This document shows positions 1 to 52,083 of a DNA stretch of 52,083 nt, in pieces. Numbering within the stretch: the stretch's first letter is position 1; every line of letters begins with the position of its first letter. The notes beneath the pieces were generated by a model, which saw only the letters and a list, made by a program, of their open reading frames with translations, did no database searches and was not told the DNA's origin. The stretch is from Rhizobiaceae bacterium. GTDB lineage: Bacteria > Pseudomonadota > Alphaproteobacteria > Rhizobiales > Rhizobiaceae. The position numbers were made by a program, and so were the translations under genes. The DNA is taken from the NCBI GenBank assembly GCA_016763155.1, contig JAESUH010000075.1:1-52083 (forward strand). The letters are read 5' to 3'.

Positions 1-1
1 G

Positions 2-877
2 GCGCGGTTGAGCTATACCAACACCCTTGCCGATCATCTGGTGAAGTGGCTGCCTGATGGCATGGAGGGATCAATCAGTACTGTTCCCGGCACCTACAAA
101 GCTTGGATCACAGGAAGTGATGGACCCCAAATTATTGAAGCGATTAGTGATAATATTATTCGCCATGTGGCGCATCTGATCGAGATCAAAACCAAATTCG
201 GCAAGACAATCAATTTGGCTTTAGAGCCTGAACCCTGCTGTTTGATTGAGACCATTGAAGAAACCATTTCCTTCTTTCACCATCATTTATTCAGCAAACG
301 TGCGGTGTCCTTGTTAGGAGAGCTGTCCGGGTTAAGCGAAAGCGAAGCAGCGGATGCAATCCGTTTGCATGTGGGGGTTTGCTATGATGTTTGTCATGCA
401 GCCGTAGAATTCGAAGATGCCCAATCAAGCCTTGATGCGTTGAAACATGCGGGCATTAAAATTTCCAAACTGCAACTGAGCTCCGCCCTGCGCATTCCCT
501 CCGTTGGAACAAGCACGGCCGCACAATTGGATGCGATGAACGAGCCGGTTTATATGCATCAGGTCGTTGAACACAATAACGGCAAGATCACCCGTTTTTC
601 TGATCTTCCAGATGCTTTGGCAACAATTGATTCAGCCCAGGGCGCGGAGTGGCGCATCCATTTTCATGTACCAATTTTTCTTGAGGAAATGCAGGATTTA
701 GGAACAACCCAACAATTCTTGCAGGAAGTGTTGGCCATCCACAAGGCAAATCCAGTGACGGAACAATTGGAAGTTGAAACCTATACCTGGGACATTTTGC
801 CTGACAAATATAAAACAGCGGGCCTCAGTACAGCGATTGCCCGCGAGCTCACATGGGTTCGAGATCGGTTGATCTAA
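2..877 (+). CDS. eboE: EboE-like TIM-barrel protein (5' end outside window)
   Basis: Sugar-phosphate isomerase/epimerase-like TIM barrel matching the 'metabolite traffic protein EboE' type. The reading frame is open to the left edge of the window, so the N-terminus is missing and 291 residues are present. The EGSISTVPG stretch near the start, a Glu-rich EPEPCC turn, YDVCHAA and the late FHVPIF segment are the features I associate with the family. The stop overlaps the next start as TAATG at 875-879, so it is translationally coupled to the UbiA-like eboC. In cyanobacteria and eustigmatophyte plastids the ebo operon is linked to moving a precursor across the cytoplasmic membrane. The substrate here is unknown, and the catalytic chemistry is not established for the family. 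Confidence 0.82.
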   Translation, partial: ARLSYTNTLADHLVKWLPDGMEGSISTVPGTYKAWITGSDGPQIIEAISDNIIRHVAHLIEIKTKFGKTINLALEPEPCCLIETIEETISFFHHHLFSKRAVSLLGELSGLSESEAADAIRLHVGVCYDVCHAAVEFEDAQSSLDALKHAGIKISKLQLSSALRIPSVGTSTAAQLDAMNEPVYMHQVVEHNNGKITRFSDLPDALATIDSAQGAEWRIHFHVPIFLEEMQDLGTTQQFLQEVLAIHKANPVTEQLEVETYTWDILPDKYKTAGLSTAIARELTWVRDRLI

Positions 878-1749
878 TGAATTTGGAAATTGCGTTAAAA
901 CTGGGCCGGGTATCCAATCTACCAACAGTCTGGACAAATGCCGCAGCGGGCATCGTGTTGACTGGCGGTGTGATCGCTGATTTTCGCATTCTTTATGTCA
1001 TCATCGCTCTTTCACTTTCCTATATTGGTGGCATGTTCCTGAACGATGCATATGACGCAGAAATTGATGCAATTGAGCGCCCGGAACGTCCAATCCCTTC
1101 AGGACAAATCAGCCAAAGTACCGTATTTCGCTGGGCCTTTGCGATGCTGGCTGCATCAATCGTCATTCTCCTTGGAATTGGCATGCTGCTTCCCGATGGC
1201 ACCGGAGTCTGGCCTGCCCTAAGCGGGATTTGCCTGGCGACGAGGATTGTCATTTACAATCGCAATCATAAAAACAACCCGATCAGCCCATTTATTATGG
1301 GGCTATGTCGGGTGTTTGTTTATTTGACCGCTGCAGTCTGTTTTATCGTTCCGCCAACCATGCCTGTTTTCATTGGAGCTGGGTTATTGCTGGCCTACTT
1401 GATCGGCCTCACCTATATCGCGAAACAGGAAAACCTTGGCAAGGTTGAAAATCTCTGGCCATTATTGTTCTTGGGCGCACCAATTATTTATGGTGGTTAT
1501 CTGGCGTTAGCCCAGATTACGCTTGCGCCCTTCTGGCTGTTGTTTACGGCTTGGGTGTTTGTTGCCCTATATTTTCTCAAGCGTCGCGGCCCGGGAGATA
1601 TTCCGCGAGCAGTTGTCAGTCTGATTGCCGGAATGTGTCTACTGGATGCAATTTTAATTGCCAGTGTTGGCCAGATTGAATTGGCGATCATTGCCATATG
1701 CGGTTTCGCATTAACTCTGTTTTTGCAAAAATTCGTATCTGGAACTTAA
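877..1749 (+). CDS. eboC: UbiA-family prenyltransferase-like EboC
   Basis: Integral membrane protein of 290 residues with about eight hydrophobic segments. The first UbiA Asp-rich motif is clear (LNDAYDAEIDAIERPERP, about residues 55-72), with the Arg/Pro run typical of the superfamily. The second Asp-rich motif is not evident: the equivalent loop reads YIAKQENLGKVEN. That suggests a divergent activity and fits EboC-type proteins. I chose the ATG at 877, which overlaps the eboE stop (TAATG). An upstream ATG at 853 would add eight residues and overlap more. The gene ends tail to tail with the phosphodiesterase gene, and both stop codons are read from one TTAA at 1746-1749. Confidence 0.82.
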   Translation: MNLEIALKLGRVSNLPTVWTNAAAGIVLTGGVIADFRILYVIIALSLSYIGGMFLNDAYDAEIDAIERPERPIPSGQISQSTVFRWAFAMLAASIVILLGIGMLLPDGTGVWPALSGICLATRIVIYNRNHKNNPISPFIMGLCRVFVYLTAAVCFIVPPTMPVFIGAGLLLAYLIGLTYIAKQENLGKVENLWPLLFLGAPIIYGGYLALAQITLAPFWLLFTAWVFVALYFLKRRGPGDIPRAVVSLIAGMCLLDAILIASVGQIELAIIAICGFALTLFLQKFVSGT

Positions 1750-3143
1750 GGCTTTTTAGACTCGTCAAAGACGTGAGCAAGCACGAGCTTTTTGAAATCC
1801 ACCGCCTCGATTGGCCCCTCGCCCAACAGGTCACCTCTTGAACTTAGGACCATTGGGCCATCGTCGGGATTATCGGTAATTCGCCCGTGGGAACCTTTGA
1901 CGATATTAGTATCCTTCAAGGAAATTACATCCAGTAGATTACGAAAACCCAATTTACGCTTGGCCAGTTTAAACGCCATTTGAAGCATCGGAAAACGCAT
2001 GTCGGGATCGACGAATAATTCGACAGGATCATATCCGGGCTTACGGTGGATATCGACAGTACGGGCATAATCCGGCGCTTTTTCATCATCGAGCCAGTAA
2101 TAATAGCTAAACCATCGGTCATCATTGGAAATGGCAATCAGATCGCCGGAGCGCGGGTGATCTAGCCCCTCCTCCTTTATGCCCTTCGTATCGAGCACCC
2201 GTTCAACGCCGTCCAATCCTTCAATGAGTTTTTTGACTTCGGCAATACGCTCAGATGACTTGACATAGATATGGGCGATCTGGTGGTCAGCAACAGCAAA
2301 AGCATCCGACGCACCAGCATCAAAAATATCGCGTCCCAATTCTTCACGACACTGGATAAAACCGTTTTGCCGCAGCAAACGATTGATATGGATCGCATCC
2401 GTAACGGGTGTAATGCCATATTCTGAAACAACGATAATTTCGCGCCCATCACGATCTGCAGCCTCTATCAGGCCACCACACAAATCATCAATTTCCTTCA
2501 GGTCACTGATGATTTTCGGATGGGTTAGGTCGGGGCCCAATCTTTGAAGGTTGTAATCAAGATGGGGCAGATAGGTCAGAGTCAGGGTGGGCTTACGGGT
2601 ATCCATCACATGCTGGGTTGCCTTGGCAATCCAAGCGCTTGAAGTGATGTCAGCCAATGGGCCCCAGAACTTAAACAAAGGAAATTTCCCAAGCTTGGCG
2701 TCCAGTTCATCTCGAAGTTCCAAAGGATGGGTATAATGATCCGGAATTTTTCTTCCGTCAGCTGGATACATTGGGCGTGGTGTGGCGCTCCAGTCTGCGG
2801 TCGAATACATATTGTACCACCAAAACATTTTTGCGCAGGTAAATTCCGGATTGCGCAATTTTCCCGCATCCCAGATTTTTTCGCCATGCACCAACTGGTT
2901 TGGTTGCCGCCAAAATAAAACTTCAGCCAAACTCTTAAAGTACCAGCCATTAGCAACCGCTCCATGTTCTGAGGGCAACAATCCGGTGACAAGCGTCGAT
3001 TGAACCGTGCATGTAACAGCCGGAATAACCGTATTTAAAGGCCGTGCACCTCCGCGCTCTGCAAGTTTTTTAAGATGGGGTGTATGCGGCCCGACCAAGG
3101 ATGGCGAAAGCCCGACAACGAGAATGACAAGGGTTGGTTTCAT
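1746..3143 (-). CDS. Alkaline-phosphatase-superfamily phosphodiesterase (ebo-cluster type)
   Basis: A 465-residue member of the type I phosphodiesterase/nucleotide pyrophosphatase family. The PAVTCTVQST motif with a Thr nucleophile, LVTGLLPSEHG, and the later VADHQIAHIYV and SHGR segments are the usual landmarks. The N-terminus reads LVILVVGLSPSLVG, so the first metal-ligand Asp seen in most alkaline-phosphatase-fold enzymes is absent. Such proteins (EboF in the six-gene ebo operon) occur in ebo clusters, but here the gene is convergent to eboC, not co-directional. The start at 3143 (MKPTLVILVV) is preferred over an upstream ATG at 3209 because the conserved N-terminal beta strand begins there. 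The substrate is unknown. Confidence 0.75.
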   Translation of the reverse strand: MKPTLVILVVGLSPSLVGPHTPHLKKLAERGGARPLNTVIPAVTCTVQSTLVTGLLPSEHGAVANGWYFKSLAEVLFWRQPNQLVHGEKIWDAGKLRNPEFTCAKMFWWYNMYSTADWSATPRPMYPADGRKIPDHYTHPLELRDELDAKLGKFPLFKFWGPLADITSSAWIAKATQHVMDTRKPTLTLTYLPHLDYNLQRLGPDLTHPKIISDLKEIDDLCGGLIEAADRDGREIIVVSEYGITPVTDAIHINRLLRQNGFIQCREELGRDIFDAGASDAFAVADHQIAHIYVKSSERIAEVKKLIEGLDGVERVLDTKGIKEEGLDHPRSGDLIAISNDDRWFSYYYWLDDEKAPDYARTVDIHRKPGYDPVELFVDPDMRFPMLQMAFKLAKRKLGFRNLLDVISLKDTNIVKGSHGRITDNPDDGPMVLSSRGDLLGEGPIEAVDFKKLVLAHVFDESKKP

Positions 3144-3349
3144 AACAACCAGTTTTAATTTTCTCGCGCAAATTGGCAAGAGAAAACAGCATATGTTTGT
3201 GCCAGTCATTCAACTCGGCGATGTGAATTAATTTGAACTACAGCGTGGGATGAGGTGACGTTCCTGAATGAAATGATTATGGATGGAAGAATGTCCTGAT
3301 CAGCTCATCTTAAATGGTCAATTTCCCTGGCAACTCGACAAGGCCAAAA

Positions 3350-4093
3350 TCAGCTGGATAAATTTGAATCCGTCTCACCAAAATATTCTGGATAGGATTC
3401 CATGATCGCTGGAAGTGACGCCAGAGTGCCGGACAGGTGCTCTCTGGTTTGCGTTTCGACCTCTTGGCTATCGCGTTTAACAATTGCTGACAAAATGCGC
3501 TCATGTGAATTCAGCACAGCTGATATCTTTCCAGGGTCCGGTAGATTAAGCCTTCTCAGTCGATCAATGTGACCAGAGCGTCCTGAGATCATGTGCCACA
3601 AGGATGCAACACCTACAGCCTGAAAAAGGGAGAGGTGAAAGAGCCGATCGAGAGCAGCAAATTCTGAAATATCGCGATCCTCCCCGGCCATCTTTTGCAT
3701 TCTGAGAACTCTGGATGAGGGCAGTAGCAGGTCTGGGTCTTGCAACTGAACAAGCGTCTTGGTGACTTCAAGTTCAAGACTCAATCGCAAAAACTGTGTT
3801 TCGCGCGCATGATCAACATTGATTTTTGTGACCAGCGTCTTGGATTGGGGAAAGGATATTACGAGCCCCTCTTGCTCCAATTTCCGGATAGCCTCCCGGA
3901 CCGGGGACTGACTGACGCTGTAATCCTTGGCGATATCGGTGCGAGATAAAACTGTGTCGGGCAGAAAATCCAGCGAAACAATACGTGCCCGCAGCCCAGT
4001 GTAAACACGCACGGCTGCTGAACCATGTTGAATTGGCCCCGTCAGTTCATCTGACGCTTTTACAAGTGCTTGGGACAGGGAACTGACAACCAT
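3350..4093 (-). CDS. GntR-family regulator, FCD domain (FadR subfamily)
   Basis: A 247-residue transcription factor. Residues about 30-95 form a GntR winged helix (LRARIVSLDF, SRTDIAKDYSVSQSPVREAIRKLEQEGLV). The rest is an all-helical FCD effector domain with the usual Arg/His-rich metal-site region (ALDRLFHLSLF, SHERILSAIVKRD, REHLSGTLASLP). It is the last gene after dctPQM, and probably controls the TRAP operon and the divergent catabolic genes in response to a sugar acid or its breakdown product. The ATG at 4093 has a GAAAGG ribosome-binding site about ten bases upstream. A TTG two codons earlier is less likely. The probable operator is the near-palindrome at 6924-6939. Confidence 0.9.
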   Translation of the reverse strand: MVVSSLSQALVKASDELTGPIQHGSAAVRVYTGLRARIVSLDFLPDTVLSRTDIAKDYSVSQSPVREAIRKLEQEGLVISFPQSKTLVTKINVDHARETQFLRLSLELEVTKTLVQLQDPDLLLPSSRVLRMQKMAGEDRDISEFAALDRLFHLSLFQAVGVASLWHMISGRSGHIDRLRRLNLPDPGKISAVLNSHERILSAIVKRDSQEVETQTREHLSGTLASLPAIMESYPEYFGETDSNLSS

Positions 4094-4127
4094 ATCCAAT
4101 CAACCTTTCAAAAGGTGCGTCCAGACT

Positions 4128-5411
4128 TTACATTAACTGATTAGGCATAAACAGCGAAAGCGCCGGGAGGGCAATCAAAATCGCAAGAAAAACCAAGAGC
4201 GCAAGGAAATAGGGTACTGACGCCTTTGCAAATTCACCGGTTTTGACATCCAGAATGCCGCACACGGTGAACATGATGACGCCAACAGGCGGAGTAAGGC
4301 CACCAATATTTATCAGGGTGACAATGAGAATGCCCATGTGGACAGGATCAAATCCAGCCTGAATCAAAACCGGCAGAACGATTGGCGTAATGAGCAAAAT
4401 GTTGGCGGCACCTTCCAGAAACATGCCGCTAACCAGCAAGAGAAGTAAAACCAAAAGCAGGATGAAAACTGGCTCTTGAGTGAGCGTTGTTACCATCGCT
4501 GCAATTTGTTGCGGGCCTTGCTCAATCGTCACGGCATAGCCCAGCACGGACGCCATCATGATCAAAAGCATCACCATACCAATATCGGCGAGCGTGCTCT
4601 TCATCGCATCATAGAGTTTGGCCAGTGTGAGTTCACGATAAACGAATACGCCGATAAACAAAGCATAGAAAACCAAGAACGCGCCGGCCTCGGTGGCTGT
4701 AAAGAAACCAAAACGGAACCCGACAATTAAAATAACAGGAAACGCGAGCGCCCATATGCTCTCCTTGAAACTCACCCACAGCTCCTTTGAGGTAGGTGGC
4801 CCAGAAAGATCAGGCGCGTAGCCATTGCGTTTTGCGACAAACCAGGCTGTGACCATCAAAGTTACAGTCAGCAGCATTCCCGGTACAATACCTGCGAGGA
4901 AAAGCCTGCCGATGGATACTTCATTGATGAAGCCAAACAGGATCAAGCCGATGCTGGGGGGAATCGTCGCCGTTATGATTGATCCAAAGGCCAGCACCAC
5001 TGCGGCTGCCGCTTTTGAATAGCCGCCCTGGGAAACCATGCTGGGGCCAAGCAAGCGAGCCTCCATTGAAGCATCAGCCACGGCGGACCCGGAAATGCCG
5101 CCCATCATCAAGCTCAAAATGATCGAGACCTGACCCAGACCACCCGCCAACCAACCGGTCAACAGCCGCGCAAATTTGATGAGGCGTTCGGTGATGCCGG
5201 TCGAGTTCATAAGGTTACCAGCAAAAATGAAAAATGGCACGGCAAGGAGCGGGAAACTTTGTGTTGCGTTGACCATTTTTTGAATGGCGACCGTTAACGG
5301 CATTGTATCGGTCAGCACAAATACCGGGAACGAAGCGAGCGCAAGAGCAAACGCCACGGGTATGCCGGAAATCAGAAATAGGGCGAACAGGCCAGCAATC
5401 AAAAGTAGCAT
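4128..5411 (-). CDS. dctM: TRAP transporter large membrane subunit DctM
   Basis: A 427-residue, very hydrophobic protein with about twelve membrane segments, the normal size for DctM. Recognisable motifs are FAGNLMNSTGITERL, GGISGSAVADASMEA, the PPSIGLILFG turn and, near the C-terminus, NIGGLTPPVGVIMFTV. It forms the Na+-coupled permease with DctQ and receives substrate from DctP. The start ATG shares one base with the dctQ stop (TGATG at 5409-5413), so the two are translationally coupled. Transport of a sugar acid is inferred from the neighbouring lactonase and dehydratase. The family alone does not fix the substrate. Confidence 0.95.
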   Translation of the reverse strand: MLLLIAGLFALFLISGIPVAFALALASFPVFVLTDTMPLTVAIQKMVNATQSFPLLAVPFFIFAGNLMNSTGITERLIKFARLLTGWLAGGLGQVSIILSLMMGGISGSAVADASMEARLLGPSMVSQGGYSKAAAAVVLAFGSIITATIPPSIGLILFGFINEVSIGRLFLAGIVPGMLLTVTLMVTAWFVAKRNGYAPDLSGPPTSKELWVSFKESIWALAFPVILIVGFRFGFFTATEAGAFLVFYALFIGVFVYRELTLAKLYDAMKSTLADIGMVMLLIMMASVLGYAVTIEQGPQQIAAMVTTLTQEPVFILLLVLLLLLVSGMFLEGAANILLITPIVLPVLIQAGFDPVHMGILIVTLINIGGLTPPVGVIMFTVCGILDVKTGEFAKASVPYFLALLVFLAILIALPALSLFMPNQLM

Positions 5412-5863
5412 CAGGTAACAACCTTTTGGCGAATGGCTTGGACAAGTTGGACGGTGAGCGTCCTTATCATCAACAAGAAGCCGACGAGCATGCTTGCGTG
5501 AAAATAAGAACCCGGTGTCTGCAAGGCTCCGTCAAGTCTGGGATGCATGAGGACCATGTTTTTCCAGGCAAACTGAAGCAAGTAAGTAAGCAACCCAATC
5601 AGCACAACAATGTTGATGATTTCTATAGCCTTTCGAACAGAAGGCGGCACATTATCGAGTAGAATGCTGAGGCCAAAATGCCGATCTTGCTGCAAAGCCA
5701 GATCAATTGAGAAGATGCAAAGCCACAAAAAAAGTAGTTGCGCCACTTCGATTGACCAGATGATCGGTGAACCCATGGCGCGTGCGACAGACCCTGCGCC
5801 GACCAGCAGAACCACCGCCGTAAGCAGAATAGCGGCGCAAGCAGTTTCAATGCGATTTATCAT
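5411..5863 (-). CDS. dctQ: TRAP transporter small membrane subunit DctQ
   Basis: A 150-residue protein with four predicted membrane segments, the DctQ pattern. The family signature is visible at about residues 35-60: a helix with IWSIEVAQLLFLWLCIF followed by a polar loop with LQQDRHFGLSILLD. It lies between dctP (44 bases upstream) and dctM (one-base overlap). It holds the large subunit in the membrane and helps dock the binding protein. Confidence 0.93.
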   Translation of the reverse strand: MINRIETACAAILLTAVVLLVGAGSVARAMGSPIIWSIEVAQLLFLWLCIFSIDLALQQDRHFGLSILLDNVPPSVRKAIEIINIVVLIGLLTYLLQFAWKNMVLMHPRLDGALQTPGSYFHASMLVGFLLMIRTLTVQLVQAIRQKVVT

Positions 5864-5907
5864 TTTTTTCGCCTTTGTTATTGCCTGCGCCGATGGGGTT
5901 ACCCAGA

Positions 5908-6888
5908 CTAGCGTCCAAGTACTTTGTTCACAATTGCTGCTTCGCCTTCCAGCTTAAGCAATCCGTATACACCGGCTACGGCTTTTTTGAACGGTGCAAG
6001 ATCAACTTCCGAGATCATTACGCCGCTTTTAGCAACCTTAGCCATAGCTTCATCTCCAAGAGAGATTGTTAGATTGGATGCAAAACGGCCATTCTCAACC
6101 GCCAGATCACGCACGATCTTCTTGTTTTCGGCTGAAATCTTATCCCAAGTCTCAGCACCAACGACAAGAGCCGTCACAAGTTGAATGTGACCGGTTTCGG
6201 TCACGTGCTTGATCACCTCATAGAGCTTAGCACCCCAGATGGCAGTAGGTTGAGCTTCAGCAGCATCGATGGAACCCAATTGCAGGGCTGAATAAACTTC
6301 ACCCCAAGCAATCGGAGTTGGCTCAGCACCCATGGCACGAATAGTCTCAATCCAAATCGGTGCACCAATCGTACGCATGCGCACACCGGCCAAATCTGCA
6401 GGAACCTTAATCGGCTTCTGTGTCAAAGCATGACGCGCTCCCTGGTACCAGTTTGAAGCCAGCATAACGATGCCTGATTTTTCCTTGAGCTCATCACCCC
6501 AGGCCAAATACTCTTTGGAAATTGCAAACTTGTCCGCCTGTTCATAGGTATCGAACAGGAATGGTGCAGACATGATGGCCAGTGATGGAACGAAGCTTGA
6601 GAGCCGGGCAACGTCAGTTATGGTACCAACATTGGCTCCTGCTCGGGCCTGATCTATCATTTCGGTGGTGTCACCCAATTGCGAATTGTGAAAGATCTGT
6701 ACTTTAACTTCGCCTTTGGTCGCGGCTTCCACTTCGGCTTTGAATTTATCAAGCCCCTGCCCCATCGGATCATCAGGCGCCAAAACGGTGCCTATACGAA
6801 GGGTGGTGGCTGCAAATGATGGTATGCTCACACTCAAGCCTGCTACGACAGCAATGCAAAGTCCAAGCGCTTTAATTGTAGGTTTCAT
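5908..6888 (-). CDS. dctP: TRAP transporter periplasmic substrate-binding protein DctP
   Basis: A 326-residue exported binding protein. A Sec signal peptide (residues 1-26, ending SIPSFA) precedes TTLRIGTVLAPDDP. The conserved hinge region GVRMRTIGAPIW holds the Arg (R170 or R172) expected to bind the substrate carboxylate, and ALQLGSIDAAEAQPTAIWG follows, as in other DctP proteins. This Arg restricts likely ligands to organic acids. It is the first gene of the dctPQM-gntR operon and reads away from the SMP-30 lactonase across a 150-base divergent promoter region. A good ribosome-binding site (GGGAGGAAAAG) precedes the ATG. Confidence 0.94.
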   Translation of the reverse strand: MKPTIKALGLCIAVVAGLSVSIPSFAATTLRIGTVLAPDDPMGQGLDKFKAEVEAATKGEVKVQIFHNSQLGDTTEMIDQARAGANVGTITDVARLSSFVPSLAIMSAPFLFDTYEQADKFAISKEYLAWGDELKEKSGIVMLASNWYQGARHALTQKPIKVPADLAGVRMRTIGAPIWIETIRAMGAEPTPIAWGEVYSALQLGSIDAAEAQPTAIWGAKLYEVIKHVTETGHIQLVTALVVGAETWDKISAENKKIVRDLAVENGRFASNLTISLGDEAMAKVAKSGVMISEVDLAPFKKAVAGVYGLLKLEGEAAIVNKVLGR

Positions 6889-6923
6889 CTTTTCCTCCCG
6901 GTAGGGTTTTGCGATATTTGCAA

Positions 6924-6939
6924 AATTGATATATTAATT
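6924..6939. promoter_or_regulatory. Candidate GntR operator between dctP and the lactonase gene
   Basis: A 16-bp near-palindrome, AATTGATATATTAATT, matches its own reverse complement at 14 of 16 positions. It lies 36 bases upstream of dctP and 100 bases upstream of the lactonase start. FCD-type GntR regulators of sugar-acid genes (UxuR/ExuR) use AT-rich dyads of very similar form centred on TATA. One site here could repress both arms. Assignment to the GntR protein at 3350-4093 is inference. Confidence 0.45.
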
Positions 6940-7038
6940 GCATTAGTATTCTTATTGCTCCATTGTTGATGAGTCAAATGGTTTTTGGAAACAGATAAAA
7001 ATCACCAATACCAGCGCAAAAAAGGCAGAACGATACCA

Positions 7039-7908
7039 ATGACGAGTTTGAGTTTTCAGATATTCAGTCACCAGCATGAAAAAGCGCAGCTGGGCGAAAG
7101 CCCTTGCTGGGACCCTGAAAGGGATGACCTTTGGTGGGTGGACGTATCAGGCAAGCGGCTGCTGAAAACGAATATTTCGTCAGGCGAGACTGAGGTGTGG
7201 GATATGCCCGAGCACATCGGATTTGTTGTTTTAACGGCCTCAGACGCTCCGGCAGTTGGCATGGAAACGGGCATATTTGCTTTCACCCCAGACACAGGCG
7301 CATTCGAGAAACTCGTTCAATACGACCAGGCAGGCTGTCGCTTCAATGATGCAACTGTTGACCAGCGCGGCCGTTTATGGGCATCCACCATGGCACTTGA
7401 TGCACAGGCCGGACGCGCAGCCATCCATCTTGTCACTGAAGATTTCGGGCTTGAGACCTTTGTGAATGAATTATCCATTCCGAACGGTCTGGCCGTTGAT
7501 CTAGACCGACAGAGAATTTTTTATTCGGATTCCCATCCTGATATTCAAAGAATTTGGGTAAAACCTATTGAAGAGGCTTCTCCCCTGGCGGGCCAGGCAA
7601 CTCTTTTTGCGAATACAAAAAATCTGGCCGGACGACCGGATGGGGCGGCTTTGGATCAGGATGGGTTTTATTGGATTGCTGGCGTCGATGGTTCCGAACT
7701 TTATGTCTTTGACCTTGGCGGTGAGCTTCATGCCACCATTGCGGTTCCATTTCCGGCACCAACCAAAATTTGTTTTTCAGGAAACGACAAGCGACTGGTC
7801 GTAGTTACATCCAAAGATATTGGAGAATTCGGTGGTTATCTGGCGCAGGCGAGCCTGCCGCTAGAGATGACCCCAGGAATCGTACAGCCATACTGGAACA
7901 TAAGATAG
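7039..7908 (+). CDS. SMP-30/gluconolactonase-family lactonase
   Basis: A 289-residue six-bladed beta propeller of the SMP-30/regucalcin family. The metal-site residues are in place: Glu20 in LGESPCWD, Asn in CRFNDATVD, Asn in IPNGLAVD and Asp in YSDSHPD. Such enzymes open aldonolactones to aldonic acids and act in the cytoplasm. The dehydratase follows after 42 bases, which supports a lactone-to-acid-to-2-keto-3-deoxy-acid path. The start at 7039 (MTSLSF) is preferred because the family's first beta strand begins there. An upstream ATG at 6985 would add 18 polar residues that do not look like the family. Confidence 0.88.
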   Translation: MTSLSFQIFSHQHEKAQLGESPCWDPERDDLWWVDVSGKRLLKTNISSGETEVWDMPEHIGFVVLTASDAPAVGMETGIFAFTPDTGAFEKLVQYDQAGCRFNDATVDQRGRLWASTMALDAQAGRAAIHLVTEDFGLETFVNELSIPNGLAVDLDRQRIFYSDSHPDIQRIWVKPIEEASPLAGQATLFANTKNLAGRPDGAALDQDGFYWIAGVDGSELYVFDLGGELHATIAVPFPAPTKICFSGNDKRLVVVTSKDIGEFGGYLAQASLPLEMTPGIVQPYWNIR

Positions 7909-7950
7909 AAGCCCGTGGCGCATTAGAATGCACCACACAACGGAGGAAAC

Positions 7951-9693
7951 ATGACAACAGGTTCGAAAAAGAGCAGTCAAAACCTTAGAAGCGCCAGATG
8001 GTTTGAACCAGATGATTTACGCTCGTTTGGCCATCGCAGCCGCGTGTTGCAAATGGGCTATGACTATCAGGATTTTATGGGCAAACCCGTTATCGCCATT
8101 CTCAACACCTGGTCTGATTTGAGCCAATGTCACGCCCATTTCAAACACCGTGTTGAGGATGTGAAACGCGGCGTGCTGCAAGCGGGCGGCTTTCCTGTGG
8201 AACTGCCTTCTCTCTCTTTGAGTGAAAGTGCTGTGAAGCCGACTACCATGCTCTATCGCAATATGTTGGCAATGGAGACCGAGGAGCAGATCAGGTCCCA
8301 CCCGATTGATGGTGTGGTTTTGATGGGCGGTTGCGACAAGACCACGCCAGGCCTCGTTATGGGTGCCGTGTCGGCTGGCCTGCCAATGATCTATTTGCCT
8401 GCCGGTCCGATGTTGAGAGGCAACTGGCGAGGTCAGACCCTCGGCTCGGGATCGGACGCATGGAAATACTGGGATGAGCGCCGCGCTGGAAATGTCAGCG
8501 AAACCCAATGGCAGGAAATGGAAAAGGGTATTGCCCGCTCCTATGGCCAGTGCATGACCATGGGTACCGCCTCCACCATGACAGCAATTGCTGAAGCCTT
8601 GGGACTTTGTTTGCCGGGTGCATCTTCTATTCCTGCTGCGGACGCCAATCACATCCGCATGTCAGCAAGCTGCGGCCGCAGGATTGTCGATATGGTTTGG
8701 GAAGACCTAACCCCGGACAAAATCCTGACAGCTGAAGCATTTGATAATGCAAACACTGTTGCAATGACGACTGGCTGCTCCACCAACGCCGTTGTTCATC
8801 TGATAGCGATGGCACGACGGGCCGGTATCGATTTTGGTCTCGATGACCTCGACAAAAAAAGCCGAACCACCCCCGTCATTGCGAATATACGCCCCATTGG
8901 CAAAACCTATTTGATGGAAGATTTCTTCTATGCGGGCGGTTTGAGCGCCTTGATGAACAGGCTTGGAGACAAGCTCAATCTTGACTGTATGACCGTCAAC
9001 GGGATGACGATTGGTGAAAATATCGAAGGCGCGGAAGTTTATAATGATGATGTTATTCGTACACTTGATAATCCCGTTTATTCAGAGGGCTCACTTGCGG
9101 TACTGAGGGGCAATCTTGCACCCGATGGCGCTGTCATTAAACCCGCGGCCTGCGACGAGGCATTTCTTGTCCATGAAGGTCCGGCCTATGTTTTTGACAG
9201 TTATCCCGAACTCAAGAACAAAATTGAAGATGAAAATTGGGATATAAGTCCCGATGCTGTTTTGGTTTTGCGTAATGCCGGCCCACAGGGTGGGCCGGGC
9301 ATGCCTGAATGGGGGATGATCCCAATGCCCAAATCCCTGTTGAAAAAAGGGTATCGGGATATGGTCAGAATGTCCGATGCACGCATGTCCGGCACATCAT
9401 ACGGTGCCTGCATCCTTCACGTTAGCCCGGAAGCATTTATCGGCGGGCCTCTCGCTTTGTTGCAGACCGGAGATATCGTTAGTCTTGATGTGCCAAATCG
9501 CCGACTGGACATGCAGGTGAGCGATGACGAGCTCGCCAAGCGCAAGGCAGCATGGACGCAACCAAAGAAGCGGTATCAGCGAGGCTATGGCTGGATGTTC
9601 TCTCAACATATTCTTCAGGCCGACAAGGGGTGCGATTTCGATTATCTGGAAACCAGCTTCGGCGCGCCGGTCGACGAACCTGAGATTTACTAG
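7951..9693 (+). CDS. IlvD/Edd-family sugar-acid dehydratase (arabinonate/xylonate type)
   Basis: A 580-residue Fe-S dehydratase. Cys60 (LSQCHAH), Cys128 (MGGCDKTTPG) and Cys201 (GQCMTMGTASTM) match the three [2Fe-2S] ligands of characterised sugar-acid dehydratases such as L-arabinonate dehydratase. GAGxxxSG-type catalytic loops are also seen (SDARMSGTSYG). It should remove water from an aldonic acid to give a 2-keto-3-deoxy acid. Length and N-terminus fit the sugar-acid branch better than dihydroxyacid dehydratase of branched-chain synthesis. A strong GGAGG lies seven bases before the ATG. The exact sugar cannot be read from sequence. Confidence 0.92.
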   Translation: MTTGSKKSSQNLRSARWFEPDDLRSFGHRSRVLQMGYDYQDFMGKPVIAILNTWSDLSQCHAHFKHRVEDVKRGVLQAGGFPVELPSLSLSESAVKPTTMLYRNMLAMETEEQIRSHPIDGVVLMGGCDKTTPGLVMGAVSAGLPMIYLPAGPMLRGNWRGQTLGSGSDAWKYWDERRAGNVSETQWQEMEKGIARSYGQCMTMGTASTMTAIAEALGLCLPGASSIPAADANHIRMSASCGRRIVDMVWEDLTPDKILTAEAFDNANTVAMTTGCSTNAVVHLIAMARRAGIDFGLDDLDKKSRTTPVIANIRPIGKTYLMEDFFYAGGLSALMNRLGDKLNLDCMTVNGMTIGENIEGAEVYNDDVIRTLDNPVYSEGSLAVLRGNLAPDGAVIKPAACDEAFLVHEGPAYVFDSYPELKNKIEDENWDISPDAVLVLRNAGPQGGPGMPEWGMIPMPKSLLKKGYRDMVRMSDARMSGTSYGACILHVSPEAFIGGPLALLQTGDIVSLDVPNRRLDMQVSDDELAKRKAAWTQPKKRYQRGYGWMFSQHILQADKGCDFDYLETSFGAPVDEPEIY

Positions 9694-9702
9694 GAATATT
9701 TA

Positions 9703-10428
9703 ATGTCAAAATATGTTTTAAGCGAAGCGGTAAAATCAAAACTGATGCGGATCTCATCGGCTTCGATTGCCACGGCGTTGTTCAAACGCGGATTGCGTAA
9801 CCAGGTTATTCAAGGTGTCGCCCCTGTTTCGCGCAAAGGCGATAACATGGTCGGACAGGCGTTTACGCTTCGCTATATTCCAGCCAGAGAAGACCGCAAT
9901 GATATCTCCGTCTTTCGCAATGAAGATCACCCCCAACGGGTAGCAATTGAACAATGCCCCCCCGGCTATGTTCTTGTTATGGACAGCCGGAAAGATGCTC
10001 GGGCCGCATCGGCAGGTTCAATCCTGATCACGCGATTGCAGATCAGAGGATGTGCAGGCGTCGTAACAGATGGTGGGTTTCGGGACGCCGAGAGGATCGG
10101 AGATTTGGAAATGCCATCCTATCACGCTCGCCCAACTGCACCGACAAATCTAACCCTGCACGAAGCAATAGACATTGATGTGCCGATAGGCTGCGGAGAT
10201 GCAGCTGTATTTCCTGGTGATGTGATTGTGGGTGATAGCGATGGCGTGATTGTCCTGCCTGCCCACCTTGCAGATGAAATCGCTGAAGAATGCTCAGGAA
10301 TGGAGGACTTTGAGACATTTGTTCTTGAAAGCGTTCAGGCTGGCCATTCTGTTATCGGCCTCTATCCTCCGACACGACAGGAAACAAACGAACGCTATGA
10401 AGCGTGGCTTCAAGCGCGTAAGAGCTAG
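9703..10428 (+). CDS. RraA-family protein, probable class II pyruvate-type aldolase
   Basis: A 241-residue RraA-like protein. The family core is clear: VMDSRKDARAASAGSILITR, then TDGGFRD with Arg127 and Asp128, and SDGVIVLPAHLADEI. In HMG/CHA aldolases the Arg-Asp pair binds substrate and the divalent metal. It follows the dehydratase by nine bases, and its AGGA ribosome-binding site overlaps the upstream stop codon (TAGGAATATTTAATG). It is best read as the aldolase that cleaves the keto-deoxy acid, not as a regulator of RNase E. That role is inferred from gene order. Confidence 0.82.
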   Translation: MSKYVLSEAVKSKLMRISSASIATALFKRGLRNQVIQGVAPVSRKGDNMVGQAFTLRYIPAREDRNDISVFRNEDHPQRVAIEQCPPGYVLVMDSRKDARAASAGSILITRLQIRGCAGVVTDGGFRDAERIGDLEMPSYHARPTAPTNLTLHEAIDIDVPIGCGDAAVFPGDVIVGDSDGVIVLPAHLADEIAEECSGMEDFETFVLESVQAGHSVIGLYPPTRQETNERYEAWLQARKS

Positions 10429-10450
10429 CGAAAGCCGTTATTGATACCTT

Positions 10451-11476
10451 CTAAAACATGCTGCCCCGGGCAAAGTGTTTTTCATTCAGGCTGTTGAGAG
10501 ATGTATCTGTTGTGTTGAGAATGCCGTGCATGTCGTGAAATTCTGGATCGCAGTATAGCAAGCCAGTAAGAATTTCACCCTTTTCTTTGTGGGCGTGAAG
10601 GGCATTGATTGCACCCATTCTATCACTGGGATCAAAGCCATCCTTACCTTTGTGCAAACGGATGATTGCCCCGTCGTGAAGACAAATATCCTTGCTCTCG
10701 CCTTCGCTATATTCTGTTGTGATTTGGTCACTTATAGGTACAAAATCTGCAACCGAGCCCTCCAGAACATGCTCGCGCACATAATCATAGCTTCTGGTGG
10801 AAGTGGCGTGATTGTTAAAGGTGACGAAAGGCGAAATAATATCGATGAAGGCGAACCCTTCATGGCAAATTGCAGCTTTTAGCAAAGGCACCATTTGATC
10901 CTTGTCACCAGAAAAACTACGCGCCACGAACGTTGCACCAAGTTGTAATGCCATGGTTGGCAGATCAATATCTGACCAAAGAACTTCTGCACCTTTTTTG
11001 GTTGTTGATCCTCTTTCAACAGTTGCGGCAGTCTGTCCTTTAGTCAGGCCATAGACACCATTATTGGCAACAATATAGGTCATATCTAAACGACGACGAA
11101 CCACGTGGGCAAATTGCCCAGGGCCAATCGAAACTGTATCTCCATCTCCGGACATACCGATATATTTCAGATTTTTATTGGCCATGCTGGCACCGGTAGC
11201 AACCGAAGGCATACGCCCATGAACCGTATTGAAACCATGGGATTTGTTTAGAAAATATGTCGGTGCTTTAGACGAACACCCGATCCCTGATGATTTTGCA
11301 ATTCGGTGTGCTGGCAAAGACAATTCATAACAAGCCTGCACGATGGCAGCCCCCACTGCATCGTGACCACAACCAGCGCACAATGTGGACATGGAGCCTT
11401 CATATTCACGATAGGTTAGCCCCAATTTGTTTTTGGCTAACTTCGGATGATGGAATTGGGATTTGATGTAGCTCAT
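10451..11476 (-). CDS. korB: 2-oxoacid:ferredoxin oxidoreductase beta subunit
   Basis: A 341-residue thiamine-diphosphate-binding beta subunit. The N-terminal TLCAGCGHDAVGAA and GIGCSSKAP Cys motifs and the TPP signature (GDGDTVSIG about 25 residues before ANNGVYGLTKGQ) are intact, and length is normal. It would decarboxylate a 2-oxoacid such as 2-oxoglutarate to acyl-CoA and reduce ferredoxin, together with an alpha/gamma subunit. That partner is broken next door, so the protein probably has no complex to join unless a second copy exists. Its ATG overlaps the korA remnant's stop (ATGA). It is convergent with the RraA gene, 22 bases apart. Confidence 0.88.
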   Translation of the reverse strand: MSYIKSQFHHPKLAKNKLGLTYREYEGSMSTLCAGCGHDAVGAAIVQACYELSLPAHRIAKSSGIGCSSKAPTYFLNKSHGFNTVHGRMPSVATGASMANKNLKYIGMSGDGDTVSIGPGQFAHVVRRRLDMTYIVANNGVYGLTKGQTAATVERGSTTKKGAEVLWSDIDLPTMALQLGATFVARSFSGDKDQMVPLLKAAICHEGFAFIDIISPFVTFNNHATSTRSYDYVREHVLEGSVADFVPISDQITTEYSEGESKDICLHDGAIIRLHKGKDGFDPSDRMGAINALHAHKEKGEILTGLLYCDPEFHDMHGILNTTDTSLNSLNEKHFARGSMF

Positions 11477-12774
11477 GAGCTTACCTTTTGCCGCATCTTT
11501 TTCGTCGGAGCCGCATCGATGTTTTGCAATATCGTGCCACTGATAAAGCTGGCCGTGATCGGCATGCCATCATAATGGGTAACTTTAACCAGTTTTGCCG
11601 GGTTTTGTTCCAGTTCGTTGATCAAAAGCTTTCGCATTTGGCCATCGCGGTTCTGGTCAATCACAAATATCTGGTCGCGGTCTTCACTAAAGTCCAGCAC
11701 AGCTTTGCTGAATGGAAAAGATTTTATGCACATGCATCAACAGAATGGCCCTGTGCCCTTAGGCGCAGGTCAAGACATCTGATTGCTGTGTGCGGGTTGG
11801 CATTCCGGTGGAAGGCCCTGCCCGCTGGATATTCATCAGCATTATTGGAATTTCAGCAAAATATGCCAGTCCCAGAAACTCACCCATTAGAGAAATACCT
11901 GGCCCGCTGGTTGCGGTGAAGGAGCGAGCGCCATTCCAACCAGCGCCGATCGCCGCAAGCTCATCTTCAGCTTGCATGATTGCAAAGTTTTTCTTTCCCG
12001 ATGCCGGGTCAATTCGCAGCCGGTTGCAGTATTTTTCAAAACTCTCAACCACGGAAGTGCTCGGCGTGATTGGATACCAGCCAACAACCGTGTCACCGTC
12101 ATATACAGCACCTAGACCAGCTGCGGTGTTGCCATCTATCAAAATTCGATTTCCCACTTTATCGGAACGTTTCACCCGAATTGGGAGTGGGCAATCGAAA
12201 TGAGATTTGGCGTATTGATACCCCTGTTCCAGTGCATGAACATTGGGAGCAACCAGTTTTTCTTTTCCCTTAAACTGATCTGCAACCAGGTCCTTGAGAA
12301 CTGCAAACTCCATATCCAGCAGCGCTGCCAAGACCCCCACATAAATGACATTCTTAAACAGCTGACGTAAACGCGGATCGCTATATTCGAGCAAGCAAAT
12401 TTCAGAAATAGGCATTCCTAGATAGGTGATATCCCTACGGATCAATTGTGGGTTAATTTGCTTGGTAGAGTCGTAGAAGAAAAATCCGCCCGGCTCCACA
12501 TTTGCCACGTCGTCTGACATGCTTTGGGAGTTCATCGCAACAACGATATCCGACCCACCTTCACGGTGTGCCAGATAGTCATTTTCACTGATGCGGACGT
12601 CATACCAAGTAGGCATGCCCTGAATATTAGATGGAAATATATTGGTTGGGCTTACCGGAATGCCCATTCGAAATATTGCCTTAGCAAACATCGCATTTGC
12701 ATTTGCAGAGCCAGTGCCGTTGGTGTTGGCGAAGCGGATGACAAATTCGTTTACTAATTTTTAATCTGTTTCAT
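11473..12774 (-). pseudogene. korA: korA (2-oxoacid:ferredoxin oxidoreductase fused gamma/alpha subunit), decayed
   Basis: Fragments of a gamma-alpha subunit in several frames. The gamma part (FVIRFANTNGTGSANANAM, PSNIQGMPTWYDVRISEN) and the alpha part (YPITPSTSVVESFEKY, SGPGISLMGEF, GPSTGMPTRTQQSDV) read from about 12749 to 11759. The frame then breaks and resumes as AQGHSVDACA and IKSFPFSKAVLDFSEDRDQ near the C-terminus. Lesions seen: loss of one A in the A-run near 12757-12761 separates the original ATG at 12774 from the gene. A large deletion near 11760-11770 removes roughly 170-200 residues (relative to a usual length of about 600). Another single-base loss lies near 11728. No functional subunit can be made. 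Confidence 0.85.
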
Positions 12775-12776
12775 CG

Positions 12777-14083
12777 TTATGCAGCCTGATCTGCATTAAA
12801 GAGAAATTTTTGCATATCCCATGCCCCGGTCGGACATCGCTCGGCGCAAAGACCGCAATGGAGACAGACATCTTCATCCTCACCATAATTCTGCGACTTT
12901 TCAAAGCGCCGGAAACATAGATATCCCTGTCACTTTCAACGGCAGAAACTTTCAAATGTGACCGCAGATCAGGTTCGCTGCCGTTTTCGATGAAGTTGAT
13001 ACAATCCATCGGGCAAATGTCTTCGCAGGCCACGCATTCAATGCATTTCTCTTCAAAAAATACTGTTTGAACATCACAGCTCAAACATCGGGCCGCTTCA
13101 CTCAATGCAAGCTTCTCATCAAAACCAAGCTCTACCTCGGCGCAAAGATCCTCAAGCGCTTTTTCCAAATTGATTATCGGCACATCATTACGATGATCAT
13201 CGGAGATAACCGACTGATAGGACCATTCATGAATGCCCATCTTTTGCGAAGTGATGGTGTAGTTCCCATCGGGCACATCATTATTGCCTTAACATCCGTA
13301 GCACCAAGACAACGCGCTGTGCGGGTACAGTCCATTGCCGTATTTCCGCCACCAAGGACAACAACACGCTTTGGGGCTTCGTCAACATGTTCGAACGTGA
13401 CGCCAGCCAACCAGTCAATACCGATTTGCACGTGGTCGCCAGCCTCTTTTAAACCCGGCATATCAAGTGGTCGCCCAATGGGTGAGCCGGTTCCAACGAA
13501 CACTGTATCGAAGCCCTCGTCGAGGATCTCTTTCATGCTGGTCAGCTCTTTGCCAAAACGGGTTTCGACGCCCATATCCAAAATGATATCAACCTCTGAA
13601 TTGATCGTTTCCTCTGGCAGCCGAAAGATCGGAATTTGCGAACGCATCATGCCACCGGCGAGGTTATCGCGTTCAAACAAAGTTATCTCATAGCCCAGAG
13701 GCATCAAATCTCGTGCAACCGTCAAGGATGCCGGGCCACCACCTAACAGGGCCAGTTTTTTGCCATTTTTTTGGGCCGGAATTTTGGGGAGGCGATCGGT
13801 AATATCCCCCTATTATCCGACGCCACGCGCTTCAAACGACAAATTGCAACGGATTTTCTTCGACCCGTTGGCGACGACATGCAAGTTCACAAGGACGACC
13901 ACAAACGCGTCCCAAAATACCGGGAAAAACATTGGCTTCCCAATTTACCATGTAGGAGTCTGTATAACGTCGGACCAAAATCAAGCGAATATATTCAGGA
14001 ACCGGCATATGTGCAAGACATGCATATTGACAATCAACTACTTTATGAAAGTAGGAAGGGTCGGAAATGTTGCTCGGTTCCAT
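12777..14083 (-). pseudogene. GltD-like FAD/NAD(P)-binding 4Fe-4S oxidoreductase partner of korAB, decayed
   Basis: Pieces of a glutamate-synthase-small-subunit-like flavoprotein with ferredoxin domains. The N-terminal Fe-S domain (DCQYAC, GRVCGRPCELACRR), the FAD/NAD region (LALLGGGPASLTVARDL, VVLGGGNTAMDCTRTAR) and C-terminal 4Fe-4S clusters (CIECVACEDICPMDC; CLHCGLCAERCPTGAW) lie in different frames. Single-base losses are visible near 13850, in the G-run at 13806-13810 and near 12882. Around 13271-13290 GATDVKAI is joined directly to PDGNYTITSQK, losing roughly 150-200 residues of the second dinucleotide-binding half. In related bacteria this protein is co-transcribed with korAB and probably exchanges electrons between ferredoxin and NAD(P)H. 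Here it cannot be functional. Confidence 0.85.
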
Positions 14084-14475
14084 CGCGAATTTAACTCGTT
14101 ACTTATTGTCTAAACACGCATCTGAAATTGTGTAGTCTACGTTAAAATTCATACCATCACTGTGCGAAAAAATTGTAATAAACTTCTGGGCCACCCCCAT
14201 CATTGCTATAGGTGTGTGGTTTATGCGCGTTAGTTTTCCTTGATTTTCAATCAGGGCGTAACGGTTTCGTGTTCCAATTTATCGACTAGGTGCGCATGAA
14301 ACGAACAGAACTTTCAAATACAAAGGCTATACGGGGACAAATAATCAGATGTGAAGTCAATAGGTTGCTCGCTTCCATGACCTGACAGGCCATATCTGTT
14401 GCAACAAAAGAAAGCACGATCTTGTTCGGGCTTGGTCAAAGAATGCAGCATGAAACGGGTGCCTCTGACACTGTC
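14084..14475. other. Intergenic region between korAB remnant and EPS operon end
   Basis: 392 bases with no supported gene on either strand. A short imperfect hairpin (arms 14238-14245 and 14249-14256, three-base loop, one T-G pair) has no U-tract, so I do not call it a terminator. It may contain the former promoter of the decayed oxidoreductase operon. Confidence 0.5.
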
Positions 14476-15468
14476 CTATTTCGTCTTTTTTAACGTCACC
14501 AAATCTTTACCCCATTGAGCAAAGTATCGAGAGTTCTTGCCATAGCTATTATCGCTCAACACTACTTTTCGCTCCAGCAACAGGCCGAGAATGGCTCCAT
14601 GCAGGCGTGATGTCATCCAGGGATTATGCTCACCGATACGAAGCGCAATGGCCTCGACGACTGACCGGATTGTTTCATGATATCCAAATAAAATATTTGC
14701 ATTGGGTCGATTGATCGAGCCAGAGACTTTGGTTCGCAGGCGATGGCGTTCAATCTGCAACTTTTCGGCAAAACTCATAATGTCTGTCCAGTCATATGCT
14801 GGGGCTTCATCAGAAGATTGAGAACTGACAGGTGCGGCTTCCACATCTCTTCGCATCAACCGGAAGGGTGTTGGCGATTTGACTTCTTGTTGCGATATTT
14901 TTTCACGTATGGGGGCAAACCCATCATATAACCGATGGGCTAAATCTGGACATAAAATCACTTTGTCTGTGAAATAATTTCGCGCGATTTCAAAACTTGG
15001 AAGATCACGCACGTAAATTGTTACATTGTCATGCTTGGAAAAAACGGAAGCACTTTGGCGCATCGCATCATCGGAAGCAAAATGAAATGACTGGGGCATT
15101 ATCACGACAGGTTTGTTTGGAAATGCCTGAACTATGTTTTCGCGTAATTGTTGATGCTTGGGATAGATGTCGCCAAAATTCCCCCCGCCATGACAGGCAA
15201 TCACGTCGGTTTCTTCAAGAGCATCAAAGGCCCTGCTTTTTGCATCATAGAGGCAGAAGGACGTGGGAATAGAGTTCTTATTCCATTTGAAAAAATCCAT
15301 AGCACCCAAAAATATCAACAGATCACCAACATTTATGTGCATGGGATAATCAACATATCCAACGCGCGAACCAGGAGAAATTGTCGAAGAAATATCGTCA
15401 GTCAATTTTCCAAGGCTTTGCATATGTCTTGCGGTGTGCAGTGGCATCTCTGGATTTCTATCAAGCAT
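14476..15468 (-). CDS. Polysaccharide pyruvyl transferase family protein
   Basis: A 330-residue protein of the PS_pyruv_trans family (ExoV/EpsO/CsaB-like). Visible motifs are DYPMHINVGDLLIFLGA near residue 40, CHGGGNFGDIYP, IMPQSFHF and VRDLPSFEIA, and the C-terminal LHGAILGLLLERKVVLSDNSYGK that carries the family His. It should transfer a pyruvate ketal from phosphoenolpyruvate to a sugar of the lipid-linked repeat unit in the cytoplasm, adding negative charge to the polymer. It is the last gene of the EPS operon and its ATG lies inside the end of the PP-loop gene (8-base overlap). Confidence 0.87.
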   Translation of the reverse strand: MLDRNPEMPLHTARHMQSLGKLTDDISSTISPGSRVGYVDYPMHINVGDLLIFLGAMDFFKWNKNSIPTSFCLYDAKSRAFDALEETDVIACHGGGNFGDIYPKHQQLRENIVQAFPNKPVVIMPQSFHFASDDAMRQSASVFSKHDNVTIYVRDLPSFEIARNYFTDKVILCPDLAHRLYDGFAPIREKISQQEVKSPTPFRLMRRDVEAAPVSSQSSDEAPAYDWTDIMSFAEKLQIERHRLRTKVSGSINRPNANILFGYHETIRSVVEAIALRIGEHNPWMTSRLHGAILGLLLERKVVLSDNSYGKNSRYFAQWGKDLVTLKKTK

Positions 15469-16717
15469 GTTTACCTACCAACTTTCTGACATGACGATAA
15501 AGCGTTTCGTTTTTCCGGATAGATTTCTTGAGCTCATTGCGAACCAGCAACCACGGAGTAAACAAGTAATTTTTGGTGATGCCAATATAGCAGGCAACGC
15601 GCCACCAACCATGATTACCGCGCTTGGCAGCTTCCTTCATTGCTTCAATCAGGAAATAATTGTCACCGAGGTTCTTGCTGGGGATCAGCGCGATTTGCCA
15701 AAATTTCGCTAGCTTTCGAAAACCCTTTGGCTCAACTCCAACAGCGTAGAAATTCAGTTGAGTGCGAATGCATTTTTCGCATGTGCCGCAATTTTCGCCA
15801 GTTTCAGCGTTTTCCCAACAGACCCTCAAATGGGGAGCCAGATTAGAATTCTCGGCGACAAAGGCTGCCCGCCGGGACCGTGTTTGTCCGGCACCTTCAG
15901 TGTAGAGTTGCAAATTATCGCTGGAAAGCAATGGGTTTGTGATGGCATTTGAACCCCAGGGAATATCGATTAGATCAGCCCCTTCATCGCCGCCAACAAC
16001 GGCAACATCTACCATGCCCTGATACTGAGCCAAGCAGGCCATCAGGCCACACATATGTTCCATGGACCAATGATAACAAAGATCAGTTTTCCAATTGGTT
16101 TCAACAATTGTGAGCGGAACATCCAGTTCATCAAGGATTGCCAGCGCGCTAGTGGTTGCAGTTTCCATGGCTGGTTTATTTTCCAGATCCAGGTCAAATC
16201 CATTGATCAACAAGGCAGCTTCTGGCGTGATTGTTCGCCTTTCGGCACTCTTTGTTTGATGGCGCAAAAGAGAATAGGTAGCATCCAGCCCACCAGAAAA
16301 GGCAAAAATTCCACGCCGGCTAGTTGTTATTGGAAGCTCTATTTCTGCATCGGCACTTACAGAGATGACGCTATAATGCTCGGGCAACCAAATAGTCCAA
16401 ATTTCCTGAAACTCCTCAAGATTGCGGAGCAGGCTTTTGCTGACAGGACCACAAACATGCAGAGGTTTTCCCAATCGCATGGCGGTGAAAATCCCGGCAA
16501 TTACCGCAAAATCCCAGGTGAGAAGTGGCGGCGGAAGGTCCTTGCCCATGACCTTAAAAAAGATCGTCTGCCCGTTGAGATACATAGTGCGGGTAACATG
16601 ATCTTTCTCGCGTTGCTCTGAAACCGTTAACATCAAGGGAGCGTCATTCTCATTGCTCTTTGTTGGTGCCGATTTGAGGCTGGAGATTACGCCTGGAATT
16701 TCTTTGAAGTTAATCAT
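15461..16717 (-). CDS. PP-loop ATPase-like protein in EPS operon
   Basis: A 418-residue protein of unknown role. A PP-loop ATP-pyrophosphatase motif, AFSGGLDATYSL, is at about residues 139-150. A Cys-rich site that could bind metal is near the C-terminal third (CWENAETGENCGTCEKCIRTQ). The layout resembles QueC/ATP-grasp-free PP-loop enzymes that adenylate a carboxylate or carbonyl before amidation or thiolation, but no specific family is recognised. The ATG at 16717 overlaps the wecG-like stop (ATGA at 16714-16717), so coupling to the polysaccharide genes is tight. An activating enzyme that adds an amide or amino-acid group to a sugar acid is one possibility; this is speculation. Confidence 0.72.
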   Translation of the reverse strand: MINFKEIPGVISSLKSAPTKSNENDAPLMLTVSEQREKDHVTRTMYLNGQTIFFKVMGKDLPPPLLTWDFAVIAGIFTAMRLGKPLHVCGPVSKSLLRNLEEFQEIWTIWLPEHYSVISVSADAEIELPITTSRRGIFAFSGGLDATYSLLRHQTKSAERRTITPEAALLINGFDLDLENKPAMETATTSALAILDELDVPLTIVETNWKTDLCYHWSMEHMCGLMACLAQYQGMVDVAVVGGDEGADLIDIPWGSNAITNPLLSSDNLQLYTEGAGQTRSRRAAFVAENSNLAPHLRVCWENAETGENCGTCEKCIRTQLNFYAVGVEPKGFRKLAKFWQIALIPSKNLGDNYFLIEAMKEAAKRGNHGWWRVACYIGITKNYLFTPWLLVRNELKKSIRKNETLYRHVRKLVGKHA

Positions 16718-17484
16718 CGTGTTAATGCCAGATAAAGTGAATGTGGAGTTGTAATTAGATAGCGCATGAAGAGCGCGCGTGGACGGGTGACCAATCGGTG
16801 CACCCATTCAAGACCGGAGGTTTGCATCCAGTTTGGGGCACGAGAATAATCTCCAGTGACAAAATGAAAACACCCGCCACAAGTGACCAACCAACCAGCT
16901 TCAATTGAATTTTTGTGCTTGATGCAGAATTGTTGTTCGCGCGGTTTACCCAACCCGACCCAAACGATATCCGCTTTGCTGGCGTTGATCATTTCAACGA
17001 CATCGGCTTCTTCGCTTTCAGAAAAATATCCGTGATGGTAACCGGCAATAATCAGTTTTGGAAACCGATTAAGAAGGCATTGTTTTGTGCGCTCGGTAAG
17101 CCCCTTTTCACCGCCTAGAAGGAAAAAAGACAGTCCCTGTTTTTCTGCCCGTTCTGCTGCAGCCCAGATGAAATCTGTGGTGGCAGTGCGTTCAGGAATT
17201 GCCGGGCCTTTTTTCAGGCGCGACAGGAATACCAAAAACCCGCCATCGGCATGGATGATATCACCTTTATCAAGAACCGATCTAAATTCAGGGTTGCTGG
17301 CGTGCATTGATAGTCCTTGTCCGTTCGCATCAAACACAGTGCGTGCTGTGGTGCCTTCTTGTTCACGCGCAGAAAAACAATCCACGCTCATCTGATCGGT
17401 CAAAGACCGCATAGAAGCAGAAGCAATTTCTATGCCACCAATGGTTGTTATCGGAAAAGAAACCGGGGGAAGATGTATGCTCAT
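16714..17484 (-). CDS. WecG/TagA/CpsF-family glycosyltransferase (GT26)
   Basis: A 256-residue GT26 enzyme. Signature segments are SNPEFRSVLDKGDIIHADGGFLVFLSRL (positions about 62-89, holding the family Asp), FLLGGEKGLTERTKQCL, and VWVGLGKPREQQFCIKHK. Family members add the second sugar (often N-acetylmannosaminuronate, N-acetylmannosamine or glucuronate) to an undecaprenyl-linked primer at the inner face of the membrane. Apart from the priming enzyme it is the only glycosyltransferase found in this operon. AGAGG precedes the ATG, which lies three bases after the stop of the polymerase gene. Confidence 0.9.
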   Translation of the reverse strand: MSIHLPPVSFPITTIGGIEIASASMRSLTDQMSVDCFSAREQEGTTARTVFDANGQGLSMHASNPEFRSVLDKGDIIHADGGFLVFLSRLKKGPAIPERTATTDFIWAAAERAEKQGLSFFLLGGEKGLTERTKQCLLNRFPKLIIAGYHHGYFSESEEADVVEMINASKADIVWVGLGKPREQQFCIKHKNSIEAGWLVTCGGCFHFVTGDYSRAPNWMQTSGLEWVHRLVTRPRALFMRYLITTPHSLYLALTR

Positions 17485-17487
17485 GGA

Positions 17488-19011
17488 TTACCTCTTAATT
17501 TCGATACTATTCTGACGCCAGTAATTGCCCATATTGATACCAACAAGGAGCAGTACAAAACCTAGCGCCAGCGGGGAATAAATGGCCTCTTCCTGCAACA
17601 CCGCATTGGCACAGATGGTGCAAATGGCGGTAAGGCCGAAGAGAAATGTTTTTGAGCCTGTCATTAGGAACAGGCGAAGATTGGCACGGGCAATGGCAAA
17701 CAGAACGAAGAAGTAGCCGAATGCCCCAATACCAATTTGAAAAAGCATCACACCCAGTGCACTTTCTACCGGGATATCTGCAATGCCCTGTTCCTGAGCC
17801 CGCGACCAACTCAGCACCGTTTTAATAGAGCTTGAAAGATTGCCACCAAAACCCAGGCCCTGACCAAAGGGATTGTGTAGGAAATCACGAATGCCTGCCA
17901 TCAATCCCAAAACGTGATAATCACCGCTGGCTTTGCCAAATAGAACCGCGCCAACAAGGTAGATAAAGAGCGTCAAAAGATATGAAACAACGGTGATACG
18001 AACGCCGACCAGTCTAATACCGATATTCATTGCGACCGCCGAAATCAGCAGGATTAGTGCGCCCTTGGAGCCAATGATCAATAGAAGTGGAAATGCCAAT
18101 ACGGCAAACCAGGAGCGCTTGGAAAACAACATCCAGCAAGATATGACGGACAGAGCGTAGGCAAAAGAAATAGGGTGAACATTGGGCCCGCTCAGACGAA
18201 ACACCTGAGGGAGATAGTCATTGAAGAATGCCATATTGAGAAAGGGCACCATCATCACATCATTAAGTCCGCGCAGAACGAAACCGGTCTGGAGCAAGAT
18301 ACGATCCCAATAACCACTCTCAATTTGTCCGACCAATCGCAGGCGAAAATAATCATCGCCGTTGAATAGAGCTAGGAAATCGAAAGCGAAAAACAGTTCG
18401 CAATATCCGTAACCAATGGCGGCCAGTCCCAACCACAAAAGATATTGGCGCACTTGAATTTTATAAAGGGATGCTGCGGTGATCCCGATGGCAAAGCAGG
18501 CCAAAGGTGTCAGGGTATTACGGAAATAAATCATCGCATCTTTTGGATCGCCACGAACAGCACCAAGGGCCAGATAAAAGACCACCACGCACAGCATCAC
18601 CATGATGATACGCAACCAACGTTTGGTTGGGGCGGGCAAGCGTTCGCTGTGTAAAAACGCAGCTAAAAGGCACGCGCCGAGAACGGTCATCAGAGCAACG
18701 AAGTTCATGCCACGCACGGCATCAAATACAGCGCCATCTCCCATTAAAGGGAGGAAAATCGCGATGGTCATGTTTTGAAACATGAAAGCTGTGATGAGTA
18801 GCGCCGGGCTAGCTGCTGGAAGCATCAGGCATAAAAGCAACGTCATCGAAAACGTTGCGGCGACACCAAACAGGGTGGAAAACGAAAAGCATACGACGCT
18901 CAGCGCGATTACGATAATAGCGCTAAGTAGCTGTGAACCGGCTTCCAAAGTGCTTGCCCGGACTTTCAGCCCGGTGAACTGGTTTGCTTGAGTGGCGTAT
19001 AATTCAGACAT
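17488..19011 (-). CDS. O-antigen ligase/Wzy-type polymerase
   Basis: A 507-residue membrane protein with about twelve hydrophobic segments and one large periplasmic loop (roughly residues 370-430). This is the topology of the Wzy_C/O-antigen ligase family. The loop ends with a segment GIRDFLHNPFGQGLGFGG, typical of these enzymes (xxNPxxGxGxG). It most likely polymerises flipped repeat units in the periplasm. The ATG at 19011 is preferred over a GTG at 19029, and it overlaps the flippase stop by eight bases. Between ligase and polymerase, polymerase is favoured by its place beside a Wzx gene. Confidence 0.82.
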   Translation of the reverse strand: MSELYATQANQFTGLKVRASTLEAGSQLLSAIIVIALSVVCFSFSTLFGVAATFSMTLLLCLMLPAASPALLITAFMFQNMTIAIFLPLMGDGAVFDAVRGMNFVALMTVLGACLLAAFLHSERLPAPTKRWLRIIMVMLCVVVFYLALGAVRGDPKDAMIYFRNTLTPLACFAIGITAASLYKIQVRQYLLWLGLAAIGYGYCELFFAFDFLALFNGDDYFRLRLVGQIESGYWDRILLQTGFVLRGLNDVMMVPFLNMAFFNDYLPQVFRLSGPNVHPISFAYALSVISCWMLFSKRSWFAVLAFPLLLIIGSKGALILLISAVAMNIGIRLVGVRITVVSYLLTLFIYLVGAVLFGKASGDYHVLGLMAGIRDFLHNPFGQGLGFGGNLSSSIKTVLSWSRAQEQGIADIPVESALGVMLFQIGIGAFGYFFVLFAIARANLRLFLMTGSKTFLFGLTAICTICANAVLQEEAIYSPLALGFVLLLVGINMGNYWRQNSIEIKR

Positions 19012-20368
19012 CAGACTGCCCCGCTTCACTCAATTTAAGGGGCGGAAAGTCTTGCTTTTCTACAGAGTTCTTCTGCTTACCAATCAACGCAAAATAGCGA
19101 TTATGCATCATGGGAAGAACAAGCAGGCGGCCTATTCCCAACGATGCCAATGCGGTTGTCGCATTGATGTAACCAAAGGCATAAAAACTCATCAATGCGG
19201 TAAGGCCGATCATCAGGGATGTAAAATGTGCCCGCACCAAAAATTTTGTTTCGCGTAGCACTGAAAGGCCAATATCCAAAGGCGCGCCATAGATTATGGG
19301 TAGGAACAGCAAGGCCCGTAATTGAAGTTCCAAAGTGGCATGTGCGTATTTTTCGCTATAAATCAGGGTTAGAAAAAACTCTGGGAAGATCAATAGCAAT
19401 GCCATAGGCACCACGATCAAAAAGCTCGATGCCAACCAAAGGTTTTTGATTACCCGATGCAGGCCAACGGTACCGTCTTCCTTATAGGTTCGAACGGCAC
19501 TGGAAAAATCTACAGCCAGCAAGGTTGAAATTATGATTGTAATCGGGCGAACCAGAGTTCTGGTGATTGAAAATATGGCAACAGCTGCGGGAGTACCCAA
19601 AGCAGAAAGCAACACCAATGTGCTTGTATATGCCAATTGCCAAATGCTGCCAGCAGTACCCAATTCAATAATCAACCGGCGCTCACGTCTGATGCGCTGC
19701 CAGATTTCACGGCTAAAACGTGCCTGTGTTGCTATCTTCAGGGTGAAGATCAAACCTGGAATACCGTAGGCAAATGTCAGGATCAAAGCGCCCCAAACAG
19801 GAGTGATTACTTCGACATATTGCACGACTGCCAGAAGGGCCAGAATGTAGCTCACTCCGTAGATAAGTGTCTGGGTCAATAATGATTTACGATCACGGTG
19901 ATGATAGTGAACACGGCGGGCAAACATATAGAGAATACCAACAAAGGTCATAGCCGCTGAAAGAATTATCCCTTGAGCAAGTTCTGGCAACAATGGGAGC
20001 AAAAGGCTCCCCAGCACTAGCAATAGAAGTGGCACAGCGAAGGATGCGGCAATGTTTAGAGCGAGCCATGCGCCGAATTCAAAAGGGTTATCTCTGGGCT
20101 TTGGGCAGGACAAAATGAACGGGCTGATAATGACTGAATCCTGAAGCATCTCAATGATAAGCCAGATGCCAGTGGCAATGGCCAAAATGCCGAAATTATC
20201 AAGGCTCATCAGACGTGAAAGAAAGATCAGCCCTACCATGGAGACGAGGCTGGCAAGAACCTGTTCAATACCACCGACAATACGATCTCGGTGAGTGTGG
20301 AAGAGACCCGTGACGTTTGATAGGTTCAAACTGCCTACAAATTTAAGTGCGGAGGTTACCTTGGACAT
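19004..20368 (-). CDS. Oligosaccharide flippase (Wzx, MATE/MOP superfamily)
   Basis: A 454-residue protein with 12 or so membrane segments, normal for Wzx/RfbX flippases. The N-terminus GIEQVLASLVSMVGLIFLSRLMSLDNFGILAIA is the characteristic first helix pair of the polysaccharide_synt family. It should move undecaprenyl-linked repeat units across the inner membrane. It begins five bases after the GH5 stop and overlaps the polymerase start by eight bases, so it lies in one continuous transcript. Confidence 0.88.
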   Translation of the reverse strand: MSKVTSALKFVGSLNLSNVTGLFHTHRDRIVGGIEQVLASLVSMVGLIFLSRLMSLDNFGILAIATGIWLIIEMLQDSVIISPFILSCPKPRDNPFEFGAWLALNIAASFAVPLLLLVLGSLLLPLLPELAQGIILSAAMTFVGILYMFARRVHYHHRDRKSLLTQTLIYGVSYILALLAVVQYVEVITPVWGALILTFAYGIPGLIFTLKIATQARFSREIWQRIRRERRLIIELGTAGSIWQLAYTSTLVLLSALGTPAAVAIFSITRTLVRPITIIISTLLAVDFSSAVRTYKEDGTVGLHRVIKNLWLASSFLIVVPMALLLIFPEFFLTLIYSEKYAHATLELQLRALLFLPIIYGAPLDIGLSVLRETKFLVRAHFTSLMIGLTALMSFYAFGYINATTALASLGIGRLLVLPMMHNRYFALIGKQKNSVEKQDFPPLKLSEAGQSDV

Positions 20369-20373
20369 AGGTA

Positions 20374-21501
20374 CTAATTCCCCATCTCTACAGGGTTCAA
20401 AAGCGCGTTGATCATCTGGTGATCAATGTTCGATGGGTGGTCACGACTATCCAAAAACCCGAATCCGCGATCAAGCTCCCAATAGGTCCAGCCGATATTA
20501 TTTTTTTGCGCTGCTTCGCGAACGGCTCTGGTCCAATTGGCTCGGCTGATTTTATCGCTACATAGGTTTAGAGCGCCAAATTCATTTAGGATTACCTTGA
20601 CACCATTCGCCTTTGCCCAATGGCCCAGACGGTTAAAATCATTTTCAATTTGACCATCTGTCCAACCATCCTTGAATTGTTGTTTCAACCCATCAAACCG
20701 GGCTGCATCTGCTTGCGCCAAGGCTGCCACAAATTTCGGAGAATTTTGTGTTGCAGGAAATGGTAGATCACGGAGATTGGCGTAAGGAGAATTACCCCAT
20801 GGCTGGCATTGATGGGTAAAGGCCATGGGAGAATAATAGTGCACACTGACAATGGCGTTTGGGTCTTCCAAAACAGGACAATCAATAGTTTCTGAAATGC
20901 TTTGATATTTATTGGCACCCCAGATCAAGGTGTGGTCCGGGCAGATCTGACGAATTGTTTTTGCCAATTGGTTGCGTAGAGGCAGCCAACGATCACGCCA
21001 CATTTGAGGTTCGTTGAGTAATTCTAGAAAGATGTGAGAGGCCGGAAACTCTTTAGCGACTCTGGCGATATTGGCCCACGCAAGATTGAGTGGTTTGTCG
21101 CCACTACTTCCCTGCTCAAGCATTTTAGAAATTTTACCACTCGGATGCATATCAAGGGTGACCGAATAACCAAACCCAAGTAGGCGGTTTAGATTTGTAA
21201 CCAGCTCATTACTTGCTTTTAAAACGGTCGCTTTATCCGAAGCAAATCGATCAGGATCAATTGGAAGGCGTATGGTTTTAAAACCGAATTCCAATAGCTG
21301 TGCGAGAACAAAATCTGAAGGCGGTTGCATACTCCCATCCGGCTGATCTAGCCATAATGGGATATTAAAACCATTGGTGATTTCAGGCAGGTTTGTAATT
21401 CCACGGGCAAACGGAATGGAAGGCAGGGCTGCTGCTAGGCAAGCACCGCCCAAAATACCGAGCGCATCACGGCGAGATCTGTTTTGACCCTTAAAAAGCA
21501 T
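20374..21501 (-). CDS. Tat-exported glycoside hydrolase family 5 protein
   Basis: A 375-residue GH5-like (endoglucanase fold) enzyme. The N-terminus has a twin-arginine signal (SRRDALGIL, Arg10-Arg11, then a short Ala-rich hydrophobic run to about residue 34). The catalytic acid is Glu164 in LELLNEP and the nucleophile Glu307 in ILNEFGALN; HYYSPMAF is the usual HxY segment. It lies inside the EPS operon between the priming transferase (11-base overlap) and the flippase. It probably trims, releases or sizes the polymer in the periplasm. Export by Tat implies folding in the cytoplasm. Substrate is inferred to be the product of this operon. Confidence 0.86.
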   Translation of the reverse strand: MLFKGQNRSRRDALGILGGACLAAALPSIPFARGITNLPEITNGFNIPLWLDQPDGSMQPPSDFVLAQLLEFGFKTIRLPIDPDRFASDKATVLKASNELVTNLNRLLGFGYSVTLDMHPSGKISKMLEQGSSGDKPLNLAWANIARVAKEFPASHIFLELLNEPQMWRDRWLPLRNQLAKTIRQICPDHTLIWGANKYQSISETIDCPVLEDPNAIVSVHYYSPMAFTHQCQPWGNSPYANLRDLPFPATQNSPKFVAALAQADAARFDGLKQQFKDGWTDGQIENDFNRLGHWAKANGVKVILNEFGALNLCSDKISRANWTRAVREAAQKNNIGWTYWELDRGFGFLDSRDHPSNIDHQMINALLNPVEMGN

Positions 21502-23017
21502 TGGTGAATGCCTTCCTTGAAAAGACTGTAAAAAACAGAATTTTTAGATCAAGGATGAAGGACCAATTCTGAATATATTCCAGATCATGGCTAACCCGCA
21601 TTTGCATATGTTCATGCTCTTCAGCAGCGCCACGCCAGCCATTTATCTGCGCCCATCCGGTAATGCCCGGCTTTACATGATGGCGGCCAGCATAATAGGC
21701 GATGCTATCCATGAATTCGTTGTTGTGCTCAACCGCGTGAGGGCGAGGACCCACAAGGCTCATGGTTCCAAGGAAAGCATTCAGCAATTGCGGCAATTCA
21801 TCAATATTGGTGCGCCTAATGAAAGCACCGATGCGCGTGATGCGAACGTCGTTTTTCTGGGTTTGGGAAAATTCAGAATCTTCCGTTACCACCATTGAGC
21901 GAAATTTGTAGATAGAAAAAATACGTTCATTAAAGCCGTTGCGCTGCTGGCGATAAATGGCTGGACCTGGGGATTCAAGCTTAATCAAAGCGCCGATCAC
22001 CAGAAAAACAGGCGACAGAAGCAACAGGCCGAGACCCGAAAACACGATATCAAATGACCGTTTTAGGATCCTGGAAAAAAGGCTGATCGGAGGACAAACA
22101 ATGCGAATGCCCGATAGACCACTTTGTGGGTTGGTCAGCGCATGGCTTAAATTTTTATATTCACCAAAGCACGTTCTGATTTCGTCCATTACCGGATCTG
22201 GAGCCAGATAAATAGTGGCAGGCAATGTAATGATTTGATCCAAAACCTTTTTGATTTCATCCATTTTCGACCATGGTAAAGTCAAAACAATGTCGTCGGC
22301 TTCAATCTCGCGCAGATAAGGAAGGCTGTTTTCAATGCCAACGAGTGGCACTAGAATCTGGTGGTTCTTTACCCAAAGGTCCGGGCTTTTAGAGGCTCCA
22401 GTGGAATCATAAATAAGAGTAGCCGCTACCTGTATCCCCTTCTTCCATAACTCTTCGCTTTCGCAATAATGATCAATGTCATTTTCGTTGCCAATCAGCA
22501 CAATGCGGCGAGTAACAAAGCGGGTTGTTGCAATTGCTTTCTTGAGTAGTTTGAAAACCAGCGTCCGGGTCAAAACAATTGATAGATATCCAAGTATCCC
22601 AAATAAAACATATGCACCACGGGATTGGACATCTGTGTTTTTTAACAGGAAGGAAAGAATAAGAACGACCGAAAACGTAATCAACCAGTCGCGCAACATG
22701 CTGGATTGACGGTTTGATCTGGTCAGAATCCAGGAAGTGACATATTTCCCGGATGTGACCTGCAGCAACGTAAAGATTGAAGCTGCAAAAAACCCGATCA
22801 AGCTCCAATGAGTAGAGGCTGAGTGGCCGTAAACTACCTCGTGATAAACCCAATCCGCGATGAATGCGCTGGCCATCAAGACACCAAATTCAAGCAACAT
22901 GATTGATGCGCTTGCAAATGGCAGCCTGTTCATCAGGGATTTTTCCAAAACCCCGGAAGTTAACTTGGTAGGACTTTTCCCTGCATGGGCTGTCGTATTT
23001 TTGCTCCAGGCGTTCAT
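21491..23017 (-). CDS. Undecaprenyl-phosphate glucose/sugar phosphotransferase (WcaJ/GumD type)
   Basis: A 508-residue polyprenyl glycosylphosphotransferase. Four to five membrane helices are followed by a CoA-binding-like domain (about residues 150-290) and a C-terminal bacterial sugar transferase domain. This has KRSFDIVFSGLGLLLLSP, YRQQRNGFNERIFSIYKFRSM, RRTNIDELPQLLN, SLVGPRPHA and KPGITGWAQINGWRG. The last motif is typical of enzymes that transfer glucose-1-phosphate to undecaprenyl phosphate. It starts the lipid-linked repeat unit. The start ATG at 23017 overlaps the stop of a possible 47-residue upstream reading frame. Confidence 0.92.
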   Translation of the reverse strand: MNAWSKNTTAHAGKSPTKLTSGVLEKSLMNRLPFASASIMLLEFGVLMASAFIADWVYHEVVYGHSASTHWSLIGFFAASIFTLLQVTSGKYVTSWILTRSNRQSSMLRDWLITFSVVLILSFLLKNTDVQSRGAYVLFGILGYLSIVLTRTLVFKLLKKAIATTRFVTRRIVLIGNENDIDHYCESEELWKKGIQVAATLIYDSTGASKSPDLWVKNHQILVPLVGIENSLPYLREIEADDIVLTLPWSKMDEIKKVLDQIITLPATIYLAPDPVMDEIRTCFGEYKNLSHALTNPQSGLSGIRIVCPPISLFSRILKRSFDIVFSGLGLLLLSPVFLVIGALIKLESPGPAIYRQQRNGFNERIFSIYKFRSMVVTEDSEFSQTQKNDVRITRIGAFIRRTNIDELPQLLNAFLGTMSLVGPRPHAVEHNNEFMDSIAYYAGRHHVKPGITGWAQINGWRGAAEEHEHMQMRVSHDLEYIQNWSFILDLKILFFTVFSRKAFTNAF

Positions 23018-23157
23018 GATCCAATCCGCCTAGGTGATGAGGTAAGGCTTGAATTACTGCAATTTGAACCTGGTAATTTTCCAAGCGTAATTGATAAAAC
23101 TACTAATTCGCCATGCCCTTCAACTAAAGTAACAACTTTTGCGTGGAATATTTCCAT
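23014..23157 (-). CDS. Possible small translated ORF upstream of the priming transferase
   Basis: A 47-codon frame that begins MEIFHAKVVTLVEG. An AGGAAAA sequence lies at ribosome-binding distance from its ATG, and its TGA overlaps the next gene's ATG (ATGA at 23014-23017). The overlap and ribosome-binding site suggest translational coupling, a leader peptide or a gene remnant. No homology is recognised, and the composition (Ser/Asn-rich end) is not persuasive. Confidence 0.25.
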   Translation of the reverse strand: MEIFHAKVVTLVEGHGELVVLSITLGKLPGSNCSNSSLTSSPRRIGS

Positions 23158-23297
23158 GCCATTTTCCTAGCTCTAACTCTTGCTTTGCAGTGCTGCGAGC
23201 CTGTTGATCGCAACTTAAATGCGTGGTGCGTAACCACCTGTTCACTTGCCTTGGAAATTTTGAAATACCCAGCGGCGCGTCGTAAATCGGCCCATTC

Positions 23298-24899
23298 TCA
23301 AGCAACGGATTCCAATGCTTCCCTTGCGTGTCGAATTGGGGGAGATTGGCTTTCTTGTTGCGGCTTCGCTGGGGCTGGTAAAATCGTATTTCTATGCAAA
23401 TTCGTAACGAATTGCGTTTGATATCCTTCAGCCGAAATGGGGATTGAAGAAATTGGGGAAACCGGACGCTTTTTTGCGCGAGGTTCTGGTAAATCCACCG
23501 GAGCTTTTTTCGGTTTTGATTGATTTACTGGTCCCAGATAGAGAGCAGTTGCGCCACCAAGAGAAAGACCAAAGAAAGTCGATACAGCCAATAGAAGCAG
23601 GCCTTTAGGCCAAGTGGCGGAAATCGGAGGTTCAGCGCGCGAAATTACGCGTGAATCAGAGCGTTGAAGATATTCAAGCTGATTTGTTTCCTTTGCGCGA
23701 TTGGTCAACTGTTCCAGAACCCGACGCGTGGCATCAGCCTGCCTTTCAAGCTGGTGCAGTCGAACTTGGTCCTGATTTGACTGTGCATTCTGTGCACTTA
23801 GCTGAAACAGAGCATTTTCTGTATTTCGCACATTAGCAGCAGCCAAATCGCTTCTATTGCTGATGCGTGTCAGCATCGTTTGGGCTTCGCTGCGAATGAG
23901 TTTTTCCAATCTACTAATTTCGGTTTTTGCCACCCGCAAACTAGGATGTCGAGGCCCCAAACGGGCCTGAAGACTGGAAAGTTGAATTGATGCGCGATTA
24001 TAGTCAGAGCGCAATTGTTCGGCGGGCTCACTGTCCAGAATTTCAAATAACCTTGGCAAGCTTGCGCTGTTTGTATTGATTGAGCTCACCTGTATATTTC
24101 TATCGCTGGCATTGCGTGCACGTTCTTTTGCCGCGACGAGCTGGGTGCTTAATTGCTCAATCTCTCTCTGCAACAAAGTGCCGCCAGAGCCGATGCTCAA
24201 AATGTTATGGCTATTTTTGAACAATTCAATACGGGCTTCAGCTTTGGCCAACTCATCGCGCAAGCCTTCAACCTGTCCGCTCAATTGCACAGAAACCTGA
24301 GCATTTGCATCAGACTTCTCATTCACCTGACTACCAAGATATTCTGCAATGACGGCGTTTACAATATCAGCTGATTTTTGCGCATTTTGGGATTTGAATT
24401 TGACCGACAAAATATAGGTCAGTCCCTGACGCTCTACGTTCAGGCGACGCCAAAAATTAGCAAAAGCCTGAGCTTTCGATGCTGGCTCGGGGGTATAGAT
24501 AAAACTGAATATCCGTTTCAAGAAGCGTGGTTTTGAAAATTCAGGATCACTTGAATATCCATTTTGTTCAAAAACCTTTTGTACCAGAGTGCGGGATTGA
24601 ATGATTTCCACCTGAGATGAAATAGCAGCACTATTGGCACCAATACCCGATAAGACGCTGTCGGAATCAAGAACACGTGCTTGACGCGGATCGATGACGA
24701 TCACCCCTTTTGCGGTATATGTGGAGGGCGTGATTGATATATAGAGAACCGTCAACGCAATGAAAATTGCTGCAATTAAGCCGATTAAAGTCTTGCGTTG
24801 CCACAAAGTTTTAACAAGGGGGCCTAAAGAGATCAAAGGTTGAGGATCTACGTTAGGATTATAGTTACTTGAATTTGGGTCACGCCGATAATCTTGCAT
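23298..24899 (-). CDS. GumC/Wzz-family polysaccharide chain-length protein without kinase domain
   Basis: A 533-residue inner-membrane protein. A first membrane helix near residues 43-62 leads to a Wzz domain (STYTAKGVIVIDPRQARV, SSQVEIIQSRTLVQKVF). A long periplasmic coiled-coil follows (about residues 200-400, with GPRHPSL as in GumC), and a second helix near residues 425-450. Beyond it only a Pro- and Lys-rich tail of about 80 residues remains; no Walker A/B kinase domain is present. It sets polymer length and helps export. It is the first gene of the EPS operon. The ATG at 24899 has GGGAAGAG upstream and is preferred over a GTG at 24917. Confidence 0.88.
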   Translation of the reverse strand: MQDYRRDPNSSNYNPNVDPQPLISLGPLVKTLWQRKTLIGLIAAIFIALTVLYISITPSTYTAKGVIVIDPRQARVLDSDSVLSGIGANSAAISSQVEIIQSRTLVQKVFEQNGYSSDPEFSKPRFLKRIFSFIYTPEPASKAQAFANFWRRLNVERQGLTYILSVKFKSQNAQKSADIVNAVIAEYLGSQVNEKSDANAQVSVQLSGQVEGLRDELAKAEARIELFKNSHNILSIGSGGTLLQREIEQLSTQLVAAKERARNASDRNIQVSSINTNSASLPRLFEILDSEPAEQLRSDYNRASIQLSSLQARLGPRHPSLRVAKTEISRLEKLIRSEAQTMLTRISNRSDLAAANVRNTENALFQLSAQNAQSNQDQVRLHQLERQADATRRVLEQLTNRAKETNQLEYLQRSDSRVISRAEPPISATWPKGLLLLAVSTFFGLSLGGATALYLGPVNQSKPKKAPVDLPEPRAKKRPVSPISSIPISAEGYQTQFVTNLHRNTILPAPAKPQQESQSPPIRHAREALESVA

Positions 24900-25371
24900 T
24901 TTACTCTTCCCGAACACGAAGTTATAAGAACTAACTTCTGTAAAATGCTAACAAAGGGATTGTAGTTGCAATCTTAAAGGGTTGTTAACGTTAATTAGGA
25001 ACTATATTTTTCATTTTAAAACAAACACTTCCGTAGGCGTGGAATGGAAAACCCTCACCCGGCTGGCGTAACGATCTATGCTCGCTTTCCCTTGCTAATT
25101 CGTTGAGTCGAGGGACTTTTGTGGGGATGCGTTAGCGAAATCAGCCTTGAATCTATTCGGATTTAGTGGACCCAATTTGGTTCTTTGTCCGCTGCCAATA
25201 CGCCCAAAAAGTGAATTAACCCTACGCACACGTTTTCCAATTGGCAGTATTATCTGGATGAGGTTTTGTGAAAATTACTAAACCGGTGTTCTGCCAGTAG
25301 CCGTTTCTTGCAGAATACAGCCTATATATCGTCATTGTACTAATCACGTTTCCGGTACGTTGCGAGCGACG
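24900..25371. other. Intergenic region with the EPS operon promoter
   Basis: 472 bases without a supported gene. It should contain the promoter of the minus-strand EPS operon and the 3' end of the HAD gene transcript. I see no convincing terminator, repeat or known operator. The part next to the GumC-like gene is AT-rich (around 24960-25020). Confidence 0.5.
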
Positions 25372-26304
25372 TTAAATCGAGGGAACCGAATAGGTCGGAA
25401 CAATCCCGCTTGCTTCAATAAATGGCTCAACTTCATGGCCACGAAACAAGCCATGATCGCGCACTAATACTGTCGACCATCCCCGCGAGGCGCCGCCCAA
25501 AATATCCGTATGTAAAGTGTCGCCAATCATGGCGATGCGCTGGCGTTCCTGGTTGGGGGCGAGGCGTTGTTCTACGAGTTCGAACACCGATGGAAACGGT
25601 TTTCCGTGGAAAGCGATATCACCACCAAACCGGGCAGTTATTCGATGAGCGACAAAGCCGGGTTCAGTTGAAAAATGCTCTTCTAGGGGCGCAATAACAT
25701 CGGGATTTGCAACAACAATCGGCCGTAATTTTTCGTTTAGCGCTTCGTCCAGGAGGTGTTGCCGGGCTTCATTCCAATCCCAGGTGGACAGGAGCAAAAA
25801 TCCATCTACTTCACGATAGATCTCCAGATCGTCTCCCAGCATCACCGTGGGCGCATCAAAATCCTGGGGTGCAGAATCTTGATGTCCCATCACGCCCCAA
25901 AGTTTTACGTCTTGTTTTGCAATCCAGTTTTGCGCACCCAATCGACTTGAAATAATTTCGTCACGGCGAAAATCAAATCCCAAATTTTTAAATTTCTCCT
26001 CATTGCGTGCCGCAGGAAAAGTTGCGGAATTTGTTAAAACAAAAATTCTCTTTCCCTTGTCGCGCAATGCAGAAATACACTCAGGCGCCCCATCGATGGG
26101 AGTGCTACCTACGTTTAATACCCCGTAGGCATCAAAGACGAAAACATCCAATTCATCGGCAATCTCCAGCAGGCCAGAGACACGTTTGCTGGTCTCAGGG
26201 AATTTGGCCTCAGGTAAGTTACCACGCACGGATTCGTAGAATTCGAATGTGGATTTAGTGTCAAACCCTTCGAAATAAATCCCGTATTTACTAGATAATG
26301 GCAC
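25372..26304 (-). CDS. HAD-superfamily class IIA phosphatase (TIGR01459-like)
   Basis: A 310-residue HAD enzyme of the NagD-like IIA class. Motif I is VFVFDAYGVLNVG (Asp nucleophile; the usual second Asp is Tyr, as in this subfamily where Trp or Tyr is common). Motif II is VLTNSA, and the Lys motif is GKPFPSVFELV. Motif IV is IGDTLHTDILGG. It should cleave a small phosphate ester in the cytoplasm. It ends the phnDCEE operon and overlaps the end of the second phnE. No ATG fits; I chose the GTG at 26304 with AAAGG six bases upstream. A TTG at 26337 would add eleven residues and overlap phnE more. Its likely job is to process the imported phosphorus compound (inference). Confidence 0.83.
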   Translation of the reverse strand: MPLSSKYGIYFEGFDTKSTFEFYESVRGNLPEAKFPETSKRVSGLLEIADELDVFVFDAYGVLNVGSTPIDGAPECISALRDKGKRIFVLTNSATFPAARNEEKFKNLGFDFRRDEIISSRLGAQNWIAKQDVKLWGVMGHQDSAPQDFDAPTVMLGDDLEIYREVDGFLLLSTWDWNEARQHLLDEALNEKLRPIVVANPDVIAPLEEHFSTEPGFVAHRITARFGGDIAFHGKPFPSVFELVEQRLAPNQERQRIAMIGDTLHTDILGGASRGWSTVLVRDHGLFRGHEVEPFIEASGIVPTYSVPSI

Positions 26305-27109
26305 CGCGAACCTTTGCGGAAATCCATTCTCCTGCAATAACCGCCACGAGAATAACCAGCAAGATCAAAGTCACTTGTGGCCATGCCAGCGTATTAAGCG
26401 AAGATTGTAATTGTAATCCGATGCCACCGGCACCAACCAGACCAAGAACCGTCGATTCTCGAATATTAATATCCCAACGGAAAACTGAAATTCCCGCAAA
26501 GGCTGGCATGATTTGTGGAACTATACCATAAACCATGACCTGCCAACGGCTAGCACCGGTCGCAGTAATCGCTTCAACTTGACTGGTGTCAATTTCTTCA
26601 ATGGCCTCATAAAGTAACTTGGCGCAAAACCCAATAGAGCGAATAGAAATCGCCATCAATCCGGCAGCCACACCGGGGCCAATGATTGCCACCAGCAACA
26701 AGGCCCAGATGAGTGAGTTGATCGAGCGGGTTGAAACGATAATCAACAGGGCGATGGGGCGCACAAAAAGGGTACTTGGGGTGGTGTTTCGCGCCGCAAG
26801 AAAAGCTATAGGAACGGCCATTATCAAGGCAAAAATCGTACCAAGTGTCGCCATGTTAAAGGTGTCCCAAATCGGCTCCCACAATTCCGAAATATATGAC
26901 CAGCGTGGTGGCATTGCTCGCCCACCAATGTCGGCTGCAATGCGGGGAGCATCCCACACAAAAAACCATGTGGTGACATCTGAAATTTGCTTCCAGCACC
27001 ACATGAAAATAGAAACCGCGGCAAAGGTTGCAAACCAGCGAGTCAGTGTTTGGTTTCGACTACGCAATTGCCAGATTTTTTTACCCGAAATAGGTTCTGA
27101 TACTGGCAT
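26291..27109 (-). CDS. phnE: PhnE-type ABC transporter permease (second)
   Basis: A 272-residue permease of the phosphonate/phosphite class with about six membrane segments. The EAA-type loop is clear (TQVEAITATGASRWQVMVYGIVPQIMP), followed by [21 protein letters not shown], the usual PhnE end-motif. It begins with an ATG that shares one base with the stop of the first permease (TAATG at 27107-27111). With the first PhnE it forms the membrane channel. It has a longer N-terminal tail than its partner. Confidence 0.92.
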   Translation of the reverse strand: MPVSEPISGKKIWQLRSRNQTLTRWFATFAAVSIFMWCWKQISDVTTWFFVWDAPRIAADIGGRAMPPRWSYISELWEPIWDTFNMATLGTIFALIMAVPIAFLAARNTTPSTLFVRPIALLIIVSTRSINSLIWALLLVAIIGPGVAAGLMAISIRSIGFCAKLLYEAIEEIDTSQVEAITATGASRWQVMVYGIVPQIMPAFAGISVFRWDINIRESTVLGLVGAGGIGLQLQSSLNTLAWPQVTLILLVILVAVIAGEWISAKVRGAII

Positions 27110-27921
27110 TATTGCACCTTCGCTCTGATGATTCCTGACAGATATTCCAGCGCCATGACGACAGCGATAATAATCAAGAGGATTGCCGCAGTGGTATCAT
27201 ATTCATATCGGTCAAAGGATGTGTTGAGAGTAGCGCCAATGCCGCCCGCGCCAACCAGCCCCAGAACAGCAGACTCTCTAAAATTGATATCCAGACGATA
27301 GATCGACAAACCGATCAGCCGCGGAATAACTTGTGGTTGCACACCATAATTGACCCATTGCAGCCACGACGCACCAGTTGATTTAACGGCCTCGGCTTGA
27401 ACTTTATCCATGTCTTCAATGTTTTCTGCCAACAATTTGGCGAGAAAGCCAATCGTTGCAAAACTTAACGTAATAAAGCCTGCAAGAGGACCAAACCCAA
27501 AGATTGCCACCATCAAAATTGCCACAATAATTTCATTCAATGCCCGTGACAGCGCAATAATTCCGCGACAAATTAGGTAAACTGGCAGAGGGGCAATGTT
27601 GCGCGCAGCGCCAAGGCCAATTGGGATTGAGATTATAATGCCAACAACGGTGGAAGTGACCGCCATAATAATGCTTTCAACCATACCATCATAAATATCT
27701 GTCCCTCTGGAAACAAAATCGGGGGAGGCAAAGGCTTTGACGAATTTCCAGCCACGAACCAACCCTTCGCTCACCCGCGTCCAATTCACATCAATGGAAT
27801 TAAAGGCGAAGAACAGATAGACCAGCGTTATCGCAAGCAAGCCCCATCTCAGGACTGGGCTGTGAATAAAGTTTGGTTTCCGCCAGGGAGATCCAATCCG
27901 GCTCTCGAGTGCGCTGCTCAT
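27109..27921 (-). CDS. phnE: PhnE-type ABC transporter permease (first)
   Basis: A 270-residue permease, paralogous to the next gene. It has about six membrane helices, the EAA loop [27 protein letters not shown] and [22 protein letters not shown]. Two different PhnE proteins in one operon point to a heterodimeric channel, as in many PhnCDE-type systems. Its ATG overlaps the phnC stop (ATGA at 27918-27921). Confidence 0.92.
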
Positions 27922-28700
27922 TCAGCTTCCTCGTCGTCTACCTTGGCGATGGTCAACTTCCAGTCTTCCTCGCCATAGATCGTAGTCAGTACGTCAGCGT
28001 CCATATCCTCTGGCGCGCCATCAAATTTTATTTCGCCCTCTTTAAGCCCAACGATGCGCTGCACAAACATTTGCGCTAATGCCACATCGTGAATATTAAT
28101 GATCGCCGCCAGCCCACGTTCCTCGCATAATTCGCAAATCAATCGCATGATCTGGCGCGATGTTTTAGGGTCAAGCGAAGCTGTGGGTTCGTCAACCAAC
28201 AATAATGCGGGGTTTTGAATCAAAGCGCGGGCAATGCCCACTCGCTGTCGCTGACCACCTGAAAGTTCGTCAGCTCGCTTATCGACCATTTCCAGAAGAC
28301 CAACACGATCCAGCAAACGAAAGGCCTCATCCACATCGGATTGGGGAAATTTGCGTACCAAACTGCGCCAAAAGCCCACATACCCAAGGCGGCCGGACAA
28401 CACATTTTCCATCACGGTCAAGCGTTCTACCAGCGCATATTCCTGGAAAATCATACCCATCGTACGGCGTATTTTTCGCAACGCTGAACTGCCCAGTTTG
28501 GTAATATCCACACCATCCAAAATCGCTGCACCGGAGGTTGGCTCCACCAAACGATTTATGCATCTTATCAACGTTGATTTACCAGCACCCGAAGGGCCGA
28601 TTAGCGCCAATACCTGCCCCTTTGGCACGACCAGATCAACAGCCTTTAGAGCCTGATCACCAGTTGGATAGGTTTTTGTAAGTTTCTTGAGCTCGAGCAT
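27918..28700 (-). CDS. phnC: PhnC-type ABC transporter ATPase
   Basis: A 260-residue ATPase with Walker [11 protein letters not shown]-loop [15 protein letters not shown], signature [15 protein letters not shown], Walker [14 protein letters not shown] and switch His in INIHDVALA, all intact. The [17 protein letters not shown] stretch is typical of PhnC. It energises uptake through the two PhnE permeases. The ATG at 28700 is preferred over a TTG two codons upstream. A strong stem-loop separates it from phnD. Confidence 0.94.
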
Positions 28701-28750
28701 GGACAACCTGGAAAATAAAAAAGTAGGGCTGAAATATTAAAAATATGAGG

Positions 28751-28778
28751 GGCTGCGGGTTTATTAGAACCCGCAGCC
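28751..28778 (-). terminator. Intercistronic stem-loop between phnD and phnC
   Basis: A perfect 11-bp GC-rich hairpin (arms 28751-28761 and 28768-28778, six-base loop) lies just after the phnD stop. On the minus strand it is followed by CCTCATATTTTT, so the U-run is a few bases away. This looks like a leaky terminator or an mRNA-stabilising element that keeps binding-protein mRNA in excess of the downstream ATPase and permease genes, as known for other ABC operons. Confidence 0.65.
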
Positions 28779-28786
28779 TCCACCGA

Positions 28787-29767
28787 TTATTTGCAAGAAT
28801 AGCTTACGCCATTTGCTGTATCAATTTTCCGGATCACGTCCCAAAATTCCTTGTAAGTCATTTTTAGGAACTGACCTTCGTTGGATTTTTCAAACTCTTT
28901 TTGCAAGCTTGAGCCATCCCACTCAAAGGAGAAAAAGGCATCCATGATTTTCGCTTTAAGTTCTGGCTTCAAATTGTGTGAAACGCCAAAACCTGTGGTC
29001 GGGAAAGTCTGTGATTTATAAATAGACTTCACCTGATCTGCCTTAATAACATCACGCGAAATCATGCGTTTCATTACTGAGTTGGCAATCGAAGCGGCCA
29101 TGTAATCTTTGTTGGCAACACCCAAAATTGAATTATCGTGCTTGCCGGAATACACAGCCTCAAAGTCTTTTTTCGGAACCATATTGAAGTCTGCCTTCAA
29201 AATAGCAGACGGTGCTTTAAAGCCTGAGTTGGAAGTAGGCGAAGTGAAAGCAAGTTGCTTACCCTTAATGTCCTCAACCTTTTCAATGCCGGAACCTGGA
29301 TAGGTAATAATTTCCATTTCATATCCAAAATGTCCGTCTTTGGAAGCCATGATTGTAAACGGATTGAAACCGGCACAATTCACAGCCAATGGGTTTGAAC
29401 CCGTATTAAATCCTGCAATGTGCAAACGGCCGGAGCGCATGGCTTCAATTTGTGCCGCATTGTTTTGCACTGGGAAAAACAAGGTTTTCTTGCCTGTCAC
29501 TTTTTCCATGTGTGTCAGGAAATCGGCCCATGCTTCTTTATAAACCGCAGGATCTTCAACAGGGGTGTAAGCGAAAATAAGTGTGTCAGGATCCACTAGT
29601 TTCGAAGGGTCTGTTGGTGTATCTGCGAGCAGATCGCCATCAACATCGCAATAGCGTGTATCAAGTGTTCCGCGAGGGCATTCATCAGCCGCCGAAGCAC
29701 CAACAACAGACATTGCAGTGAACGCAAGTGCAGAGACTGCGCCCAGTAAAAAGGTTTTGATTTTCAT
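28787..29767 (-). CDS. phnD: PhnD-type phosphonate/phosphite/phosphate-binding protein
   Basis: A 326-residue periplasmic binding protein. A Sec signal peptide (about residues 1-25, ending GASA) precedes the mature protein, which begins with DECPRG. Family landmarks are YTPVEDPAVYKEAWADF, the ligand loop FTSPTSNSGFKAPS, VYSGKHDNSILGV and FPTTGFGVSHNL. Three Cys residues (two near the start and one at the very end, SYSCK) could form a disulfide. The start at 29767 has GGGAGAATCC at ribosome-binding distance; an upstream in-frame ATG at 29839 is not supported. The ligand (phosphonate, phosphite or another phosphorus oxyanion) cannot be fixed from sequence. No C-P lyase or phosphonatase gene is in the window. 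Confidence 0.9.
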   Translation of the reverse strand: MKIKTFLLGAVSALAFTAMSVVGASAADECPRGTLDTRYCDVDGDLLADTPTDPSKLVDPDTLIFAYTPVEDPAVYKEAWADFLTHMEKVTGKKTLFFPVQNNAAQIEAMRSGRLHIAGFNTGSNPLAVNCAGFNPFTIMASKDGHFGYEMEIITYPGSGIEKVEDIKGKQLAFTSPTSNSGFKAPSAILKADFNMVPKKDFEAVYSGKHDNSILGVANKDYMAASIANSVMKRMISRDVIKADQVKSIYKSQTFPTTGFGVSHNLKPELKAKIMDAFFSFEWDGSSLQKEFEKSNEGQFLKMTYKEFWDVIRKIDTANGVSYSCK

Positions 29768-30006
29768 AGTGGATTCTCCCAAATATTTCATTCCTTTAGA
29801 TAAGAAGCTGAAGTGTAGCGATGGAAAAATAGGAGTCAATCAAGTTGTCAGATGAAATCAATACAAAGGCAATTTAAGCAATGAACACATGCGATATTGG
29901 GAAACAAGTGCTGAATTTCCCTCGCATGCCTTCATCACAGTTCACGCCAAAAATGGAGCAAACTTGTGGTGAATAGCACGTCTAGCATGGCTGCTCAGTT
30001 AGCATA

Positions 30007-31407
30007 TCAAGCCTGCAGATACCGTTTCTGTTGGAAAGTACAGTTTCTAGCCAGATCATCAACGCTTTCAATAATGAAATCAACAGTTGCATCATCCATT
30101 AAATAACCAAAATTCAAACGTGTCCAACCCGGTTTGTTGCCATTACTTCCAGCCGCAATTGAACGCCTGATCTGCTCGGACATCTCCCTCTCAACCCCTA
30201 ACAACCGATGCCCATAGGGGCCGGCACAGGCGCAACCGCCCCGCGCCTGAATGCCGTAAATATCACTTAGCATCCTTGTTACCTGTCCATGATCAATCAT
30301 CTCCCCGCCATCATCGCGAATGATAAACGAGAATATAGGCAATCGACGATTGGCGGAAGGTGCAAGAATTTCGATATTGGGGTTTTTCTGCCAAACAGCA
30401 AAGGCCCTTGAAACCAGCTCCTCATCACGCTGCCGTATGAATTCTGTGCCAATCGCTGCTTTGATGATAAACACCAGCGCTGCTCTGATATCACCTAAAA
30501 CATTGGGCGTACCTGCCTCTTCGCGCTCAGTGAGACTATCCAGATAATCATGCGCCCATGGCGACACATAGGAAACCGAGCCACCTCCCGGCCATGTAGG
30601 TCGGGTTGCGCGAACCATATTATTACGAATGATCAACAGACCAGACGCGCCCGGCCCGCCGAGAAATTTATGCGGTGATAAGAATACCGCGTCCTTCTCC
30701 AACCCCGCAGCCGGGTTCATATCAATGGGCAAATAGGGAGCGCCGCCTGCATAGTCCCAGCAGGCCAATGCTCCATAGCGCCGCAACAATCTTGTCACCG
30801 CATCCACGTCGCTCACGATACCGGTCACATTGGATGCCGCAGAAAACGCACCTATAACAAGGGGCCGGTCGCGAAAACGTTTCAACTCGTTTTCCAAAAC
30901 TTCCAAATCAGGGCCACCGCCCTCACCTTCAGGAATTTCCACGACCACGCCACCGCTTTCACGCCAAGGCAGTATGTTGGAATGATGCTCGTAAGGCCCA
31001 ACTAAAATCACAGGTGGTGAATCAGCAGCAATATCGGCAACCCCACTTAGTGCTACCAGCCTGTTGATTGCCGATGTGGCTCCGGAACCTGTAAATATCA
31101 CGCTGCAATCATCGCCAGCATTAACGTGATCCCCGATGAGTGTGCGGGCCTCTTCGCGCAATCCGGTTATGAATGCCCCGCAATAGGAAGATTCTGTGTG
31201 GCTGTTTGCGTAATAGGGCAACACCTTGTTGAGGATGAAATCTTCAACCTGACGTAACGCCCGACCAGACGCCGTATAGTCAGCATATATCAGTTCTTTT
31301 TCCCCGAATGGCCCCATTATTGGCACTCGCTCACCAATTAACCCGGCACGCAACTGCGCCACCACATCGTCGGATTTAATTTCAGTCGCAAAGCGTTCAA
31401 GTATCAT
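30007..31407 (-). CDS. Class V aminotransferase-fold PLP enzyme (cysteine-desulfurase-like)
   Basis: A 466-residue fold-type I PLP enzyme. Lys247 in LSPHKFLGGPG should hold the cofactor, with Asp218 (CWDYAGG) against the pyridine nitrogen. EHHSNILPW (about 140-148) is typical of the SufS/NifS group. Near residue 390 the motif ARGGCACAGPYGH has two Cys residues (392, 394) where desulfurases carry their loop, so cysteine-desulfurase or selenocysteine-lyase-like chemistry is possible but unproven. It is divergent from an Lrp/AsnC regulator, the usual arrangement for an amino-acid enzyme with its own sensor. GAGAGG precedes the ATG. Confidence 0.84.
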   Translation of the reverse strand: MILERFATEIKSDDVVAQLRAGLIGERVPIMGPFGEKELIYADYTASGRALRQVEDFILNKVLPYYANSHTESSYCGAFITGLREEARTLIGDHVNAGDDCSVIFTGSGATSAINRLVALSGVADIAADSPPVILVGPYEHHSNILPWRESGGVVVEIPEGEGGGPDLEVLENELKRFRDRPLVIGAFSAASNVTGIVSDVDAVTRLLRRYGALACWDYAGGAPYLPIDMNPAAGLEKDAVFLSPHKFLGGPGASGLLIIRNNMVRATRPTWPGGGSVSYVSPWAHDYLDSLTEREEAGTPNVLGDIRAALVFIIKAAIGTEFIRQRDEELVSRAFAVWQKNPNIEILAPSANRRLPIFSFIIRDDGGEMIDHGQVTRMLSDIYGIQARGGCACAGPYGHRLLGVEREMSEQIRRSIAAGSNGNKPGWTRLNFGYLMDDATVDFIIESVDDLARNCTFQQKRYLQA

Positions 31408-31418
31408 GCTGGCCTCTC

Positions 31419-31496
31419 AAATATTTCATTCGGTTCCCAAGACCGATCAATTTTGGTATAATACCTCCGGTGGAAACGTAATATTTCCAAATATTT
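31419..31496. promoter_or_regulatory. Cluster of small dyads in the aminotransferase/lrp divergent region
   Basis: Within 134 very AT-rich bases are two copies of the palindrome AAATATTT (31419-31426 and 31489-31496, 70 bases apart). GGTATAATACC (31455-31465) and TGGAAA-N7-TTTCCA (31471-31489) lie between them. Lrp/AsnC proteins often bind several spaced AT-rich dyads upstream of their own gene. The link is inference. Confidence 0.35.
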
Positions 31497-31540
31497 TAGC
31501 TATTTCTATAATAATATTATATTTTGATCGATAAATTATC

Positions 31541-32002
31541 ATGAAACTCGATAAATTTAACATAGGCATACTTCGTGCCTTGCAGGAAAACAGCGACATT
31601 TCCCAACGCGCGCTTGCAGATAAGGTCAATTTGTCCCCCAATGCCTGCTGGCACCGGGTACAAACGCTCCGAAAGAATGGGATCATCACCGGACAAACCA
31701 CATGTCTGGACAGGAAGAAACTCGATTTGAAACTAGTGGTATTTGTCATGGTGCGAACACGCTACCATTCCGCTGAATGGCTCGATAAATTCAGAACGCT
31801 TGTAGAAAAAATTCCAGAAGTGATAGATTTCTACCGCCTTGGCGGCGATTACGATTATTTTCTTAAAATCGTCACCAAGGATATGGAAAGCTACGATGAC
31901 GTTTATCAACGCCTGATAAGCGGCATGGATTTCGACTCCATCAATTCCTATTTCGCCATGGAAGCCATAACAGAACAGCACCCGTTGCCGTTAGGTTTAT
32001 AA
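31541..32002 (+). CDS. Lrp/AsnC-family transcriptional regulator
   Basis: A 153-residue regulator of normal length. The N-terminal helix-turn-helix (LDKFNIGILRALQENSDISQRALADKVNLSP is the first part, residues 3-33) is followed by WHRVQTLRKNGII. The RAM/AsnC ligand domain follows (VFVMVRTRYH, IPEVIDFYRLGGDYDYFLKIV). No good ribosome-binding site precedes the ATG, so translation may be weak or the message nearly leaderless. It probably controls the divergent aminotransferase gene in response to an amino acid. Confidence 0.92.
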   Translation: MKLDKFNIGILRALQENSDISQRALADKVNLSPNACWHRVQTLRKNGIITGQTTCLDRKKLDLKLVVFVMVRTRYHSAEWLDKFRTLVEKIPEVIDFYRLGGDYDYFLKIVTKDMESYDDVYQRLISGMDFDSINSYFAMEAITEQHPLPLGL

Positions 32003-32077
32003 CAGCAATCGATTGAATAACTGATCGAGATTTTTTTGCTCGTTCAAGCAGGGTTTAGATTATTGCCAAACTCAGTT

Positions 32078-33409
32078 CTAAGCCTCGGCGTTCTTGTCAT
32101 CTTTATCTTCTGTGATTTGGTGAATATGAACATCGCGCTGCGGGTAAGGTATGGACAGACCAACTTCGTCGAACCGCTCCTTCGCCTGTTGCATGATATC
32201 CCAATAGACGTTCCAATAATCTTCAGATTTTACCCATGGACGGCAAATGAAATTGACGGATGAATCTGCCAGCTCGTGCAAACGAATATTTGGTGCTGGA
32301 TCATCCAAGATTAGCGGATGCTTATCCAGTATCTCACCAAGCGTTTTCTTCGCCAGTTCGATGTCGTCATCATAGCCAATGCCGAATGTGAGATCGACAC
32401 GGCGGGTATCGCTAGCATTTACATTGGTAATAACACTGTCCCAAACCATCGTGTTGGGAACAACAATGACCTGATTATCAAAGGTCAGGATGGTTGTGGA
32501 AACGATGCTAACATTGCGCACAGTGCCTGAAACGCCAGCTGCATCAACCACATCGCCCACATCGAATGGTTTGGTCACCATCAACAACAGCCCACTAGCC
32601 AGATTGCCGAGGGTGCTCTGCATGGCAAAACCAATAATAAAACTTGCCCCGCCAAACACAGCAAGAAGCGGTGTCATATCTATGCCAAACAGAGAAAGCA
32701 CGATAATGATACCGACCCCCATGATGAGCCAATAGATCATTCGGGATACGAAATTCTGCAACAAATTGGACATATCAGGGATTTTTAACAATGCTCTGCG
32801 AACAAAACCGGTAACAATTCGAGCAATAAAGCCCATCACAAATAACGAAACAGAAAGTGACAAGAGCCAGATCCCGATTTTCCTGCCACCATCTGGTGCC
32901 GTGAACCACTCCAGGACCCATTTAGTCAGAGTCATGATATCCGTTGATTTAATTTCATTGCGTCTGACCGCCGTAATATAATTGCGATAATCCAACAGCT
33001 CTTCTGCTGTCGCACCTTTCGCAGACCATTCATTGAGAACGATCTCTTGCTTTTTAAAAAGCGAATTACGATGCTCAATCACACCGGCAAGCGTATCTCG
33101 CAATTGTTCAACCTGCGCGCCTTTGGCCTTTGAAAGTTTGATATTTATTTCGGCTGCTTCTTTGGTCTTTTTCTGTGTGATCTTGATCCATTGCTTGGCG
33201 AACTCTTCGAGTTCTGCTCGGGTCAGATGCACCAGCCGTAAGGTAAATTCCTCATCGCTGAGGTTTGCATCCAAATGTACAACAACCTCATCAACGCCAC
33301 TTGGGGCAGCGGCTTCTTGCTCCTGAGCAAATGCCGTAGCGTGAATGGAAAACGCGAAGAATGCGCAAATGAGAACCAAAATTCGCGGAACTTGAAATAC
33401 CGAAACCAT
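32078..33409 (-). CDS. MscS-family mechanosensitive channel with periplasmic domain
   Basis: A 443-residue protein. A Sec signal (to ATAFA, about residue 28) precedes a periplasmic, charged helical region with a KEAAEINIKLSKAKGAQVEQ coiled-coil (about residues 75-130). Three membrane helices and the MscS pore helix and beta domain follow (VFGGASFIIGFAMQSTLGNLASGLLLM; PFDVGDVV; VSIVSTTILTFDNQVIVVPN). The C-terminal cytoplasmic vestibule ends SIPYPQRDVHIH. It should open under membrane tension. The start is uncertain: the ATG at 33409 or a GTG at 33427, neither with a clear ribosome-binding site. Confidence 0.9.
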   Translation of the reverse strand: MVSVFQVPRILVLICAFFAFSIHATAFAQEQEAAAPSGVDEVVVHLDANLSDEEFTLRLVHLTRAELEEFAKQWIKITQKKTKEAAEINIKLSKAKGAQVEQLRDTLAGVIEHRNSLFKKQEIVLNEWSAKGATAEELLDYRNYITAVRRNEIKSTDIMTLTKWVLEWFTAPDGGRKIGIWLLSLSVSLFVMGFIARIVTGFVRRALLKIPDMSNLLQNFVSRMIYWLIMGVGIIIVLSLFGIDMTPLLAVFGGASFIIGFAMQSTLGNLASGLLLMVTKPFDVGDVVDAAGVSGTVRNVSIVSTTILTFDNQVIVVPNTMVWDSVITNVNASDTRRVDLTFGIGYDDDIELAKKTLGEILDKHPLILDDPAPNIRLHELADSSVNFICRPWVKSEDYWNVYWDIMQQAKERFDEVGLSIPYPQRDVHIHQITEDKDDKNAEA

Positions 33410-33427
33410 AGAATACAAATTATTCAC

Positions 33428-33950
33428 CTTGCGTTACTTAAAAACATTTCCACTTTTCAAACATCACAACCCAATTCCTACCTCATCGGTAAGCATTTTT
33501 GAAGTATAAGTGGTTGTTGCTCAATGCAAAACTATCTCACAATCAAATTTTAAACAACCGGAGTAATTGAGATAGCGGTCGAGCGTTACCGGAGAAAAAA
33601 CCGGGTTGAAACAAATTGCATCACCGCTCAGTTATCAGCCAACACTCAAACCCCATCTCTTCCGCTATTTCAGTGTAAACGCCCAATTTATCCATCTGGA
33701 AGAGCCTGTGAGGACAAGTTTATCATGCGTGTTACAGCTCATACCAATTGCTTTTAGCTTATAAAATGAACCTCATTGCATGATTTCATCTGCTTTCCTT
33801 CCCTCTATATGAGTTTAAAATTCCTGCCTGATACTTAAACTCATTTGCCATGCAAAATTTTATTTGTTAAGCTTAGTCAATACTTTAACTTGAAAACACT
33901 TTAGAGAATATGTCGAAACATAATCTGAATCCAGCAAGAGTGGGATTGAT
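33428..33950. other. Long intergenic region with inverted repeats
   Basis: About 520 bases without a supported gene. It holds a perfect 10-bp inverted repeat (33809-33818 and 33835-33844) separated by 16 bases, and a perfect 8-bp one (33532-33539 and 33568-33575) separated by 28 bases. It must contain the promoters of the divergent MscS gene and small periplasmic protein gene. No small RNA can be called from sequence alone. Confidence 0.5.
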
Positions 33951-34448
33951 ATGAATAGATCGAAACTGACCATCATTGCTTTTGCAATGGCGCTGTCACC
34001 CACCAATGCCTCAGCCGAGGCGCTTAGCGAATATGCGACTATCGGCGAGTGGCAAATTCTCGTCGATGCTTCTGTCGGTAATGGTTGCCTCATGGAAAAA
34101 ACATTTGAGGATGGCACTCGAATGAAAATGGGTGCCTTGCCCAATAAAAAGGGCGGTTTTCTATCCGTGGAAAACAAAGCATGGGTCCAGATCAAAGAGG
34201 TCTCAACAGTTGTTATGCAGTTCGATCTTGACGGAACACTGTTTGGCGGCGACGTCGAATATATCATCGATGGAGACTGGCGTGGTGGATATGCATTTTT
34301 CAACAATCCCGAATTTGTCGGTGTGTTAGCCAGCAAGAATGCAATCACAATCACGGGGCCGGCAAATCAACCGGTTTCATACCCACTTAACGGTACAAGT
34401 GCTGCACTAAAGGCCCTAAAAAAGTGCCAAAAAGAAAATGAAGGCTGA
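33951..34448 (+). CDS. Small periplasmic protein of unknown function
   Basis: A 165-residue protein with a Sec signal peptide (residues 1-23, cleaved near NASA/E). The mature part has one predicted beta-rich domain (GEWQILVDASVGNGCLMEKTF, VMQFDLDGTLFGGDVEYIIDG is a later part) and two Cys residues (one near residue 47, one near the C-terminus) that could form a disulfide. I do not recognise a named family. The gene ends 30 bases before the AsmA-like gene, so the two probably share a transcript. The overlapping minus-strand frame at 33860-34354 lacks a signal or family features. Confidence 0.7.
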   Translation: MNRSKLTIIAFAMALSPTNASAEALSEYATIGEWQILVDASVGNGCLMEKTFEDGTRMKMGALPNKKGGFLSVENKAWVQIKEVSTVVMQFDLDGTLFGGDVEYIIDGDWRGGYAFFNNPEFVGVLASKNAITITGPANQPVSYPLNGTSAALKALKKCQKENEG

Positions 34449-34478
34449 TCGTGTGAAGTTTTCAAATAGGTGGGTGTA

Positions 34479-37262
34479 ATGAGAGTTGCCAAATGGATAT
34501 TCATGTCGATCACCGGGCTTGTTATCATCGTATTGATCGCTGCCTGGCTGTTGCTAAGCAGTTCGATGTTTTCGAATTTAAGGCGTGATATAATCCAAAC
34601 TGCACTGTCTGAACAGATTGGCCAACCCCTGATAATTAACGACGATGTCAGGATCAGCATTGCCAGAATGGCGACGATCTATCTGGGTGGCGTCATCATA
34701 CCCAGTGAAAACATAGAAAATGTCGAGTTGGCAAAATTAGAAACGGCCTCGTTCAAGCTGGACCTAATTGGCTTGCTATACGGTAAATTCAATATCAATG
34801 ATCTCGATATCTCGAAATTACATGTAAACCTCATCACCGAAGATAACCGGACCACCAGTTGGTCAGAAAAAGATAACCCACCATCAAAGGAGAGTGAGGG
34901 TTCGCAGAGCGAGAGCGATGTCACTTTGGACAGCGTTGTTGAGTCAAATCCCGATATTTTTCGATTTCTGAGTGACAAGTCTGTAGATTTCAAAGATATC
35001 CGCCTCACGGTTTCGAACAAGTGGACCGGCTTTGAGTTTGCCTTCATCCTTGAACAACTGCTTCTTGAACAATTGGAAGGCGGAGCAATCGTATCGCTGT
35101 CGAGCAATGGCACGGTTAACGAACAGGATTTTGCAATTAACGGCACCTTCCCAAGTGCAGCAGAATTCATGGCCAAGGCAACAATCGGTGGGTCTGTTCT
35201 AGACATCATAGGCACACCATATCCGAAGGAAAAAGGTCCTGGATTTACCGCGGCAGCTGTTTTCGATTCCGGCTCAATTGGCGACCTTCTTGAAGGGCTT
35301 GGTTTGAAGCGCTCGGTCGATGGCGTGGGAATACTCAACGTCAATCTTACCGGCCATCCCGGAACGCTTGCAATTTCAGACCTCGACACGAAAATCGAAT
35401 TTGAGAAGGGGCAGTCATTTACGATTACGGGCAAGATCGATAATGTTTTGAAAATGGCTGGCGTGAATGTCGAGTTTAAAACCAGGCTACAACCAGCCGA
35501 TACCGTTCTGGCTAAGGCTACAAGCCTGAAGGAAACCAAGGTCGCCGAAATCAATGGTCGGTTGGCCAGTGTGGACGATGGTCTTGAATTGGTAAACCTT
35601 CATATTATTACCAATTCTTTCCAGCCCAAATTTCGCAACCTTGGGCCAGTCTCTGTCGGGCGATTTTTCAGGACAAAAGATGGCGAACTAAGCCTGTTGG
35701 ATGTCAAACTGCAAGTTGGACCATTAGCAGCGCCCTATGTGAAGGCAGAAGGAGATATTCGCGACATATTCGGATTAAAAGGCATTGCTTTTGACGGTGA
35801 ATTAGCCGCTTCAGCAGATATTTTACTCAAAGGGCTCGACCCGAAACGGGTTGCTGAATTTGGCTCGGTGAAGGCTGAATTCAGCGTATCTGACAAATCC
35901 GGCGACATGTCGTTAACCCACTTCAAGGGCTACTCCCATGGTTCCGATCTTTGGTCATTAAATGCAGAACTCTCTGTTGCCGATCTGGCCAAGCTGAGCG
36001 ATTTGGACTTTACCTTCGATCTTGATGTATCCGATGGCGCACGGTTCCTCGGAGCCCTTAACATGAAACCGATAAATACCGGTGCCATCAGTTTTGCGGG
36101 TCAAATCAAAGGCAATGGCCTGGACATTGCCACCGAAGCAAAGGTGAACATCGCCAACTCACGGATAGACGCAACTTTGAGCAGCAAGGAAGTGAATGAA
36201 GAATTTGTTGTTCGTGGTGGCATGAAAAGCGCCCAGATTGACATTACGAGCTTGCGCAATGTTGTTGCCGCAGCTGTGCAGCTACAATACTTTTTCTCTA
36301 AATCGAAAAACGCGAAGCCAAAAGGCGAAATCAAACCATTGGTGATCGAAACGAAACCAAAAGAAAAACAGGTCAAAGCGAAAGATAAGCCAAAAATTCG
36401 CCCGTTAGTTCTCAAGGAACCGGCAACTGATGTTAAACTCGTTTCCGGGAAAAAACTCATGGACCGGCTGGACCTCGAATTCGGAATTCATATCGCCAAG
36501 ATTATCGGCCAGGAAGGGATTTCGGCTATTCATAGCGATCTTGTCTTGAAAGATAACAAACTGAAAGCCGGGCCAATTGAAGTTACCTATGGCGGCGGTT
36601 CGTTCAAGGCTGATGTGGCTATGGATTTGAAAAACAAACCCGGTATTGCCAGGATTACGGGTTCAACCAGCGGTTGGGATTTTGGCAAAATACTCGATTC
36701 AGTCGGCCTTGGCATCGAAGCGCATGGTAATCTCAATGGCACTTTCGACATCGCAGGCAACATTTCATCAGCCAAGAAATTCATGAATTCGATGACCGGC
36801 AATGCCAAGATTACAATGAAAGACGGAAATATCGCAACCAGTCTACTTGATCTCTCTGGACTTGGGGTATTCAAGTGGCTCTTTTCCGAGGAACTCCGGC
36901 AGGGTTACACCGATATCGTTTGTGTTAGCGCGCCGGTCAGCGTGAAATCAGGAGGCGTTTCGACCGAAGCAATCGTCATTGAAACGAAAACTATTCAGAT
37001 GGTCGTTCGAGGGCAAGTAAATTGGCTGGATGACACCATCTCTATTCGCGCCGAACCAAGGCCGGTTGGGAAACCACTGCATCGAAGCGCTTTTCCATTC
37101 GAGGTGAATGGAAAGCTTTCAAAACCAAAATTTAAGCTGATTATGTTGGGTATCCCTCCCAAAAGGGGGGCATGGCTATCGACGAAATCAAAACCACAAC
37201 CAGCACGCGTTCCATGCGTTGTTGATGGAACTGAACCAACGAATTTGGAGGCCGCCAAGTGA
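34479..37262 (+). CDS. AsmA-family protein
   Basis: A 927-residue envelope protein. One N-terminal membrane helix (about residues 4-27) anchors a long beta-rich periplasmic region. The C-terminal AsmA_2-type domain is recognisable (GSTSGWDFGKILDSVGLG, GNLNGTFDIAGN, SMTGNAKITMKDGNIATSLLDL). A Lys/Pro-rich linker lies near residue 620-650 (KPKEKQVKAKDKPKIRP). AsmA-like proteins are thought to form bridges that carry phospholipid between the two membranes. The ATG at 34479 is chosen; a GTG three codons upstream is the alternative. It follows the small periplasmic protein gene by 30 bases. Confidence 0.85.
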   Translation: MRVAKWIFMSITGLVIIVLIAAWLLLSSSMFSNLRRDIIQTALSEQIGQPLIINDDVRISIARMATIYLGGVIIPSENIENVELAKLETASFKLDLIGLLYGKFNINDLDISKLHVNLITEDNRTTSWSEKDNPPSKESEGSQSESDVTLDSVVESNPDIFRFLSDKSVDFKDIRLTVSNKWTGFEFAFILEQLLLEQLEGGAIVSLSSNGTVNEQDFAINGTFPSAAEFMAKATIGGSVLDIIGTPYPKEKGPGFTAAAVFDSGSIGDLLEGLGLKRSVDGVGILNVNLTGHPGTLAISDLDTKIEFEKGQSFTITGKIDNVLKMAGVNVEFKTRLQPADTVLAKATSLKETKVAEINGRLASVDDGLELVNLHIITNSFQPKFRNLGPVSVGRFFRTKDGELSLLDVKLQVGPLAAPYVKAEGDIRDIFGLKGIAFDGELAASADILLKGLDPKRVAEFGSVKAEFSVSDKSGDMSLTHFKGYSHGSDLWSLNAELSVADLAKLSDLDFTFDLDVSDGARFLGALNMKPINTGAISFAGQIKGNGLDIATEAKVNIANSRIDATLSSKEVNEEFVVRGGMKSAQIDITSLRNVVAAAVQLQYFFSKSKNAKPKGEIKPLVIETKPKEKQVKAKDKPKIRPLVLKEPATDVKLVSGKKLMDRLDLEFGIHIAKIIGQEGISAIHSDLVLKDNKLKAGPIEVTYGGGSFKADVAMDLKNKPGIARITGSTSGWDFGKILDSVGLGIEAHGNLNGTFDIAGNISSAKKFMNSMTGNAKITMKDGNIATSLLDLSGLGVFKWLFSEELRQGYTDIVCVSAPVSVKSGGVSTEAIVIETKTIQMVVRGQVNWLDDTISIRAEPRPVGKPLHRSAFPFEVNGKLSKPKFKLIMLGIPPKRGAWLSTKSKPQPARVPCVVDGTEPTNLEAAK

Positions 37263-37270
37263 AATTAAAA

Positions 37271-37321
37271 CCGGTTCAACTTCTGGATTTAAGCGAAAAC
37301 CCATTAGTGAAGCTGAACCGG
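37271..37321 (+). repeat. Long hairpin just after the AsmA gene
   Basis: Arms 37271-37283 and 37309-37321 pair at 12 of 13 positions (one A-C mismatch) around a 25-base loop, nine bases after the AsmA stop. There is no U-tract, so a Rho-independent terminator is not supported. It may protect the 3' end of the message. Confidence 0.4.
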
Positions 37322-37531
37322 CCTTCGCCCCCAGAATTGCGGCGCAGGGTGCCGCAACTGGAACCACAAGAATACTTGTAGTAAGCCTTAATATAGGTAC
37401 AGGCGTTACATATTTCTTACGAATTGAAGCCAAATTGTCACTACCTCACGACAATTGAAGTTGGTATGGTTGTATTCTGGATGTTGAAGGGGAGTTGCAG
37501 CTGTTATCCTTGACAATAGGAGAAGAGAAGA

Positions 37532-38542
37532 ATGCCCAAAATACCAACAACAAGAACAATTGGCGCGAAGGCTGTTATTCAGGAGCTAAAACGGCAATTT
37601 CTTGATGTAGATAAAATTGCGAAAGCGGCTGGTCTGGATGTGGCAACCATAAACCGTGAAGACGGATGGATACCGTTCGTGAAATTTGCAGCTCTAATTG
37701 ATATTGCAGCGCAGGAAACCGGTGAAGAATTCTTTGGCCTGAAACTGGCAAATTCCTCTGATCCCCGCGATTTGGGAGTGCTGGGTTACATCGGACTTTC
37801 ATCCCATACACTGGGTGACGCTCTCATTAATTTGGAACGCTATTTAGCAATTATCACGGATGCCTCACGCATAGAGATGTCGGTGGCTGGTGATTTTGTA
37901 GATGTTCGCTTCAAATATGCAGAAGCGTCATTTGCCAGTTATAGACAGGCAGTGGAATTTGGAGCTGGCGTCTTGGTAAGAGCTTATCAGTTCTTCACTG
38001 ATTGCGAGATCATTCCAGCCAAAATTGAATTCGTGCATCACAGTAATGGCGACCCTCAGGAGTACACAAAATTATTGGGGTGTCCCGTAACATTTGGTGA
38101 AAAGAACGTTCAAATCGTGCTCAATCGCAGTGATGTTGCCACCCCAATTGCGACAACGGATTATAGATTACTGCGTATTCTTACGGATCTTGGTGATGAC
38201 ATATTGCAAAAAAATACACACGGGAAACCCGAACATATTATTAAACTGGAACGCCATATCGTCGACCTGTTACCCAAAGGGCAGGCTAAAGCAAAAATTG
38301 TTGCTGTTGAAATGGGTATGAGCGAGCGCTCACTTGTTCGCAATCTTGCGGAGATGGAAACCAGCTTTAGCGAAATCCTCAATCGCCTGCGTCATGAGCT
38401 TGCATTGCGCTATCTTAGCCAGCCCGAATTAAACCTGACACAAGTGTCGTTTTTGCTGGGTTATGCAAACCCAAGTGCATTTAGCACAGCCTTTAAACGG
38501 ACAACGGGTATTGCGCCAAAGGATATGAGAGCATCGGCATAA
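37532..38542 (+). CDS. AraC-family regulator with Arabinose_bd-type sensor domain
   Basis: A 336-residue regulator. The N-terminal two thirds match the Arabinose_bd/OruR-like sensor (DGWIPFVKFAALIDIAAQETGEEFFGL region, LGVLGYIGLSSHTLGDAL). The C-terminus is an AraC helix-turn-helix pair (KAKIVAVEMGMSERSLVRNL and LTQVSFLLGYANPSAFSTAFKRTTGIAP in two parts). A strong AGGAGAAGAG precedes the ATG. The sensed molecule is unknown. Targets could include its neighbours, but no operator is evident. Confidence 0.92.
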   Translation: MPKIPTTRTIGAKAVIQELKRQFLDVDKIAKAAGLDVATINREDGWIPFVKFAALIDIAAQETGEEFFGLKLANSSDPRDLGVLGYIGLSSHTLGDALINLERYLAIITDASRIEMSVAGDFVDVRFKYAEASFASYRQAVEFGAGVLVRAYQFFTDCEIIPAKIEFVHHSNGDPQEYTKLLGCPVTFGEKNVQIVLNRSDVATPIATTDYRLLRILTDLGDDILQKNTHGKPEHIIKLERHIVDLLPKGQAKAKIVAVEMGMSERSLVRNLAEMETSFSEILNRLRHELALRYLSQPELNLTQVSFLLGYANPSAFSTAFKRTTGIAPKDMRASA

Positions 38543-38677
38543 CTGCATAGCCTGCGGCCATCCCACGACTATTCCCTGTAACTAAAATTGTAACCAGTTT
38601 CGTCGCTGTTTCTTCAGTTGTTAGCGATATCCTGCTCAAGCTAAGCAGCCGTCACTGAACAGAACTGAGATACAAAA

Positions 38678-38962
38678 ATGTTGCATTACAATAATTTTAG
38701 CAATTTGGATTCTGCAAATTTACATGAGCTGGAAACAGTTTCATCCCTGCAAGCGGTCTATGAACATATTGCAGGTGATCCGATCCTGCGCTCATGTATA
38801 TTCGACGTAAGCCTTGATGAGGATGTCTTAGTGATCTTGTGTCGTGATAGCGGAAAAAATGCAGTTGTGAAAACAGCAATCGAGCGGCATTGGAATGGCA
38901 GTGTTGAGATATATTGTCCTAACGACGTGGTAACCGGTTCCACTGCTTCGGCAACCAACTGA
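38678..38962 (+). CDS. Small hypothetical protein
   Basis: A 94-residue, acidic, probably cytoplasmic protein without signal or membrane segment. It has a short alpha/beta pattern (SSLQAVYEHIAGD, FDVSLDEDVLVILCRD, AVVKTAIERHWNG) and two Cys residues. GAACTGAGA lies upstream of the ATG at moderate spacing. No family is recognised. It follows the AraC gene by 135 bases and may be under its control. Confidence 0.55.
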   Translation: MLHYNNFSNLDSANLHELETVSSLQAVYEHIAGDPILRSCIFDVSLDEDVLVILCRDSGKNAVVKTAIERHWNGSVEIYCPNDVVTGSTASATN

Positions 38963-38999
38963 CGCAAGTGATGGCGTTTTTTCGCGCCGTAACAAATAA

Positions 39000-40022
39000 T
39001 CAAATAATGAAGTTGTAAGTGCGTTCAAATACCCAGAACATGGCTATGGAACCAATGAGATATGCGGCAGGAAATGCTGCAATAGATATTAATTCCCAGA
39101 GGGCAAATTTTCGTTCTCTCCGTGCAAGCAAATAATTGGCAATGAAAAACAGCCCAATCACGCAAGCAACAAATGTCAGCTGACCAAGCTCCACCCCGAC
39201 ATTGAAAAACAGAAGCGCCAGTGGAATTGCATGTTGGGGTAATCCAATCTCACTCAAGGCACCGGCAAATCCGAACCCATGAAGAAGGCCAAACAGAAAA
39301 GCTATCACCCATGGCATTCGGGTAGCGATACTTGGTTTTCCCTGATGCATTTGCAAAATCTCGACGGCCACAAACACAATGCTCAGGACAATCAGCACCT
39401 CAATCAGCGACGGGGGCATGTTTACCCAGCCAAATGAAGCCGCCACGAGCGTAACACTGTGAGCGAGTGTGAAAGTCGTAATGGCTGCCACAAGTCGGCG
39501 CCAACTGCCAACAAGAAAGAGCAGAGCCAGAACAAACAATAAATGATCATAGCCCGAAAGAATGTGCTCAAAACCGAGAACAAGATAGGTCGTAGAAACT
39601 TCGACCCAACTTGATTTAGATTTTATCACAAAAGTCGAATCTGAAGGCGTGAGGCGTTGGGTTTGTCCTGTACCGTCAGCGCGTATTACCCGGACAATTG
39701 CCTCGCTTCTCGTTTTCTCAAGCCCAGTAACGAGAATTTTTCTGTTCACCAGATCACTGCCGCATTTGAGGTGCCAGCGCTCCAGGAAAGCACCGTTTAC
39801 CAGACGGGATCCGCGATTGCTTTCCACGCATATTTTTGGAAATTCAACATGAACCGCAAGCCTCTGTGTCCCTTTTGCTGGAACTTTTAGCAATATGGCC
39901 CAGATATTTTGGGATAACTCGGAAATTTCAAGATAGTTGGGGCGTATCCCATCTGCCTGTGCCACAGGGGGGGAGAATTGTAGCCAGATGACGGCCAGGA
40001 TGAGGATGCGCAATATTTTCAT
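39000..40022 (-). CDS. HupE/UreJ-family membrane protein with periplasmic N-domain
   Basis: A 340-residue protein. A Sec signal (to VAQA, residue 23) is followed by a periplasmic beta domain of about 130 residues (VHVEFPKICVESNRG, KILVTGLEKTRSEAIVRV). Six or so membrane helices follow with the HupE/UreJ_2 motifs EHILSGYDHLLFVLAL, FTLAHSVTL and LFGLLHGFGFAGAL. The conserved His/Asp residues suggest a metal-transport role; nickel or cobalt transport is known for some HupE/UreJ proteins, but not for this long subfamily. It ends the DUF3604/PpiC gene block and lies 16 bases after the isomerase gene. Confidence 0.88.
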   Translation of the reverse strand: MKILRILILAVIWLQFSPPVAQADGIRPNYLEISELSQNIWAILLKVPAKGTQRLAVHVEFPKICVESNRGSRLVNGAFLERWHLKCGSDLVNRKILVTGLEKTRSEAIVRVIRADGTGQTQRLTPSDSTFVIKSKSSWVEVSTTYLVLGFEHILSGYDHLLFVLALLFLVGSWRRLVAAITTFTLAHSVTLVAASFGWVNMPPSLIEVLIVLSIVFVAVEILQMHQGKPSIATRMPWVIAFLFGLLHGFGFAGALSEIGLPQHAIPLALLFFNVGVELGQLTFVACVIGLFFIANYLLARRERKFALWELISIAAFPAAYLIGSIAMFWVFERTYNFII

Positions 40023-40038
40023 AATTCGGCGATTACCT

Positions 40039-40935
40039 TCAAGGACTGTCCTGATTGGTGGTCATGATCTCCACATCGTATTGATCTCTGAACGCTTGAA
40101 AAACCAGTTTATTGTTTTCTTTTCGTTGCTTATCGCGCCACTCTCTTTCCACCGTTTTACGAACTATCGCCAATGTGGGTGGTGCGGAGGGAACAAGTTC
40201 ATCGATATAAATGAGGTGCAATCCAAATCCTGATTTCGTCGGCCCGGCCCATTGCTTTACCGGTAGAGAAAACAGGCTATTGGCAAATTCCTGCCCAAAC
40301 AGTTTGGCAATATCAAAAGGCGTCACATTATTCATTGCGCCTGGCAGCATCGTTGCATCCCCAAACGACTCCAAAGAAGTTTCTCCAGGCACGAGTCCTT
40401 TCAGGTTTTCTAGAGCGGATTTAGTGCGATCTTCGGCGCTATCTGATTTGTTGAACTTGAAATATACCTGAGTGAATGTAGCCCTTGGCGGGGTCAGGAA
40501 TTTCTCTTTGTTGGCTTCCAGATATTCTTGCAACATATCGTTTGATGGTGCAGGTGGCTCCATCAAATCACGGCTCAGAAAATCCATTTTCTGACGCAGA
40601 CGCCGCCTGATGACGGTGTCATTTTTGTCCAAACCAAGTTTCAACGCCTCGCGATACAGAATTTCCTCCTTCAGGTAATCCTGTATCATCCCATCCATCT
40701 CAATTTTTGTGGGTTTACGCATCCAGCTTCGTTCGTATGAAGCTGCAATGGTATTGATTATCCGGTTATCAATGACAATTCGGTTAGCATTTTCTTCCAC
40801 CGCAGGCTCACTGAAGAACTGAAAAGTAGAAAACAAAACAGCACCAATAACGACAAATTGAAACAATGGATCTTTAAAGACCCGTTCAAAGAACCCCCTA
40901 TTGTCGGTTTCCGTTGAAGGATCATGTTTAGCCAT
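40039..40935 (-). CDS. Membrane-anchored PpiC-type peptidyl-prolyl isomerase
   Basis: A 298-residue protein. One membrane helix near residues 27-45 (LFQFVVIGAVLFSTFQFF) is followed by a SurA-like helical chaperone part (KLGLDKNDTVIRRRLRQKMDFL). The parvulin domain comes next (PRATFTQVYFKFNK, FANSLFSLPVKQWAGPTKSGFGLHLIYIDEL in two parts). It probably helps fold envelope proteins such as the neighbouring beta-barrels. The start at 40935 (MAKHDPS) is preferred; an upstream in-frame start at 41004 would run through a 136-base gap that contains a hairpin. It lies 16 bases upstream of the HupE-like gene. Confidence 0.85.
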   Translation of the reverse strand: MAKHDPSTETDNRGFFERVFKDPLFQFVVIGAVLFSTFQFFSEPAVEENANRIVIDNRIINTIAASYERSWMRKPTKIEMDGMIQDYLKEEILYREALKLGLDKNDTVIRRRLRQKMDFLSRDLMEPPAPSNDMLQEYLEANKEKFLTPPRATFTQVYFKFNKSDSAEDRTKSALENLKGLVPGETSLESFGDATMLPGAMNNVTPFDIAKLFGQEFANSLFSLPVKQWAGPTKSGFGLHLIYIDELVPSAPPTLAIVRKTVEREWRDKQRKENNKLVFQAFRDQYDVEIMTTNQDSP

Positions 40936-40954
40936 ACTATTCGTTCCATAAATC

Positions 40955-40990
40955 AAACGGCCTTCAAATAAATATAGTAGAAGGCCGTTT
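40955..40990 (-). terminator. Intercistronic hairpin between DUF3604 gene and isomerase gene
   Basis: A perfect 11-bp inverted repeat (40955-40965 and 40980-40990) with a 14-base AT-rich loop. On the minus strand it is followed by GATTTAT, a weak U-tract; on the plus strand by TTAATTG. It may attenuate transcription between the DUF3604 gene and the isomerase/HupE pair. Confidence 0.5.
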
Positions 40991-41071
40991 TTAATTGTTA
41001 TCAAAGTGTTGGGATAACCTCAATACAGATATGCACTCAGGTTAAATAAACATCAAAACTGCTGACTGCGT

Positions 41072-42874
41072 TTAACCCTTTGGTTCATACCAAATTGGCG
41101 AACCCCAGGCGCGTTCCTGAATGGTTGCAGCAACGTCTTCCAGCAATGGAAGGTTGTTGCGTACAGCCTCATAGGTTGACCAGCGCGGGGTTGGAATTTC
41201 CAATACTCGCGCATAGTAGAATGCACCATCGGCAGGATTGAAATCCTTGTCTGTCCAGCTCCCCATGAGCACAGGCGTGCCAATATCATTGGTGTATAGC
41301 GCGGTTTTCAAATCAACGGTGTTTCCAACCGCTGGCAACTTTCCAGCTTGTGTCGCAACCCGCTCACCGGACCAGACAACGTCGATGATTATTTCATTCA
41401 GATCACCAAATTTATCCACCCAGCCTTTGATAATCTGGATACGATCCAGATTTGCACCATCAGGATCTTTTTCAGCGTAAACCGTGAAAGTTGGCGCAAC
41501 GCTCGACTGCACCAAATTTCCACCCATGGGAACACCATGCTGATAGCCCTGCGTAACCAATTGAGTGGCGTCCTTTGGAACAGCATTGAGACCAACGCCG
41601 CCAAACATCCGAACTTTAATACGCGGACCAGAGGTAACGAAGGTTTCCTTGCGTCTCATTGCATCCCAAATCCCAGCGCGGGTGTTTTCTGTTGCCCAAA
41701 CTCCGGTGATCGAACCGATGGATAGGTCTTTGCCATCGACCCAGCCGCCGACACCTTCGGTGCGGCGGCGTTCAACAGTGCCATCTTCTGGTCCGTGACC
41801 ACCAATGAAGGTGTCTTCAGCCACATCAGATGGCAAACCGTTGTGGCTATCCGTGCCGCCAACGAAACCATATTTGAACGGGTTAATACCCAGAGACTGT
41901 TCTTTCTGCAGGCCGACTTTCAAACCGCCCCGGACGAAATCTCGCGCAGAGAAGATGCGGCCAGAATTTTTCTGGATTGAATCTGCGTTTTCAAAATCGG
42001 CAAATTCATCCGCAGCCCAGAATTTTCTATGGACTTCTGAATTGCCCTTGATCTGCATCATTTCAATGAGCGGTTCAAAGTGTGCTCTTGTGCGGGCATA
42101 TTCAAGCGATAGCGGTTTACCGGTAGAATCCGTGTTTGGAAACATCCTGCCTTTGGATGCATTTGAATTATGCGAAATAGCTAATAGGTGACGGCCAGCA
42201 GCCTCTTGCGTGCGCATCCATTCCCATAGCTCTTCTTCCGTATTCACATCAAGATAGCTAATCGGTGATGCCGGTACATTGTCATCGCGAAACAGCACAT
42301 TTCTGTGCAGATTTGCGCCACCTGGGGCGCCAGACCACTCAAAGCCAATCATTGCGGTAAAAACATCAGGATCATTATGTTTTTCTGCTGCTTCAATCAT
42401 AATCTGCCAGGCACTTTTCACCGTGCTTGGCCCGGCGAAGAAGCTTGGGTGTTCAGGTTTGGCCGCGCCCCGGTTCACGGATAGAACATATTTGAAAAAC
42501 CACTGCTGTTTTTCTTTAAGCGTTTTGAGATTGCGCAAAGCTTTCAAATCTTCGTTGTCATAGCCTGGTGCGCCTTTAACAATCGTCGAATACATCTCGC
42601 CAATATATTCGGAATGATCCGTTACAGCTGCAAAATCCAGTGGACGTTTAAGCTGTTTTTTGACACCGTGAATTTCAAACGCTTCACCCTTGGCAAACCG
42701 ATAGGCCATGGATGGCGACATTCGATTATCGCCGATATAGGCATCAAGAGAATACATGGTGTGCACATGGGTTTCACCAAAATAGGCATTACGAAGAGGA
42801 TTCTCGTCCGCGTGACCCACCGAAACCATCATGGCCATAACGGCGATGGATGTGGATGAAAGTAGATTTTTCAT
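41072..42874 (-). CDS. DUF3604 protein, putative exported PHP-like metallo-hydrolase (paralogue 1)
   Basis: A 600-residue exported protein (signal peptide to about residue 22, GHA/DEN). It matches the DUF3604 family in length and motifs. Candidate metal ligands fall in the order seen in PHP phosphoesterases: His36-x-His38 (GETHVHT), Asp86-His87 (VTDHSEY), Glu179 (MIGFEW), His235-Asn236 (ISHNSN), Asp342-x-His344 (GGTDSHNG). The C-terminal part is beta-rich and ends AWGSPIWYEP. The PHP reading is inference from motifs; no activity is known for the family. A strong AAGGAAGAG precedes the ATG. The gene begins nine bases after the beta-barrel gene, so the two are co-transcribed. Confidence 0.9.
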   Translation of the reverse strand: MKNLLSSTSIAVMAMMVSVGHADENPLRNAYFGETHVHTMYSLDAYIGDNRMSPSMAYRFAKGEAFEIHGVKKQLKRPLDFAAVTDHSEYIGEMYSTIVKGAPGYDNEDLKALRNLKTLKEKQQWFFKYVLSVNRGAAKPEHPSFFAGPSTVKSAWQIMIEAAEKHNDPDVFTAMIGFEWSGAPGGANLHRNVLFRDDNVPASPISYLDVNTEEELWEWMRTQEAAGRHLLAISHNSNASKGRMFPNTDSTGKPLSLEYARTRAHFEPLIEMMQIKGNSEVHRKFWAADEFADFENADSIQKNSGRIFSARDFVRGGLKVGLQKEQSLGINPFKYGFVGGTDSHNGLPSDVAEDTFIGGHGPEDGTVERRRTEGVGGWVDGKDLSIGSITGVWATENTRAGIWDAMRRKETFVTSGPRIKVRMFGGVGLNAVPKDATQLVTQGYQHGVPMGGNLVQSSVAPTFTVYAEKDPDGANLDRIQIIKGWVDKFGDLNEIIIDVVWSGERVATQAGKLPAVGNTVDLKTALYTNDIGTPVLMGSWTDKDFNPADGAFYYARVLEIPTPRWSTYEAVRNNLPLLEDVAATIQERAWGSPIWYEPKG

Positions 42875-42883
42875 TTCTCTTCC

Positions 42884-43672
42884 TTACTTGCTTGGTACCA
42901 ATAATTTCATTGTGAATTGAATTTTATCGCTAGGAGCGACGCCTGTATCATAAAAATTTCGCTCATAAGAACCGATGAACTGAACTCTGTGTTTGCCGAT
43001 CTTGACCAATTTTGCCAATTTGACGCCCAAGGGCAGACTGGTGAATTTGTTTTGTTCCCAGTCGTAATTGAAGGTCATTTCCGAGTTTCCAATACTCCAA
43101 CCATCTGGCAACGAATAATTGAAGATGGGCTGGATAATTGAAACATTCACATCAGGTCTGGAACTATCGCCAGCAACTGTAAAAATGTTCTGATTGAACA
43201 GGCCCCAAAGAATTTTATCGTGATGAGCTGTGAAACCAAATGCAGGACCAAGCCCCCATTTTTCAGTACTTATACCGCTTTCCCCGGTCGGCAATAATGC
43301 AACTGCCCCAACACCCCAACGTCCCCATGATTCATCAAACGTTGTCAGATTGAACAATGTGGCATCGTTAAAACCGGAAAGGCCACTGGGGCTTTTGGTG
43401 ACATAGGGAACCGTAAGCCGCGCGATATTATTATGACCAAGGACAGTGAAAGGAATCGCTGCGCGAAACTGCAAGGTATTACCTTTTGCAGAAGGCGCAT
43501 TGTAATAGTTTGGCGTGTAGAATTCTTGAAACTGAAAACTCATTATTGAAGCAGTCGGGTCGCTTGCTGCCTGGCTTAAAGACTGTTTTCCATCAGCAGT
43601 TTCCTGCGCTGAAGCAATGCTGGCAATTGCACAATAAATTACCAGCCCGCCCAAATATCTGAAAATTCCCAT
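42884..43672 (-). CDS. Putative outer-membrane beta-barrel (PF13557/MetA-type transporter)
   Basis: A 262-residue exported protein. The signal peptide ends near ASAQE (about residue 22). The rest shows alternating hydrophobic strands typical of a small beta-barrel of the 'phenol degradation MetA' group (FTVLGHNNIARLTVPYVTK, GVGAVALLPTGESGISTEKWGLGPAFGF in parts, VNVSIIQPIFNYSLPDG). It ends with a C-terminal strand IQFTMKLLVPSK rather than a clear aromatic residue. It is translated just before DUF3604 paralogue 1. The start at 43672 has GGAGGATAAGG upstream; a TTG at 43711 is not needed. Its solute is unknown. Confidence 0.72.
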   Translation of the reverse strand: MGIFRYLGGLVIYCAIASIASAQETADGKQSLSQAASDPTASIMSFQFQEFYTPNYYNAPSAKGNTLQFRAAIPFTVLGHNNIARLTVPYVTKSPSGLSGFNDATLFNLTTFDESWGRWGVGAVALLPTGESGISTEKWGLGPAFGFTAHHDKILWGLFNQNIFTVAGDSSRPDVNVSIIQPIFNYSLPDGWSIGNSEMTFNYDWEQNKFTSLPLGVKLAKLVKIGKHRVQFIGSYERNFYDTGVAPSDKIQFTMKLLVPSK

Positions 43673-43866
43673 TGCCTTATCCTCCCTTCCAACCACGTAA
43701 TTTATGTTCAAAAAGAGCCGTCATCCTCCCGAATTGGACAGCTAGTTAAAGGCGGTATCAGCGCCTGTATGGGTAAGAGTGTCTCTGGCAATATCTGCGA
43801 AAATGGCATTCATTGGCTGGATTTGCATTGTTGCTCAGATACACTTTCGCTACCCAGTCTAGCCGC

Positions 43867-45801
43867 CTAACCGCCGCTTTTCGGCGTGTACCAGATTGGT
43901 GATGACCAAGCGCGTTCTTGGTGTTTCATTGGCACATCGTCTGTCATTTTAATGCCAAACCGCAATTGGTCATAGGCTGTCCAGCGCGGTGTTGGAATTT
44001 CAATGACGCGAGCGTAATAAAACGCCTTTTGCTCGGGATTGAAATCAGGATCGCTCCAAACTCCAGACAATTCAGGATCACCGATCGTGTCCGTCCAACT
44101 GGCGTTAGCGATATTAACGGTATCACCGACTTTTGGCAGTTTTCCGTCTGCGTTTAGCTCACGCTTATCCGCATCTCCCCAAGCAATATTGTAGATTTTT
44201 TCGTGGGTTTTACCATCAGCATCCAACCAGCCCTTGATGATCTGGATACGATCCAGATTGCCGCTCAGCGGATCTTTCATTGCAGCGACCAGGAATGTTG
44301 GTGCTTTGCTGGCATCCTCTTGCGCAGTCAGATCACCGCCCATGGGAACACCTTTGGTGTAGCCAGCATCTGCCAGATAGCGACTTTTGGCATCTTCTGC
44401 CTGATAATCCCATCCGCCAAAGAAGCGAACGGTCATGCGTGAACCGGACGTTGCATATGTTTCTTTACGAAACATTGCATCCCAAAGGGCTTCACGGGTA
44501 TTGTCGGTTGCCCAAACAGCGGCATAGCCTGCACCTGTATAAATCCATGTATACCGGGTTTTACCAAAACCCTTTTTGGCAACATGTTTCCAACGTTTGG
44601 GTCTTGGCTCCTGAGAAACGTGTTTGCCGAAGAAATTATCTTCCTCAATTGAAGTCAGTGAGTTATGCACATCCGTTCCGCCGATATGGCCAAATTTAAA
44701 CGGGTTGGTTCCGAGTTTCTTTTCCCATGAAAGGCCCTGCATCAGGCCGCCACGCAAATACATATAGGGGCGCATTTCTGGTGATTCCGGCTCTCCCTGC
44801 ATCGTCAGATTACCATATTCCCAGCCTGCAATACCAAAATTGGCAAACTCATCATTGGGAGATAATGTAGGGTGCGTTTCACTGCTGCCCTTGGTTTGCA
44901 TAACCTCCTGCAATCTCTCCCAGCGCTGACGGCGTTTTACATATTCTGCATCCATCGGAGAACCATCAAACTTATGAGGTTCAAACATCCGGCCATTGGA
45001 TAGATTACCGTTATGGGGAATGGCCAGCACTTTGCCGCCGACATTCTTTTCGTAATTTTCCATCCATTCCCAAAGTTTTTCCGGGTCTTCGCTTATCCAG
45101 GAATTAAAGGGCATCATCTTATCGGCATTGCTTTTGCCACCGCGATACAAGACATTACGATGCAAATTGTTGCCACCGGGAACAGACGTCCATTCATAGC
45201 CAATCATCGCTGTGAATTTTCCGGGGTTGTTAAAATCTTCAGCCGTTTGTGTATAGGCCTCCCAGACTGATTTCATTACCGGGCCAGCAATTTTTGGGTC
45301 AGTAAGAGGTTTGGGCAAAGTGCCTGACGTCTGAGCAACGATAACTTCATTGACCGCATCAGTGGCTGCTTTGCCACCAGCTTTCATCGCTTCGCCCCAG
45401 CGTACCAGGGTTTCATCTGTCAAGAAAGAGGGGTTGCCATTATAGACTTCATTCATAACCCCCAGACCTTCGACGTGATCAGAGATAACGAGAAAATCCA
45501 TTGGCCGGGAGAGTTTGACCGGCACACCGGATGATGAGATCACTTCTTCGCCACGCGCCAAACGATAGGCTTGCTCGGGAACCAGGCGGTTGCCACCCAT
45601 AAATGCATCGCCAGAATTGGCGGTATGGTGGTGTGTGTCACCGAAATATACCCTTTGCGGATACTTCTTCTCGGCATAAGGGGAATATCTGATATCGCCC
45701 TTCTTCACCTGTGTTTCAGCAGCATTCATCATTGCCGTTGAAAAACCAATCATAAGCAGGCTTGTAGTTGCCAATATAGTGAGATTTTTCCCAAAATTCA
45801 T
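43867..45801 (-). CDS. DUF3604 protein, putative exported PHP-like metallo-hydrolase (paralogue 2)
   Basis: A 644-residue exported paralogue of the protein at 41072-42874. The signal peptide ends near NAAET (about residue 29). The same ligands recur: His57-x-His59 (GDTHHHT), Asp108-His109 (ISDHVEG), Glu203 (MIGYEW), His263-Asn264 (IPHNGN), Asp377-x-His379 (GGTDVHNS). It is about 45 residues longer, with an extra segment before Glu203 and another before the last motif, so the two likely differ in substrate. It is transcribed away from the Crp-type regulator (174-base divergent region). GGGAGAAAAAT precedes the ATG at 45801. Confidence 0.9.
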   Translation of the reverse strand: MNFGKNLTILATTSLLMIGFSTAMMNAAETQVKKGDIRYSPYAEKKYPQRVYFGDTHHHTANSGDAFMGGNRLVPEQAYRLARGEEVISSSGVPVKLSRPMDFLVISDHVEGLGVMNEVYNGNPSFLTDETLVRWGEAMKAGGKAATDAVNEVIVAQTSGTLPKPLTDPKIAGPVMKSVWEAYTQTAEDFNNPGKFTAMIGYEWTSVPGGNNLHRNVLYRGGKSNADKMMPFNSWISEDPEKLWEWMENYEKNVGGKVLAIPHNGNLSNGRMFEPHKFDGSPMDAEYVKRRQRWERLQEVMQTKGSSETHPTLSPNDEFANFGIAGWEYGNLTMQGEPESPEMRPYMYLRGGLMQGLSWEKKLGTNPFKFGHIGGTDVHNSLTSIEEDNFFGKHVSQEPRPKRWKHVAKKGFGKTRYTWIYTGAGYAAVWATDNTREALWDAMFRKETYATSGSRMTVRFFGGWDYQAEDAKSRYLADAGYTKGVPMGGDLTAQEDASKAPTFLVAAMKDPLSGNLDRIQIIKGWLDADGKTHEKIYNIAWGDADKRELNADGKLPKVGDTVNIANASWTDTIGDPELSGVWSDPDFNPEQKAFYYARVIEIPTPRWTAYDQLRFGIKMTDDVPMKHQERAWSSPIWYTPKSGG

Positions 45802-45975
45802 ATTTTTCTCCCAGATGCATAACAAGAATTATTTTCTATAACTCATGTCAAATTCAAATTATTAGAGCAAATACACTTGCTTTATCGGATCAACACTTGA
45901 CTTGAGCGAACAAGAATAGCAGAAATCCACCCCCAAGATTGATCAAAACTGAACAATTGGAGATCAATAATTATT

Positions 45976-46665
45976 ATGCAAAATATCAATGAAAAACAGG
46001 CAGTTGTTCAGGGGTGGCTGGGGCATACACCCGAAATATTTTCCAACAAGCTACTTGCACAAAGCACCCGCGTAGAAGCTGAAAAGGGACGGGTTATTTT
46101 TTCGGTTGGTGAAGAGGCCAACGGGCTATGGGGTATTGCCAAAGGCCAAGCACATTTCAACATCGCAACTCATGAAAGCGGGCCACGATTTGCTCATATC
46201 ATCGGCCCCGGCTCATGGTTTGGCGACCATGAATTGCTGACAGGGTCCACGCGCATTCTCGAAGTTAAGACCAGCAGCGATTGTGTTCTGTTTCATGTCC
46301 CTGAGCGAAAATTTCTCTCATTAGCCGCAGAATACCAACTAACCTGGCGCTGGCTTGGATTGCTGGCAACACAACACACATTTCTTGCATTGGGTTCAGC
46401 CGATGATTTGATGATTGGGAATTCAGAGGTGCGTCTAGCCGCATTGTTGCTGCGACTTTCCGGCCGACGCGGTGCTCCCGAAAAAACCATTCCACTTGAT
46501 GAACTTGAAGTTACGCAGCAAAACATCAGTGAAGCTCTTAACCTTTCGCGCACGGCAACCGGTCAAAAATTACGACGTTTCAGGGAAGATAATATTATCG
46601 GGTTTTCCTACAACAAACTCCAAATACTAGATCCGCAAGCACTCGAAGCGCGCCTCGCCGAATAG
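45976..46665 (+). CDS. Crp/Fnr-family transcriptional regulator
   Basis: A 229-residue regulator. A cyclic-nucleotide-binding-like beta roll (about residues 25-130; KGRVIFSVGEEANGLWGI, GPGSWFGDHELLTGSTR) is followed by a Crp-type winged helix (LDELEVTQQNISEALNLSRTATGQKLRRF in parts). It has no N-terminal Cys cluster, so an Fnr-like Fe-S sensor is unlikely. The phosphate-binding cassette is divergent from cAMP-binding Crp. It is divergent from DUF3604 paralogue 2 and convergent with a second beta-barrel gene, so it is the best candidate regulator of this block. Confidence 0.9.
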   Translation: MQNINEKQAVVQGWLGHTPEIFSNKLLAQSTRVEAEKGRVIFSVGEEANGLWGIAKGQAHFNIATHESGPRFAHIIGPGSWFGDHELLTGSTRILEVKTSSDCVLFHVPERKFLSLAAEYQLTWRWLGLLATQHTFLALGSADDLMIGNSEVRLAALLLRLSGRRGAPEKTIPLDELEVTQQNISEALNLSRTATGQKLRRFREDNIIGFSYNKLQILDPQALEARLAE

Positions 46666-46811
46666 GCTCTAAAGACAGATTACTACGCCACTCACAAAAA
46701 GGTGATCGAAGCATTTCTCGTTGATCTGACTTTTCCAGGAAAAATGACTACGGATCATCGCCTTGGTTTTACAAGAAAATTTGGCAATTGCTGATTGCCG
46801 CTAAACTCCAA

Positions 46812-47777
46812 TCAGAACTTCACCACGCCCTTGAAGAAAACCGTATCGCCCTGGAGGCGATTCTGTGTGCTGGTTTCGTGCAACCATTTAAGTTCGGCAA
46901 GAGCGTCCAATCCGCCGATTTTTGAAACATACGAGAGCACAGGCCCAAATCCAACAGTATTTGCCCTAAATCCTCCGAAAGTGGCACCAGTGCCGCTGTC
47001 ATCCGTGATTTGCTGGTAATAATATCCACTGACACCAATTCCGGCCAATCCACCCATTAATGGAAAATGTTGAGCGAGCGTTCCATCCAGGTGAAACTGT
47101 GTTCCGGATCTGTAATTGGTCGCAGGGTTTTCAAAATTGAAATCAATGCCTGCGAAAAGAGACGCTTCAAACCCGTTTTTTCCTAAATACATGACCGCAG
47201 CTGTCGGCTCGATGGTCCAGAAATTTTTGCCGGTATTGGCCAGACGACCAAGTTCGTAACTACCAGTTGGAGCATAGGCAGCAACCCGGAAATTAAAGTT
47301 CAATTCTTGGTTCACATTGTAGTTTAGCATTAGCGGCATCAATACAATATCGCCGAGCCCTTTGGTGGTATCTGACACCGCAACTAACCTTCCTCCGCGA
47401 GTAACTGCGTCAGCAGACACTGTCGTATCAACGAAGGGGATGGTTGCACTCATTGCGTAGCTCCACCTCTCTCCAAAGTCGACTGGAGGCCGCCACAACA
47501 TTGTCAAACCCAGTGCTGTTGAATTCGCCTTAACGCCTGCAGCAGTTATTCCAGCAATTGGTAGCGGTTTTCCACGCTCAAAAGACCCTTGGTAATTAAT
47601 GACATTGAGCCGAACAATGAATGTTTCATCCGTGGGAACACCATCTATAAAAGAAGACATTGCACCCGGCAAATAGTGCCCAGACCCGCCCTCTTCGGCC
47701 ACACCTTCAAAGACCAACGTACTGAATATCGAAGCACTAGCAATGACAGCCAAAGTCAATTTTTTGCAAAAACTCAT
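46812..47777 (-). CDS. Putative outer-membrane beta-barrel, SphA/MetA-type (PF13557)
   Basis: A 321-residue exported protein. The signal peptide ends near EGVAEE (about residue 25). A GGSGHYLPGAMSSFIDGVP segment directly follows, which is typical of 'phenol degradation MetA/SphA' barrels. Later strands include LGDIVLMPLMLNYNV, APTGSYELGRLANTGKNFW and a C-terminal strand ending VVKF, with the terminal Phe of outer-membrane barrels. The start at 47777 has a perfect AGGAGG upstream; an earlier in-frame start at 47810 is not needed. Likely role: uptake of a hydrophobic solute across the outer membrane. Confidence 0.85.
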   Translation of the reverse strand: MSFCKKLTLAVIASASIFSTLVFEGVAEEGGSGHYLPGAMSSFIDGVPTDETFIVRLNVINYQGSFERGKPLPIAGITAAGVKANSTALGLTMLWRPPVDFGERWSYAMSATIPFVDTTVSADAVTRGGRLVAVSDTTKGLGDIVLMPLMLNYNVNQELNFNFRVAAYAPTGSYELGRLANTGKNFWTIEPTAAVMYLGKNGFEASLFAGIDFNFENPATNYRSGTQFHLDGTLAQHFPLMGGLAGIGVSGYYYQQITDDSGTGATFGGFRANTVGFGPVLSYVSKIGGLDALAELKWLHETSTQNRLQGDTVFFKGVVKF

Positions 47778-48110
47778 CTCATCCTCCTGATCCAGGCAAC
47801 AATAATTCAATGGGACGAAAAGCCTGATCGTTGGTCGGCATTTTAAATTTACTCTTTAATTAGTTGTACTTATACATCTGCAAGCAAGTCAAATCAGAAA
47901 TATTGCGATGCAGTCAAACCAAAAACCCAAGAATAGTTTGCCTAGCAAAATTCCTAATCGCAGAATGGTAAATATTGAACATTTTACAAAAAAAAGCAGT
48001 CGAAATGGTGCCAGTATCAAAACCTTCGCTAAACCTTGGGCAGCTTGTAGCAATCTCCCTGCCTCGTTTTTGGGCAGCCGATGTTATATGTTTTGGCAAT
48101 TATTAAGCGT
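47778..48110. other. Intergenic region between beta-barrel and hydrolase genes
   Basis: 333 bases without a supported gene. It should hold the promoter of the beta-barrel gene at 46812-47777. A plus-strand frame at 47908-48243 runs antisense into the hydrolase gene and has no coding features. Confidence 0.5.
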
Positions 48111-48866
48111 TCAATTCACGAGGAATTCCCGAATAACATCCATGAATCGAGGCTCTCGGAGGTTGAGGGTATGGCCGCCTTCATCAAACACGATCACTTT
48201 GTTTCCCAACTTCCCTGAGTATTTTTCAAGGGCCCGTTTGTAGTTGAGAACCTCATCATCACGAGACAGCAGAACAAGCCTGGAGGTGCTTTCATCGACC
48301 GGGATTTCAATACCACGATAGTGCTCTAAATCCTCCGCAGTCACGATCAGTTCAGTTTGGCGCCTTTCTACGTAATGGCGACCGATGAATTGCTGTAATT
48401 GGGTGACCGGGTCCACCACAGGATTAACGACTAAGATTTTTTTGATGTTGTATTTATACGCAAAATGATTTGCCCAAAAACCGCCAAGGGAAGTGCCAGC
48501 GGAGATGATTTTTCTCCCCTTCAAGGCCTTGTCCCATAACAGTGCAAATGCTTCCTCATTGGCTTTGATATCAAAATAATCATAATTGAAACCAACCACT
48601 GAAAAACGATCATGAAAAGCTTTGTGAAGCCGTTTATACGCACCATTCGGCATGGCCGATTTAAAGCCATGAAAGATGATAATTACCTCGTCTTTAAGGC
48701 CACCCTCATCGGCGTTGTATAGGGTAAATTTACGATATTTGACTGCATCTGCAGCCACAGCGTTCTGATTCATCATTGCCCCGATAATGCTCGTTGCGAC
48801 TAACACGTATATTGCAAGAAATGAGACAGATTTCCAATTTCCATTGCTTTTTTCAACTTCAACCAT
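48111..48866 (-). CDS. Membrane-anchored or exported alpha/beta hydrolase
   Basis: A 251-residue alpha/beta hydrolase. An N-terminal hydrophobic segment (about residues 13-35, ending AVAA) may be a signal or an anchor. The oxyanion region is IIIFHGFKSAMPNG and the nucleophile Ser is in SAGTSLGGFW. The acid is probably in the LLSRDDEVL segment and the His in DEGGHTLNL. It resembles small YqiA/YcfP-like esterases. The ATG at 48866 has GGGGAG upstream and overlaps the end of the acyltransferase gene by eight bases, so the two enzymes are made together. The pair could add and remove an acyl group on an envelope glycan (inference). Confidence 0.8.
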   Translation of the reverse strand: MVEVEKSNGNWKSVSFLAIYVLVATSIIGAMMNQNAVAADAVKYRKFTLYNADEGGLKDEVIIIFHGFKSAMPNGAYKRLHKAFHDRFSVVGFNYDYFDIKANEEAFALLWDKALKGRKIISAGTSLGGFWANHFAYKYNIKKILVVNPVVDPVTQLQQFIGRHYVERRQTELIVTAEDLEHYRGIEIPVDESTSRLVLLSRDDEVLNYKRALEKYSGKLGNKVIVFDEGGHTLNLREPRFMDVIREFLVN

Positions 48867-50103
48867 TGTCTGATACTCCCCATTTTTGATGCACGATATA
48901 TGCAAGCGAGCCCGCAAAAAACAACGGTGCCAACATTAGAATTGGAGGCCCTATTATGACACACCAAATGATCAAAACCACAATGGACCACGGAGGAGAT
49001 ATCAAACGACCAACTGCCAGGATCACCGAAAAGGGAATGAGATAGCACATGAACCAGAACGGATCATTGGAGAAGGCTCGTACGCCACCAAGGTCGGCCT
49101 GAGTTCCGAACAGGTCGAAGAGCCAAGACTCATTGAAATACAACATGCTGCTTGCAAATATGGTCCCAATTTCTCCAATCGAATAAGGGCGTCTGGCATT
49201 TTCACTGATATAATAGTCGGTAAATTGATACGCAGCCGCATCGGCGCGATATCCAATATTATCGAGGATCAGGGTGATAACCAGCATCGGAAGAAGGATG
49301 TAATACATTGCGAATGCACGCTTCACGATCACACCGACCGCTCCGGACCGGCTCCGGTCAATGGACATCATCAGGAAATAACCTGACATCATAAAGAATG
49401 TCGGCACAGCAAAACGCGGAGCAGCGCCATCAAATCCTGGAATGTGAATGGTGGTAAAATTTGAGAAACTATAGTGGCCGAGCACCACGCACATGGTTGC
49501 AACGAGTTTTACCAAGGTCAAAAATTCGCTGTGTGAGCGCGTGATCGAAATTGGATGACTAGGTTTGTTAAAGTCCTGCGGTCTGGGAAAGCGGCCATCA
49601 AGTTTGGTGATCAACCGTTTTTGCCAGCCATCAAAATACGGCTTGAGATTGAAGCATAGGCGACCCAGAGCTGTTGCAAATAATAGCGTGGCGACCAGCA
49701 AGAACATCTGGTCAAACAGGCTATTGCGATCATAGTCGGTGATAGCAACGATGAAATACAATATTGGAAAATGAAACAGGAAAATTGCCGTAGAGTAGCG
49801 ATTTAGCCACTGCAATTTGGGGCCAAAGATTGATAGATGGTTTTGTGAAATGAACAAATACCGGGATAAAACCAACAGGCTAAACAAAAAGACAATGTGC
49901 CCATATTGCAGCAAATACCGTTTGCTCATTCCCAGATATTGGCGAACTGAATATGGGGCAAATGTTTTTGACCACGCATACAATTCCTGGCCTGCACCGG
50001 TATAGGCATATATCGAATAGAGGCCGAGTATTATAACACTTAAAATTGCAGCTAATTGTGGAGATGGTGCCGATAAACTACGGGGATGTTTCTGGTAATG
50101 CAT
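48859..50103 (-). CDS. Acyltransferase-3-like membrane protein with apparent permuted order
   Basis: A 414-residue membrane protein with about ten to twelve helices. The acyltransferase-3 start motif (VKLVATMCVVLGHYSF, His210, then FFMMSGYFLMM) is normally at the N-terminus but here lies at mid-protein. The usual penultimate-helix motif (NRYSTAIFLFHFPIL, residues 101-115) lies before it. The protein ends at LAPLFFAGSLAYIVHQ, without the last helix pair. This looks like a circular permutation or a fusion of two partial domains. An in-frame stop four codons upstream of the ATG shows the gene is not simply truncated by a missed start. It is co-transcribed with the hydrolase. Confidence 0.8.
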   Translation of the reverse strand: MHYQKHPRSLSAPSPQLAAILSVIILGLYSIYAYTGAGQELYAWSKTFAPYSVRQYLGMSKRYLLQYGHIVFLFSLLVLSRYLFISQNHLSIFGPKLQWLNRYSTAIFLFHFPILYFIVAITDYDRNSLFDQMFLLVATLLFATALGRLCFNLKPYFDGWQKRLITKLDGRFPRPQDFNKPSHPISITRSHSEFLTLVKLVATMCVVLGHYSFSNFTTIHIPGFDGAAPRFAVPTFFMMSGYFLMMSIDRSRSGAVGVIVKRAFAMYYILLPMLVITLILDNIGYRADAAAYQFTDYYISENARRPYSIGEIGTIFASSMLYFNESWLFDLFGTQADLGGVRAFSNDPFWFMCYLIPFSVILAVGRLISPPWSIVVLIIWCVIIGPPILMLAPLFFAGSLAYIVHQKWGVSDNG

Positions 50104-50315
50104 TCTGTTTGCTTACAATTTTAAGTTTTTTAGGTCTGCTGATAGTTGAGCATAGAAACTCTTAATTGTAAAAACCAAGGTATATGCGTTGGTCCAGATC
50201 CGTTTGAACACCACCTCAATGATCGAATATTGGTATTTACCTAGGATCACTTTCATTGACAAACAACATTGCAACGCCATAATCCGACACGACTAATACT
50301 GTAGGAGTTCTTGTT

Positions 50316-51923
50316 TTGTCAAAACCTTCGAGCACTAAAAATACAGAATTATCAAAGGTATACCTGGTCGGTGGTGGCATTTCTTCCCTGGCTAGCGCCA
50401 AATTTCTAATCGATGATACGGGCGTGAGCGGCGACAACATTCACATATTGGAACAAGACGATATTCTCGGCGGAGCCATGGATGGATCAGGCGAACCAGA
50501 TGATGGGTTTGTTGTGCGCGGTGGCAGAATGCATGAAGCGCACTACACCTGTTATTGGGATTTGCTCTCTGATATCCCATCCTATGATGACCCAAATATT
50601 TCGGTGCGTGACGAGTCTTTCGAATTCAATTCAAGGTTTGTTTCCAATGCTCAGGCAAGATTGCTGCGCGATGGAAAAAAGCTGGACGTCTCGTCCTTCG
50701 GACTGTCGCTGGGGGATCAGGCAAACCTGTTGAAACTGACATTTGTCTCTGAACATTCCCTCGGCAATAAACGGATTGAAGACTGGTTCAATCAATCGTT
50801 TTTTGAGACAAATTTTTGGTACATCTGGACCTCTATGTTTGCGTTCCAAAAATGGAGCAGCGTTGCAGAAATGCGGCGTTATATGAAACGCTTTATCCAC
50901 CTTGTTGAAGGGCTGCCAAGGTTGGGTGGTGTCATGCGTACCAAATATAATCAGTATCATTCGGTTATCCTGCCGCTCAAAAACTACCTGAAAGAACGCG
51001 GCGTAAATTTCGACATGAATACGCAAGTTGTTGATATCGATTTCAATCTATCCGCAAACAAGAAAACGGCTACCGTTCTCCACATCATCGACAAGTCAGG
51101 CAGCGGAAATGAAATAGCGATTGGCACAGATGACTATGTATTTATGACCAATGGTTCCATCACCGAAAGCACCGATAATGGCGCGTGGGACAGGCCAGCA
51201 ATATTGAAGGATAAATCATCCTCGGGCGCTTGGAAACTCTGGGAAAAGATCGCGAAGAAGGATAATGCCTTTGGCAATCCGGGCGTATTTTGCGACGCGA
51301 TCGAATTGCAGGAATGGTATTCTTTCACCGGAACCTTCAAGGACACCACCTTCCATGACTACATGGAAAATTTCTCAGGCAATGTAGACGGCACGGGCGG
51401 GCTTGTAACTCTAACGGATTCCAACTGGCTAATGTCGATGGTGATTGCTCGACAACCGCATTTTCCCAATCAACCAGATGACGTAAAAATCATGTGGGGT
51501 TACGGTTTATATCCGAACCGGAAGGGCAATTTTATTGACAAGAAAATGGCTGATTGCACAGGCGAGGAAATGCTTCAGGAACTCTGGTATCACCTAAAAA
51601 TTCAGGACCTGATGCAACCGGTGATGGATGCGGGCAAGATCAATTGTATTCCCGTTGCAATGCCGTTTATTGATAGTCTGTTCATGCCACGCTCCTTGGG
51701 AGATCGGCCAAATGTTATTCCAGACGGCTCAACCAATTTTGCCTTTCTGGGGCAATTTGCAGAAGTGCCGACGGATTGCGTGTTCACGGTTGAATACTCT
51801 GTGCGCACTGCGCAAACGGCGGTCTATGGCCTGTTCGACACGAGCAAAGAAGTGATGCCGGTATATGATTCAATTCACATGCCGGAAGTCCTCATTAAAG
51901 CGGTGCGTGCCATTAGCAGCTAG
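50316..51923 (+). CDS. ohyA: Oleate hydratase (FAD-dependent fatty-acid double-bond hydratase)
   Basis: A 535-residue oleate hydratase (myosin-cross-reactive antigen family) of normal length. The FAD-binding motif is VYLVGGGISSLASAKFL with EQDDILGGAMDGSG. Glu74 in GGRMHEAHYTCYW and a Tyr in TKYNQYHSV (about 209-217) fit the known catalytic Glu and Tyr. It adds water to the cis-9 double bond of oleic and related acids in the cytoplasm, giving 10-hydroxy fatty acids. No in-frame ATG is near; the start is TTG at 50316, with TAGGAG eight bases upstream. It is transcribed alone, divergent from the acyltransferase/hydrolase pair. Confidence 0.93.
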   Translation: MSKPSSTKNTELSKVYLVGGGISSLASAKFLIDDTGVSGDNIHILEQDDILGGAMDGSGEPDDGFVVRGGRMHEAHYTCYWDLLSDIPSYDDPNISVRDESFEFNSRFVSNAQARLLRDGKKLDVSSFGLSLGDQANLLKLTFVSEHSLGNKRIEDWFNQSFFETNFWYIWTSMFAFQKWSSVAEMRRYMKRFIHLVEGLPRLGGVMRTKYNQYHSVILPLKNYLKERGVNFDMNTQVVDIDFNLSANKKTATVLHIIDKSGSGNEIAIGTDDYVFMTNGSITESTDNGAWDRPAILKDKSSSGAWKLWEKIAKKDNAFGNPGVFCDAIELQEWYSFTGTFKDTTFHDYMENFSGNVDGTGGLVTLTDSNWLMSMVIARQPHFPNQPDDVKIMWGYGLYPNRKGNFIDKKMADCTGEEMLQELWYHLKIQDLMQPVMDAGKINCIPVAMPFIDSLFMPRSLGDRPNVIPDGSTNFAFLGQFAEVPTDCVFTVEYSVRTAQTAVYGLFDTSKEVMPVYDSIHMPEVLIKAVRAISS

Positions 51924-52083
51924 GCGATAATGGATGGAAGTCGGTTAGGCCTGAATGAGAATTATTGTTGCCTTTGCTACAATGGGCATTTGGCGATCTC
52001 TTGCATTATTCGATTTTCTCGAAATCACCCGGTCGCCAGGTTTTGTCGAAAAATGCTTGTTTCGGACTATAGAGCCGCAACAA

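Follow-up and report, generated by a model that had tools for sequence, protein, structure and literature searches.

Two predicted exported DUF3604 paralogues with a predicted PHP-type trinuclear metal site and their association with PpiC-type isomerase and HupE/UreJ-type permease genes

The phosphodiesterases Sb-PDE and No-PDE of Sphingobium and Novosphingobium belong to the PHP enzymes and carry a trinuclear zinc site, and the protein of the structure 3E38 (BVU_3505) is their only structurally known homologue (PMC11656708). The ligands of Sb-PDE are H61, H63 and D260 for the alpha metal, H203 and H142 for the beta metal, E135 as the bridge, and D68, H93 and H262 for the gamma metal; in the PHP diesterases, the alpha and beta metals serve to activate a bridging water, with the gamma metal acting on the leaving group as a Lewis acid (PMC11656708). 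Sb-PDE is an exported protein with a signal peptide (PMC5460133). The substrate-pocket residues differ even between Sb-PDE and 3E38 (PMC11656708) and, therefore, the diester specificity is not transferable to the DUF3604 proteins considered below.

The window analysed here is the whole stretch of 52,083 nucleotides of the contig JAESUH010000075.1 from a Rhizobiaceae bacterium (GCA_016763155.1). Its open reading frame listing contains two minus-strand frames (Table 1), whose products of 600 and 644 residues are 43% identical and belong to DUF3604, as the profile PF12228 matches both over its full length (688.5 and 789.5 bits, respectively, against a cut-off of 20.4; profile positions 2-591 and 3-591 of 591). 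The length of the longer paralogue is counted from an ATG, with an alternative open TTG start 8 codons upstream. The family occurs in many phyla with several copies per genome, and at least seven full-length copies are found in this genome. In the literature searched, DUF3604 is mentioned only in a list of transposon insertions, and no mention of PF12228 was found; domain databases may already place the family near metal-dependent hydrolases. Both proteins begin with an N-terminal hydrophobic signal-like segment and are, thus, predicted to be exported; because of this start, and of a lipobox that several relatives appear to have, the reaction is placed in the periplasm. The modelled layout of the 600-residue protein comprises a predicted signal peptide (about 1-22), a PHP barrel (about 28-417) and a C-terminal beta-sandwich (about 418-600).

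Table 1. Positions of the DUF3604 genes and their neighbours in the window
Feature	Positions	Strand	Evidence
HupE/UreJ-type permease	39000..40022	-	PF13795 E 1.3e-48
PpiC-type peptidyl-prolyl isomerase	40039..41004	-	PF13145 Rotamase_2 E 4.5e-15
DUF3604 protein, 600 aa	41072..42874	-	PF12228 E 9.8e-207; AlphaFold2 mean pLDDT 91.4, pTM 0.92
exported 275-aa protein of no assigned family, flanked by the DUF3604 genes	42884..43711	-	no Pfam match over cut-off, no NCBIfam match
DUF3604 paralogue, 644 aa, predicted signal peptide	43867..45801	-	PF12228 E 2.5e-237
Crp/Fnr-type regulator, divergent, upstream of the operon	45976..46665	+	cNMP_binding, HTH_Crp_2
Phenol_MetA_deg-type protein, putative outer-membrane channel, upstream of the operon	46812..47810	-	PF13557 E 2.9e-50

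The original prediction ascribed to both proteins the PHP-like ligand motifs HxH, DH, GxE, HN and TDxH, and the residues are all found where it placed them, being H36/H38, D86-H87, E179, H235-N236 and D342/H344 in the 600-residue protein and the equivalent H57/H59, D108-H109, E203, H263-N264 and D377/H379 in the paralogue. Every named position was invariant in an alignment (A2) of 90 sequences from many phyla, a count partly biased, since a peptide pattern containing DH had served to find the rows, which were then filtered for HxH. If seven H/D/E positions are picked at random in the 600-residue protein, the probability of all being invariant in A2 is about 4e-6. Only six histidines are invariant there, exactly the six His ligands. 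Because of the partly motif-chosen rows, the A2 count was dropped as the main evidence and its place was taken by a recount on 123 DUF3604 open reading frames gathered by similarity alone, with no motif filter. The named residues are essentially invariant among these relatives: H87, E179, H190, H235, N236, D342 and H344 were present in 123/123, H36, H38 and D44 in 122/122 (one row is truncated there), and D86 in 122/123, with E in one row, which makes it the sole named position seen to vary. The outcome that would have spoken against the original prediction, residues not conserved across a DUF3604 alignment, was therefore not obtained. All nine ligand positions stay invariant after the addition of three DUF3604-like proteins of 752-774 residues that are about 25% identical.

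The nine ligands of Sb-PDE can be mapped to DUF3604 one-to-one, by order and spacing and not by superposed coordinates, with the predicted H36, H38 and D342 for the alpha metal, H235 and H190 for the beta metal, E179 as the bridge, and D44, H87 and H344 for the gamma metal; the corresponding predicted set of the 644-residue paralogue is H57, H59, D65, H109, E203, H214, H263, D377 and H379. With this mapping, DUF3604 has all four conserved PHP motifs and a residue for each of the nine trinuclear-site ligands. The ligand set that had been called complete is, thus, conserved and lies in a predicted PHP fold, but the list lacked D44 (gamma metal) and H190 (beta metal). Conversely, the Asp of the DH motif (D86), which the list included, is absent from the published set of the Sb-PDE/3E38 group and is the one that varies. 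As the two extra ligands of this group correspond to the invariant D44 and H190, a trinuclear site is predicted, and the dinuclear one, which had been left as the other option, is not retained.

The proposed check, a structure prediction followed by a structural search, was run on the 600-residue protein and gave a PHP-type barrel; among solved structures, its best relatives are PHP enzymes. In the AlphaFold2 model, where only the first 22 residues are disordered, the barrel strands 30-37, 81-84, 172-182, 230-235, 269-274, 336-339 and 389-393 alternate with helices, and the model together with the structural ranking agrees with the distorted (beta/alpha)7 barrel of the PHP superfamily. The named residues stand at or just past the C-terminal strand ends: H36/H38 close the strand 30-37, D86/H87 follow 81-84, E179 lies within 172-182, H235 closes 230-235, and D342/H344 follow 336-339. 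In the structural comparison by VIA-align, the ranks 1-10 were all PHP proteins, with Z from 15.8 down to 8.0 and the first unrelated row at 7.6, namely 3E38 (235 residues, 3.5 A, Z 15.8), 2anu (TM0559; 15.5), PsfC (12.9), 3e0f and 3o0f (11.0), RNase AM (9.4 and 9.2), 2yb1 (9.2), and DNA polymerase III (8.1 and 8.0). The residues from about 418 to 600 form a separate beta-sandwich in the model, and since a large block of immunoglobulin-like matches was obtained for them at Z 6-7, this domain is regarded as a common kind of beta-sandwich and no more. Several results were counted against the PHP assignment: the Pfam PHP model PF02811 gave no match to either protein at E <= 1 (the PHP-type proteins L155 and L160 were likewise below the cut-off), the top PDB match of Foldseek was the PHP protein 2anu with only E 4.6e-3 (probability 0.97), the profile comparison with an alignment of eight short PHP proteins aligned the motifs I and II only, and the CehA/McbA cut-off was not reached. 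The PDB sequence searches with the 600-residue protein and with the 90-row profile yielded no true relative; LSD1 and the 60S ribosomal protein L8 came up by chance.

The DUF3604 proteins share with Sb-PDE, No-PDE and 3E38 the PHP fold, predicted for DUF3604, followed by a further C-terminal part, and the nine ligand positions, which fall on invariant DUF3604 residues; like Sb-PDE, they appear to be exported. However, Sb-PDE has 441 residues and matches PF02811, whereas the DUF3604 proteins are of 600-644 residues without such a match, possess a C-terminal sandwich of larger size as well as a long insert that separates the motifs II and III, and have their genes in one operon with those of PpiC and HupE. 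The PHP barrel is also common to TM0559 (2anu), whose motifs HxH, DH, GxE...H and HP can be aligned with DUF3604 by eye, PsfC (7rty), RNase AM (7ug9, 9etk) and the Chromobacterium violaceum amidohydrolase (2yb1), but these are smaller and lack the large C-terminal sandwich, and RNase AM acts on RNA. The fold and the metal site predicted for DUF3604 are of an already known kind; new here is the association of the family with a HupE/UreJ-type permease and an apparently membrane-anchored isomerase of the PpiC type, a partnership that was not found in the literature searched.

The periplasmic PHP-type metal hydrolase of the original prediction is largely supported by the predicted fold and the ligand conservation, divergent homologues included. 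Both DUF3604 proteins probably belong to the PHP superfamily as exported enzymes whose trinuclear site is complete and which hydrolyse phosphodiesters or phosphate esters with PpiC and HupE as helpers. By analogy with the PHP diesterases, the alpha and beta metals (at H36, H38, D342 and H190, H235, bridged by E179) would activate the water and the gamma metal (at D44, H87, H344) would stabilise the leaving group. Phosphodiesters or other phosphate esters would most likely be the periplasmic substrates, and R191, N236 and K276, which are invariant in DUF3604, may shape the substrate pocket together with the C-terminal beta-sandwich. Family and gene context suggest that the dedicated PpiC-type isomerase folds the exported enzyme and that the HupE/UreJ-type permease handles its metal.

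In the minus direction, the operon consists of the genes for the 644-residue DUF3604 protein, the 275-residue protein, the 600-residue DUF3604 protein, the PpiC-type isomerase (PF13145) and the HupE/UreJ-type permease (PF13795), separated by about 155, 9, 67 and 16 bp. Among 80 DUF3604 loci from other genomes, a PpiC homologue was nearby in 45 and a HupE homologue in 43, mostly with gaps of 3-130 bp to DUF3604; no further conserved neighbour was comparable, AraC-type regulators being found in 7 loci and the other recurring groups being mostly antisense-reading-frame-like. The records with the module were named as Gamma- and Alphaproteobacteria, Desulfobacterota, Verrucomicrobia, Acidobacteria, Cyanobacteria, Nitrospirales and others, many of them metagenome bins with possibly imperfect assignment. 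One Desulfobacterales bin (L042) has an orthologue of each paralogue (60% and 69% identical), then PpiC and HupE, and the trio of a DUF3604-like protein, a SurA/PpiC-type isomerase and HupE_UreJ_2 recurs at three divergent loci (L206, L207 and L208). Within 190 genomes of the class of the window, 18 have a full-length DUF3604, a nineteenth (G124) with only a contig-end fragment being left out of the count; the PpiC subfamily (E <= 1e-10) was found in 17/18 of them versus 1/172 others (p 4e-22), with 19/22 of its copies adjoining DUF3604, and HupE_UreJ_2 in 17/18 (p 3.6e-11 versus the rest), these p-values being optimistic since the genomes were treated as independent despite their relatedness. 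That PpiC and HupE are mere genomic neighbours and DUF3604 works alone would agree with the multi-copy genomes, in which most DUF3604 copies do not adjoin HupE, and with one genome (G052) having DUF3604 without HupE or this PpiC subfamily. However, the co-occurrence, the short gaps, and the recurrence in many phyla and with divergent homologues make such a coincidence quite improbable. A PHP-fold protein without catalysis, serving as an exported metal- or substrate-binding protein for the HupE-type permease, would fit the conserved neighbourhood with a putative metal permease, but it is hardly to be expected, because the full catalytic ligand set, with the gamma-metal ligands included, is invariant in 123 proteins, which would be surprising for a mere metal store, and many copies in the multi-copy genomes lie away from HupE.

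The main rival concerns the substrate, as intermediate proteins match both families: the DUF3604 proteins might be PHP-fold metallohydrolases cutting carbamates, carboxylic esters or lactones, not phosphate esters, like the carbaryl hydrolase CehA. The CehA/McbA metallohydrolases (NF038032) have the PHP-type metal-site motifs and are likewise large proteins, linked to DUF3604 through several DUF3604-like proteins of about 700-900 residues that match both models (CehA/McbA below its cut-off); the 600-residue protein itself gives a trace match to CehA/McbA (E 0.0017), and its C-terminal accessory domain, along with the putative outer-membrane channel beside one paralogue pair, would suit the uptake of an organic substrate. 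However, the score of the 600-residue protein is 17.9 bits, far under the family cut-off of 80, the 644-residue paralogue gives no match, and the nearest solved fold, 3E38, is of the Sb-PDE group. A carbamate or ester substrate is, thus, considered unlikely, though less so than the two readings above, and phosphodiesters or phosphate esters are favoured.

With DUF3604 placed among exported trinuclear PHP hydrolases and its ligands named, the function of the family becomes open to direct testing, and a large group would be added to the few known exported PHP enzymes, which include the flame-retardant diesterases. The co-inherited genes of PpiC and HupE offer a rare handle on the folding and metallation of a periplasmic multi-metal enzyme. 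More tentatively, and with clearly less confidence than in the enzyme assignment, DUF3604 may represent an ancient and widespread periplasmic system of a trinuclear PHP hydrolase, a private foldase of the PpiC subfamily and a private metal-delivering HupE-type permease. If true, the private foldase and permease would make up a pathway dedicated to the maturation of an exported PHP metalloenzyme, of which no earlier description was found in the literature searched.

The HupE-type permeases are known for the uptake of nickel and cobalt, whereas Sb-PDE uses zinc, which was counted against the favoured explanation. Like the nickel-cobalt permeases of the HupE/UreJ families (PF13795, PF04955), the permease of the window has conserved His, Asp, Glu and Asn in its membrane part, with an HxxxGxDH-like segment (H153, D159, H160), H188, H248, N274 and E278 in a 33-row alignment, but it is tied to an exported hydrolase and a peptidyl-prolyl isomerase and not to the hydrogenase or urease genes. 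The frame of the PpiC-type isomerase runs from a TTG, with the first ATG 23 codons in, and has an N-terminal hydrophobic segment resembling a membrane anchor. The 275-residue protein, with homologues in 4/80 DUF3604 loci, is perhaps an outer-membrane protein; since its single-sequence model reached a pLDDT of 34, no fold is claimed for it, and a weak match to a picornavirus capsid, below the cut-off, was disregarded. Elsewhere in this genome, a Crp homologue, 30% identical to the Crp/Fnr-type regulator of the window, stands beside another DUF3604 pair, and at the locus L170 a 74% identical paralogue of the PF13557 protein lies directly upstream of a DUF3604 pair.

The window's own genome (G000) holds seven full-length DUF3604 copies and three partial matches (contigs C6, C138, C153, C212 and C242), a copy number that suggests functional diversification. 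One paralogous cassette, at locus L170, runs in the order Crp-type regulator, PF13557 protein and a tandem pair of DUF3604 genes, and its PF13557 protein is 74% identical to that encoded at 46812-47810 in the window. The family-less protein between the two DUF3604 genes of the window has a homologue, 60% identical, in another DUF3604 locus (L087). In the literature, a 622-aa DUF3604 domain-containing protein of Chlamydia trachomatis appears among transposon insertions (PMC11925237).

In one DUF3604-like family, with proteins of about 770 aa (L030-L034 and L036-L039) that score above the Pfam cut-off, HxH is replaced by HGQ and DH by SH, and an R stands close to the position of H190; the site may be a variant that binds fewer metals. 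The 862-890-aa protein of loci L163 and L209 (contig C31 of genome G137), which matches both DUF3604 and CehA_McbA, is an intermediate between these two families, and a HupE_UreJ_2 gene lies on the same contig.

The window also contains an organophosphonate-type uptake cluster, composed of a HAD-IIA phosphatase, PhnE-type permeases, a PhnC-type ATPase, a PhnD-like binding protein and a SufS-like class-V aminotransferase. The cluster may hint at the use of organophosphorus compounds, but it is separated from the DUF3604 operon by about 8 kb and so is not its direct neighbour. The type I phosphodiesterase/nucleotide pyrophosphatase family protein at 1746-3209 has a distant match to phosphonoacetate hydrolase.

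Features of the window and the paralogous cassette of the same genome
Feature	Location	Strand	Remark
Type I phosphodiesterase/nucleotide pyrophosphatase family protein	window 1746-3209	-	family match
Organophosphonate-type uptake cluster	window 25372-31407	-	family matches
Predicted exported protein, 275 aa, without family	window 42884-43711	-	between both DUF3604 genes
Oleate hydratase (MCRA family)	window 50316-51923	+	full-length
Paralogous cassette	L170 (G000:C242:18000-32502), 6242-12062		same genome as window
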